In this document: piece by piece, positions 1-40,561 of the stretch
How positions within the stretch are numbered: the first letter of the stretch is position 1
Layout of the letters: every line of letters begins with the position of its first letter
Source of the DNA: a virus
Length of the DNA: 40,561 nucleotides
IMG/VR virus record: IMGVR_UViG_3300008448_008186
Span: 1 to 40,561 of that record
Reading direction: 5' to 3' (one strand)
The notes under the pieces: model-generated
The model's database searches: none
The model's input: the letters and a program-made list of their open reading frames with translations, nothing else
What the model was told of the DNA's origin: nothing
Program-made: the position numbers and the translations under genes

Positions 1-1011
1 TTTAAGGTTTATGTTGGTAACATGGATGATAAGGATGTTGAAGCTTACGTACAAAGAGTTGCAAACAAATTTAAAAGAGATCAAATTGTTGATTCTAAAA
101 CTGGTAACGTAGATTTAAGATTTAATCAGATGGCAGTTGACCAAGATTATTTTATTCCAGTAAGAGATGCAACACAAACAATGCCAATTGAGACATTACA
201 AGGTGCTGCAAACCTTTCAGAAATTGCCGATATTGAATATATACAAAAGAAACTTTTAACCGCATTAAGAATACCTAAAGCTTATTTAGGTTTTGAGGAA
301 CCTGTTGGTGATGGAAAAAATCTTTCATTACTTGATATTAGATTTGCAAGAACAATACACAAAATACAAAAAAGTGTTATTGCTGAATTAAATAAAATTG
401 CAATTATACATTTATTCCTTTTAGGATTTGAAGATGAATTACAAAACTTTACATTAGGTTTAACCAACCCATCTAAACAAGCTGATTTATTAATGGTTGA
501 GGTTTGGAAAGAAAAAGTTTTGTTATATAAAGATATGGTTACAGAAATACCTAACTCATTACAACCAACATCGGCAACTTGGGCTAAGAAACATATTTTT
601 GGATTCTCAGATGAAGAAATTAAAATGGAATTACAACAAATAAGATTAGAAAGAGCGGTGGCTGCTGAATTAGCAAATACCCCAACCATCATAACACACA
701 CAGGTTTCTTTGATACTGTGGACAAATTGTATAAAGTACAAACAGGTAGCACCCAAACCGCGGGAGCGGCACCAGCCGAAGGAGGAGCAGGGGCACCACC
801 ACCGCCGCCAGGAGGGGCACCACCACCACCGCCAGGAGGGGGAGGAGCTGAAGGCGGAGGACCCCCAATCCCTGAAAACTTTAAAAAAGATAATTTAAAT
901 TTACTTTTAGAAAGTGACGATATAACAGAAGATGAGTATATAGATTTATCAAAAGCCTCAAATTCTTTAGGGGATATAGAAAACGAGTTAGATAAATTAC
1001 TAAATAGCTAA
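1..1011 (+). CDS. gp20: Portal vertex protein, C-terminal part (T4 gp20-like), 5' truncated
   Basis: The portal is the dodecameric DNA gate at one head vertex. It nucleates prohead assembly and docks the terminase and neck. The reading frame is open from base 1 (FKVYVGN precedes the first ATG at 22), so the gene begins upstream of the window and 336 residues are visible. The segment with QIVDSKTGNV, the YFIPVR block, the IETLQGAANLSEIADIEY block and the YIQKKLLTALRIPKAYLG block follows the T4 gp20 C-terminal half in order. Unlike gp20 it carries a low-complexity extension (about residues 250-290) rich in Ala, Pro and Gly with two PPPPPGG runs, then an acidic tail ending in ENELDKLLNS. It is followed directly by a late-promoter-like motif and the next head gene. 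Family assignment is strong; the role of the extension is unknown. Confidence 0.9.
   Translation, partial: FKVYVGNMDDKDVEAYVQRVANKFKRDQIVDSKTGNVDLRFNQMAVDQDYFIPVRDATQTMPIETLQGAANLSEIADIEYIQKKLLTALRIPKAYLGFEEPVGDGKNLSLLDIRFARTIHKIQKSVIAELNKIAIIHLFLLGFEDELQNFTLGLTNPSKQADLLMVEVWKEKVLLYKDMVTEIPNSLQPTSATWAKKHIFGFSDEEIKMELQQIRLERAVAAELANTPTIITHTGFFDTVDKLYKVQTGSTQTAGAAPAEGGAGAPPPPPGGAPPPPPGGGGAEGGGPPIPENFKKDNLNLLLESDDITEDEYIDLSKASNSLGDIENELDKLLNS
765..867 (+). repeat. GC-rich Pro/Gly low-complexity tract in the portal gene
   Basis: A G- and C-rich patch in an otherwise AT-rich sequence, made of repeated ccaccaccgcca and ggagggg units. It encodes the PPPPPGG repeats of the portal extension. The repeat structure suggests replication slippage as its origin. 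Confidence 0.7.
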
Positions 1012-1025
1012 TATTTATAATAAAA
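1012..1025 (+). promoter_or_regulatory. Candidate late promoter motif
   Basis: TATTTATAATAAAA begins one base after the portal stop codon's first base pair and 20 nt before the ATG at 1032. The same motif recurs before most virion gene blocks in this window with similar spacing. No Shine-Dalgarno follows it. Confidence 0.5.
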
Positions 1026-1031
1026 AAAATT

Positions 1032-1754
1032 ATGAAGTTTGGAATTTTAAAATCTAAAATAGAAAAGTGTTTAATTGAATCATACAATAAAAATACATTT
1101 AAAGATAATATTTTTATATTTAACGAATTAGTAAAAAAAAATAAAAATATAAGTAAACTTTATTTTTTGTATGACGAACTTTCTTCAAAGAAAGGGTTAT
1201 CAGAATCCGTTGCAAATGATTTTATTAATGAGTCAATTATTATTTATGAAAACACTTTTAATAAAATTTCTAAAAAAAATTTAGAAGAAATTAAAATGTG
1301 GATTAATAACATAAAAACTAAAAATAACTATGAGGAGATTGATAATTTATTTTCTAATAGTGTTGTTATGTTAGAAAATAAATTACAAAGTAGAAAAAAA
1401 ATTGTTGAGTCTTTAAAGTCTGTGGAGGTTATATCGGAAAAAGGAAAAATAATTAATGTTCCTTTACAAGATATGGTGGATGTTGCAAATAAAACGGTAA
1501 ATGAATTTTTATCAAATATTAGCGAATCTGAAAAAAAAGAATTAATGACAATTATAAAAGAGGATGAAAATAAACTTATCGTTAAATTTGACTTTATTAA
1601 AGAAAATACATTAAAAAGACTTGATAGTATCTTAATTTCTGAGTCCGATAACGAAGTAAAGAAAACAATATTAGAGACAATAGAAAAAGTTAAAAATGAA
1701 ACTTTTAATAAAATTTCATATGTTAAACTAAAAAATTTAAATGAAAGTCTTTAA
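1032..1754 (+). CDS. Helical protein in the position of T4 prohead core genes, function unknown
   Basis: This 240-residue protein is very rich in Lys, Glu, Asn and Ile. It looks almost wholly alpha-helical, with probable coiled-coil stretches in residues 75-130 and 170-235. No catalytic motif, signal peptide or membrane segment is visible. It lies between the portal and the prohead protease, where T4 has the small core genes 67 and 68, so a role in the prohead core is a reasonable inference from position only. The start is set by a late-promoter-like motif 20 nt upstream and an A-rich leader. It ends in a 4-nt convergent overlap with the bS21 gene and is followed by a hairpin terminator. Confidence 0.6.
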   Translation: MKFGILKSKIEKCLIESYNKNTFKDNIFIFNELVKKNKNISKLYFLYDELSSKKGLSESVANDFINESIIIYENTFNKISKKNLEEIKMWINNIKTKNNYEEIDNLFSNSVVMLENKLQSRKKIVESLKSVEVISEKGKIINVPLQDMVDVANKTVNEFLSNISESEKKELMTIIKEDENKLIVKFDFIKENTLKRLDSILISESDNEVKKTILETIEKVKNETFNKISYVKLKNLNESL

Positions 1755-1936
1755 AGATTATTAAAGTTTTTTTGTCGATATTTTGCTTTATTTAAAATCT
1801 GTCTTTTAATGACAGATTTTTTTTTATATTCTTTTAGATCATTTAATAAACTATTTTGTCTTGTTTTAATTACCTTACTTTTTAACTCTTTTAAAGATCT
1901 CTCAATATCACCTTTCTTTACTTTGACTATTAACAT
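1751..1936 (-). CDS. rpsU: Phage-encoded small ribosomal subunit protein bS21
   Basis: bS21 sits on the 30S platform beside the 3' end of 16S rRNA and affects mRNA binding at initiation. The 61 residues align along their whole length with bacterial bS21: MLIVKVKKGDIERSLKELK at the start (family pattern: a hydrophobic strand, then K-x-G-(E)-(N)-I-(E/D)-R-A/S-L-K), a basic middle with KVIKT, the KKKSVIKRQ segment in place of the family's xKPSVxRR, and a basic tail. Compared with flavobacterial bS21 it lacks one residue after Gly9. Tyr53 in NKAKYRQ falls on the tyrosine (about position 54) that I recall as conserved in Bacteroidia and placed next to the sequestered anti-Shine-Dalgarno. The gene is inserted antisense in the head cassette, overlaps the upstream plus-strand gene by 4 nt and has no Shine-Dalgarno. 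A host-type promoter match lies just upstream, giving a very short leader. Confidence 0.85.
   Translation of the reverse strand: MLIVKVKKGDIERSLKELKSKVIKTRQNSLLNDLKEYKKKSVIKRQILNKAKYRQKNFNNL
1794..1825 (+). terminator. Rho-independent terminator
   Basis: AAATCTGTC pairs with GACAGATTT around a 7-nt loop and is followed by a run of T. It lies 40 nt after the stop of the helical head gene and inside the 3' part of the opposite-strand bS21 gene, so it must serve the plus-strand transcript. Confidence 0.75.
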
Positions 1937-1946
1937 ATGTTGATTA

Positions 1947-1977
1947 TAAATTTATTTATATTGATATATACTCCAAA
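1947..1977 (-). promoter_or_regulatory. Candidate host-type promoter for bS21
   Basis: Read on the minus strand, TTTG (1977-1974), a 19-nt spacer and TAAATTTA (1954-1947) match the Bacteroidota consensus TTTG-N19/21-TAnnTTTG except for the final base. The start of transcription would fall a few bases before the ATG at 1936. Chance matches are likely in AT-rich DNA, so this is tentative. Confidence 0.4.
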
Positions 1978-1991
1978 ATTAAGTAAATTTA
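1961..1991 (+). promoter_or_regulatory. Candidate host-type promoter for the gene at 2026
   Basis: On the plus strand TTG (1961-1963), a 20-nt spacer and TAAATTTA (1984-1991) form a second partial match to the Bacteroidota consensus. It is divergent from and interleaved with the bS21 promoter candidate. The -7 octamer is the same palindrome in both directions. Confidence 0.3.
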
Positions 1992-2025
1992 TTTAAAATA
2001 AACTATTTCGACATGAAAAAAAAAT

Positions 2026-2493
2026 ATGAAAAAAGGAAAAACAACAAAAATCAATGGATTCAGAACATCAAAAATTACATATGGGACTGTAGACTCAAAA
2101 GAATTTAAATCACTTTATTTAAACTTACAAACTTGGGTAGAACCAAAAAAAGACTCGGAAAATTGGACGAGGGTTGTTTTAAACATGAATAGATCAATAA
2201 AACACACTATTTACCATAATGTAGATAGGAATTTGTTAGATGAAAAATTTATTGTTGATCTTGATTTAAGGACAAGCGGATTACAACTAAAAAAGAAATC
2301 ATTTATGAATTTAGAAATAAATTTTTATTTGGTAGAAGAAATTGACTTTAAGTCGCCAAAATTAAAAAAATCACTAAAATCTTTAATTAAAAACATATAT
2401 GATGATGTTCTAAATAAAAATGAATATTTTAAATGTTATTTAACTAAAAATGGAAATTCTAAACAAATAAAGGTAAAAACCGAAAAAGTTTAA
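2026..2493 (+). CDS. Conserved-looking basic protein of the head cassette, function unknown
   Basis: A 155-residue basic protein with a probable alpha/beta N-terminal two thirds (alternating strands around SLYLNLQTWVEP, WTRVVLNMN and FMNLEINFYLVEEI) and a Lys-rich helical C-terminus. I do not recognise the family. It sits directly before the prohead protease, in the region T4 uses for small prohead core proteins, but there is no sequence evidence for that role. An ATG at 2013 in another frame gives only a short peptide, so 2026 is the start. The leader is A-rich with no Shine-Dalgarno. The gene is divergent from bS21 and may share its control region. Confidence 0.65.
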   Translation: MKKGKTTKINGFRTSKITYGTVDSKEFKSLYLNLQTWVEPKKDSENWTRVVLNMNRSIKHTIYHNVDRNLLDEKFIVDLDLRTSGLQLKKKSFMNLEINFYLVEEIDFKSPKLKKSLKSLIKNIYDDVLNKNEYFKCYLTKNGNSKQIKVKTEKV

Positions 2494-2507
2494 TATTTAT
2501 AATAAAA
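2494..2507 (+). promoter_or_regulatory. Candidate late promoter motif
   Basis: TATTTATAATAAAA starts immediately after the stop of the preceding gene and 21 nt before the protease ATG at 2515. It is identical over 14 bases to the copy at 1012. Confidence 0.5.
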
Positions 2508-2514
2508 TTTAAAC

Positions 2515-3228
2515 ATGAAAATTTTAGGACCAAACGAAACCGGTAAAGGAATCCTTATTGAATACGACGCTGGGTATATCAACCCAAAAACAGAAAGTAA
2601 TCACTACATAATGGAATCTAAAACATTTTTAGACCACTCAAAACCATTTGAATTTTACGCTGTTTTACAAAAATATAATACACCAAATAGAAATGGTAGA
2701 ATATATCCAGAAAAAGTATTAAAAAGAGAGGCCGAAAATTATAAAAAATTGATTGAGAAAGGAACTTCTCTGTCAGAACTTAATCACCCTGAATCTTCAC
2801 TTATAGATCTTGATAGAGTGTCTCATATAATAACTGAGGTATGGTGGGACGGTCCTGTACTTTTAGGAAAATTAAAATTACTTACAAGTCCTGGATTTCA
2901 CGAAAGAGGGATTGTATCAACAAAAGGGGATATGGCGGCTAACTACTTAAGACAAGGTGTTACTTTAGGTATATCTTCTAGGGGAGTTGGTTCATTAAAA
3001 AAGGTTGGGGAACAAAACGAAGTACAGGATGATTTTGAACTTATTTGTTTTGATTTAGTATCATCACCATCAACTCCAGGGGCTTATCTATTTTTAGATA
3101 AAAATGATAGAATAAAATTTGATGAAAATTTAGAAGAAGATAAAAAAATGGCAGTAGAAAGAAATATTGGAGAAACTGGAAATAAATCTCTTGACTTAAT
3201 GAAAAGATTGTCCGATTATTTGAAATAA
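2515..3228 (+). CDS. gp21: Prohead core maturation protease (T4 gp21-like, peptidase family S21/U9)
   Basis: This serine protease digests the scaffold and trims capsid and internal proteins after (I/L)-x-E during head maturation. At 237 residues it is close to the T4 enzyme in size. The fold landmarks are in order: NTPNRNGRIYP (residues 55-64), the His of ELNHPESS (His91), the serine of LGISSRGVG (Ser154 or Ser155) and the aspartate in FDLVSSPSTPGA (Asp180). These match the conserved blocks of herpes and phage prohead proteases. The N-terminal part and the short acidic C-terminus may be trimmed by self-cleavage, as in T4. It is followed 9 nt later by a small gene and then by the scaffold and capsid genes, the canonical order. 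Likely cleavage sites can be seen in the capsid protein (INE|A) and in several other products of this window. Confidence 0.92.
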   Translation: MKILGPNETGKGILIEYDAGYINPKTESNHYIMESKTFLDHSKPFEFYAVLQKYNTPNRNGRIYPEKVLKREAENYKKLIEKGTSLSELNHPESSLIDLDRVSHIITEVWWDGPVLLGKLKLLTSPGFHERGIVSTKGDMAANYLRQGVTLGISSRGVGSLKKVGEQNEVQDDFELICFDLVSSPSTPGAYLFLDKNDRIKFDENLEEDKKMAVERNIGETGNKSLDLMKRLSDYLK

Positions 3229-3236
3229 ATAAAATT

Positions 3237-3452
3237 ATGGAACAAGGAGAAAAATATTTTGTCGCAAAAATTACATCTGATTTATTAGATTCAGAATCAG
3301 GTAAAGTTAAAAAAGTAAAAGAAGAAAAGTTAGTATTGGGTTATACACCAACTGATGTAGAAGCTAAAGTAACTAAAGTTTATGAAAATTACACCATGGA
3401 TTGGAGGATTACTTCAATTACCGAAAGTAAAATAGATGAGGTGATAGAATAA
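3237..3452 (+). CDS. Small DUF4494-like protein
   Basis: A 71-residue protein with the pattern YFVAKI ... KVKEEKLVLGYTPTDVEAKVTKVYE ... WRITSITESKIDEVIE. This resembles the DUF4494 proteins common in Bacteroidota and their phages (a short strand, then a substituted L-V-x-x-x-(S/T)-x-T-(E/D)-A-E motif, then a strand and an I/T-rich end). I recall no established function for that family. It sits 9 nt behind the prohead protease and before a hairpin terminator, so it is almost certainly co-transcribed with the protease. The family assignment is from pattern memory only. Confidence 0.6.
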   Translation: MEQGEKYFVAKITSDLLDSESGKVKKVKEEKLVLGYTPTDVEAKVTKVYENYTMDWRITSITESKIDEVIE

Positions 3453-3474
3453 CTTTTAGGTTTTTAAAATTTTC

Positions 3475-3510
3475 AAAAGGGGATTAGTTTTAAACTTTTC
3501 CCCTTTTTTT
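3475..3510 (+). terminator. Rho-independent terminator after the protease operon
   Basis: AAAAGGGGA (3475-3483) pairs with TCCCCTTTT (3499-3507) and is followed by more T. The loop is long (15 nt) but contains a smaller AGTTT/AAACT pairing. Confidence 0.7.
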
Positions 3511-3552
3511 ATTCTCATTATTAAAAAAAATGATTTTTTTCTAAAGTCATTA

Positions 3553-3568
3553 TATTTATTTGATAAAA
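3553..3568 (+). promoter_or_regulatory. Candidate late promoter motif before the scaffold gene
   Basis: TATTTATTTGATAAAA, a variant with two extra bases in the centre, lies 26 nt before the ATG at 3579. Confidence 0.4.
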
Positions 3569-3578
3569 CAAACTATAA

Positions 3579-5177
3579 ATGAGTAGAAAAACAGTAGTAG
3601 AAGAGGCAGTTATTCAAATGAAAAATTTGGAGGACGCTCTTAAAGAAAATGCAAAAGGAATACTTGCATCGACAATGAGGCAAGAAATCAATTCTTTAGT
3701 AAAAGAATCTCTGAAAGAACAAGATGAGGTTGAGGTTGATGATGAAGAAGAGGCGGTTATTGCATCGCCTGAGGGAGAAGAAGACGTTGAGGTTGATGAT
3801 GAAGAAACTTTTGACGTAGAAGACGACGAAATGGATGACGTAGAAGACGACGAAATGGATGACGTAGAAGACGACGAAATGGATGACGTAGAAGACGACG
3901 AAATGGCGGATGTTGGTATGGTAGGGGCTGACGACGAAGAAACCATTGACATGAGAGGAGCAAGTGACGAAGATGTTGCTATCGTCTTTTCAAAAATGGG
4001 TAAAAACGATAAAGTTTCAATTGAGAAAATTGGAGATTACTATGACTTAAAGGATATGGAAAATGACACAGAATACATTATAAAACTTAATGAATCTGAA
4101 GAAGATTATTTAAATGAGTTTGATAGTGAAGAAACTTTATATGAACTTGAGGTCGGAGATGACTCTATGGGTGGTGACATTGGTTTAGGTGAAGACATGA
4201 TGACTTATGAAGATATGAGTTATGAAGATGAACTTGGTGAAGACATGATGACTTATGAAGATATGAGTTATGAAGATGAACTTGGTGAAGACATGATGAC
4301 TTATGAAGGCATGGACGGATTGTACGATGATGAACTTGGTGAAGACATGATGACTTATGAAGATATGAGTTATGAAGATGAACTTGGTGAAGACATGATG
4401 ACTTATGAAGATATGAGTTATGAAGATGAACTTGGTGAAGACTCTTGGTCAAGTATGAGTGACGAAACAGATAAATTCAAAGTTAATGAATCTAAACAAA
4501 AAACAGGTAGTGCGTCTAAATTCAAATATAGTAAAAAACCAAACCAAGAAGGTGGATTTAATACAAAAATGAAAGAAGGTTCTAAACGTTATGGAAAATC
4601 AGGTAAAGCTAAATTTGATTTCGATAATGAAGATCCTAATTCAGAAATTGTTATGAAAATTATAAACAAAATAAAAGGAGGTAAAAAATCTGAAACTAAA
4701 GAAGCTTCAAGAACTTTAGGGGCTGGGAGAAGATTTGGTAGAAAAGGTTTAAATAAACCAGTTGCAGCACCAAGACATTTAAAAGAAGAAGTTGAGATTC
4801 TAAGAGAAAAGAACGATGAATATAGAAAAGCTTTAGATTTGTTTAGAACAAAATTAAATGAAGTGGCTGTTTTTAATTCTAATTTGGCATACGCAACAAG
4901 ATTGTTTACCGAACACTCAACAACAAAACAAGAAAAAATTAATATTTTGAGAAGATTCGATAACGTTGAATCTTTAAAAGAATCCAAAAGTCTTTATCAA
5001 ATACTTAAAAATGAACTATCAAATAATACATTGTCTGATAAAAGTATAAATGAATCTATTAACAGAACTGTTATGAAAGCACCCTCTACAGGGTCAGCGG
5101 TTAATTTAATTGAATCTAAAACATACGAAAACCCTCAATTTTTAAGAATGAAAGACTTAATGGGTAAATTAAAATAA
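3579..5177 (+). CDS. gp22: Prohead scaffold protein with acidic repeats (T4 gp22-like by position and architecture)
   Basis: The scaffold fills the prohead and is degraded by the protease before DNA packaging. The 532-residue product has an N-terminal helix (KTVVEEA to about residue 47, including EINSLVKESLKE), then a very acidic region: four copies of an 8-residue DVEDDEMD unit and five copies of a 16-18-residue LGEDMMTYEDMSYEDE unit. It then becomes basic (about residues 305-400) with a coiled-coil segment (EEVEILREKNDEYRKALDLF and on) and ends in MKDLMGKLK. It is about twice the length of T4 gp22, mostly because of the repeats. Position between protease and capsid gene and the coiled-coil C-terminus support the assignment. 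There are LxE or IxE candidate cleavage sites, for example LKE at 45-47 and IESK near the C-terminus. Confidence 0.8.
   Translation: MSRKTVVEEAVIQMKNLEDALKENAKGILASTMRQEINSLVKESLKEQDEVEVDDEEEAVIASPEGEEDVEVDDEETFDVEDDEMDDVEDDEMDDVEDDEMDDVEDDEMADVGMVGADDEETIDMRGASDEDVAIVFSKMGKNDKVSIEKIGDYYDLKDMENDTEYIIKLNESEEDYLNEFDSEETLYELEVGDDSMGGDIGLGEDMMTYEDMSYEDELGEDMMTYEDMSYEDELGEDMMTYEGMDGLYDDELGEDMMTYEDMSYEDELGEDMMTYEDMSYEDELGEDSWSSMSDETDKFKVNESKQKTGSASKFKYSKKPNQEGGFNTKMKEGSKRYGKSGKAKFDFDNEDPNSEIVMKIINKIKGGKKSETKEASRTLGAGRRFGRKGLNKPVAAPRHLKEEVEILREKNDEYRKALDLFRTKLNEVAVFNSNLAYATRLFTEHSTTKQEKINILRRFDNVESLKESKSLYQILKNELSNNTLSDKSINESINRTVMKAPSTGSAVNLIESKTYENPQFLRMKDLMGKLK
3813..3908 (+). repeat. Four tandem 24-bp repeats in the scaffold gene
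   Basis: The unit starting gacgtagaagacgacgaaat occurs at 3813, 3837, 3861 and 3885. The first three are identical at the base level and the last differs only at its end. It encodes DVEDDEMD. The lack of silent changes indicates recent expansion. Confidence 0.9.
4185..4430 (+). repeat. Five tandem 48/54-bp repeats in the scaffold gene
   Basis: Units start at 4185, 4233, 4281, 4335 and 4383. Four are 48 bp and nearly identical; the third is 54 bp and encodes LGEDMMTYEGMDGLYDDE instead of LGEDMMTYEDMSYEDE. A sixth partial unit (LGED) follows. Confidence 0.9.
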
Positions 5178-5196
5178 ACTTTTTAAAATAAACGTA

Positions 5197-5210
5197 TATT
5201 TATAATATAC
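5197..5210 (+). promoter_or_regulatory. Candidate late promoter motif of the major capsid gene
   Basis: TATTTATAATATAC lies 50 nt before the capsid ATG, farther than the other copies. It leaves a purine/A-rich leader (cataaataaaaaataaag and on) without a Shine-Dalgarno, as is usual for highly expressed Bacteroidota genes. Confidence 0.45.
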
Positions 5211-5246
5211 ATAAATAAAAAATAAAGCTAAAAAAAACAAATAAAA

Positions 5247-7154
5247 ATGGGAGCATTATTAGAATCAGGTCTTGTTGGTAACATTGGTCTTAAGCACCTT
5301 AAAGTTATCAAAGAAGATACAATTAACAAATGGGACAGATTAGGGTTCCTTGAAGGTCTTAGAGGCCACCTAAAAGAAAACGTAGCACAGTTATATGAAA
5401 ACCAAGCTTCTTTCTTAATTAACGAAGCAACTTCTGAAACTTCTAACGGAGCATTCGAAACAGTTGTTTTCCCTATCGTAAGAAGAGTTTTCTCTAAATT
5501 GTTAGCGAACGATATCGTTTCTGTACAAGCAATGAACTTACCTATTGGTAAATTGTTCTACTTCGTACCTCGTATCCAAGGATATAATCCTGACGCAACA
5601 CCTTCAGCACCAGACGGTGGAGTACATTACTCACCAATTGGTTCTCCTCAAGCACTTGCTGATGATACAAATAATGTTGGTCAAGGTTATCCAGGTACTG
5701 TTACATTCCCTAATGGTAATGGTAACGCACCTTACACAAAAAATCTTTATGATTTATTTTACGAAGGTTCTGAGGCGTCTTTAGATCCTCCAGGGTTATT
5801 CGATTATTCAAAAGGACAATGGACTGCAGTTACTCAACCTGCCATTGCTATGGTATGGTCTGGTTCTGATTTAGTACCGGCAGATCAAGAGTTTGATGGA
5901 GAAAATACAAGAAAAATGATTATCAAACTTTGTGGATTTAATAATGCAGGTGTTGGAAAATTAATTGGTCCTGATGGTAATGAAATTGATACTGAAACTT
6001 TCCTTTCAGATCTTAAAATAGTTGCTAACTTAGATCAATTATCAGCAGGAACTCAATGTCCTAATTTGGATCCTATTACTCCTCAATCTACTTTATCCGC
6101 TCCATTATTGTTTAGAGTTGTTACTCAAATTTATGGAAAAGGAATTGTACAACCTACCTCAACTACAACACCAACTATTTGGTCTTCAACAGGTAATGGA
6201 GGTTCTTACAATGATATTTGTTCACAAGATGGTTGTATCTTCTTAGAAGTAGATCTTTCTTGTCCAGCATGTGCTGATTGTGGAGCAACTACTTTAGATG
6301 GTTATACAGGTACTACAATAGAAGGAATTGGTGATAATAGTAGTCAATCTTTGGCAACTGCACCATTCCAAGCGGTATATAGAAGATATAAAAACTTAGA
6401 ATTCGAAGATCAAATTGGTGAAGTTTCTTTTGACCTTGAGTCAGTTACTGTATCTGTTACAGAAAGAAAACTAAGAGCACAATGGTCACCTGAATTAGCA
6501 CAAGACGTTGCGGCATTCCACAATATCGACGCTGAAGCTGAATTAACGGCTTTATTGTCTGAACAAGTGGCGGCTGAAATCGATAGAGAAATCTTGAGAG
6601 ACCTTAGAAAAGGAGCGGCTTGGAACCTAAGATGGGATTATAACGGATGGAGAAGACTACAGTTAACAACTTCTTACACTCAAAAAGATTGGAATCAGAC
6701 TTTGATTACAGCAATTAACCAATTGTCTGCTCAAATTCACAAATCAACTTTAAGAGGTGGAGCTAACTGGATCGTTGTTTCTTCTGAAGTATCTGCTATC
6801 TTTGATGACTTAGAGTACTTCCACGTATCTAACGCATCTCCTGAACAAGATCAGTATAACATGGGTATTGAAAGAGTTGGTACTTTGTCAGGACGTTACC
6901 AAGTTTACCGTGATCCTTACTTCCCACCAAATCAAATTTTGATCGGACACAAAGGAACATCATTGTTAGACACAGGTTACATCTACGCACCGTACGTACC
7001 TCTACAATTAACACCTACAATGTACAACCCATTCAACTTCACACCAATCAAAGGTATTATGACAAGATACGCTAAGAAAATGGTTAATAACAGATTCTAC
7101 GCAAGAATCACAGTTGATGGAGTTAGAACATTCGACTTAAGAGAATTGAGATAA
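5247..7154 (+). CDS. gp23: Major capsid protein (T4 gp23-like) with a large insertion
   Basis: This is the HK97-fold subunit of the head lattice. The N-terminal region, the VRRVFSKLLANDIVSVQAMN block (residues about 79-98), the TVSVTERKLRAQWSPELAQD block, the DAEAELTALLSEQVAAEIDRE block and the C-terminal RYAKKMVNNRFYARITVDGV region all follow gp23. By analogy with T4 (cut after Glu65), INE|ATSE at Glu60 is the predicted maturation cleavage. The 635-residue length exceeds gp23 (521) mainly because of an insertion of roughly 250 residues between about 110 and 375. That insertion contains a Cys-rich stretch (QDGCIFLEV then LSCPACADCGATT). Codon choice changes there: the conserved parts favour C-ending codons (ttc, aac, tac), the insertion uses T- and A-ending ones. 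The leader is A-rich; a strong terminator with a GAAA loop follows. Confidence 0.95.
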   Translation: MGALLESGLVGNIGLKHLKVIKEDTINKWDRLGFLEGLRGHLKENVAQLYENQASFLINEATSETSNGAFETVVFPIVRRVFSKLLANDIVSVQAMNLPIGKLFYFVPRIQGYNPDATPSAPDGGVHYSPIGSPQALADDTNNVGQGYPGTVTFPNGNGNAPYTKNLYDLFYEGSEASLDPPGLFDYSKGQWTAVTQPAIAMVWSGSDLVPADQEFDGENTRKMIIKLCGFNNAGVGKLIGPDGNEIDTETFLSDLKIVANLDQLSAGTQCPNLDPITPQSTLSAPLLFRVVTQIYGKGIVQPTSTTTPTIWSSTGNGGSYNDICSQDGCIFLEVDLSCPACADCGATTLDGYTGTTIEGIGDNSSQSLATAPFQAVYRRYKNLEFEDQIGEVSFDLESVTVSVTERKLRAQWSPELAQDVAAFHNIDAEAELTALLSEQVAAEIDREILRDLRKGAAWNLRWDYNGWRRLQLTTSYTQKDWNQTLITAINQLSAQIHKSTLRGGANWIVVSSEVSAIFDDLEYFHVSNASPEQDQYNMGIERVGTLSGRYQVYRDPYFPPNQILIGHKGTSLLDTGYIYAPYVPLQLTPTMYNPFNFTPIKGIMTRYAKKMVNNRFYARITVDGVRTFDLRELR

Positions 7155-7174
7155 TCAATTAAACTGAATAAGAG

Positions 7175-7206
7175 AAAGGAGATAAGAAATTATCTCCTTT
7201 TTTTGT
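7175..7206 (+). terminator. Strong rho-independent terminator after the capsid gene
   Basis: AAAGGAGATAA (7175-7185) and TTATCTCCTTT (7190-7200) form a perfect 11-bp stem closed by a GAAA tetraloop and followed by a T run. Confidence 0.92.
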
Positions 7207-7277
7207 TATATGATAATTCATATCACCATTATGCTCAAACTTTTAATTTAAACGTTGATAATAAATTATTTCATAAG

Positions 7278-7291
7278 TATTTATTAAAAAA
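7278..7291 (+). promoter_or_regulatory. Candidate late promoter motif of the secreted protein gene
   Basis: TATTTATTAAAAAA begins 23 nt before the ATG at 7301, after the capsid terminator. The gene therefore appears to have its own late-type promoter. Confidence 0.45.
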
Positions 7292-7300
7292 TGATCACCT

Positions 7301-9394
7301 ATGAAAAATTCTCTACTTATTTTTTTTCTTATACTAACAAGTTTTTTTGTTAGGTCACAAGTAAGTTCTTATACGTTTGGAACATCAACCGGAACTTATA
7401 CACCAATAGTTGGGGGTAGTAACTACGATAACTTTACAAATTGGACAAATAGTAGTTTTAACGGAACTACCGGTTTTTTTGACGATGTAAGTTCATCCGC
7501 CTTAGAATCAATTGGTTTTAACTTTATTTATAATGGCACAACATATACCCAATTTGCGGTAAACACCAATGGTTTTATAACATTAGGGGGTTTACCAACT
7601 AACAGTTATTTACCACTATCAACAGGTACGTCAAATAATGTAATATCCGCAATGGGAACCGATTTAATTGGTCGTGGTTCGTTAATTATGACAGTAACTA
7701 GCGGGTCACCTATTATTACGATTACAGGTGGTGATATTAACTTAATATCAGTTGGTGATAAGGTACAAGGAAACGGCATCCCAACCGCTGTAATCCCAAC
7801 CGTTATTTCTAAAACCGCAACGACTATAACAATTTCATCAAATGCTACAGGAACAGGGAGTAATAGACATTTAAGATTTTCAAGGTCAGGATTTGGTATT
7901 AGATTTCAAACAATAGGTACATCACCTAATAGGACATTAGTGGTTCAATGGACAGGATGGCAAAGATATACAACTTCAGGTGCGTTTGGTGAATTATATA
8001 ATTTTCAGATAAGATTAAATGAAACTACTAACACAATTAATATCGTATATAATATACAAGGACCAACAAGTACAACTGCAACAACGTTTCAAATTGGGTT
8101 AAGAGGATCGTTAAATACGGATTTTAATAATAGAACAACCACAACAAATTGGTCATCAACCACCGCAGGAACATTAAACAGTTCAACTGTAACACTTTCA
8201 AATACTGTAAAACCAACTTCAGGATTAACTTATACTTGGACACCGCCCGTTATTCCCGTTTGTTCAGGAACACCAAACCCAGGAAACACACTTTCTTCTT
8301 CATTAACATCACCACCAAACGGAACCGTAAATCTCTCACTACAAAACACTACAACTGGTACAGGAGTAACTTATGTGTGGGAGAGTAGTCCAGATAATTC
8401 AACATGGACAACTTTTGGTACCTCGTCGGCAACACAAACGTCACCACCAATTACATCACCTACTTGGTTTAGATCTACCGTTACTTGTTCAGGAAATAGT
8501 GGGATATCAACACCTATTCAAATAACATTATCATATTGTACATATAACATAACCAATAATGACCCTACAGGTATTACTTCCGTAACGTTTGGTACAATAT
8601 CAAATACAAGTATTGGTAATCCTGCATATAGTGATTTTACCACACAATCAACTAACGTAGAACAGGGTGGGATTTATCAATTAAATGTTAAAGTAAACAC
8701 AGATGGTAATTGGACAGTAAATACAAAAGTTTGGATAGATTGGAACCAAAATTACGTATTTGAAGTAGGAGAAGAGTATTCTTTGGGTAGTGCATTAAAC
8801 ACTACTAATGGGATTACATCACTATCCCCTTTAAATATAACTGTACCAAGCGGAGCAACTTTAGGAGAAACTCGAATGAGAATAGTATCAGTTGAAGCTA
8901 GCGATCCTGCACCACTATCGTGTGGTACACAACTTTACGGTGAAGCTGAGGATTATAAACTAACAATAACACCACCAACAGGACTTCCTGTTGAGTTATT
9001 ATACTTTGAGGGTTCACCATATCCTTCGTTTAACTCGCTTAAGTGGTCAACCGCATCAGAACACAACTCAGATTACTTTGATATAGAGAGAAGTATTGAT
9101 GGTGAGATATGGAAGGTTGTTGGTAATAAATTGGCTTCAGGTAATAGTACGGTTGTTATTAATTATAGTTATTTAGATTCTTTTGATGATTTGGTAATAC
9201 ATTACTATAGATTAAAACAGGTTGACTATGATGGTCAATATAAGATGTACGGACCTATTGGTTTAGATAATACAAAATCATTTAAAAAAGTTGTTAAATA
9301 CATCAACCTTATAGGGCAAGAAGTTAATTCAGATACAAAAGGATTTATATTTGAGGTATATGAAGACGGGACTATGAAAAAAATTATTAGATAA
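7301..9394 (+). CDS. Secreted protein with Ig-like, GEVED and T9SS-sorting-like regions
   Basis: The 697-residue product looks like a Bacteroidota surface protein, not a virion core protein. Residues 1-20 (MKNSLLIFFLILTSFFVRSQ) form a typical Bacteroidota Sec signal peptide with cleavage near SQ. Residues about 25-315 form a beta-rich domain, interrupted at about 128-190 by a module of the GSPIIT / VGDKVQGNGIP / TITISSNATGTGS type seen in phage tail and adhesin proteins. An Ig-like domain follows (about 320-410, YVWESSPDNSTWT and WFRSTVTC), then a GEVED domain (about 413-557, WIDWNQNYVFEVGEEY, GEAEDYKLTI). Residues 561-655 have the LPVELLYF / WSTASEHNSDYFDIERS / YYRLKQVDYDG block that typically precedes T9SS C-terminal signals. 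The end (NLIGQEVN ... GFIFEVYEDGTMKKIIR) resembles a short type A sorting domain. It lies between the capsid terminator and a convergent small gene. Role unknown: host-surface alteration or virion decoration are both possible. Confidence 0.8.
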   Translation: MKNSLLIFFLILTSFFVRSQVSSYTFGTSTGTYTPIVGGSNYDNFTNWTNSSFNGTTGFFDDVSSSALESIGFNFIYNGTTYTQFAVNTNGFITLGGLPTNSYLPLSTGTSNNVISAMGTDLIGRGSLIMTVTSGSPIITITGGDINLISVGDKVQGNGIPTAVIPTVISKTATTITISSNATGTGSNRHLRFSRSGFGIRFQTIGTSPNRTLVVQWTGWQRYTTSGAFGELYNFQIRLNETTNTINIVYNIQGPTSTTATTFQIGLRGSLNTDFNNRTTTTNWSSTTAGTLNSSTVTLSNTVKPTSGLTYTWTPPVIPVCSGTPNPGNTLSSSLTSPPNGTVNLSLQNTTTGTGVTYVWESSPDNSTWTTFGTSSATQTSPPITSPTWFRSTVTCSGNSGISTPIQITLSYCTYNITNNDPTGITSVTFGTISNTSIGNPAYSDFTTQSTNVEQGGIYQLNVKVNTDGNWTVNTKVWIDWNQNYVFEVGEEYSLGSALNTTNGITSLSPLNITVPSGATLGETRMRIVSVEASDPAPLSCGTQLYGEAEDYKLTITPPTGLPVELLYFEGSPYPSFNSLKWSTASEHNSDYFDIERSIDGEIWKVVGNKLASGNSTVVINYSYLDSFDDLVIHYYRLKQVDYDGQYKMYGPIGLDNTKSFKKVVKYINLIGQEVNSDTKGFIFEVYEDGTMKKIIR

Positions 9395-9400
9395 TAACTA

Positions 9401-9625
9401 TTACTCTACTGAATCTTGTCTAGATAAAATTCTAATTGATTTTGATATTACTTCACTTTCACCAATAGAAAACGACCCTCTATTATGAGCGGCTTTTACA
9501 GACTCAACTAAATAGTATATTGCATGTTCTCTATCCATGGTGGTTAAGATCACTTCTAAATGTTCTTCTGAAAGTATATTAATACTACCAAAAAGATTTC
9601 CGAATAATTCATTTTGTTGTTCCAT
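9401..9625 (-). CDS. Small acidic hypothetical protein
   Basis: A 74-residue product with a hydrophobic N-terminal segment (LFGNLFGSINIL) and a helical middle (EEHLEVILTTMDREHAIYYLVESVKAAHNRGSF). I do not recognise it. There are no Cys or catalytic motifs. It is convergent with the secreted protein gene (6-nt gap, no hairpin seen) and divergent from the head-protein gene at 9654. The 28-nt intergenic region contains the near-palindrome TTATATTTATATAA, which could serve both directions. Confidence 0.55.
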   Translation of the reverse strand: MEQQNELFGNLFGSINILSEEHLEVILTTMDREHAIYYLVESVKAAHNRGSFSIGESEVISKSIRILSRQDSVE

Positions 9626-9640
9626 AATACTTGTATGTTA

Positions 9641-9653
9641 TATTTATATAATA
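9641..9653 (+). promoter_or_regulatory. Candidate late promoter motif in the divergent 9.6 kb gap
   Basis: TATTTATATAATA ends directly at the ATG at 9654. If it is a -10-type element here, the plus-strand mRNA would be nearly leaderless. It is nearly palindromic and could also serve the minus-strand gene. Confidence 0.35.
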
Positions 9654-10574
9654 ATGAATATTAAAAACATAGTAAATAAAATAATAAATGAAGTAACCTC
9701 AACTAGTGGAAGTAGAGGTAGTTATATTGGTCCCTTACAACAAGGTATACGTAGGTTTGAAAAAGATAAATTAGCCCCATTTACTATTGAAGTTTCAAAA
9801 TATGATAGTCCGTTTTTAGAGTACGATAGTTACGATAATAATATGGGAACCCCTAAAAAACAAATTAAAAAATTAGAATCCAAAGCAAAAAAGTCTACCA
9901 ACTATTTGAGGAATAACCCGTTATCGACGTTTAGTGATGATGATGGTAATTTAATTAACCCAACACCGGGTAGAAATAAAAAAATTGTACCAATTAAAGA
10001 AGCGGATACAACAATTACCGCAGGTTTATATAACGGTCCACTAGAACTTGGCCTAATGAAATGGAAAGACAGTAAACTGGCTCCTTTTACTGAATTTGTT
10101 GATACAGAATTTAATCACAAAAAGAAACAAAAAACAATGAAGAATAATATAAAAAAAATTGTGGGTGTTCATGAAAAAAATCCTGATGGGTCTTATAATG
10201 TAGAAACATATGATACACATACAATAAGTGAGGATTTGGCGGTTTGGTTTGGTAAAAAGAAAAAACCAAAAGGATCATCACAACCCAAAGGACCTTGGGT
10301 TGATATATGTAGAAAGGTAAATGGTAAACACCCTCCTTGTGGTAGGCCTGACACAAATAAAGGCTCATATCCTAAATGTAGAGCGGCTGGTGTTGCAGGT
10401 AAAATGTCAGACTCACAAAAAAGATCCGCATGTCAACAAAAAAGAAGAGCGGAAAAAAGAGATACTCAAACAGGTAAAGGACAAAAACCTATAATGACAT
10501 CTTACAAACCTAAAAAAGAATCTATTGATAATTTAGTCAATAGAATTATTTTCGAGATTAGAAATTCTTTCTAA
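9654..10574 (+). CDS. Probable head-packaged basic protein with capsid-targeting-like ends
   Basis: The frame is open upstream, but the start is placed at 9654 because the upstream part would overlap the minus-strand gene and a late-promoter motif abuts this ATG. The 306 residues begin MNIKNIVNKIINE|VTST, a short amphipathic helix ending in I-x-E like T4 capsid-targeting sequences. They end with a near copy, IDNLVNRIIFE (291-301). Two internal repeats, GSYIGPLQQGIRRFEKDKLAPFT and GLYNGPLELGLMKWKDSKLAPFT, lie near residues 22 and 124. A basic Cys-containing domain follows (WVDICRKVNGKHPPCGRP, YPKCRAAG, KRSACQQKRRAEKR), a pattern I recall from hypothetical proteins of other T4-like phages. Four Cys could bind a metal. 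It overlaps the convergent gene 10533-10979 by 42 nt. Packaging in the head is inferred. Confidence 0.65.
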   Translation: MNIKNIVNKIINEVTSTSGSRGSYIGPLQQGIRRFEKDKLAPFTIEVSKYDSPFLEYDSYDNNMGTPKKQIKKLESKAKKSTNYLRNNPLSTFSDDDGNLINPTPGRNKKIVPIKEADTTITAGLYNGPLELGLMKWKDSKLAPFTEFVDTEFNHKKKQKTMKNNIKKIVGVHEKNPDGSYNVETYDTHTISEDLAVWFGKKKKPKGSSQPKGPWVDICRKVNGKHPPCGRPDTNKGSYPKCRAAGVAGKMSDSQKRSACQQKRRAEKRDTQTGKGQKPIMTSYKPKKESIDNLVNRIIFEIRNSF

Positions 10575-10979
10575 AACATTATGTAATGAATTTTTAATTT
10601 GAGAATTGATATTGTTTTCGTAATTTAAACGTCTTTTTTCCGTTTCATTATCAAAAATATAAGTGATCCTTTCCCAATCCCTATTAGTTAAATAAACATT
10701 ATAGTGATAAACATGATTTGTTAAATCGACTCTTTTGTCGTACATAGTAATAAAAACATCCATTTTTTTATTTTCAATGTAACGTTTATTAGACATTGGA
10801 GCAATCATAAATTTAGTGTCGGGATGTTTAATTACTTTTAAACATATTTGAAAACATGTTTTTTCGTAAGACACTGGAGTATCTTCATGGGTTGGTATAA
10901 TTTCATTATTTTTTTTTCTACCCCACAAATAAAATTTTAATTTAAGTCTACGGAAAAATCTTATAATTCTTTTTTTCAT
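10533..10979 (-). CDS. Basic hypothetical protein with a host-type promoter
   Basis: A 148-residue product with a strongly basic N-terminus (MKKRIIRFFRRLKLKFYLWGRKK) and a compact alpha/beta part (KFMIAPMSNKRYIENKKMDV, FITMYDKRVDLTN, HVYHYNVYLTNRDWERITYIF). The C-terminus is helical. The N-terminal stretch could be a membrane-peripheral or nucleic-acid-binding segment; no clear transmembrane helix is present. I do not recognise the family with confidence. Unlike its late neighbours it has an exact match to the Bacteroidota promoter consensus upstream, so it may be made early by host RNA polymerase. Its 3' end overlaps the convergent gene at 9654-10574. Confidence 0.6.
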   Translation of the reverse strand: MKKRIIRFFRRLKLKFYLWGRKKNNEIIPTHEDTPVSYEKTCFQICLKVIKHPDTKFMIAPMSNKRYIENKKMDVFITMYDKRVDLTNHVYHYNVYLTNRDWERITYIFDNETEKRRLNYENNINSQIKNSLHNVLERISNLENNSID

Positions 10980-10995
10980 TATTTACTTTTTTTTA

Positions 10996-11031
10996 CAAAG
11001 ATATGTAAAATAAAAAATAAAAACAAACAAA
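10996..11031 (-). promoter_or_regulatory. Bacteroidota-type promoter of the gene ending at 10979
   Basis: On the minus strand TTTGTTTG (11031-11024), a 20-nt spacer and TATCTTTG (11003-10996) match the Bacteroidota vegetative consensus TTTG-N19/21-TAnnTTTG at every specified base. The start of transcription would fall about 10-12 nt before the ATG. Confidence 0.6.
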
Positions 11032-11040
11032 TATAATATT

Positions 11041-11517
11041 TTAACAATAAACTCCAGAACAACGTTTTTTACCGTCTAAACCAGGTTGTTTACCTTTACA
11101 AACTTGTACCGCATAACCATTGGCATATGCGCTTGGGTAAACGTCATATTTAGCCTTTGCCGCCGCCTTTCCCCTTGCACATAGTTTTGTTCCTGATTTT
11201 TTTCTACCCTCCATCATCATATCTTTATCATCAACAGACATAGACATTTCCATACCCTCTTTTTTTGATTCATTCATAATAAAATCAAATACCTGATCCA
11301 TATTGTTTTTTGCTTCGGCGATATGATCTTGAGCCCAATCATGACCATTCTCTAAAATGCCCTCAACCATAGATTCATCTAAATCTAAAAGAAGATCACA
11401 TTGTCTTCTCATCTGTTGTAAATTTGAGAAAAACATATATCTTTTGTTTTCTCTTTGTGATTCATTAACAATCTTTCTTACTAATGAATTTATTTCTCTT
11501 GAAGTGATTCTATTCAT
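11041..11517 (-). CDS. Probable head-packaged protein with a Cys-rich C-terminal domain
   Basis: The 158-residue product starts MNRITSREINSLVRKIVNE|SQRE, whose EINSLVRKIVNE helix closely resembles the scaffold's EINSLVKESLKE and fits an (I/L)-x-E-type capsid-targeting sequence. The middle is acidic and helical with Met-rich runs (SMSVDDKDMMMEG). The C-terminal domain (KLCARGKAAAKAKYDVYPSAYANGYAVQVCKG, then KKRCSGVYC) contains four Cys. It matches a small domain I recall in many phage hypothetical proteins; its function is not known to me. It is the last gene of the virion block read from 13.6 kb, 2 nt after the previous stop. Encapsidation is inferred from the N-terminus only. Confidence 0.65.
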   Translation of the reverse strand: MNRITSREINSLVRKIVNESQRENKRYMFFSNLQQMRRQCDLLLDLDESMVEGILENGHDWAQDHIAEAKNNMDQVFDFIMNESKKEGMEMSMSVDDKDMMMEGRKKSGTKLCARGKAAAKAKYDVYPSAYANGYAVQVCKGKQPGLDGKKRCSGVYC

Positions 11518-11519
11518 AA

Positions 11520-12128
11520 TTAATTATTTAATCCGTTTTGACCACCTAAAGTAATCATATTTAATTGTGTTACTTGGGTACCATAGCCGTCTGTCCATTC
11601 TGGATGAGGTGGATTTACGCTTACAACGGTATTACCTTCAGGAGTACATATTTCTAAACACATATCAACTTCTGTGTTTGCACTTCTCGGTGAAATTCCA
11701 CAACTACAGTCGGAATATGGTACAGAAATTGTGTAAACACTAGAAGTTATAGCTTCAATATACCCATAAACTTCAAAGCAATCACATTCTACGTCATTAC
11801 ATATTGTGTAGAAATTACCAATTGGCCATTCAGTAAATTGATTTGGATTTATTAAAATGTCTTCGTCAACTCCATTACACGCTGAAGCTAAAAAAGCAAA
11901 TGCGTCACTCTGTAAACATTCTAAACAATTTTCATAACTATCTACTATAACGTTTATAGTACCATCAGGTGGGTCTAAAGTTACAGAATCAATAGTATAA
12001 CAACCAGATTCAATATCTTCACCTATTATTAAACTAAGATAATAGATACTACCTAATACCAATGTATCAACACCTGAGTCAACGATTCGTGTTCCACCAC
12101 CACAATTTGTTATTAAATAATTTGCCAT
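11520..12128 (-). CDS. Cys-rich virion-associated protein, unknown
   Basis: The 202-residue protein is beta-rich and acidic, with many Cys in CxxC, CxC and CxCxC spacing (CLECLQ, CNDVECDCFEVYGY, CSCG, CLEICTPEG). It starts MANYLITNCGGGTRIVDSG. It appears to consist of two or three small beta modules, each of the form strand, xCY-x-I, x-D-S-V. I do not recognise a named family. The style resembles the Cys-rich middle of the adhesin-like protein at 37.1-39.3 kb. It is transcribed with the 485-aa structural protein 13 nt upstream. The lack of a signal peptide argues that it is a virion part. Confidence 0.6.
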   Translation of the reverse strand: MANYLITNCGGGTRIVDSGVDTLVLGSIYYLSLIIGEDIESGCYTIDSVTLDPPDGTINVIVDSYENCLECLQSDAFAFLASACNGVDEDILINPNQFTEWPIGNFYTICNDVECDCFEVYGYIEAITSSVYTISVPYSDCSCGISPRSANTEVDMCLEICTPEGNTVVSVNPPHPEWTDGYGTQVTQLNMITLGGQNGLNN

Positions 12129-12141
12129 ATTTTTATTTTTT

Positions 12142-13599
12142 TTACTTTTTATTCACTATTTGAAATTTTATTTGTTTCTTATAAGTATTTACTTCACCAG
12201 AAGAAATTACCTTTAAATCAACATAATATTCATTTGGTATTTTATCTCTTGTATCAAATATGAAATAATACTCATTTGGTGTTCTATTTATTTTTGTCCA
12301 ATCTTGAACTTGCACTTCTGTTGTTCCTTCTCTAACATAAACTCTATAATAAACATCAACATTTGGTAATTGTTTGTTTGTTGTATAAGCTTGTTTTACA
12401 ATAACCCCAACTTTTCTAACATCAGTGTTTAATATCATTTCATCTTGTTTAATACCATAATAATCAAAACCATAAACAGATGGTGAATTTGTTGATGTGC
12501 CTAATTGTATAGATTTTTGAATTGGGTAAATTGTAAAGTCATTATATATGTCAGGTAAATTAAATCCGTTTAATTTAATATTTGACCATGTGTCATTAAA
12601 TATACAAGGAGTTTTATACCCAATTAATGGTGGTATTATAACTTCATAAACTCCTTTTGTTTTTTGACATGACTGAATATTAATTAACCCTTGTATGGGA
12701 TCTCCAGAAGAATCTGAAATTGTTACTTTTGGTAATTCGTCTAAGTTTTGGAAATCTCCGTCTTGATAAATGTATAAATACAATTTGTTAGTTTTACCTA
12801 GTGTAAAATTATTTCTATCATCTTCTATTAGATCATTATAAGATGTTTCTAAAAATGGTTCATAAAAAGTCTGAGTGTGTCTTGAAAAGAAACCTACAGA
12901 ATACATCCCTGTAGTCCCCGATAAATTTTCAACTTGAGGTAAAAACGCAACCCCCCAACCAACAGGATTAATTAAATCCCCTTTCAATAATGAGTTGATC
13001 TCTTCGGTCATATCAAATTCAATATCCTCATCCCCAAATTCAAAATGTTGTTGATCAATTATGGTTAAAGCAGAATAAGGGGTTAATCCTGTATTTAAAT
13101 TATTATAAATTCCAGGCTCTTCCCAAAAATCTATTGTTGTTGTTTGATACCAATTAGATGGTCTATCTGAAAAATTTTTATCGTTTGGTACTGAGGACAT
13201 AATGTCGGCATAGTCATAACCAACACCTTCATCCCATTTTTGTGGTTTATTAGGATCTAAATCAACATATGGAATTCTAAATAATATTAAATCAAAAGAA
13301 GTGGCTCTTAACCTTCCTTGAGATGTTTTTTCATTTAAAAAATCTTTATTAAAAAAACACGTATTTGTCATGCGTAAAGTATGTTTAACATTTACACATA
13401 AAGGATTTATAAAACCGTTATTATATTTTTCTTTTAAAAGAGTTAAATCAAGATCAAAAATAAATCTACTAAATCCTTTTGGGTTTAATAAAGTATCATT
13501 ACCATAAAATAGCTCAACTACAGGGTTTCTACCTGTATTTGTTAAACTATTGGAAATTAAGGTATTGTTCCTACTAAAATATGAATTATTAATTGACAT
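12142..13599 (-). CDS. Virion structural protein, probably tail or baseplate periphery
   Basis: This 485-residue protein is rich in beta strand and aromatic residues, with no signal peptide, membrane segment or catalytic motif. The N-terminal half has a jelly-roll-like pattern (FSRFIFDLDLTLLKEKY ... HTLRMTNTCFF ... FDLILFRIPYVD ... TTIDFWEEPGIY ... FDMTEEINSLLKG ... GWGVAFLP). The C-terminal half has two Ig-like or fibronectin-like modules (KLYLYIYQDGDFQ ... and VDVYYRVYVREGTTEVQVQDW ... YYVDLKVISSGEVN). That architecture suits a tail-attached or baseplate-attached protein. It opens a three-gene block with its own late-promoter motif 20 nt upstream and follows the baseplate OB-fold gene. Confidence 0.65.
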   Translation of the reverse strand: MSINNSYFSRNNTLISNSLTNTGRNPVVELFYGNDTLLNPKGFSRFIFDLDLTLLKEKYNNGFINPLCVNVKHTLRMTNTCFFNKDFLNEKTSQGRLRATSFDLILFRIPYVDLDPNKPQKWDEGVGYDYADIMSSVPNDKNFSDRPSNWYQTTTIDFWEEPGIYNNLNTGLTPYSALTIIDQQHFEFGDEDIEFDMTEEINSLLKGDLINPVGWGVAFLPQVENLSGTTGMYSVGFFSRHTQTFYEPFLETSYNDLIEDDRNNFTLGKTNKLYLYIYQDGDFQNLDELPKVTISDSSGDPIQGLINIQSCQKTKGVYEVIIPPLIGYKTPCIFNDTWSNIKLNGFNLPDIYNDFTIYPIQKSIQLGTSTNSPSVYGFDYYGIKQDEMILNTDVRKVGVIVKQAYTTNKQLPNVDVYYRVYVREGTTEVQVQDWTKINRTPNEYYFIFDTRDKIPNEYYVDLKVISSGEVNTYKKQIKFQIVNKK

Positions 13600-13605
13600 T
13601 TACTT

Positions 13606-13619
13606 TTTTATAATAAATA
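13606..13619 (-). promoter_or_regulatory. Candidate late promoter motif, minus strand
   Basis: On the minus strand TATTTATTATAAAA starts 20 nt before the ATG at 13599, the same motif and spacing as the plus-strand copies. It starts one base after the stop of the preceding baseplate gene. Confidence 0.5.
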
Positions 13620-15149
13620 TCAATTAATTCTAATATTTTGATTTAATATTGTATTTGGAGCATTTAATAATTGTTCTAGTATTTCTGAAGTCCTTGTCCC
13701 GTCTCTCCCAACAGGGACTGGAGACAACCCATGAAACGGATGAACGTGAGAGATTAAAAATTTAACAATAAGATTAATTAGTTTCATTAACTCATCTCCT
13801 CTTACCATTGGGTCTGTTTTTGGTATTATTTCTTTTGTATATTTATCTTCTTTTATACCATATAAAGTTGACGTTAAATCAATTTTACCTTTAGATGGAA
13901 TTTCAGTACCATGTGAAAGTATAAAAACCTTTTCAGCCCCCATAGTAGAATATGTTATTGGTGATGTGGAATATAATATAGGAATATATGTACTAGTATT
14001 AATTTTTATTGGTTTTGTTGTTTTATTATAATCCCAAACTAAATTATATCCAGTTTGTGTGTCATTTGCATTTAATTTAACTTTATTACTTATTTTTGAA
14101 ACATTATCAATCTCAACAGGGGTCGCACCTGTAAGATTAATTAATTTGTCATAAGTATTTAAAGTTGGTCTAAAATAAAATGGAAATTGATCATAAACAT
14201 TATGTATTGTATAACCACTTATATTAATTACACCATCATTTACTCCTTTTATAAATTCATTAATTAGAGTATAAGTCTCATTCAATGTCTTACCTATAAA
14301 TTGTATATAATATTCAGGGGCACCAACTATTTGTGATACATTACTAACAACGCTAAAGTCTTTAGATTCTAAAGACACATTTGTTGCTGGCGAAAGATTA
14401 TACGGTACGTTATAGAGATAAATTGTCCCTGTAAAGGCATCCATTGTATTATCAGGATTAATAATATCCCAATCTATTACCTTTCTAATTGGTTTACTCT
14501 CAACAAAAATAGTTTGTTCTTCCCTTTCTTCACCGTTTTCTGATTTTGTATTATAGTTAGTTAAGTGTAAAAAGGCCCTATTGTCATTTTCAATTGGGAA
14601 TTTGTTAACATCAAAAACACTATTTGTTTTACCCGCTCTTAATAAAACCTCTTCTTTTTTTACTATAATATCCGCAGTACCTCTACCTAAAATAGAATTA
14701 TCCCCTGGTTCGGGAAATACTCCAAAACTTTTAACATTTCTATATTCACCTTTTTGATTTTTTAATGACAAAGATTGTTTTATTTTAGAACCGGCAGCAG
14801 TAAATTTTTTTGCAGACTCAAAAAATTCATAATTTGTTGATTGGGGCGAAGAAAATGGTCCTTGAATATAATATTGATTTAAGTTATCAAAAGTTTTATC
14901 TTGATAAATTATATTTACAAGTTCATTTTTTTCAGGAATTTGATTGATATAAAAAGGGAGTAATGGTAAAAAAACGAATGGGTCTCTTTGTGTCCACGGA
15001 TCAACCTCTTCATTCCAATTTTGTATTGTGCTTATAACTCCTTCATAGTCTTTTACTTCAGGTCTAACTCTAAGTCTACCTAAAACCATTGGGTCTTTAT
15101 TATCTATAACAACACCAGGAAATATTATTTGATTTTCATTACCCGCCAT
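13620..15149 (-). CDS. Baseplate spike/hub protein with gp5-type OB-fold
   Basis: The 509-residue product begins with an OB-fold of the T4 gp5 N-terminal / VgrG type: FPGVVIDNKDPMVLGRLRVRPEV (about residues 9-31), a loop with WTQRDPFVFLPLLPF, then PEKNELVNIIYQD. In gp5-like proteins this motif sits in the hub that caps the tail tube. The middle carries a beta-rich region (about 125-380). Near the C-terminus is SHVHPFHGLSPVPVG (about 465), a His-containing segment often found near the end of such spike proteins. No lysozyme domain is visible, unlike T4 gp5. It overlaps the small coiled-coil gene upstream by 11 nt and lies in the virion block. Confidence 0.75.
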   Translation of the reverse strand: MAGNENQIIFPGVVIDNKDPMVLGRLRVRPEVKDYEGVISTIQNWNEEVDPWTQRDPFVFLPLLPFYINQIPEKNELVNIIYQDKTFDNLNQYYIQGPFSSPQSTNYEFFESAKKFTAAGSKIKQSLSLKNQKGEYRNVKSFGVFPEPGDNSILGRGTADIIVKKEEVLLRAGKTNSVFDVNKFPIENDNRAFLHLTNYNTKSENGEEREEQTIFVESKPIRKVIDWDIINPDNTMDAFTGTIYLYNVPYNLSPATNVSLESKDFSVVSNVSQIVGAPEYYIQFIGKTLNETYTLINEFIKGVNDGVINISGYTIHNVYDQFPFYFRPTLNTYDKLINLTGATPVEIDNVSKISNKVKLNANDTQTGYNLVWDYNKTTKPIKINTSTYIPILYSTSPITYSTMGAEKVFILSHGTEIPSKGKIDLTSTLYGIKEDKYTKEIIPKTDPMVRGDELMKLINLIVKFLISHVHPFHGLSPVPVGRDGTRTSEILEQLLNAPNTILNQNIRIN

Positions 15150-15366
15150 TTCTACTATTGTGTTCTTTTAAAATTATATTATAAGTGTTTTCCACTTTAT
15201 CTAAATATTTTGATAACATTATTAGTTTTTCTTTTGTTTGATTAAACTCACTATTTAAAAAATCAAGACTTTTAATTAAGTCTTTATTTGATTTGTTTTT
15301 ATAGTCTTTTACTATCTCAGCAATTTTTTCAACCTCTTTAATATCCATATTATATTTTTTTTCCAT
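15139..15366 (-). CDS. Small coiled-coil protein
   Basis: A 75-residue, almost entirely helical and charged protein (IKEVEKIAEIVKDYKN ... LNSEFNQTKEKLIMLSKYLDKVENTYNIILKEHN) with heptad-like spacing of Ile and Leu. It overlaps both neighbours (17 nt upstream, 11 nt downstream), a sign of translational coupling inside the baseplate block. It could be a small tail assembly factor or virion component. No family recognised. Confidence 0.6.
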   Translation of the reverse strand: MEKKYNMDIKEVEKIAEIVKDYKNKSNKDLIKSLDFLNSEFNQTKEKLIMLSKYLDKVENTYNIILKEHNSRNGG

Positions 15367-17251
15367 TTAAGTTCATAGGTAAAACTATACCACCAGGAAG
15401 CCAAGTTCCAAATCCAGTTATACCCTCAACTTTACTATTTTCATCTTCTTCTTTTTTGTTTGCCTTTAGTTGTGAAAATAAGGAAGCCAATCCCAAATTA
15501 GGACTACCATCTGGCATAGGTCCCGTAGGTAAACCTATTTTTTGATACTCCTCAATAGAATTTACAAATGCTCTTGACGCAGAATATCCACTAAGTAATT
15601 TAGTTGCAACCAATAATGGTTTAGGTACAGTATCACCAAATCCACTTATCGCAATTTTTAATAATTGTAAAATTTCATCAACAACACCTTTACACTCACG
15701 CCAATCTTTTATTAATCTAGCAACAGTTAATATAATCTCTATTAATCTTAAAATAATCCTAAGTCTTGTTTGTGCGGTTTCTTTTGTTACATCTAAAATA
15801 ATCGCTTGGATTAAATTTTGTATGTCTTGTTTGATAAGTTTAAAGAGTTCTTGAACAAAAATTGCCCCTATTTGTGACATGATTTGACTCACTAATCTAA
15901 AAAACTTTTTAGCGAAGTCCATTAGAGACTTTACTAAGTCACCTATAGATGACCCCAAAGATTTTAACATAACCATTATTGGTAATAATACTTTTGGTGA
16001 AAATAATGCAAATAATATAGCCTTAGGGATATTTTTTAATAGACTTAAATCAAAACTAATTTGTAATCCAAAACCATTGTCGTTTGATGGATTAACAACC
16101 GCAGATGATGCGTTATTTATTGCATTATCAATCGTTTGTCCTGATACAAATATTAAATTATTAATAGCGTCTGTTATTAAAACAGGATCAACTGGTATAT
16201 TGATATTATCACAATCCTCAAAAACAATAACACTTTGATATATATTGTTTATTCTTTCCTCAATTTCAAACAAATCAACACTTGTAAATTCAAAAAAAGA
16301 TTCATCAACCTCATCTAACTCTGATGTCTTTGATGTTCCGGCAACATCAATTTCTTTTGTTGAGTCAAAACATAAACCTAAAATTCTTTGTAGAATAATT
16401 TGAAACTTAGAAAAGTCTCCTATTTTTAGGTTACCAGACCCAAATTGTATTGATAAAAATCCTGTAAGTATTTCAAAAAGCATTGATATTACATTATTAA
16501 AATCTAAAACATCTATGGAGGAGTAATAATCTTTTAAAGATTCTGATATTTTGTTTATACCTGATGATCTTGCCTGTAAAGTTACTTTAAAAAACTGACC
16601 AGGATTACCAGACCCATCCTGTAAAACATATTCAATATCAAAAAGATCTTGACCTGATCCACCTTTATAATATTGGCCATATTGAGCAAAAAATGATGTA
16701 CCTAAAGACTGTATTCTATTATATAATTCCTTATTCATTGCGAAAGGAACTGCACCTACACTTATCGAATTTTTTTCATATAGTATTTTATTTTTATCTT
16801 CAGATGGATTTTTTTTTAGTAAAGATAATAAATCTATAGATCTAACGGGAATATATAATGGTTGACCTGGGGTATATTCTTGATCTTGACTACAACCAAT
16901 AGTATTAATAGATTCTTTTAATAAAATCTCAATTAATTTAGGTTTACAATTGGCCAAAGCTCTAACAAAAACTTTTTTTAAATATTCAATAGTATTAGAT
17001 CCTTTTCTATTGGTCAAACTAGCAATATCAACTAATTGGTCTAATTGTGTTTTTTGTTTTTTTTGAGATCTTTTTTTTTCTTTTTTGGCTTCAGATTTTG
17101 ATCTTCTATTATTTTTTGAATTAACTTCTTCGTTGTCTCCTTTTTTTTTTGATAGTTTGGAGATATCTTCTTTAACTTGATTGTAGGTTTTAGCTGCGTT
17201 AATTTTACTTTTAACTTCACTATAACTAAAATCTAAATCTTGTGACGGCAT
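15350..17251 (-). CDS. Large virion structural protein, probable tail/baseplate component
   Basis: A 633-residue protein. The N-terminal 75 residues are very basic and helical (KKEKKRSQKKQKTQ). Residues about 80-330 are mixed alpha/beta with QPLYIPVRSIDLLSLLKKNPSED. Residues about 400-560 are a long run of amphipathic to hydrophobic helices (LLKNIPKAILFALFSPKVLLPIMVMLKSLG and on). The tail has GLPTGPMPDGSPN and GITGFGTWLPGGIVLPMN. The hydrophobic helices resemble those of tail or baseplate proteins that contact membranes more than classical transmembrane proteins; there is no signal peptide. I recall similar large structural proteins beside gp5-type hubs in other T4-like phages but cannot name a T4 counterpart. 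It shares its first base with the stop of the 122-aa gene upstream. Confidence 0.6.
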   Translation of the reverse strand: MPSQDLDFSYSEVKSKINAAKTYNQVKEDISKLSKKKGDNEEVNSKNNRRSKSEAKKEKKRSQKKQKTQLDQLVDIASLTNRKGSNTIEYLKKVFVRALANCKPKLIEILLKESINTIGCSQDQEYTPGQPLYIPVRSIDLLSLLKKNPSEDKNKILYEKNSISVGAVPFAMNKELYNRIQSLGTSFFAQYGQYYKGGSGQDLFDIEYVLQDGSGNPGQFFKVTLQARSSGINKISESLKDYYSSIDVLDFNNVISMLFEILTGFLSIQFGSGNLKIGDFSKFQIILQRILGLCFDSTKEIDVAGTSKTSELDEVDESFFEFTSVDLFEIEERINNIYQSVIVFEDCDNINIPVDPVLITDAINNLIFVSGQTIDNAINNASSAVVNPSNDNGFGLQISFDLSLLKNIPKAILFALFSPKVLLPIMVMLKSLGSSIGDLVKSLMDFAKKFFRLVSQIMSQIGAIFVQELFKLIKQDIQNLIQAIILDVTKETAQTRLRIILRLIEIILTVARLIKDWRECKGVVDEILQLLKIAISGFGDTVPKPLLVATKLLSGYSASRAFVNSIEEYQKIGLPTGPMPDGSPNLGLASLFSQLKANKKEEDENSKVEGITGFGTWLPGGIVLPMNLNGKKI

Positions 17252-17619
17252 TATTTTTTAAGTTTATAATTTTTATCATCAGTATCTTTATCTATTAAAG
17301 ATTGTAAAATATCTTCGTCCATATCTATATCAGACAATGTAAAATTGTCTTGTTTTTCTTGTGACTTTTGCCATATTTGGGCTTGTAATTTTGATAGAGA
17401 TAATTTTTTTTCCACACAATCGTTAATTATTTTTTGTTGTTTTTCAATAACAGGACCTATAAGAGTCATATCTTCAGGTTCTTTCATCATAGTTAACATT
17501 TTATTTTGTATTCTTATTGCGGTATTTCTTTGTTCAACTATTTCATTATATATTTCTTGCATTAAAGATAAGAGAGAATCTTTACTTAAATTAATTTCTT
17601 TTTTTGGTGGTCTTGGCAT
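17251..17619 (-). CDS. Coiled-coil hypothetical protein of the tail block
   Basis: The 122 residues start MPRPPKKEINLSKDSLL and continue with a long helix (LSLMQEIYNEIVEQRNTAIRIQNKMLTMM, then IEKQQKIINDCVEKKLSLSKLQAQIWQKS) and an acidic end with a Lys-rich tail. It is first in the minus-strand tail/baseplate block. A TATTTATTTAT element abuts its ATG, so either the message is leaderless or the motif works differently here. Function unknown; chaperone or small structural protein are both plausible. Confidence 0.55.
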   Translation of the reverse strand: MPRPPKKEINLSKDSLLSLMQEIYNEIVEQRNTAIRIQNKMLTMMKEPEDMTLIGPVIEKQQKIINDCVEKKLSLSKLQAQIWQKSQEKQDNFTLSDIDMDEDILQSLIDKDTDDKNYKLKK

Positions 17620-17630
17620 ATAAATAAATA
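17620..17630 (-). promoter_or_regulatory. Possible late promoter motif abutting the 17.6 kb gene
   Basis: On the minus strand TATTTATTTAT runs directly into the ATG at 17619. It resembles the late motif but the spacing to the start codon is shorter than elsewhere. Confidence 0.3.
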
Positions 17631-17639
17631 TTTTTGTTT

Positions 17640-18389
17640 TTATTTTAAAAGATCATTTATAATTTCTTGATATATTTTTTTATATCTTTTAAGGGAATTA
17701 CGTATTTCTTTAGTTGATAAATTAGTCATTTCCCTTATTTCAAACAAAACAACGTTTTTGTTAAATTTGTTATTGTTTGTATCGTCAACAAATATATTAT
17801 TATAATTTTTAAAAATTTCCATAAGAGCCTGACCTAACTTAACTTCTTGTTCATTAATATTTTTTTCATCCATAGAATCACCTAATTTAATAATAAATTT
17901 ATTTATTATTTCTTCTGTAGATACATCATCATTATCAATGTGATAAATCATATCAGGGGCGTTATGTAAATCCGCCGAAATGTCCTCATAAGAAACTTTA
18001 CGATTCATATCTTTTTGATCTTTTAAAATCTGACCCATAAGATAGTTTTTACATATAGTCCCAAAATAAGAATATGCTTTTTTTTCTTTTGATGGCTTAA
18101 ACTTATCAATTTTAGTCATCAAAAATGAATGAGTATCAATATGAATTTCCTCAAAGTTCATATCTTTTCTATATAATTTATATCGTCTTATTATTGACGA
18201 TATCATTTTGTCTAAGGGAAATCTTAAATAATCATTATAAATTTTATTCTTTTCATCCATTGTGGTTGCGGTTAGATACATCCTAACCGCATTTTCTTCT
18301 GGCTCATCAAAATAATTATTTAACTTAGGTTTTCTTCCCTTCTTTTTCTTTTCATTCGTTTCTTCGTTTAAATTAGTTTCTAAATTCAT
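17640..18389 (-). CDS. gp55: Late-transcription sigma factor (T4 gp55-like)
   Basis: Phage late sigma factors redirect host RNA polymerase to late promoters. The 249-residue product has a basic N-terminus (EKKKKGRKPKLNN), then a sigma region-2-like segment at about residues 55-140: LDKMISSIIRRYKLYRKDMNFEEIHI, FLMTKIDKFKPSKEKKAYSYFGTICKNYLMGQILKDQ. That carries the pattern (F/D)-x-x-x-x-I-D-K-F-x-P-x-K-x-x-x-A/F-x-S-Y-F known from region 2. The C-terminal part has a helix-turn-helix-like end (REMTNLSTKEIRNSLKRYKKIYQE), close to region 4. T4 gp55 is shorter (185 aa). Start and upstream stop overlap as TAATG. It lies beside the late tail genes that carry the TATTTATnATAAAA motif, its likely target. 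Confidence is good for a sigma-like factor, moderate for late function. Confidence 0.75.
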   Translation of the reverse strand: MNLETNLNEETNEKKKKGRKPKLNNYFDEPEENAVRMYLTATTMDEKNKIYNDYLRFPLDKMISSIIRRYKLYRKDMNFEEIHIDTHSFLMTKIDKFKPSKEKKAYSYFGTICKNYLMGQILKDQKDMNRKVSYEDISADLHNAPDMIYHIDNDDVSTEEIINKFIIKLGDSMDEKNINEQEVKLGQALMEIFKNYNNIFVDDTNNNKFNKNVVLFEIREMTNLSTKEIRNSLKRYKKIYQEIINDLLK

Positions 18390-19195
18390 TAAACCTCTTG
18401 GGGTTCATATTTTATTTCTCTTTGTTTAATATAGAAAAATTCTTTTTTAGCAGAATCTATCCAAAACTTAACTTCATCCTCACTTAGTCTTTCATCCCCA
18501 TTTTTATAATTCCAAAATATAGAACCCTCTCTAAGGTTGACATGTTTATAACCAATTTTAGGGATACTCATAATTTTAACAGAATTCTGAGTTAATCTTA
18601 AAAAGAACTCATATCCAAAAGTTAGTTTTATGTTGTTTTTTAAACTACCATTATTAATAAACTCTTCTTTTTTAACTAAAATTCCTGAAAATTGAAAATT
18701 TTGATAATTAAGTAATGTTTCATTAGTTAAAAGTCCTAGCTCTTGTGATATATTTGCTGCAAAAGTTGCTTCATTTGTAAACCCAACAAAAACCCCTTGT
18801 TCGTTAACATCGACAACTATTGGTAAAAATACACCAACATTTTTATAAATATCCATATATTTTTTTGCATTTTTAAACCATATGTTTGAGTACTCATCGT
18901 CAAATTCTAAAAATGAGACCCATTCAGAATTTGAAGATGAAACACCAAAATTAATTTGATCTGCAAAATTAGGATCTTTTTCCCAAAGTAATTTAACAAC
19001 ATTTAAACCATCAAAATCATAAGAATTAATATGATCAACCAAAGAAGTTTCGTCACAATAAACTATTATTAATTCATTTATGTATTCTTTTTGATTTTTG
19101 ACAGAGGTGATACATTTGTTAAAGTAATCCTCAAAATTTCTAACTTTACCAGATTTTATAGGTAAAACCACAGATATTGTATTTTTATTTTCCAT
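18389..19195 (-). CDS. GT-A glycosyltransferase (GT2-like)
   Basis: A 268-residue family 2-type transferase. It starts with the nucleotide-sugar strand ISVVLPIKSGKVRNFEDYFNKCITSV. The metal-binding acidic motif is in VSFLEFDDEYSNIWF (about residues 92-106) and the acceptor-side region carries GYEFFLRLTQNSVKIMSIPKIGY. No membrane segment is visible, so a soluble or peripheral enzyme is expected. It is coupled to the sigma gene by a TAATG overlap and 3 nt from the next transferase. Substrate cannot be told from the sequence. Confidence 0.8.
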   Translation of the reverse strand: MENKNTISVVLPIKSGKVRNFEDYFNKCITSVKNQKEYINELIIVYCDETSLVDHINSYDFDGLNVVKLLWEKDPNFADQINFGVSSSNSEWVSFLEFDDEYSNIWFKNAKKYMDIYKNVGVFLPIVVDVNEQGVFVGFTNEATFAANISQELGLLTNETLLNYQNFQFSGILVKKEEFINNGSLKNNIKLTFGYEFFLRLTQNSVKIMSIPKIGYKHVNLREGSIFWNYKNGDERLSEDEVKFWIDSAKKEFFYIKQREIKYEPQEV

Positions 19196-19198
19196 ATT

Positions 19199-20257
19199 TT
19201 ATATTGTTTCTAATTTATTTAATTGTGATTCAAAATTCTCTAATCTTGTTGATATTATTTGATTAAAAAACTCAATTACATCTGTGTTAAATTTTTCGTC
19301 AGTAGATAAATTTTCAGATGTTTTTTCCATGTTATCATATAATTCAGGATTAATATTATCCTCTAGCCAATTTTGAATAAAGTCGGCAATAACATCTGGA
19401 AACATATTTTTATTATTAATCCAAACCCCATTATCTTCATTCATCCAATTAGGGACTAAATTAGGTACTAAACCTATTACAGGGATTCCCATTTTTATTG
19501 ACTCTAAAGGAAAAGTACCCCATCCACTAACCTCATCAATCCAAACTGAAACAAAACTTTCTTTCATTGCATCTGAAAATTCAGTTTCAGATAATCCCCT
19601 TAAATCTCTAAAGGTAATCCATCTATATTGAGGAAATTTTGCGTAAAATGTTTTTATTAAATTTGTAGTATCTCTATGTTCTCTTGTATGGATTGAAACA
19701 ATGGTTTTAGGTGGGGCCTGTTGTTTTTCAAAAACATTAGAAATCTTAGGTTCAATAACATCTATAGAAATATTTCTAACAACATTTTTAATATATTCTT
19801 TTTGATTTTCAGATGTTGTTAAACATTTAAAGAAACCTAAAAGGGGCCATGTTTGACCTGGTTGTAAAGTTTCAAAAATATGATCATATGCTTGGCACAG
19901 AACAATTTTACCACAAGGTAAATTTGTTATTTGGTCCATCACAAACCCATATATTTCTGGTATAATAATAAAATCTTCAGGAGAAACATCTAAATTTGTA
20001 CCTTCTATTGCTTTGTGTGGTAATTCGTTCATATATTCATCCCCAAGCCAATTTGCAACACCGTAATAATCTGGTTTTTCATGCAATATAATAGGATTAA
20101 AACCTTCTTTTTTAAGTTCTAACGCTATATGATAAATGTATCTAATTGATGCCTTAGCGTTTCCTTTAGTGTCTTGTACAAGAAAATATATTCTTGATTT
20201 TTTGTCTTTCATGTTTTGAATAGACTTTTCTAATTTTGATATCTGTTCAGTATTCAT
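19199..20257 (-). CDS. GT-B glycosyltransferase
   Basis: The 352-residue protein has two Rossmann-like halves. The N-terminal half includes RIYFLVQDTKGNAKASIRYIYHIALELKKEGF (about 22-53). The C-terminal donor-binding half includes VSIHTREHRDTTNLIKTFYAKFPQYRWITF and the typical VSGWGTFPLESIKMGIPVIGLVPN segment near residue 245, which carries the conserved Glu of GT4-like folds (FPLESI). Substrate unknown. It belongs to the run of tightly packed minus-strand genes and shows no membrane segment. The phrase SVWIDEVSGWG just before the donor motif is typical of glycan-cluster transferases. Confidence 0.8.
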   Translation of the reverse strand: MNTEQISKLEKSIQNMKDKKSRIYFLVQDTKGNAKASIRYIYHIALELKKEGFNPIILHEKPDYYGVANWLGDEYMNELPHKAIEGTNLDVSPEDFIIIPEIYGFVMDQITNLPCGKIVLCQAYDHIFETLQPGQTWPLLGFFKCLTTSENQKEYIKNVVRNISIDVIEPKISNVFEKQQAPPKTIVSIHTREHRDTTNLIKTFYAKFPQYRWITFRDLRGLSETEFSDAMKESFVSVWIDEVSGWGTFPLESIKMGIPVIGLVPNLVPNWMNEDNGVWINNKNMFPDVIADFIQNWLEDNINPELYDNMEKTSENLSTDEKFNTDVIEFFNQIISTRLENFESQLNKLETI

Positions 20258-20261
20258 AGTT

Positions 20262-20516
20262 TTATAATTTGTTTATTATTTTTTTTATTAGTAGAGTATT
20301 AAATGCAACTTTAAAAGGTATTGACAATTCACTATTTTTTAAACCCAAATTATCATCAATTTCGTTACTTTCGGTTAAAACAGTCTCTAACATAGATTTT
20401 ATTGTTTCATACTTAACCAAATGTATTTGAGGTTCCCCACTTAAACTTGTTATATTAACATAGTCATCTAATACATCAAGATCAATGTAATAGTTTTCAT
20501 TAAAAATTTTGAACAT
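20262..20516 (-). CDS. Small hypothetical protein
   Basis: An 84-residue protein with an N-terminal beta-hairpin-like part (MFKIFNENYYIDLDVLDDYVNI, then EPQIHLVKYETIKSMLETVL) and a helical C-terminus (FKVAFNTLLIKKIINKL). It overlaps the HAD-like gene by 17 nt and precedes the GT-B gene by 4 nt. Its position suggests translational coupling. I recognise no family. Confidence 0.55.
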   Translation of the reverse strand: MFKIFNENYYIDLDVLDDYVNITSLSGEPQIHLVKYETIKSMLETVLTESNEIDDNLGLKNSELSIPFKVAFNTLLIKKIINKL

Positions 20517-21183
20517 CGTAATTTATTTTTTTAATTATACCTTCAAATTCAGATAAAGATTTTATTGTGTATTTGACAGGTATTTGTTTATTATAATCAG
20601 TTTCATATTTTATTAAAATTTTATCCTGATAACTATTTAATAATAAGTTAGGATTTGAGGTAAGTAAAATATCTACTTCATCAAACATTTTATTTTTTGT
20701 TAGTTCACTATAAAAAAATACTTTTTCGATTAAACACCCAAATTTAGAGAGAAAAAATAGTGAAGATGGTTTTGATTTACCTATCTCATCGGACACAATT
20801 AATATATCGTATTCATCTCTTAAATTATAATATATTTCATTTAGTATATTAAAAGTGTTAATTTCTGATGAAGGAGAATGGCCAAAAATTTCCATAGTAT
20901 ATTCTTCATACATAAATGAATATAATTCATCTTTAGATTTAAATTTAAAATGATTCAATAAGTCTAAAGAATTTACATCACTAATAATTTCGTATTTAAA
21001 TGGTTCTGTAGATTCTTTTTTAGAAATATCTAAATACTCATCCTCATCTAATTTAAAATCCAACTCATATGATTCTAATTCGTTATTTTGATCAGAATCA
21101 ATTAAATGTTTTTCATAAATTTGCTTAAATTTACCTAAAGTATCTCTAAGAACACCGTTAACCTCAATCCCTATTCTCTTCAT
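20500..21183 (-). CDS. HAD-like protein with altered catalytic motif
   Basis: The 227 residues begin MKRIGIEVNGVLRDTLGKF, aligning with HAD motif I (hhhDhDGhLhDT) but with Glu7 and Asn9 where the nucleophile and acid/base aspartates belong. Downstream are YDILIVSDEIGKSKPSSLFFLSKFG (motif II serine and motif III lysine region, about 133-157) and VDILLTSNPNLLL (about 169-181), the place of motif IV acids. The fold therefore looks like a HAD phosphatase/nucleotidase, but the key Asp pair is lost, so it is probably not a phosphatase. A binding or regulatory role is possible. It overlaps the PhoH gene by 20 nt and the 84-aa gene by 17 nt. Confidence 0.6.
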   Translation of the reverse strand: MKRIGIEVNGVLRDTLGKFKQIYEKHLIDSDQNNELESYELDFKLDEDEYLDISKKESTEPFKYEIISDVNSLDLLNHFKFKSKDELYSFMYEEYTMEIFGHSPSSEINTFNILNEIYYNLRDEYDILIVSDEIGKSKPSSLFFLSKFGCLIEKVFFYSELTKNKMFDEVDILLTSNPNLLLNSYQDKILIKYETDYNKQIPVKYTIKSLSEFEGIIKKINYDVQNF

Positions 21184-21898
21184 ATTCTGCTAAAATTTTA
21201 CTGATTAATGGATTACGAACATTTTTAGCGTTTCTAAAATCATAAACACCAATGTCTGGAATACCTTTAAATCTTTGTAGAGCGTCATAAAGACCGGATT
21301 GTTTTTTATCTTTGTACCGGTCAGTCTGTTCTAAATCACCAGAAATAAAAAATTTACTATTAAAACCGATTCTTGTTAATAATAATTTCATTTGATTTGG
21401 TGTTGAGTTTTGAGCTTCTTCAAAAATTAATATTGAGTTGTCAATGTTCATTCCCCTCATATAGGCCAAAGCAAACACCTCAATAATTTCAGCTTCTTTT
21501 AATTTTTCTCTGGATTCCTTCCCAATAATTTTATTTAAAAGGTAATAAGATGGAAAAATATATGGATCTAACTTTTCCTCAAGGTTACCGGGAAGTGAAC
21601 CAAGTTTTTCTTCGGCCTCAACCGCCGGTCTTACAATAATGATCTTTTCATATGAATTATCCGGGTCTATAAGTAAATCAACCGCAGCTTTCATTGCAAT
21701 ATAAGATTTACCGACTCCGGCTGGTCCTGATGCAATTGTGATTTGATTTGTTTTTAAAATGTTGTAATAATCTTCTTGGTGTTCAGATAAAAATTTATTT
21801 TTTTGTTTTTTCTTTATTACTGTATTTATAAAGTCTTTTTTTGATGCTATTGGTACTGATGATTCTTCTTTCTGATGTATAGGTTTTTTTCTTGTCAT
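21164..21898 (-). CDS. phoH: PhoH-like ATPase
   Basis: PhoH proteins are P-loop ATPases (RNA helicase-like core) frequent in marine and T4-like phages; the phage role is unsettled. The 244-residue product has Walker A GPAGVGKS (residues 58-65), Walker B ILIFEEAQN (156-164), and the TRIGFNSKFFISGDLEQTD segment (175-193). It also has IIIVRPAVEAEEKLGSLPG (87-104), which is diagnostic of PhoH. The N-terminal 40 residues are basic. It is co-directional with the glycan genes and HAD-like gene, and its 3' end overlaps the latter by 20 nt. Confidence 0.92.
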   Translation of the reverse strand: MTRKKPIHQKEESSVPIASKKDFINTVIKKKQKNKFLSEHQEDYYNILKTNQITIASGPAGVGKSYIAMKAAVDLLIDPDNSYEKIIIVRPAVEAEEKLGSLPGNLEEKLDPYIFPSYYLLNKIIGKESREKLKEAEIIEVFALAYMRGMNIDNSILIFEEAQNSTPNQMKLLLTRIGFNSKFFISGDLEQTDRYKDKKQSGLYDALQRFKGIPDIGVYDFRNAKNVRNPLISKILAEYEENRD

Positions 21899-21903
21899 TT
21901 TTT

Positions 21904-22476
21904 TTATGTTCTTAGTTTATTGTAGTAACTTATTACGTAATCCCATAGGACACATTTTTTTTCATAGTAAATATAAACAGAATTCCAAAAAAGAAAATCT
22001 CTATGATTTACTCCTTTTGTATATGTTTCGGGCCACTCACATTTTTCTAAACACCCACTATGTGCCAAAACATTACCAACATCAATAAATCCAGATTTTG
22101 GGTAAGATGGTTTTAATCTTAAAGTACCATTTTTTCTTATTTGTCGACCTATAACAATACCGTGAAAATTTTGTTTTTCACATAAAACATATTTTTTATA
22201 CATATTTATGTTAAAAATTGTATCGTCATCTAAAAAACAAAAATAACCATCTTTAATATTTTCTAATACTGATCTTCTTTTTTTGAATGCTTCATTATCA
22301 TCACAATCAACTTCGTATATTTTTATTCTATTATCTTCATTTAAAAAATTAAAATTTAATTTTTCTGTTTTATTTGACTTTGAGATATGCCACGTAATAT
22401 CTGTATGTTTTGGAATAGATTCCCATATTAATTTTAAGTTATTTGGTCTATATAGAGGTGTTATAATGTGTAACAT
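21904..22476 (-). CDS. Small GT-A glycosyltransferase-like protein
   Basis: The 190-residue product starts MLHIITPLYRPNNLKLIWESI, the nucleotide-binding beginning of GT2-like enzymes. It carries the metal-binding acidic motif in GYFCFLDDDTIFN (about residues 97-109). The acceptor part (KPSYPKSGFIDVGNVLAHSGCLEKCEWPETYTKG) resembles galactosyltransferase-like GT-A proteins with HRDFLFWNSVYI near the end. It is shorter than most transferases but both essential blocks are present. It lies 5 nt upstream of phoH and next to the acetyltransferase. Confidence 0.75.
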   Translation of the reverse strand: MLHIITPLYRPNNLKLIWESIPKHTDITWHISKSNKTEKLNFNFLNEDNRIKIYEVDCDDNEAFKKRRSVLENIKDGYFCFLDDDTIFNINMYKKYVLCEKQNFHGIVIGRQIRKNGTLRLKPSYPKSGFIDVGNVLAHSGCLEKCEWPETYTKGVNHRDFLFWNSVYIYYEKKCVLWDYVISYYNKLRT

Positions 22477-23103
22477 TTATAAATTTTCTTTTATTATTTT
22501 ACATGGATTACCAAACGCAATAACATTATCAGGAATATCTTTAGTTACAACCGAACCAGCTCCAATCAAAACATTTTTACCAATCTTAATATTATTAATA
22601 ATATTCGTACCAATTCCTATTTCCGTGTTTTCACCAATAATTACACCACCACTTAAATTAACTCCAGGATTTATAGTTGAGTATTTACCTATTTTACAAT
22701 GGTGACCAATATAAGACCCCCGATTAATATGAACGTAGTCTTCTATTATTGTGTTATTAGAAATAACACATAATGGCTCTATTCTTACCCCTACACCTAA
22801 GTCACAGTAATTTGAGATAACAGATGAGTTATGAATTAAATTTATAAATAAGCTGCTATTTAAATTTAATTCCTCAATAAATTTTTTCTTTCCAAAAGGT
22901 TTTGCAAAACATAAAACATAATTTTTTTTATTTTTTAAAGATTCTATCTTTAAAATATTTTTACGAACAAATTTTTTGTTTTCAACATGTCTATTTTGGT
23001 TATCATAAATAAAAATATTTGGGTTAATTCTTAACCCATCTATAATATCCAAAATCATATAAAAATGTGACTCTGTAAACCCTAATATTGTTATCTCCTC
23101 CAA
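22477..23103 (-). CDS. NeuD/PglD-type sugar O/N-acyltransferase
   Basis: This family acylates amino sugars such as bacillosamine precursors or sialic acids using acetyl-CoA. The 208-residue protein has an N-terminal Rossmann-like part (EEITILGFTESHFYMILDII) and, from about residue 95, a left-handed beta-helix of hexapeptide repeats: VISNYCDLGVGVRIEP, GSYIGHHCKIGKYSTIN, GGVIIGENTEIGIGTNI, IKIGKNVLIGAGSVVTKDIP. His134 in IGHHCKIG corresponds to the catalytic His of PglD. The C-terminal FGNPCKII matches the usual end of the family. Its presence implies that an amino sugar or related residue is made or modified by the island. Confidence 0.88.
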   Translation of the reverse strand: MEEITILGFTESHFYMILDIIDGLRINPNIFIYDNQNRHVENKKFVRKNILKIESLKNKKNYVLCFAKPFGKKKFIEELNLNSSLFINLIHNSSVISNYCDLGVGVRIEPLCVISNNTIIEDYVHINRGSYIGHHCKIGKYSTINPGVNLSGGVIIGENTEIGIGTNIINNIKIGKNVLIGAGSVVTKDIPDNVIAFGNPCKIIKENL

Positions 23104-23106
23104 ATA

Positions 23107-23934
23107 CTATTTCTTATTTAAAATTTTATTACCAAAACCTAATTCTTTAAATTCTAAAGGCGATAAAACTTCATAATTTAGTTCTACTATAATTCTGTGA
23201 ATTCTTTTTAATAGATCTATATTTTTTGTTAAATTTTTTTCATAATAATATAAATTATCTTCAAGACCAATTCTTACTCCGTTAGCATACATTAAACCCA
23301 TAATATTTGATTTTAATTGATCTTTACCAATCCCACCTAAACAAACTTTTGTATCTTTTGGTAAATTACTAATTATTGAGGATATTGTTGATATGTCTGT
23401 TTGTGCGTTATAAATATTACCTAAAATAATATTCATATAATTAGGGCCATCTAAAATTTTTTTATCCATTAAATACTTAGTATAGTTAATCATACCTGAA
23501 TCAAAACATTCTATTTCAGGAATTACACCATACAATTTCATTTTTTCTATTAGATCTAAAATAATTTTTGGTTCATTAATAGATGATGATTTTGGGAAAT
23601 TTAATGATGACATTGTTAATGATCCCATATCAGGATACAATTCTAACACTTCAGATCTTTTATCAAACTCAGGAAACAATCTTCCCGTTAAAGAAACGCA
23701 AATCACTAAATTGGGGCAATGTTTTCTTATGCCATCTATTATAGGTTTATATATTTCTTTCTTATATGTGTTTGAAAAATCTTTAGGGTCTCTTGCATGA
23801 ATATGGGTCATGGTAATACCAAACTCATATGCCTCATGAACTTCTTCGATAATTTCATTTGGTGTTAGGGGCGCTAATGAATTTTCTCTATTTGTTTGTG
23901 TTCCTGTTGGTGTAAAATTTATAATTTTTTTCAT
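23107..23934 (-). CDS. BKACE-family (DUF849) beta-keto acid cleavage-type enzyme
   Basis: BKACE enzymes convert a beta-keto acid plus acetyl-CoA to acetoacetate and a CoA ester using a divalent metal. The 275-residue protein is a TIM-barrel-like family member of normal length. Metal ligands are visible in MTHIHARDP (His44, His46) and in RIGLEDNLYY (Glu225), with PEIECFDSGM (139-148) also typical. INFTPTGTQTNRENS and VCLGGIGKDQ are family landmarks. Such genes are otherwise metabolic (for example lysine fermentation), but related proteins occur in glycan clusters. Here it lies between the acetyltransferase and a transferase, 3-5 nt from each, so it probably supplies or uses an unusual acyl group. 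The true substrate cannot be read from the sequence. Confidence 0.82.
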   Translation of the reverse strand: MKKIINFTPTGTQTNRENSLAPLTPNEIIEEVHEAYEFGITMTHIHARDPKDFSNTYKKEIYKPIIDGIRKHCPNLVICVSLTGRLFPEFDKRSEVLELYPDMGSLTMSSLNFPKSSSINEPKIILDLIEKMKLYGVIPEIECFDSGMINYTKYLMDKKILDGPNYMNIILGNIYNAQTDISTISSIISNLPKDTKVCLGGIGKDQLKSNIMGLMYANGVRIGLEDNLYYYEKNLTKNIDLLKRIHRIIVELNYEVLSPLEFKELGFGNKILNKK

Positions 23935-23938
23935 AATA

Positions 23939-24643
23939 TTATCTTAATTCATAACCTTCTTCGTCGTGTCTACAAGTCAACACATTTATTAATTTACTTT
24001 TTAAATTATTTTTTGTTATATGTTCAGAAACACGAGACCAAAATTCCGCATCACCAGGTAAACCTATTTGACCTGTTTCTTTAAAAATGTCAATATATCT
24101 TAAAGGTATTGTTTTTATATTCATGCAAACTGAAGAATGTATTAAACCGCAAGGGACCGGATTAAATTCTACGTATTTGTTTTCTGAATTTATGTTTGGT
24201 AACGTACCTCCTCTGTTTGTAGATTTGGTACATATAAAATCAGTTTTATCTGTTGTTATTAAATTATTTATTTCTTCTAGATGCTCTGAATACCAAAAAT
24301 CATCATGATTTAAAAAACAAACATAATCAATATTATCTTTTTGACATAGGTCCATTGCGTAATTTGTTGCAAAAGTCCCTGCGTAAGACCACAAAGCAAT
24401 TTTGTTTTCCCCATAAACATCTCTTTCATTTGCAAATCCTAAATTTTCACAATGAGAATCAATTGATGATAATAAATTTCTATATAACTCAAACTCATCC
24501 CTATCCTCATATCTATCCCCTATTAAATATATTTTATAATTTTTATATTTTTGATCTAAAACTGAATTTAACGTATTTGTTAAATACTCAAACGTTTTAC
24601 CATCTTTTCTTTTGTATGTACAAATTATAATTCCAATCTTCAT
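23939..24643 (-). CDS. GT-A glycosyltransferase (GT2-like)
   Basis: The 234-residue enzyme starts MKIGIIICTYKRKDGKTFEYLTNTLNSVLDQKYKNYKIYLIGDRYEDRDEF in its overall pattern (nucleotide-binding strand, CTYKR, then the second strand). Its metal motif is in YVCFLNHDDFWYSEHL (about 111-126). FNPVPCGLIHSSVCMNI and GLPGDAEFWSRVSEHI are acceptor-side motifs of the family. No membrane helix. It is 3 nt upstream of the GNAT/methyltransferase gene's stop and directly upstream of the BKACE gene in transcription. Confidence 0.8.
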   Translation of the reverse strand: MKIGIIICTYKRKDGKTFEYLTNTLNSVLDQKYKNYKIYLIGDRYEDRDEFELYRNLLSSIDSHCENLGFANERDVYGENKIALWSYAGTFATNYAMDLCQKDNIDYVCFLNHDDFWYSEHLEEINNLITTDKTDFICTKSTNRGGTLPNINSENKYVEFNPVPCGLIHSSVCMNIKTIPLRYIDIFKETGQIGLPGDAEFWSRVSEHITKNNLKSKLINVLTCRHDEEGYELR

Positions 24644-24646
24644 AAT

Positions 24647-25813
24647 TTATTTACCTTTTTTACAAACAAAAAATATACTAGAACATAAGTCAGGATATTG
24701 TTGACCTAATTTATAACAACCGTCAAGATATTCTTTTGTGATTATATCTGTATTTAAAATCTTATCCCATTGAAAGTTCGATAAAGATTTAAAAAAAATA
24801 CCGCTTCTATATACGACCTCTAACCCAGAATTAACAATATCTCTTTCTAATGTGTCTAAAGTATATGTTATTCTATGTCCGTGTTTTTCTTCAGAATCTG
24901 TTATTGCGCTATTGTGTGTTATTAGACCCATTTTTACGGCAATCTGTCTTGATGGTGCATTTGCATTTGGACAAACCACAAATAAAAATCCATCATCTGT
25001 TAACCAATTGTTATTAATTTTTTTTAATAGTCCTATTGGGTCATCAATATGTTCTAATACATGAGTAAGAATTACATTGTCAAAACTTCTTTCTAGACAA
25101 AGATCTTCAAATGTGGAATGTATTATTTCCACACTTTCATTAAATTTTTCCTTTGCTATTTTAACGGCAGATTCGGAACCTTCAATACAAGTTATGGTTT
25201 TAAATAAAGGTATTATTTTTTCTGTAAAATCTCCTTTAAAACTACCTAATTCTAACACATTATCTTTTTTAATAAAAGGCTCAAAAGATTTAACCATGTA
25301 GTGGTGCATTACGTCAAAATCAAAATTATATGCATATTTGTGATCTTTAGTGTCTAAAAATTCTTGATCATAATTCCTTGTTGCTAATTTCATAATTAAT
25401 TTATCCTCTATATTTTTTAATATTTTAAAATTATTTTTTTTATAAAAGTTAATAGCATTAATATTTTTTTTAAATACTTCCAATAAAATAAAATCATAGT
25501 TTTTATAAAAATTAAAATCTTTACAGTTATTTAATAATTTTTTTGATACTCCTTTTTTTTGGTGATTAATATCAACACTAAGATTTGTTATAAAAGTTGA
25601 TTTAGATTCTTCATTAATATATAATGCCAATAACCCAATTAGATTTCCGTCATTATATGCTTCAAACCTCACACTTTTATTAAAAATTTTATTAGAATAT
25701 TCTAAAATATTAACATAAGTGTTAAGTTCAGGAACAAAAAGTTTAGAACAATTAGTTAGGTGATAAACTATGTCCTCTATAGTTGAGTTATTTATTTTAT
25801 ATTCTATATTCAT
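24647..25813 (-). CDS. Fusion of a GNAT acetyltransferase and a class I SAM methyltransferase
   Basis: The 388-residue protein has two enzymatic halves. Residues 1-145 look like a GNAT N-acetyltransferase: EAYNDGNLIGLLALYI, TNLSVDINHQKKGVSKKLL (motif A with the acetyl-CoA loop QKKGVS, 85-90), and INAINFYKKNNFKIL. Residues 165-388 are a Methyltransf_23-type enzyme: DNVLELGSFKGDFTEKI (motif I, 184-200), TCIEGSESAVKIAKEKF, NVILTHVLEHIDDPIGLLKK, and DDGFLFVVCPNANAPSR. The pairing suggests a sugar acylated and O- or N-methylated by one polypeptide. It overlaps the next gene by ATGA. Neither half shows a missing key block. Confidence 0.82.
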   Translation of the reverse strand: MNIEYKINNSTIEDIVYHLTNCSKLFVPELNTYVNILEYSNKIFNKSVRFEAYNDGNLIGLLALYINEESKSTFITNLSVDINHQKKGVSKKLLNNCKDFNFYKNYDFILLEVFKKNINAINFYKKNNFKILKNIEDKLIMKLATRNYDQEFLDTKDHKYAYNFDFDVMHHYMVKSFEPFIKKDNVLELGSFKGDFTEKIIPLFKTITCIEGSESAVKIAKEKFNESVEIIHSTFEDLCLERSFDNVILTHVLEHIDDPIGLLKKINNNWLTDDGFLFVVCPNANAPSRQIAVKMGLITHNSAITDSEEKHGHRITYTLDTLERDIVNSGLEVVYRSGIFFKSLSNFQWDKILNTDIITKEYLDGCYKLGQQYPDLCSSIFFVCKKGK

Positions 25814-26772
25814 TTTTCTAATTTAGCAATCCCAAATCCATACCTACCAAAATCATTTCCATTATATGTCATATAATACTCTTTCCCAATATTAAAGACA
25901 TGAGGGTAATGATGCATTTTACTATCCCAACCATTTTCTGAATATGTAATTCCTGACTCATTATCTTTACGATCCCAGTTTAATAAATCTAATGATGTTG
26001 CGTAACCTATTTTATAACCTCTACCTTCTTTTGTTCTAAAATCTAAACCTTCCCTATAAACAAAGTACATGTGATATAAACCGTCTTTGAAAAATACATC
26101 GGGTCCTGCTTGACATTCATTCTCATCTAAAACATCAGGAATAATATTTTTATTATATTTAACCCAATTAATACCGTCATCTGAAAAGGCCAATTTATTT
26201 TTATATATTATTTCTGGTTTACCATTATAATCAATCCATTTTGTTCCTGATAAATAAAACATGTACCACTTGTCGTTGAATATCCTAACTTTTGGTCCGC
26301 TTAAAACAAAAGGTTCATTAACACTCGCAGAAAGTATTGGTCCTTTTCCTATTCGTTTAAACGTTTCTCCATTATCTTCACTTATTGCTAATCCTATAGA
26401 GGTATTAAAAGGTACAGATTGACACCTTGACCAGCCAGCATAGTAAAATAAAATTTTGTTTTTATGTTTTATATTACAAGAAGGATAAACCGCAAATTCA
26501 TCAAAAGTACCTAAATCACCCAAAGGTAGTATTGGTTTATCCGAAACTCTTACGATTTTTGTCAAATCGTTTTTATCCAAATCTAAAAATGTTGTATAAG
26601 ATTTAGCAAACCCATTTACATCATTTTCAGGTCTACAAGAAAAATAAATTCTAACAATATTGTCTAATATTAATGAATGAGTACATTGTGAATGACTTTT
26701 CATCCAAGGCCTATCAATACCATCATCCCAAGTTGTGGGATCAAAAATATGTCCTAATTTTTTCCATTTCAT
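25810..26772 (-). CDS. Five-bladed beta-propeller, glycosidase-like (GH43/GH130-like)
   Basis: The start is placed at 26772 (MKWKKLGHIFDP) because it follows the preceding stop by 5 nt and has an A-rich leader; an ATG at 26799 would overlap that gene by 22 nt. The 320 residues contain repeated blades with pattern W-x-x-x-G-x-I-F, V-R-I-Y-F-S-C-R, GTFDEFAVYPSCN, KILFYYAGWSR, GPKVRIFNDKWYMFYLSGT, GPDVFFKDGLYHMYFVYREG, and HHYPHVFNIGKEYYMTYNG. This is the glycoside hydrolase family 43/130/32 style seen in many polysaccharide clusters. Whether it is an active hydrolase or phosphorylase is not clear; candidate acids are in the FDEFAVYPS and ENECQAGPD segments. It could trim or recycle glycan. Confidence 0.7.
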   Translation of the reverse strand: MKWKKLGHIFDPTTWDDGIDRPWMKSHSQCTHSLILDNIVRIYFSCRPENDVNGFAKSYTTFLDLDKNDLTKIVRVSDKPILPLGDLGTFDEFAVYPSCNIKHKNKILFYYAGWSRCQSVPFNTSIGLAISEDNGETFKRIGKGPILSASVNEPFVLSGPKVRIFNDKWYMFYLSGTKWIDYNGKPEIIYKNKLAFSDDGINWVKYNKNIIPDVLDENECQAGPDVFFKDGLYHMYFVYREGLDFRTKEGRGYKIGYATSLDLLNWDRKDNESGITYSENGWDSKMHHYPHVFNIGKEYYMTYNGNDFGRYGFGIAKLEK

Positions 26773-26777
26773 ATTTA

Positions 26778-27329
26778 CTAACAATTTAATATCCAACACC
26801 TATTACCCCAAGGATCAGAATAATCTTTCTCACCTAAAACATCATGAACGGCTCTTTTCACATCATCAAAATCAATATAGTCATGACCCGCTAAAATACC
26901 TCCATGTTTAATTTTAGGTAACCAAGCCTTAATGTCGTTTACAACATCATCATATTTATGACTTCCATCAATAAAGACAAAGTCTAAAGATTTGTCTTCG
27001 TAAATTTTAGTTATCTCTGGAGAACCTGTTGTATATAATTTGTAATAATTTTCTAAAGGTTTCATGTTATTAATAAAATCATTCTTTAGTTCTTCGTGTG
27101 TTATTTTATACTGAGGCATTTCATCACCAACACTTAAAAAAGGATCTATACAATCTAATTTAATTTTTTTTCCTGATTTTATAATCTCGACTCCCATAAA
27201 AGCCGCGCTTCTTCCTTTCCATGACCCAACCTCAACAAAATGACCATTATCAGGTGAAGATTCAATCGCATGTAAGTATAAATTAGGGTATGTAAACCAC
27301 CCATGAATTTTTTGATAAAAATGTTCCAT
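26778..27329 (-). CDS. Class I SAM-dependent methyltransferase (Methyltransf_24 type)
   Basis: The 183-residue enzyme has a SAM-binding motif I FVEVGSWKGRS (residues 31-41), an acidic second strand (KIKLDCIDPF), and DFVFIDGSHKYDDVV (116-130), the diagnostic block of the cephalosporin-hydroxylase-like/Methyltransf_24 group. It ends in GGILAGHDYIDFDDVKRAVHDVLG and WILNC. Members methylate sugars or small molecules in glycan and antibiotic clusters. In this context a glycan residue is the likely acceptor. It stands 12 nt after the WbqC gene. Confidence 0.85.
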   Translation of the reverse strand: MEHFYQKIHGWFTYPNLYLHAIESSPDNGHFVEVGSWKGRSAAFMGVEIIKSGKKIKLDCIDPFLSVGDEMPQYKITHEELKNDFINNMKPLENYYKLYTTGSPEITKIYEDKSLDFVFIDGSHKYDDVVNDIKAWLPKIKHGGILAGHDYIDFDDVKRAVHDVLGEKDYSDPWGNRCWILNC

Positions 27330-27341
27330 TTTTTTTTATTT

Positions 27342-28046
27342 TTAAGTTAATGTATATTCGTCTAATAAATTTTTTATTTTTTCTTTTGAATTGAACATAA
27401 GTACGTCAATTATAGACAACCAAGGTATAAATTTATTATCAAATTGTTTGTAATCTATCGGATTTGTCTTAATAAATAATAAGTCTATTTTATTTTTTTT
27501 AAACGTTTCTTTATCATATAAATTTATTCCTCCTATTGAATTTATATAAACTTCTGTTTTTCTATTTTTACAAATCGCTAAGACCTTTTCTTGGGATTTT
27601 AAATTATGGTCTATATCTAATGAAGATGACAATATTATTGGGGTTTTAATATCTAAATAATCATTTATGTTAGATATACTATTATATATGAAATTAAAAA
27701 GATTATTTTCTTTAAAATTTATACAATTATAAATTAAATCAAAAACTTCTGAAAAATGATCAGCTTTTTTGTAACTATTATTTATTAGGGTAATAAGTTT
27801 TTGTTTATCTACATCCCAAGTATCTGATACAAACCTCTCAACTACATTTGAGTAAGTTGACCCATTTTTTAATGGTAAAGTTATTATCTTATCTGAACCA
27901 TTTGATAAAATTCTATTTCTATTAATCCAACCCTTTTTTGTATATTGGATATTGTCATATATTATAAACTCATCAACAGAATTTATCAACTGAAAATACC
28001 CAATGTATGGCATAAAATAAGGTTGCATTATTGCTATTTTTTTCAT
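27342..28046 (-). CDS. WbqC-family protein
   Basis: The start KKIAIMQPYFMPYIGYFQLINSVDEFIIYDN is the signature of the WbqC family (PF08889), followed by KKGWINRNRIL and ITLPLKNGS (about residues 36-65) as usual. The 234-residue length is normal. WbqC proteins occur in O-antigen and capsule loci and in small-molecule clusters next to aminotransferases and transferases. Their activity (possibly in amino sugar or acyl transfer) is not settled. The ATGA overlap with the adjoining transferase links it to the same transcript. Confidence 0.88.
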   Translation of the reverse strand: MKKIAIMQPYFMPYIGYFQLINSVDEFIIYDNIQYTKKGWINRNRILSNGSDKIITLPLKNGSTYSNVVERFVSDTWDVDKQKLITLINNSYKKADHFSEVFDLIYNCINFKENNLFNFIYNSISNINDYLDIKTPIILSSSLDIDHNLKSQEKVLAICKNRKTEVYINSIGGINLYDKETFKKNKIDLLFIKTNPIDYKQFDNKFIPWLSIIDVLMFNSKEKIKNLLDEYTLT

Positions 28047-28801
28047 ATACTATGTTTTATAATAATTTTTTTTATATCTGTTGGGATTTCTATTGAATTT
28101 GGGTAATACCACTTTTCCATCCTATCATTTATTTCTTTAAATGAACTTAAAGAATGATGTTTATGATTTGTTGCATATTTTTTTAAATTTATTTCGCTGT
28201 TTTCTAATAAAGTTAAAAAACAAATTTCTCTTAAATTAATTAAATAAATGTATTTTTTTTCTATTATAGATGGTCCATGTGATATGTTATAACCATGTCT
28301 ACCTTGACTTTTGGGAAAAATATTTTTTTTAAAAACGCAAACTTTATCATATTCATGAGTCCATTTACCAAAATTTCTTTGACCTAAAAAATTTTTATTT
28401 AAATCATAAAACTCTTCATTTTTATATTGAATTATTTCAAATCCTTTTGAAATCAAAAAATCATCTTGGTTATTTAAAATAATGTTAATATCATCAACTA
28501 ATATTAACTCGTCAGGATCAATATAAATAATTTTTTCATATTTATAATCATTATATAAAATGTTAAATATACCGTTAAAAAATTTTATATTATCTATTTT
28601 ATAGATATTTTCTTTATTTTTTAACTCTATCACTGAAATTTTAATACCTAAATTTTTTAATTCATTAACTTTATTTACTATCTCAGTAACTTCTCCGTCT
28701 AAAAAAATTATAATATCTAAATTATAATTCAAATAGTTTTTTAACCACAAATCAAAAAATATATTATATCTATCAAATCTAGTTGATATACACGTCTTCA
28801 T
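28043..28801 (-). CDS. Glycosyltransferase (GT-A fold, GT8/GT2-like)
   Basis: The 252-residue protein begins MKTCISTRFDRYNIFFDLWLKNYLNYNLDIIIFLDG and has the acidic motif KIIYIDPDELILVDD (about residues 91-105), the likely metal and nucleotide-sugar site. The later GRHGYNISHGPSI and TNHKHHSLSSFKEINDRMEKWY may be acceptor-side. Very AT-rich by eye. It overlaps both neighbours by 4 nt (ATGA type). Donor and acceptor cannot be told. Confidence 0.75.
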   Translation of the reverse strand: MKTCISTRFDRYNIFFDLWLKNYLNYNLDIIIFLDGEVTEIVNKVNELKNLGIKISVIELKNKENIYKIDNIKFFNGIFNILYNDYKYEKIIYIDPDELILVDDINIILNNQDDFLISKGFEIIQYKNEEFYDLNKNFLGQRNFGKWTHEYDKVCVFKKNIFPKSQGRHGYNISHGPSIIEKKYIYLINLREICFLTLLENSEINLKKYATNHKHHSLSSFKEINDRMEKWYYPNSIEIPTDIKKIIIKHSI

Positions 28802-29448
28802 ATATTTTTTTTTGTATAAATTTCAAATTTAGATAGGTCTGGATATGGCATTTCTATATCTTCATTATGTTTTGGGGTTTCTCCTTTATAAAATTGATTC
28901 ATTAATAACAAACCTCTTGCTGCTAACTCAGGCATCATATAAAAGTTCCAACCTAACATATCAAAATTATCATCATGGTATGAACATTCTCTCCTTCCAC
29001 TATATCTGGCTCTTTTAAACCAAAGATATGCATCATGATCGTCAGTTAAAATTGCTCCTCCTTTTGATAATTTAAAATGCTTATAGGGGCCAGTAAATGA
29101 AACACACATGTGTGTATTTGGTTTATACATATTATAAGTAAAGCTTAATGCCGAATCCCAAATATTACTACCCTCTAAATTGTAAGACCCTTTTAAAGTT
29201 TTACCCTCAACCGATTTAAAATTAACATTTAATCCTGCATGAATTATTTCACAAGGAACAGATGGGTACGTTCTTGATGGTATTGTAATTGTGTCTACAT
29301 CTATAGATTTTTTTATATTTTTTTCATAATATAACGACAAAAATAATGCATTAGATTGATTATCAACTGTTATAACATAAGGGGCACAAGTGTAATTAGA
29401 AAGTGCCTGCTCAAACTCTTCTGTTATTTTATATATTCCATTTGCCAT
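28798..29448 (-). CDS. DegT/DnrJ/EryC1-type aminotransferase, short form
   Basis: These PLP enzymes make 3- or 4-amino sugars from keto-sugars. The 216 residues match the large PLP domain of the family: FEQALSNYTCAPYVITVDNQSNALFLSLY (12-40, cofactor phosphate loop region), ITIPSRTYPSVPCEIIHAGLNVNF, NIWDSALSFTY (Asp98 in the place of the aspartate that holds the pyridine nitrogen), and SFTGPYKHFKLSKGGAIL (Lys123 is the best candidate Schiff-base lysine). Normal family length is about 370. The C-terminal small domain is absent, and no downstream frame resumes it, since the next gene starts in a 4-nt overlap. Either a reduced enzyme that still works or a decayed one held in the operon. Reading the sequence as a truncation rather than a frameshift is my inference. 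Confidence 0.72.
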   Translation of the reverse strand: MANGIYKITEEFEQALSNYTCAPYVITVDNQSNALFLSLYYEKNIKKSIDVDTITIPSRTYPSVPCEIIHAGLNVNFKSVEGKTLKGSYNLEGSNIWDSALSFTYNMYKPNTHMCVSFTGPYKHFKLSKGGAILTDDHDAYLWFKRARYSGRRECSYHDDNFDMLGWNFYMMPELAARGLLLMNQFYKGETPKHNEDIEMPYPDLSKFEIYTKKNI

Positions 29449-29450
29449 AT

Positions 29451-30962
29451 TTAAACTATAATTATTTTATCTTTTATTTTTTCTATATTTTCTTTAAGTA
29501 CCGGTAATAAAGTAGTGTTATAATCGTTAACTAATTTTTTTTCATAATCTAAATCTTCTTTTCTTGTTTGTGATTCATAATGGTAAGCAACAGATTTACT
29601 ACTAATAAAATTTTTTAATCCCATAGATATTAATTTTATATTTAATTCAACATCTTCAAAACATGAAACATAGTTTTCATTAAAATACCCAACTTTTTCA
29701 AAGACATTTTTTCTTACCATCATTAGACCTGCGGTATTCCCAATAACTTCTTTTGTTTCGTTAAAATAGTTATAGTAATTTTTCATATTTATATGACCTA
29801 AATGTAGTTTGTTATCATTTTTATGTTTTGCAATTAAAATGCCGTCGTGTTGTATAGTATTGTCTTCAAAGTGTAACCTACATCCAACAGTCCCTGTTCT
29901 TGGATTTTCTTTAAAGATTTGTAACATGCCGCTTATAACATCGTTCATTATTTTAATATCGTTATTTGAAAATAATAAAAATTCGTATGAGTCCCCAATT
30001 TCATTTCTTACGACCTCATTGTTTATTTTACCAAAATTATAGTAATCAAACTCAATTAAATTTATATTATTATAATTTTTTATAAAGTATTTTATTTTAT
30101 TTTTTTCCTCTTCTGATGAACCTGTATCGGCAATAAAAATATCAAAAACATTATTATCACAATTTAATAAATAGGACTCTAAACATTCAATTAACATTTC
30201 GGATTTATTTTTTGTTGGTATGATAATTGCAACTTTACCAAATTTTTTAAATTCTTGTCTTTTTATTTTTGGTGCAAATATAAATTTTGGTTTAAGATCA
30301 ATTGGTAATTTATCTCCCCATTTTTTTAAAAATAAATCTTTTGATTCCCAAAATTCTTTATTTGGTTGTCCAATAGACTCATGAGTAATTTCAAAAGAAG
30401 AAGTAACTCCAATCTTAACTCCATCTATATAGTTTGGTATACAAAATCCATGATCATAAAAATGAAATTTACCAAAAGTTTCATCAAATTTATGTTTTAT
30501 TTTATTTTTGTTAAAAGAAATAAAAAGACCATCAATAGTAACTACAGGTATTAGAAATGGTAATTTTGGAGAATATCTACTTAAAAATTTTTTCTGTTTA
30601 GGGGGAAAATGATATACTTGACCCACCATTGTTTGAGATAGTTTTTCCCAATAGATTCCAGATTTTGGGAAATAACAAGATCCTGCTTTACCTATTATTC
30701 CGTAATCTAAATTATCTTCATAATCTTTTAATAATTTTTTACCCCAATTTTTTTCTAATTTAATATCATTATGACAACAAACAATTATATCATGTATTGA
30801 TTCAGTAATTCCGATATTATATACCTGAGATAATGAAAATTTGTTATAATTGACATATTCTAATATTTGAATCCCATCAACTCCAGATGTTTGTAATAGA
30901 TGTTGTTTAAATTTAGAATTATATTCTAAATCTTTATGTGTTGAATATATTATTGTTATCAT
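29451..30962 (-). CDS. Two-domain glycosyltransferase (GT2 repeated)
   Basis: This 503-residue protein has two GT-A domains. The first (1-225) starts MITIIYSTHKDLEYNSKFKQ, has IVCCHNDIKLEKNWGKKLLKDYED (HND acidic site) and a HESIGQPNKEFWE end, in the style of the fucosyl/galactosyl family of two-domain proteins. The second (about 242-503) has VAIIIPTKNKSEMLIECLESYLL, FLLFSNNDIKIMNDVI and GYFNENYVSCFEDVELNIKL, which is a typical GT2 ED-V motif. The arrangement is like that of rhamnan-type polymerising transferases. Each domain may add a different sugar. It overlaps the next gene by ATGA. Confidence 0.85.
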   Translation of the reverse strand: MITIIYSTHKDLEYNSKFKQHLLQTSGVDGIQILEYVNYNKFSLSQVYNIGITESIHDIIVCCHNDIKLEKNWGKKLLKDYEDNLDYGIIGKAGSCYFPKSGIYWEKLSQTMVGQVYHFPPKQKKFLSRYSPKLPFLIPVVTIDGLFISFNKNKIKHKFDETFGKFHFYDHGFCIPNYIDGVKIGVTSSFEITHESIGQPNKEFWESKDLFLKKWGDKLPIDLKPKFIFAPKIKRQEFKKFGKVAIIIPTKNKSEMLIECLESYLLNCDNNVFDIFIADTGSSEEEKNKIKYFIKNYNNINLIEFDYYNFGKINNEVVRNEIGDSYEFLLFSNNDIKIMNDVISGMLQIFKENPRTGTVGCRLHFEDNTIQHDGILIAKHKNDNKLHLGHINMKNYYNYFNETKEVIGNTAGLMMVRKNVFEKVGYFNENYVSCFEDVELNIKLISMGLKNFISSKSVAYHYESQTRKEDLDYEKKLVNDYNTTLLPVLKENIEKIKDKIIIV

Positions 30963-31654
30963 TTTAACTTAATTAAAAATCCTTTATTATTATCGTATAA
31001 TTTATTAATTTCTTGTTCATCACTAAAATAGTGATAACCTAACCTTAGTTCTATATTTTCTTCAGATAGTCTTTCTGAAAAATTTTTATATCTATTAATT
31101 GTATAATTTTTACCCAAAAAATTATAGTGAAACATGTTATAATTTTTACAATAGTTTAAAATCCCAACCGGATTTGATTCGTGACAACCATAATTGTAGT
31201 TTATTTCTTTAATTTTTGTTTTATTAAATAATAAAATTTTGTCGTACCCTTCATCAGGCCACCCATAGGAAATATCTTCTAAGTTACCATCATTATGATT
31301 CATTAAATTATATCCGTTAAATTTGAAGATTGTATGTCCGTTTTTTTGTTCTTTTTTTAATTGTTCTTCATTAATTTGGATTAGTTCATCACAATCACAC
31401 ACAACAACCCATTCAGTTTCAGAATCTTTCCAGCAACTATTTTTTATTTCAATATGTTTTTTATCTGAAAACTTATTATTAGTATCAAAAAATATTACAC
31501 AACAACCAAATGATTTTGCGATTTCTACAGTTTTGTCTGTTGAATAGTTATCAAATATTACAATTTTACAGTTTGGAAAATTTTCTCTATAGTGATTTAT
31601 AAAAAACTCAATAATTAACTCTTCGTTATAAGTTACTGTATAAACTGTGACCAT
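30959..31654 (-). CDS. Glycosyltransferase family 2-like (Glyco_tranf_2_4 type)
   Basis: The 231-residue protein starts MVTVYTVTYNEELIIEFFINHYRENFP and has VIFDNYSTDKTVEIA, and EWVVVCDCDELIQI (about residues 80-93) as the acidic DxD-type site. GCHESNPVG and FHYNFLGKNYTINRYKNFSERLS follow. It is the same subfamily as many capsule transferases. It forms the right edge of the glycan island, followed 6 nt later on the transcript by the two-domain transferase (overlap) and preceded by dUTPase. Confidence 0.82.
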   Translation of the reverse strand: MVTVYTVTYNEELIIEFFINHYRENFPNCKIVIFDNYSTDKTVEIAKSFGCCVIFFDTNNKFSDKKHIEIKNSCWKDSETEWVVVCDCDELIQINEEQLKKEQKNGHTIFKFNGYNLMNHNDGNLEDISYGWPDEGYDKILLFNKTKIKEINYNYGCHESNPVGILNYCKNYNMFHYNFLGKNYTINRYKNFSERLSEENIELRLGYHYFSDEQEINKLYDNNKGFLIKLK

Positions 31655-31660
31655 TTAAAT

Positions 31661-32266
31661 TTAAATTAATCCTGTACTTCCAAACCCATTGTTAGACCTA
31701 TCTTTATTTTCTACTTCAGAAACTTTTACAATATCTACCCATTTACCACAAACAACAGGACACAAAACCGCTTGAGCGACTTTCATTCCTTTTGTAATTT
31801 TAAACTCTTCATTGTTTGTGTTAAATAGTATTACTTTTATTTCGCCCGTATACCCTTGATCTACAGTTCCAGGTGAATTTAAAACAAATAAACCTTGGTT
31901 TAATGCCAATCCACTTTTTGATCTAATCTGAATTTCATGGTTTTCAGGAACATCAATTACAATTCCTGTTGAAATTAATGACCTTCCCATAGGTGGTATT
32001 ATGTGTTCATCAACGGAATATAAATCAACACCGGAGTCCGTTTCATAAACAAATTTAGGTAATATAGCATCTTTATGGATAAGTTTAATATTCATTTTAA
32101 CTTTTGGTATATCATCAGTAAAAACTTTTTCTAATTCATTTAAATCTATACCATACTCATTCATAAGAGCATCTAACTCAACATCATCGTTTAATTCAGT
32201 ACCCTCAAATAATTTCTCAAGATCTTTTGTTTGAGATAAAATTTTATTTAAATCATTTTTATTCAT
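31661..32266 (-). CDS. dut: dUTPase
   Basis: dUTPase hydrolyses dUTP to dUMP and pyrophosphate, keeping uracil out of DNA and feeding dTMP synthesis. All five trimeric dUTPase motifs are present: DSGVDLYS (77-84), RSKSGLAL (115-122), GTVDQGYTGEIKVIL (133-147), GMKVAQAVLCP (160-170) and RSNNGFGSTG (190-199), including the active-site Asp of motif III and Tyr of VDQGYTG. There is an N-terminal extension of about 55 residues, acidic and helical (LFEGTELNDDVELDALMNEYG), not part of the usual fold; it may mediate interactions. The gene shares its first base with the exonuclease stop. Confidence 0.95.
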   Translation of the reverse strand: MNKNDLNKILSQTKDLEKLFEGTELNDDVELDALMNEYGIDLNELEKVFTDDIPKVKMNIKLIHKDAILPKFVYETDSGVDLYSVDEHIIPPMGRSLISTGIVIDVPENHEIQIRSKSGLALNQGLFVLNSPGTVDQGYTGEIKVILFNTNNEEFKITKGMKVAQAVLCPVVCGKWVDIVKVSEVENKDRSNNGFGSTGLI

Positions 32267-32997
32267 TATTCTAAACTTTTTAATTTCATTATTGCGTCAA
32301 TTAAAACTTCAACATCCTTCTCACAATATTCCGCAATTTCTTTTATTTTTTGGTCTTCCCAGTATGATTTGTGAACAGAAGATCCTGTAACTTCACCATC
32401 TTTTGGGGTTGGGATATTTAAACAAGAACATAATAAATCTAAAGATCCTATTGACGTATACGCTCCATATTGCCAAATTTCTTTTGTGTCAATTGCCTTT
32501 ATTTCCCAAGGTTTTGTATCATAAGATGGAAGAATTTTTGAGGGACGAATTCCATTTATGATCATTCTTTTTGCTAACATTGGAATATCAAAATTTTTTA
32601 GATTGTGACCACAAAGAAAAAACCCAAGTTTTTCACAACGGTCAAGAAGAGTCCTAACTTCCTTTAATAATTTTTTCTCGTCATCACCGTAAAAAGATTG
32701 TTTTTTAGTTTCACCATTTTCTAAAACAAAGGCCACTGAAACACAAACAATTTTTGCAAATTCTGGTACAAGAGCCGCTCTTTTTTTAAAGACCTCATTC
32801 ATTCTTTTATCCGATTCTATTTTTGTTTTTGGTGCCTCAATATGATCTTCAGGAAATCTTTTTTTAAACCAATCATAATATTTTACATATTGGTCTGCAA
32901 TTTCAGGACTAAACTTTTGACAAGATTCATAATCAGGACATCCACCAACAGTTTCAATATCCAAGAATAAAATTTTTGTAATTGGTATATTAATCAT
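32266..32997 (-). CDS. 3'-5' exonuclease related to the PolB proofreading domain
   Basis: The 243-residue protein has the DEDD-type exonuclease pattern: Exo I in ILFLDIETVGG (Asp13, Glu15), Exo II in CGHNLKNFDIPML (Asp137), and Exo III in IAEYCEKDVEVLID (Tyr224, Asp228). It matches the stand-alone 'exonuclease domain of PolB' type found in Bacteroidota and phages. Its role may be DNA repair or processing of replication intermediates. A polymerase gene is not in the window. It lies between dUTPase and the GT-B gene, 5 nt and 1 nt away. Confidence 0.85.
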   Translation of the reverse strand: MINIPITKILFLDIETVGGCPDYESCQKFSPEIADQYVKYYDWFKKRFPEDHIEAPKTKIESDKRMNEVFKKRAALVPEFAKIVCVSVAFVLENGETKKQSFYGDDEKKLLKEVRTLLDRCEKLGFFLCGHNLKNFDIPMLAKRMIINGIRPSKILPSYDTKPWEIKAIDTKEIWQYGAYTSIGSLDLLCSCLNIPTPKDGEVTGSSVHKSYWEDQKIKEIAEYCEKDVEVLIDAIMKLKSLE

Positions 32998-33002
32998 TTT
33001 TT

Positions 33003-34220
33003 TTATTTAATTAGTGATTTGTAAAATGAAGATCTTTCTTTTGTGACGTTATTTAAATCATATTTATCTTTTACTGATTCATATAATCTTTCCCCAAGGT
33101 CTGTAATCATATTAGGGTTCTCGACCAATTTTTTTATATTTTTACTCCAATCACTGTGGTTATTATTTTCATTAACTAAAAGAGCGTTTCCATCAGTAAA
33201 TTGACCGTTTTTAAGTGCGTGTTTTAAATCAATAGTATACGGACCTACATTAGATGCAATTATCGCTTTTTTATAAAAACCAGCCTCAATTACTTTTAAT
33301 TGTGATTTCATTCTATTAAAAATATGGTTTTTAATTGGGGATAAAGATATATCAAACTTCGAGTAGTTCTTTGCGTAAGACGTAACCGGTCTTGTCCAAA
33401 CCCTAATGTAATTTTCTTTTTCTGTGCTACCAAAATATTCTTCATCATTAAATTTATCTAAAAATTCTTTGTATTTTGGTGATACTATCTGGTAGTTGTT
33501 AGTAAAAATTTGTTCGTATTTAACCCAAACAGTTTCTTCAGGTTTAATAGGTCTTTGTTTTTTTTCACCTGTTTGTTTATTTATTTCCGTAACAACACCT
33601 CTAGTGTCAAACCCACAAACATAAAATTGTAATTTTTCTTGTAGATTAGATAACTTACTAACCATACCCTCTAATAATTTTAAATCATGTAAGTGAGACG
33701 AACCTCCCAACCAACCAACTCTAATTTTTTCTGAAGGTAATGTTGGTTCATTATATTGAGGATCTTGCGGGTCTATTGCGTTTGGTAACACTATAACATT
33801 TTTATTAAATTTTCTAATTTCATTTGCAAAAATTTCAGTTGTAGTTGTTACATAAGATGCCGCCTTTAAATTAGATACAATTTTTTCGTGCATTTTATTT
33901 TGTACGATTAATTGATGTATAGGATGCTCTTTTGTTGGTAACCAATAATCATCAATATCACCAATAACAATAATACCTTCACTTTTTAGCTTATTAATAA
34001 GTTCTACTGATTTTTCATAATCTTGACCAATACTTCTATGAAAATGGATAATTTGATATTTCTTAAAGTAGTTTATATCATTTACGTTTGGTTGATAATC
34101 TATATCAACATGAAACTCATCTGGATACATGTTTTGTAGTTTAACATGAGGATCTACAGACCTATACTTACCAACACCAGATTTATCTGAAGGTAATACT
34201 AATACATTAATTTTTTCCAT
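33003..34220 (-). CDS. GT-B glycosyltransferase (GT4-like)
   Basis: This 405-residue transferase opens the long minus-strand transcript. The N-terminal domain starts INVLVLPSDKSGVGKYRSVDPHVKLQ, a GxGKYR-type loop like the G-x-G motif of GT4 enzymes. The linker has IVLPNAIDPQDPQYNEP, KIRVGWLGGSSHLHDL (start of the donor domain, about residue 190) and the donor acidic region KVIEAGFYKKAIIASNVGPYTIDL (about 335, with the family Glu). No membrane helix. It is preceded by a candidate host-type promoter and a terminator for the upstream block, so it may mark the beginning of early or middle expression for the glycan genes. Confidence 0.82.
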   Translation of the reverse strand: MEKINVLVLPSDKSGVGKYRSVDPHVKLQNMYPDEFHVDIDYQPNVNDINYFKKYQIIHFHRSIGQDYEKSVELINKLKSEGIIVIGDIDDYWLPTKEHPIHQLIVQNKMHEKIVSNLKAASYVTTTTEIFANEIRKFNKNVIVLPNAIDPQDPQYNEPTLPSEKIRVGWLGGSSHLHDLKLLEGMVSKLSNLQEKLQFYVCGFDTRGVVTEINKQTGEKKQRPIKPEETVWVKYEQIFTNNYQIVSPKYKEFLDKFNDEEYFGSTEKENYIRVWTRPVTSYAKNYSKFDISLSPIKNHIFNRMKSQLKVIEAGFYKKAIIASNVGPYTIDLKHALKNGQFTDGNALLVNENNNHSDWSKNIKKLVENPNMITDLGERLYESVKDKYDLNNVTKERSSFYKSLIK

Positions 34221-34224
34221 AGTA

Positions 34225-34255
34225 AAAATATATTGTATTAATATAAGAATATCAA
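34225..34255 (-). promoter_or_regulatory. Candidate host-type promoter of the long minus-strand block
   Basis: On the minus strand TTG (34255-34253), a 20-nt spacer and TATATTTT (34232-34225) give a near match to TTTG-N19/21-TAnnTTTG, the last base being T. It lies between the terminator at 34.27 kb and the ATG at 34220. Confidence 0.4.
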
Positions 34256-34257
34256 CC

Positions 34258-34295
34258 TAAAAAAACAAAAACCCCCAATAATTTATTGAGGGTTT
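34258..34295 (-). terminator. Rho-independent terminator of the 34.3-37.0 kb block
   Basis: On the minus strand AAACCCTCAATAA (34295-34283) pairs with TTATTGGGGGTTT (34281-34269) with one G-U wobble, then a T-rich tail (34268-34257). It lies 20 nt after the stop of the gene at 34315. Confidence 0.88.
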
Positions 34296-34314
34296 AAATT
34301 TAATAGTTAATAAA

Positions 34315-34917
34315 TTATTTTGTAATTTTTTTTACTTTTGTTAATTTACCCTCAAAAATGTGTTGACCAACCCTAAATTTAAAAATATCATTAGTTTTAC
34401 TTTCAGATTCTGTTAGTAGACCATTTTCTTTTAAAACAGACTCAACAGTTTCTCTAACAATATTTCTTATATCCTCAACCCCAACATTAATTTGATTTGT
34501 TTTATTTTGTATAATTTGTCTTTGTTGTTTATTTTCACCAATGTAGTCACCTTTAGAATCAACATTCATTAATCTAGTTGCCTTATTAACCAATTCATCA
34601 GATAAAACAGAAGAATTTAAATTATTTGTAGGTTGTTGTATTGGATGCTCAATCATCAATCTTTTTATTTCATCAGGTAATCTAGAATTTAAAATTTTAT
34701 CTTCAGTATTTTCATACTGTACTTGTTGTTGTTTTACGGCTTGTTCTGATAAATAATCTTGGGGGATGTTATATTTACCATTAATAGGTTCAAAATCCTC
34801 AACACCCACATTTCTATTTATACTTTCTTTAACTGAACTTCTACCCATATCATTATGTCTCTCCATTATTTTTTTTGATATTTGTAGTTTTTGTAATAAC
34901 TCCTGTTCTGTATTCAT
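34315..34917 (-). CDS. Unknown virion-block protein with FRVGQHIFEGK C-terminus
   Basis: The 200-residue protein is polar and Gln/Asn-rich in its middle (SEQAVKQQQVQYEN) with a helical segment DIRNIVRETVESVLKENGLL (149-168) and a C-terminal FRVGQHIFEGKLTKVKKI. The helix resembles the I-x-N-x-V-(R/N) element of the putative head-packaged proteins, which hints at a shared assembly partner. The C-terminal motif reminds me of short beta segments in other phage structural proteins but I cannot name a family. It is the last gene before the terminator. Confidence 0.55.
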   Translation of the reverse strand: MNTEQELLQKLQISKKIMERHNDMGRSSVKESINRNVGVEDFEPINGKYNIPQDYLSEQAVKQQQVQYENTEDKILNSRLPDEIKRLMIEHPIQQPTNNLNSSVLSDELVNKATRLMNVDSKGDYIGENKQQRQIIQNKTNQINVGVEDIRNIVRETVESVLKENGLLTESESKTNDIFKFRVGQHIFEGKLTKVKKITK

Positions 34918-34936
34918 ATTTATTAAATTTTATTTT

Positions 34937-35320
34937 TTAATCAAAAATCGCATTAATTATAACTCTTGACATGCTTTTATCACCATTAGGATTATAATCT
35001 GGTCTTGGTTCGTTAAATTTTTCCATTGTTGGTTTTAAAGCAATAATTTTATCAACCCTAAATAACCGCCAACTAGGTAATGGTTTTTTACCCTTATATC
35101 CCCTATGTGAGGCTCCCTCCATATCCCAAGCTCTTAATACTGGATTTCCTTTTTTACTGTATCCAAAACAAACAGGTTCAATTATTCTCAAACCTTTACC
35201 TCCTGGTTCATCACCATCATAATACACAATTACTCGACGTTTTTTTTTAATTGCGTCTACAATTGAGGATATTGATGCTACCTCAACAATAATATCTTTA
35301 AAAGAATTGTAAAGTTTCAC
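34937..35320 (-). CDS. WYL-domain protein with a capsid-targeting-like N-terminus
   Basis: WYL domains are small SH3-like modules that bind nucleic acid or nucleotides and regulate transcription or defence systems. The 127 residues contain the core: IVDAIKKKRRVIVYYDGDE (20-38), GGKGLRIIEPVCFGYSKKGNPVLRAWDMEG (40-69) and SWRLFRVDKIIAL (83-95). In other WYL proteins these positions correspond to the Y-x-(D/G), R-x-I-E-P and R-x-F-R-(L/V)-D-(K/R)-I signatures. No DNA-binding helix-turn-helix is present, so it is a stand-alone WYL domain. The N-terminus MKLYNSFKDIIVE|VAS closely resembles T4 internal-protein targeting sequences (MKTYQEFIAE|A in form), suggesting packaging and injection. It shares a base with the stop of the 94-aa gene. 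Confidence 0.78.
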   Translation of the reverse strand: MKLYNSFKDIIVEVASISSIVDAIKKKRRVIVYYDGDEPGGKGLRIIEPVCFGYSKKGNPVLRAWDMEGASHRGYKGKKPLPSWRLFRVDKIIALKPTMEKFNEPRPDYNPNGDKSMSRVIINAIFD

Positions 35321-35604
35321 TAGGTTGGTTTAGTATATGGGTTAGTTGGTTTGTATTTATTTATAACTATTTCGGATTGTCTTTCTAAAATATCTGTTTT
35401 TGTTCCTCCGTTAGTTACATCTAAAAAAGTTCCAGTACCTCTACCTTTTTCGTCTCCATCACTTAACGCATCTTTATTTGTTGCTGAATATTCGTTTGTT
35501 GTTTTATAGTCATTTTTAGGTATTAATTTTTTTCTTTCTTGATCTGCATATTTAGACAACAAATTGTTAGGTTGACTAAAATCAAGTGGTTCTAAAGTTG
35601 GCAT
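35320..35604 (-). CDS. Small polar hypothetical protein
   Basis: A 94-residue hydrophilic protein with no recognisable domain (MPTLEPLDFSQPNNLLSKYADQERKKLIP, then DEKGRGTGTFLDVTNGGTKTDILERQSEIVIN and a Pro/Thr tail). The composition suggests a flexible structural or neck/tail protein. It sits 1 nt after the 153-aa gene and overlaps the WYL gene by one base, inside a five-gene block. Confidence 0.5.
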   Translation of the reverse strand: MPTLEPLDFSQPNNLLSKYADQERKKLIPKNDYKTTNEYSATNKDALSDGDEKGRGTGTFLDVTNGGTKTDILERQSEIVINKYKPTNPYTKPT

Positions 35605-35605
35605 A

Positions 35606-36067
35606 TTAAATTATTTTTTTAATTAAATCATTTATCCTGTTAAGGTTTTCTTTTATTTTTATATTATCTGTATTATCCTCTGGATCAAATTGACTGGCCA
35701 ATGGACCCAAATCTTTTAAAAAATTTTTATCTATAGGTTCTTCAGGCATATAATCGTTATGTATTTTTTTTGTAAAACCATCATTATCTCTTAAACCTTT
35801 TATTGTGTTAGTCACCCAATTTCTCATAGTGTCTCCACCATTTAAAATATAAGGAGCGTCTTCCTTATTTCCGTTATAATATCTAAACCAATTATCTATT
35901 CTTTCTAACTGTTGAAAGGTTGCGTATTTTGAATTTCTTAATTCTTCGTTTCTTTTGTGGCCCTCGACAGAAGAATCAGAATTAGGAACACGTTCAAAAC
36001 ATACCGTTAAATGGTCCAACATTTCTTTTGGTATATAAATTATTTTATCATATAAATCCTTATTCAC
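35606..36067 (-). CDS. Hypothetical protein of the virion-linked block
   Basis: A 153-residue protein with a helical, mixed-charge sequence. Landmarks are YIPKEMLDHLTVCFERVPNSDSSVEGHKRNEELRNSKYATFQQLERIDNWFRYYNGNKED in pattern, then GGDTMRNWVTNTIKGLRDNDGF and a helical end. I recall similar proteins in T4-like marine phages without a function. It overlaps the LETM1-like gene by 8 nt and is followed by the 94-aa gene. No catalytic motif is visible. Confidence 0.55.
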   Translation of the reverse strand: MNKDLYDKIIYIPKEMLDHLTVCFERVPNSDSSVEGHKRNEELRNSKYATFQQLERIDNWFRYYNGNKEDAPYILNGGDTMRNWVTNTIKGLRDNDGFTKKIHNDYMPEEPIDKNFLKDLGPLASQFDPEDNTDNIKIKENLNRINDLIKKII

Positions 36068-37052
36068 CTTTTTTTAAAATTTGCACTAATTTATTTATTC
36101 CTATGTTTTCTTTATCTGCAATTTTTTTTATAGATTGTAAATTTCTTTGAATTATTTTTAGAATTGGTTTTTCATTCCCTAAATCTTCTTTTTCTTTTTT
36201 TACAATATCTTCGGAATTTGATTTTTTATTTAAAACAATCTCATCAATTAAAACATCTATTTTTTCTTGCTCCAATTCCGATAATCTTTTTCTAGTAAAA
36301 CATTTTTTACACTTACCCTTTCTTTTTTGGAATGTTAATTGTTTGTCTAAATTTTTATCAAATCCAAAAGTTTTACATCTTTCGTCTCTTTCTAAAAATT
36401 CCTTAACCCCAAGTTTTTTCATGGTTCTCATACATTCAGCGTATGTTCTATCATTTTTTGTCTCTTCATCACCAAAAGCACCAGACATATCTTCTTCATC
36501 TAATACTAGTTTATCTTCTTTAGATTCTCCATAATAAACTCTTATAAAAGGAAACTGACTAACTCTAGACATCCTCGCGGTTTGGTCCATAGTTTTTCTT
36601 GGGTGATGACTTAGTTTTAACATTGGTATATTAGATCCTATTGGGGATCCATCCGCATTGACTAATTCTTCTATTTCACCATCACTTTTAACTTCTTTAT
36701 TTTCTTTATATTTTTCAGGAACTTTACTATTTAATGTTATTCCTAATTTTTTACTTAATTTTAAAATAAATGGAGTTGCGATAGTTGATCCAGGTATTAA
36801 TTGAAAAACAATAATGGGTATTAATTTTAATATATCTGAAGATTGGTCTTTTATAAATTTTTTTTCTTCGTCACTTAATTCAAAATCTTTATTTTTCAAA
36901 TATTGTTTAGTAGTGGTTATTAAAATTTTTACAAGTAGTCTTGTTTCTTTAAGTTCACTAACCGCAGAATCTTTATATTTTTTTAAGGCACTAATAATTG
37001 ATCCAGTGTTTTTTGGTTTGTCTTCTTTTAACAAATTATTTAAATGTGACAT
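36060..37052 (-). CDS. LETM1-like domain protein with a Cys pair
   Basis: The 330-residue protein starts MSHLNNLLKE|DKPK, a possible (I/L)-x-E targeting cleavage. Residues 60-112 (SDEEKKFIKDQSSDILKLIPII, VFQLIPGSTIATPFILKLSKKLGI) follow the LETM1 ribosome-binding-domain pattern (helix, D-I/L-x-K-L-I/V-P, I/V-I-P-G/F-x, P-F/x-x-L-K/x-L). Related short LETM1-like proteins exist in Bacteria; the function is not known in phages. A C-terminal region has KGKCKKCFTRKR (CxxC) and ECMRTMKKLGVKEFLERDERC. The hydrophobic stretch at 76-100 may insert in membrane. It opens the five-gene minus-strand block with a late-promoter motif upstream. Confidence 0.6.
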   Translation of the reverse strand: MSHLNNLLKEDKPKNTGSIISALKKYKDSAVSELKETRLLVKILITTTKQYLKNKDFELSDEEKKFIKDQSSDILKLIPIIVFQLIPGSTIATPFILKLSKKLGITLNSKVPEKYKENKEVKSDGEIEELVNADGSPIGSNIPMLKLSHHPRKTMDQTARMSRVSQFPFIRVYYGESKEDKLVLDEEDMSGAFGDEETKNDRTYAECMRTMKKLGVKEFLERDERCKTFGFDKNLDKQLTFQKRKGKCKKCFTRKRLSELEQEKIDVLIDEIVLNKKSNSEDIVKKEKEDLGNEKPILKIIQRNLQSIKKIADKENIGINKLVQILKKGE

Positions 37053-37058
37053 AAATAG

Positions 37059-37073
37059 TTTTTTATATAAATA
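37059..37073 (-). promoter_or_regulatory. Candidate late promoter motif, minus-strand side of the 37.08 kb divergent gap
   Basis: On the minus strand TATTTATATAAAAAA begins 21 nt before the ATG at 37052, following the same motif and spacing as at 13.6 kb. Confidence 0.45.
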
Positions 37074-37086
37074 CTTTGATTTGGTG

Positions 37087-37100
37087 TATTTATTAAATAA
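37087..37100 (+). promoter_or_regulatory. Candidate late promoter motif, plus-strand side of the 37.08 kb divergent gap
   Basis: TATTTATTAAATAA begins 19 nt before the ATG at 37106. With the opposite-strand copy it forms a compact 53-bp bidirectional late promoter region. Confidence 0.45.
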
Positions 37101-37105
37101 AAAGA

Positions 37106-39292
37106 ATGGCGGAACAAAATATTAATCAATATGTGTATCAGAAATACAAAATTAATCTTGTTTCTGAATCTATGGATATGTCTTTAGCTTCTGATGAAAG
37201 AAACTATAAAGAAGAAGTTGTATTTTCACCATACTTAATCGCAGAAACTTATGGTAATAAATTACCAATTAATATTGATATTAACAACCCTTTAACCTCA
37301 CAAACAGGATTAACATTAACATATAAAAATTTTAATCCAAACAATGTTTTTGTTTCACAAAATTATTACAACCCAAATAATGAAGATTTAACCTGTTTTT
37401 CCTCAACAACACTATGTGATGTTGGATTAACGGGGGTAGACAATGGGTTGGTAGAAAAAATGACCGGAGAGACTTTAAATTATACAAAAGGTTTATATAA
37501 TGATTTTTTAAAATTTGATAGATTACATTTTGATAGAAGATTTAAGTTATTCCAAGTAACGGGATATACAGAAAATAATAATAGATTTTCAGGAATATCT
37601 AAAAATACTTTATACGAAATTGTAAGTAAAAATGATCCTATTATAGGTAAATACCATGAACTATATGGTGGATTTTATCAAGGTTTTTATAAGTTATTTG
37701 GTTTTGATTATGAAGTTTTACCAGAAAGAACATCTAAAGGTTGGTCCGTTGAGATGTTATTAAAACCAAGACTTGTTGATGAATACTCTCCATTACCAAA
37801 TGAAACCACATTAAATTTATTGTACCCAAAAAATAAAAACACCTTTTTTTATTTTGGTACAAGAGCGGAAAATAAATTTTACCACCATGCTGACGGACAC
37901 CCAAATTGTCTGACAGGATATACTAGAGTTACAGAATCTCTAAGTGGTTGTCCGTCAACATGTGCTTGTTGTGATAAGACTGTAACTAATAGTAGGTGTA
38001 TATATGTTTACCCTCCTAGATCTAAAAATAATCAACATGATCCACATGTAAATTATGGTTGTAGGTTATGTAATGGTAACCTTGAGGTTTCAGTAACTTG
38101 TGGTTGTGGTTGTAACGAATCTCCTTGTGAGTCTTGTGGGTGGGAATGTCAGATACATAATTGTAAGACTGTGGTAATACCAACTCCAACCCCAACACCA
38201 ACCCCAAGCCCAACACCTAATTGTAATGTGCAAACACCTATATGTACCCCAAGTTGTACAAAATGTTATAAATGTGATGAATGTACAAGTTGTGAATATA
38301 CAGGTTTTACGTCTGTGGAATACACCTGTGAGACAGACCCATTGTTTGATGTTATGTCTAATAATATATCTTTTAAATTATGTGGAAATCCAAAAAATCC
38401 ACAAATTGGGGTTAAAGTTTTAAGGTTTACTGGTGGATGTGAAACAACAGGAACTTGCACAACAGGACAAACATATGTAACAGGGTATACTATTGATGAG
38501 TATTGCTCACCCCCAATATACCCATATTGTGAGGTTGTCAATCCCGCCTTCTTAGATGAAGAACATTGGTTTTTAGTTAATGTTGTATGGGAAAGATATT
38601 CATGGTTTGATTTCTGTGATTTAAAATTTTATGGTGGATTAGGGGATATAACTAAATTTGAATATTTAGATTCTTTATCTAATAATTCTGTTGATCTTAT
38701 AAAACCTCCACTAACTCATTTAGATAAAGATGGAGAATTAATTGAGTTAGTTAATTTAAATGATATATGGTTAGACGAAAAAAAATACAGGTTGGGTAGA
38801 TTAAAAATTTATGTTAATGGGAAAAAGATATATACCATTGAGGACTTTGAAGAGGTAATACCTAGAGGTTTATTTACCGATAAAGAAAAACAAATAGGTG
38901 TACCATTTAATATTTCTTGGGGAGGTGGTACACAAGGATTACATGAGAACCTAACATTTTCTTCTTGTTCCGCATTAACATCAAATTACATACAAGATCC
39001 TGAATGTCTACCAAATAATATTTTAAGTGGAACTAGTTTATCTGGGTTAAACACAAATATTTTATTAGAACAAAATTTTGGGGGTACTTTTGAAGGTGGT
39101 ATATCTCAATTTAGAATGTATATTGATCCTTTATCTTCTGATGAAATAAAACATAATTTTATTATTTTAAAAGATAAATTTGATTTGTTTGATCCTGACT
39201 GCCCTGTTTGTGATACTAAATTTTGTCCAACAAATGATTTAACATATCAAATTAATGATAATATTACTACAACAACTACAGTTATTATATGA
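37106..39292 (+). CDS. Large Cys-rich tail/adhesin protein with LamG-like parts
   Basis: The 728-residue protein has no signal peptide and looks like a virion surface protein. N-terminal half (1-260): beta-rich with [21 protein letters not shown] and [14 protein letters not shown], plausible concanavalin/LamG-like part. Residues about 265-345 and 375-420 are Cys-rich ([45 protein letters not shown]), separated by a Thr-Pro linker ([12 protein letters not shown], about 358-370). The C-terminal part has [50 protein letters not shown] and [24 protein letters not shown], matching a LamG-like binding fold. Such domains bind glycans. It is followed by a 4-nt ATGA overlap with the TP-repeat gene. 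Receptor binding is inferred. Confidence 0.7.
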
Positions 39293-39957
39293 GTTTAAGT
39301 ATTACAATAGAAAGTATAAATTTTAGTGGAGAAAGTGTAACAGTACTTTTTAAACCGGATAATGATTTAATAACAATAAATTTAGGTCAAGTTATATTAC
39401 CTTTTGTATTTTTTCCTAACGAATTAAACCCACCAAGAGAAATTTACGGAACATATACAATTTTAGTAAATGGTAGTAAATGTGTGAACATAATTAATGT
39501 CCCTAGATCTACACCAACCCCAACACCAACTAATACTCCAACAAGAACTCAAACACCAACCCCAACACCAACTAATACTCCTACAACAACTTTGGATCCA
39601 TGTAAAGTACCAACACCAACACCTACAGTTACTCCAACAATAAGCGTTACTCCAACAATAACACCAACACCAAGTGAGACTTGTACAAACCCTTGTGGTT
39701 GTAATAACCCAACACCAACACCAACAGTTAAACCACCTAAACCAACTCAAACTTGTACAAACCCTTGTGGATGTACACCAACACCTACTCCGACAGGAAC
39801 TAATACCCCAACACCTACTCCGACAGGAACTAATACCCCAACACCAACAGTTACTAGTACACCAACACCAACAGTAACGGCATTCGTATTTTATATTGTT
39901 AGTGAAGATGGGAATAAAATTCTATCAGAAATAAGTCAGTACATAATTGCAGAATAA
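39289..39957 (+). CDS. Thr-Pro-repeat stalk protein
   Basis: The 222-residue protein has an N-terminal beta domain ([21 protein letters not shown] to about residue 70) followed by about 130 residues of TPTPT-type repeats, broken by CTNPCGC motifs, and a short C-terminal strand segment ([19 protein letters not shown]). The repeats would form an extended, stiff stalk and are excellent candidates for O-glycosylation because of their many exposed Thr. It overlaps the upstream adhesin gene (ATGA) and precedes the tail-fibre gene, so it is part of the virion tail set. No recognised family for the N-terminus. Confidence 0.65.
39511..39879 (+). repeat. Thr-Pro repeat region in the stalk gene
   Basis: Low-complexity DNA built from ccaacaccaac-type units encoding TPTP. 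It includes a perfect 30-bp tandem duplication at 39781-39840 (acacctactccgacaggaac and on). Confidence 0.9.
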
Positions 39958-39959
39958 AC

Positions 39960-39973
39960 TATTTATAATAAAA
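39960..39973 (+). promoter_or_regulatory. Candidate late promoter motif before the tail-fibre gene
   Basis: TATTTATAATAAAA begins 23 nt before the ATG at 39983 and is identical to the copies at 1012 and 2494. Confidence 0.5.
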
Positions 39974-39982
39974 AAATAAAAA

Positions 39983-40561
39983 ATGTCTGATGTTAAAATA
40001 TCACAGTTTCCTTATATCGGAAATACCGGCTATACACCAATTGATTTATTAGTTTTTGTTAACTATTTAAATCCGACAGGAACCACAAGTAACACAAAGA
40101 TAGATGATGTTAAAGATTATGTCATAATAGATTCTTATAACTATTTTTTACCATTAAGCGGAGGAACAGTTACCGGATCTACTTCTTTTACAAACGGTAT
40201 AAATACAAATATCATATCGGCAACAACATATCAAAATTTACCAATTGATCCTGACACATATGTTACAGGTTTTACATATAGTGATAATGTTTTCACAATA
40301 AAACAAAATAATGGTCAACCCGATTTAACTCAAACAATTAATACTGTAACAGGTTTAACTGTTAATGGAAATTTAAATATAACCGGTAATACGTCCGCAC
40401 AAGGATTAACCGCAACAACATTCAGTTCATCTACAGTTAATGTTGGGAATACAACAGGAACACCAAATCAAGTAACTTCTTTTGATTCCACAGGAAAATT
40501 AGTTGCAGGTGCGGGTCAATCAACTTCATCTTCTTTTGGTAGCTCAACATTAACAGTATCA
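39983..40561 (+). CDS. Tail-fibre-like protein, 3' truncated by the window
   Basis: Open from the ATG at 39983 to the last base of the window (193 codons, no stop), so the gene continues beyond. The start MSDVKISQFPYIGNTGYTPI is an N-terminal form I recall in other Bacteroidota phage tail proteins. LPLSGGTVTGSTSFTNG (about 55-70) is the 'PLSGGTVTG' motif typical of phage tail fibres, followed by repeated Asn/Thr-rich beta segments (TGLTVNGNLNITGNTSAQGL). It probably forms a trimeric beta-helical shaft. A late-promoter motif precedes it. Confidence 0.75.
   Translation, partial: MSDVKISQFPYIGNTGYTPIDLLVFVNYLNPTGTTSNTKIDDVKDYVIIDSYNYFLPLSGGTVTGSTSFTNGINTNIISATTYQNLPIDPDTYVTGFTYSDNVFTIKQNNGQPDLTQTINTVTGLTVNGNLNITGNTSAQGLTATTFSSSTVNVGNTTGTPNQVTSFDSTGKLVAGAGQSTSSSFGSSTLTVS

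Follow-up and report, generated by a model that had tools for sequence, protein, structure and literature searches.

A phage bS21 gene antisense in a T4-like head cassette lacks a host-type Shine-Dalgarno sequence and contains a putative antisense terminator

The 61-aa ORF at 1751–1936 on the minus strand of the window (the whole stretch of 40,561 nt that was analysed, IMG/VR record IMGVR_UViG_3300008448_008186) was confirmed to be a bS21, with profile matches just under the curated cut-offs and direct sequence matches to known bS21. This phage rpsU has an ATG start, lies antisense in a head cassette, shows no host-type Shine-Dalgarno (SD) sequence and encodes a protein that has lost the Gly27 and Pro41 of the host proteins. 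The reading that we prefer, with a probability of about 0.5, is that an altered bS21, made free of host autoregulation, would enter the 30S subunit and keep the anti-SD hidden. The kind of gene and its place have already been described (Chen et al., 2022; PMC9723584), and its regulatory features are the addition made here. Of all ribosomal protein genes, the one for bS21 is reported to occur most often in phages, and in Bacteroidia the protein both takes part in hiding the anti-SD and senses its own supply.

In Pfam, PF01165 (Ribosomal_S21) matched residues 4–55 of the product over profile positions 2–54 of 55 (E 8e-6), with 25.9 bits against a curated cut-off of 27, and in NCBIfam TIGR00030 (S21p) gave 22.9 bits against a curated cut-off of 28.95. 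E-values were significant and coverage was full-length, both cut-offs being narrowly missed. A phmmer search of PDB sequences returned only two chains at E ≤ 1, and both were bS21: 9i5v_9 (E 7e-4) and 7jil_z (E 1.5e-3). The latter is the bS21 of Flavobacterium johnsoniae, and its Tyr54 was aligned to Tyr53 of the window protein. The original prediction of a full-length bS21 with a Tyr corresponding to the Bacteroidia-conserved one near position 54 is thus confirmed, the PDB matches giving direct similarity to structurally known bS21 and the profile matches staying just below their cut-offs. PHROGs contained no match to the phage bS21 at E ≤ 0.1, and when bacterial genomes were scanned with the window bS21 as protein query no relative was returned, the short-pattern search used for it being too narrow at such distance.

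The bS21 gene was found in the midst of genes for head proteins. In the window it is preceded by the C-terminal part of the portal protein gp20 (22–1011, plus strand; PF07230, Portal_T4, E 3.6e-42), which runs off the window or is cut, and by its convergent neighbour orf240 (1032–1754, plus), the 3′ end of which overlaps the 3′ end of bS21 by 4 nt. On the other side, the divergent neighbour orf155 (2026–2493, plus), defined from the ORF list and the locus comparison, is followed by the prohead protease (2515–3228, plus; PF03420, Peptidase_S77, E 3.6e-22) and the major capsid protein (MCP) gp23 (5247–7154, plus; PF07068, Gp23, E 4.4e-73). No Pfam family was found for orf240 or orf155. At least 224 stretches in IMG/VR encode a relative of the window bS21; in the best 80 of these plus the window, bS21 was located between orf155 and orf240, and in the opposite direction to these two, in 81/81 loci, with protease in 77, portal in 77 and MCP in 55, the remainder being contig ends or genes out of reach. 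The predicted antisense position in a T4-like head cassette is therefore upheld. Two further scans with divergent relatives, together with loci from a DNA-pattern scan, brought the number of loci examined to 339, of which 235 contained bS21 and 234 of these were readable in full with 60 nt upstream. After leaving out one unrelated jumbo phage (LR745206.1) and one host locus, 232 loci remained, which represent 83 distinct relatives (by CDS plus 60 nt upstream) and 72 distinct proteins.

Other products of the head module were observed besides. The ORF at 3237–3452 (plus) encodes a 71-aa protein corresponding to the last half only of DUF4494 (PF14902, profile positions 70–137 of 139, E 4e-7). A protein in the scaffold position (3579–5177, plus) contains repeated acidic blocks (ELGEDMMTYEDMSYED and EDDEMDDV repeats) and had no significant Pfam match. 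Directly after the MCP gene, an ORF of 697 aa (7301–9394, plus) was found whose start resembles a signal peptide and which has a GEVED domain (PF20009, E 8e-19), a secreted-type Bacteroidota protein inside a phage head module.

A setting of this kind had been held to be unknown in the original prediction, but it is the one described by Chen et al. (2022; PMC9723584), who reported 47 freshwater Bacteroidetes phage genomes with a reverse-strand bS21 among genes for terminase, portal, protease and MCP. They found residue 54 to be aromatic in all 61 phage bS21 proteins, remarked on the divergence in the N-terminal helix, and proposed that phage bS21 replaces the host protein in ribosomes. As in their clades a–e, the window gene lies on the reverse strand between two hypothetical genes of a terminase-portal-protease-MCP cassette, the terminase falling outside the window. 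As in their AT-rich large myoviruses, of which two relatives found here (290.7 and 290.9 kb) are reminiscent, an aromatic residue 54, nearby glycan genes and a variable C-terminus are present. Compared with clades a–e as presented in that paper's main text, no difference was found that would exclude membership, and as far as could be tested the window gene would be a further member of this bS21-phage group. The missing host-type SD, the sigma-A-like promoter, the in-gene antisense terminator and the loss of Gly27 and Pro41 are additions to that main text, which names no SD loss, promoter element, antisense terminator or Gly27/Pro41 loss; the words proline, glycine, Pro41 and Gly27 are absent from it, and the sequence logos may show the loss of the two residues. 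Three of these points (antisense terminator in the ORF, missing host-type SD, loss of Gly27 and Pro41) were not part of the original prediction either. A long minus-strand block at 17640–34220 with genes for glycosyltransferases, a hexapeptide transferase and methyltransferases accords with the polysaccharide genes reported by Chen et al. (2022).

Another viral bS21, from a different group of phages and hosts, is that of Pelagiphage HTVC008M, which enters E. coli 70S ribosomes (Mizuno et al., 2019; PMC6375957). Flavobacterium phage vB_FspM_immuto_3-5A (MW353176, Immutovirus) has portal, protease and MCP in the same order, its MCP being ~41% identical to the window MCP over 52% of the query. 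In a 19.6-kb region of this phage no bS21 was detected (best 5.9 bits, E 0.75), nor did anything match orf240 or orf155 at E ≤ 0.1.

The SD energy was calculated for the 22 nt that precede the start codon, paired with an assumed 13-nt 16S tail. The window bS21 gene gave +2.0 kcal/mol, which is far from the extended SD, below −13 kcal/mol, of an SD-autoregulated rpsU. None of a first set of 36 distinct phage bS21 genes reached −4 kcal/mol, and among all 83 distinct genes none was at or below −7 kcal/mol and a single one at or below −4 (−5.1). In contrast, host rpsU showed values between −22.1 and −17.5 kcal/mol in 80/80 loci, chosen for the highest similarity to F. johnsoniae bS21 and mostly from Flavobacterium, so that the comparison is with Flavobacterium-like genes. 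Thirty phylum-wide rpsU loci, a biased draw made up of the best-scoring from the 197 of 198 genomes with a match (27/30 without Tyr at 54), reached −7 kcal/mol in 25 cases and −13 in 20, with five short of −7. A strong SD before Bacteroidota rpsU is usual, not universal. As predicted, the phage itself uses almost no SD sites: 1 of 46 chosen window genes reached −7 kcal/mol, and the cassette neighbours were SD-less too (0 at −7 kcal/mol for each of five genes).

In F. johnsoniae, an extended SD before rpsU is read by bS21-lacking ribosomes and controls bS21. Loss of bS21 or the Y54A change raises SD-driven rpsU reporters (3-fold for Y54A) and lowers initiation on SD-less mRNA, on which ribosomes without the bS21 C-terminus initiate poorly (McNutt et al., 2023; PMC9976891). 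In Bacteroidia, the C-terminal aromatic residue of bS21 stacks on the anti-SD. The phage gene is similar to this system in protein family, in Tyr54 and in the SD-less messages elsewhere, but differs in that the host gene has an extended SD and the phage gene none. In discussing phage bS21, McNutt et al. (2023) suggested that its loss would be countered by host autoregulation, and their passages on phages contain nothing on the SD of phage bS21 genes. If our preferred reading holds, phage bS21 would be made at a rate independent of free anti-SD, with a supply that does not follow the host sensor, and would exchange into host 30S subunits. With the anti-SD kept hidden, SD-less phage messages would be read, and host rpsU, having a strong SD, would also be held at the low translation level of replete ribosomes.

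The intergenic region between bS21 and orf155 was shown to be strongly conserved, with TAnnTTTG, the −7 box of the main Flavobacterium sigma factor (PMC9723704, PMC6847099), followed three bases on by TATATATCAA. In the window, TAATTTTG at 1974–1981 (minus) fits the Bacteroidota TAnnTTTG and the alignment of relatives, which supports the host-type, sigma-A-like promoter predicted for bS21. The conserved TATATATCAATATAA element just downstream of this box (1956–1970, minus) is a putative start-site region or operator. Of the 83 distinct relatives, 70 have TAnnTTTG in the 80 nt before bS21 and 79 have TATATATCAA upstream of it, the other four having one-base or two-base variants, and both were combined in 62. 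TAnnTTTG alone is common in the AT-rich window (86 sites vs 78 in shuffles), and a sigma-70 scan gave fewer promoter-like sites than shuffles (20 vs 31.5). Exact TTTGNNNTATATATCAA was found once per record in 6/6 long records, each time at bS21, and the conserved element occurred upstream of none of the five cassette neighbours examined. An element specific to bS21 everywhere was nevertheless rejected: the exact pattern is present in at least 120 viral stretches, and in only 19 of these 120 listed is it upstream of a family bS21, although it was directly upstream in 19/19 listed stretches that hold a family bS21.

The head genes were found to have a different motif. A candidate phage promoter motif, TATTTATAAT, precedes orf240 (1012–1021, plus) and was also found at 2494 (before the protease), 5197 (before MCP) and 39960 (before the ORF at 39983). 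Among distinct upstream regions of the relatives, TATTTATAA was present before orf240 in 49/63, before the protease in 27/57 and before MCP in 18/48, and it was missing before bS21 (0/66), orf155 (0/63) and orf71 (0/62); we infer that TATTTATAA is a late promoter. This bears on the late-gene model of Chen et al. (2022), by which bS21 is made with the capsid genes and tunes ribosomes for bulk structural protein synthesis. Their metatranscripts include bS21 transcripts in late-stage infections, with bS21 levels in three active phages similar to those of a neighbour and of late genes (PMC9723584), and the constant position in the head cassette (81/81 loci) points the same way; late bS21 transcripts are not what a sigma-A-type promoter alone would predict. 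However, bS21 carries this sigma-A-like box instead of the TATTTATAA of orf240, protease and MCP. Moreover, Chen et al. (2022) wrote that bS21 and the opposite-strand gene “may each be transcribed together” and named no strand-specific protocol, and the words promoter, terminator, antisense, stranded and strand-specific do not occur in their main text; with reads of unresolved strand, antisense transcripts running on from orf240 would be scored as bS21. We regard the late-gene model as rather unlikely. Together with the antisense terminator described below, the distinct type of promoter calls into question the reading of these published late-expression data, which as presented in the main text are possibly strand-unresolved.

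Within the bS21 codons, on the plus strand and thus in the direction of rightward orf240 transcripts, an intrinsic-terminator-like hairpin was detected at 1794–1826, consisting of a 10-bp stem with three G-C pairs and a 7-nt loop (stem 1794–1820), followed by a T run. A strict scan of the whole window, which required a perfect 8-bp stem with three G or C and a T run, gave three sites on the plus strand: the one in bS21, another 22 nt downstream of the MCP stop (7176–7200) and a third at 18267. From the hairpin after MCP it can be seen that terminators of this kind are in use in the head module. Terminator-like sites are not rare by chance (2 found vs 1.6 expected from shuffles in 6.5 kb), so the weight of the one in bS21 rests on its conservation. 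The core stem was found in 35 of the 83 distinct relatives, the window included, and in 0/80 host genes, and in six of seven long records it was present once each. On the bS21 strand the stem codons read TCT GTC nnn nnn AGA CAG A and include GTC and CAG, which are rare in the window (3.8% of Val and 11.7% of Gln codons, respectively). A synonymous redraw for a set of 35 proteins gave an expected 0.034 core stems, against 21 of the 35 observed. On a tree of protease and orf155, comprising the 77 of 83 relatives that have both genes, the 34 carriers required seven changes, at least four of them forced on well-supported branches. The invariance of the stem codons is partly by construction, as rows were chosen by the stem, and the evidence lies in the redraw, the rare GTC and CAG and the separate branches; recombination of bS21 alleles could also scatter the hairpin over the tree. 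Together, this points to a clade-patchy, codon-level feature that is probably under selection on the opposite strand.

The hairpin might alternatively be an RNA element of the bS21 mRNA that acts on stability or as a translation pause, as a perfect inverted repeat can form a hairpin from each of the two strands and this one was detected on both. We consider this unlikely, since the T run is found only on the orf240 strand: the strict scan gave a terminator there in 35/35 carriers and 0/48 others, and on the bS21 strand, at or downstream of its 3′ end, in 0/83, and the head module has just one further strict site, the one after the MCP stop. The 48 non-carriers had no other strict site in the searched region, and a looser scan gave one weak site each in two of them. 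A family-wide terminator was thus rejected (absent in 48/83), and the hairpin is not essential to the system. Also rejected was the idea that the change from the host KPS motif to KKS in the phage protein was caused by the T run of the antisense terminator, because Lys or Arg is present there in 72/72 proteins, including those of the 48/83 loci without the hairpin. As regards our preferred reading, the in-codon terminator would stop rightward head-gene transcription before bS21 in the window and about two fifths of the relatives.

Compared to 80 host proteins, the phage bS21 has lost residue 11 and shows fixed or almost fixed replacements (72/72 distinct proteins each), namely Asp13 to Glu, Tyr19 to Leu, Asp24 to Ile, Gly27 to Arg/Lys, Thr28 to Gln, Arg33 to Asn and Pro41 to Lys/Arg. 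The same deletion, the lack of Gly27 and Pro41 and many fixed differences separate it from F. johnsoniae bS21. Gly27 and Pro41 were present in all host proteins (80/80 and 30/30). Residue 54 was found to be aromatic in 72/72 phage proteins (64 Tyr, 7 Phe, 1 His). AlphaFold2 predicted a single helix (11–59) for the phage protein (mean pLDDT 89.8, pTM 0.50) and three helices (12–26, 30–37, 41–63) for a host control (mean pLDDT 76.2, pTM 0.33), models of isolated small helical proteins with 19-row alignments each that give a hint only. The two-helix form, broken at the TG-motif Gly, was accordingly not recovered in the phage protein, Gly27 being gone and one helix predicted, which hints against an unchanged fold, not against descent. 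No significant match came from a fold search with the phage model (six hits, best E 4.3, all in mitochondrial small subunits), and in the control search with the host model bacterial ribosome chains came first, none at E ≤ 0.001 (best E 0.05). With both helix breakers and many rRNA-facing residues lost, the protein might no longer fit the bS21 site, a point against our preferred reading. In that reading, the mRNA-facing difference from host bS21 would be set by the altered N-terminal half, where Gly27 and Pro41 are gone and Arg33 and Tyr19 are replaced by Asn and Leu, respectively.

The same changes could make bS21 a poison subunit for host shut-off, leaving ribosomes poor at host messages and not in a host-like state. 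The pelagiphage bS21 cuts the activity of E. coli ribosomes to ~5% (PMC6375957); it is the only viral bS21 known to have been put into ribosomes, here those of a foreign host, and the drop suggests either poisoning or a missing factor. Gly27 and Pro41, found in every host protein, were retained in 0/72 phage proteins, and the models show one long helix where host helices are broken at these two places. However, these are the isolated, 19-row models mentioned above, the aromatic residue that faces the anti-SD was kept, and the phage itself depends on these ribosomes to read its late messages, which have no SD; this makes poisoning improbable. Between the two options of the original prediction, a hidden anti-SD fits better, given the aromatic residue 54 in 72/72 proteins and the 3-fold effect of Y54A on reporters (PMC9976891). 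The other option, in which the anti-SD is exposed by phage bS21, with the result that host rpsU control is disturbed or SD-led phage genes are favoured, could appeal to the changed N-terminal half but is very unlikely, because residue 54 stayed aromatic and with an SD in 1/46 window genes at −7 kcal/mol the phage would gain little from such opening.

Only tentatively, and with more doubt than we attach to the preferred reading of a hidden anti-SD, can all features be joined in one scheme. A reshaped bS21 that kept the C-terminal anti-SD clamp and lost both helix breakers, encoded by a gene cut off from the host SD sensor, might lock ribosomes in an SD-blind state and turn off the host's sole means of bS21 resupply by filling bS21-less subunits, while its codons might double as a terminator of the opposing late head transcript and so separate bS21 from capsid transcription. 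The SD-less phage copy offers a clean test, namely whether in infection host rpsU translation is low and ribosomes are still SD-blind.

Elsewhere in the window, a 330-aa ORF at 36060–37052 (minus) matched LETM1_RBD below threshold (E 1e-3, 19.1 bits, cut-off 25.3), which may be a coiled-coil effect. In another large phage (LR756508.1), the frame from 9696 (plus) contains a bS21-like ORF (profile E 9e-10) located ~2.3 kb before MCP and on the same strand as MCP, with the KPS motif kept. In the 634-kb phage LR745206.1, bS21 at 12001–12168 (plus) shares 50% identity with the window protein and carries KKS instead of KPS.
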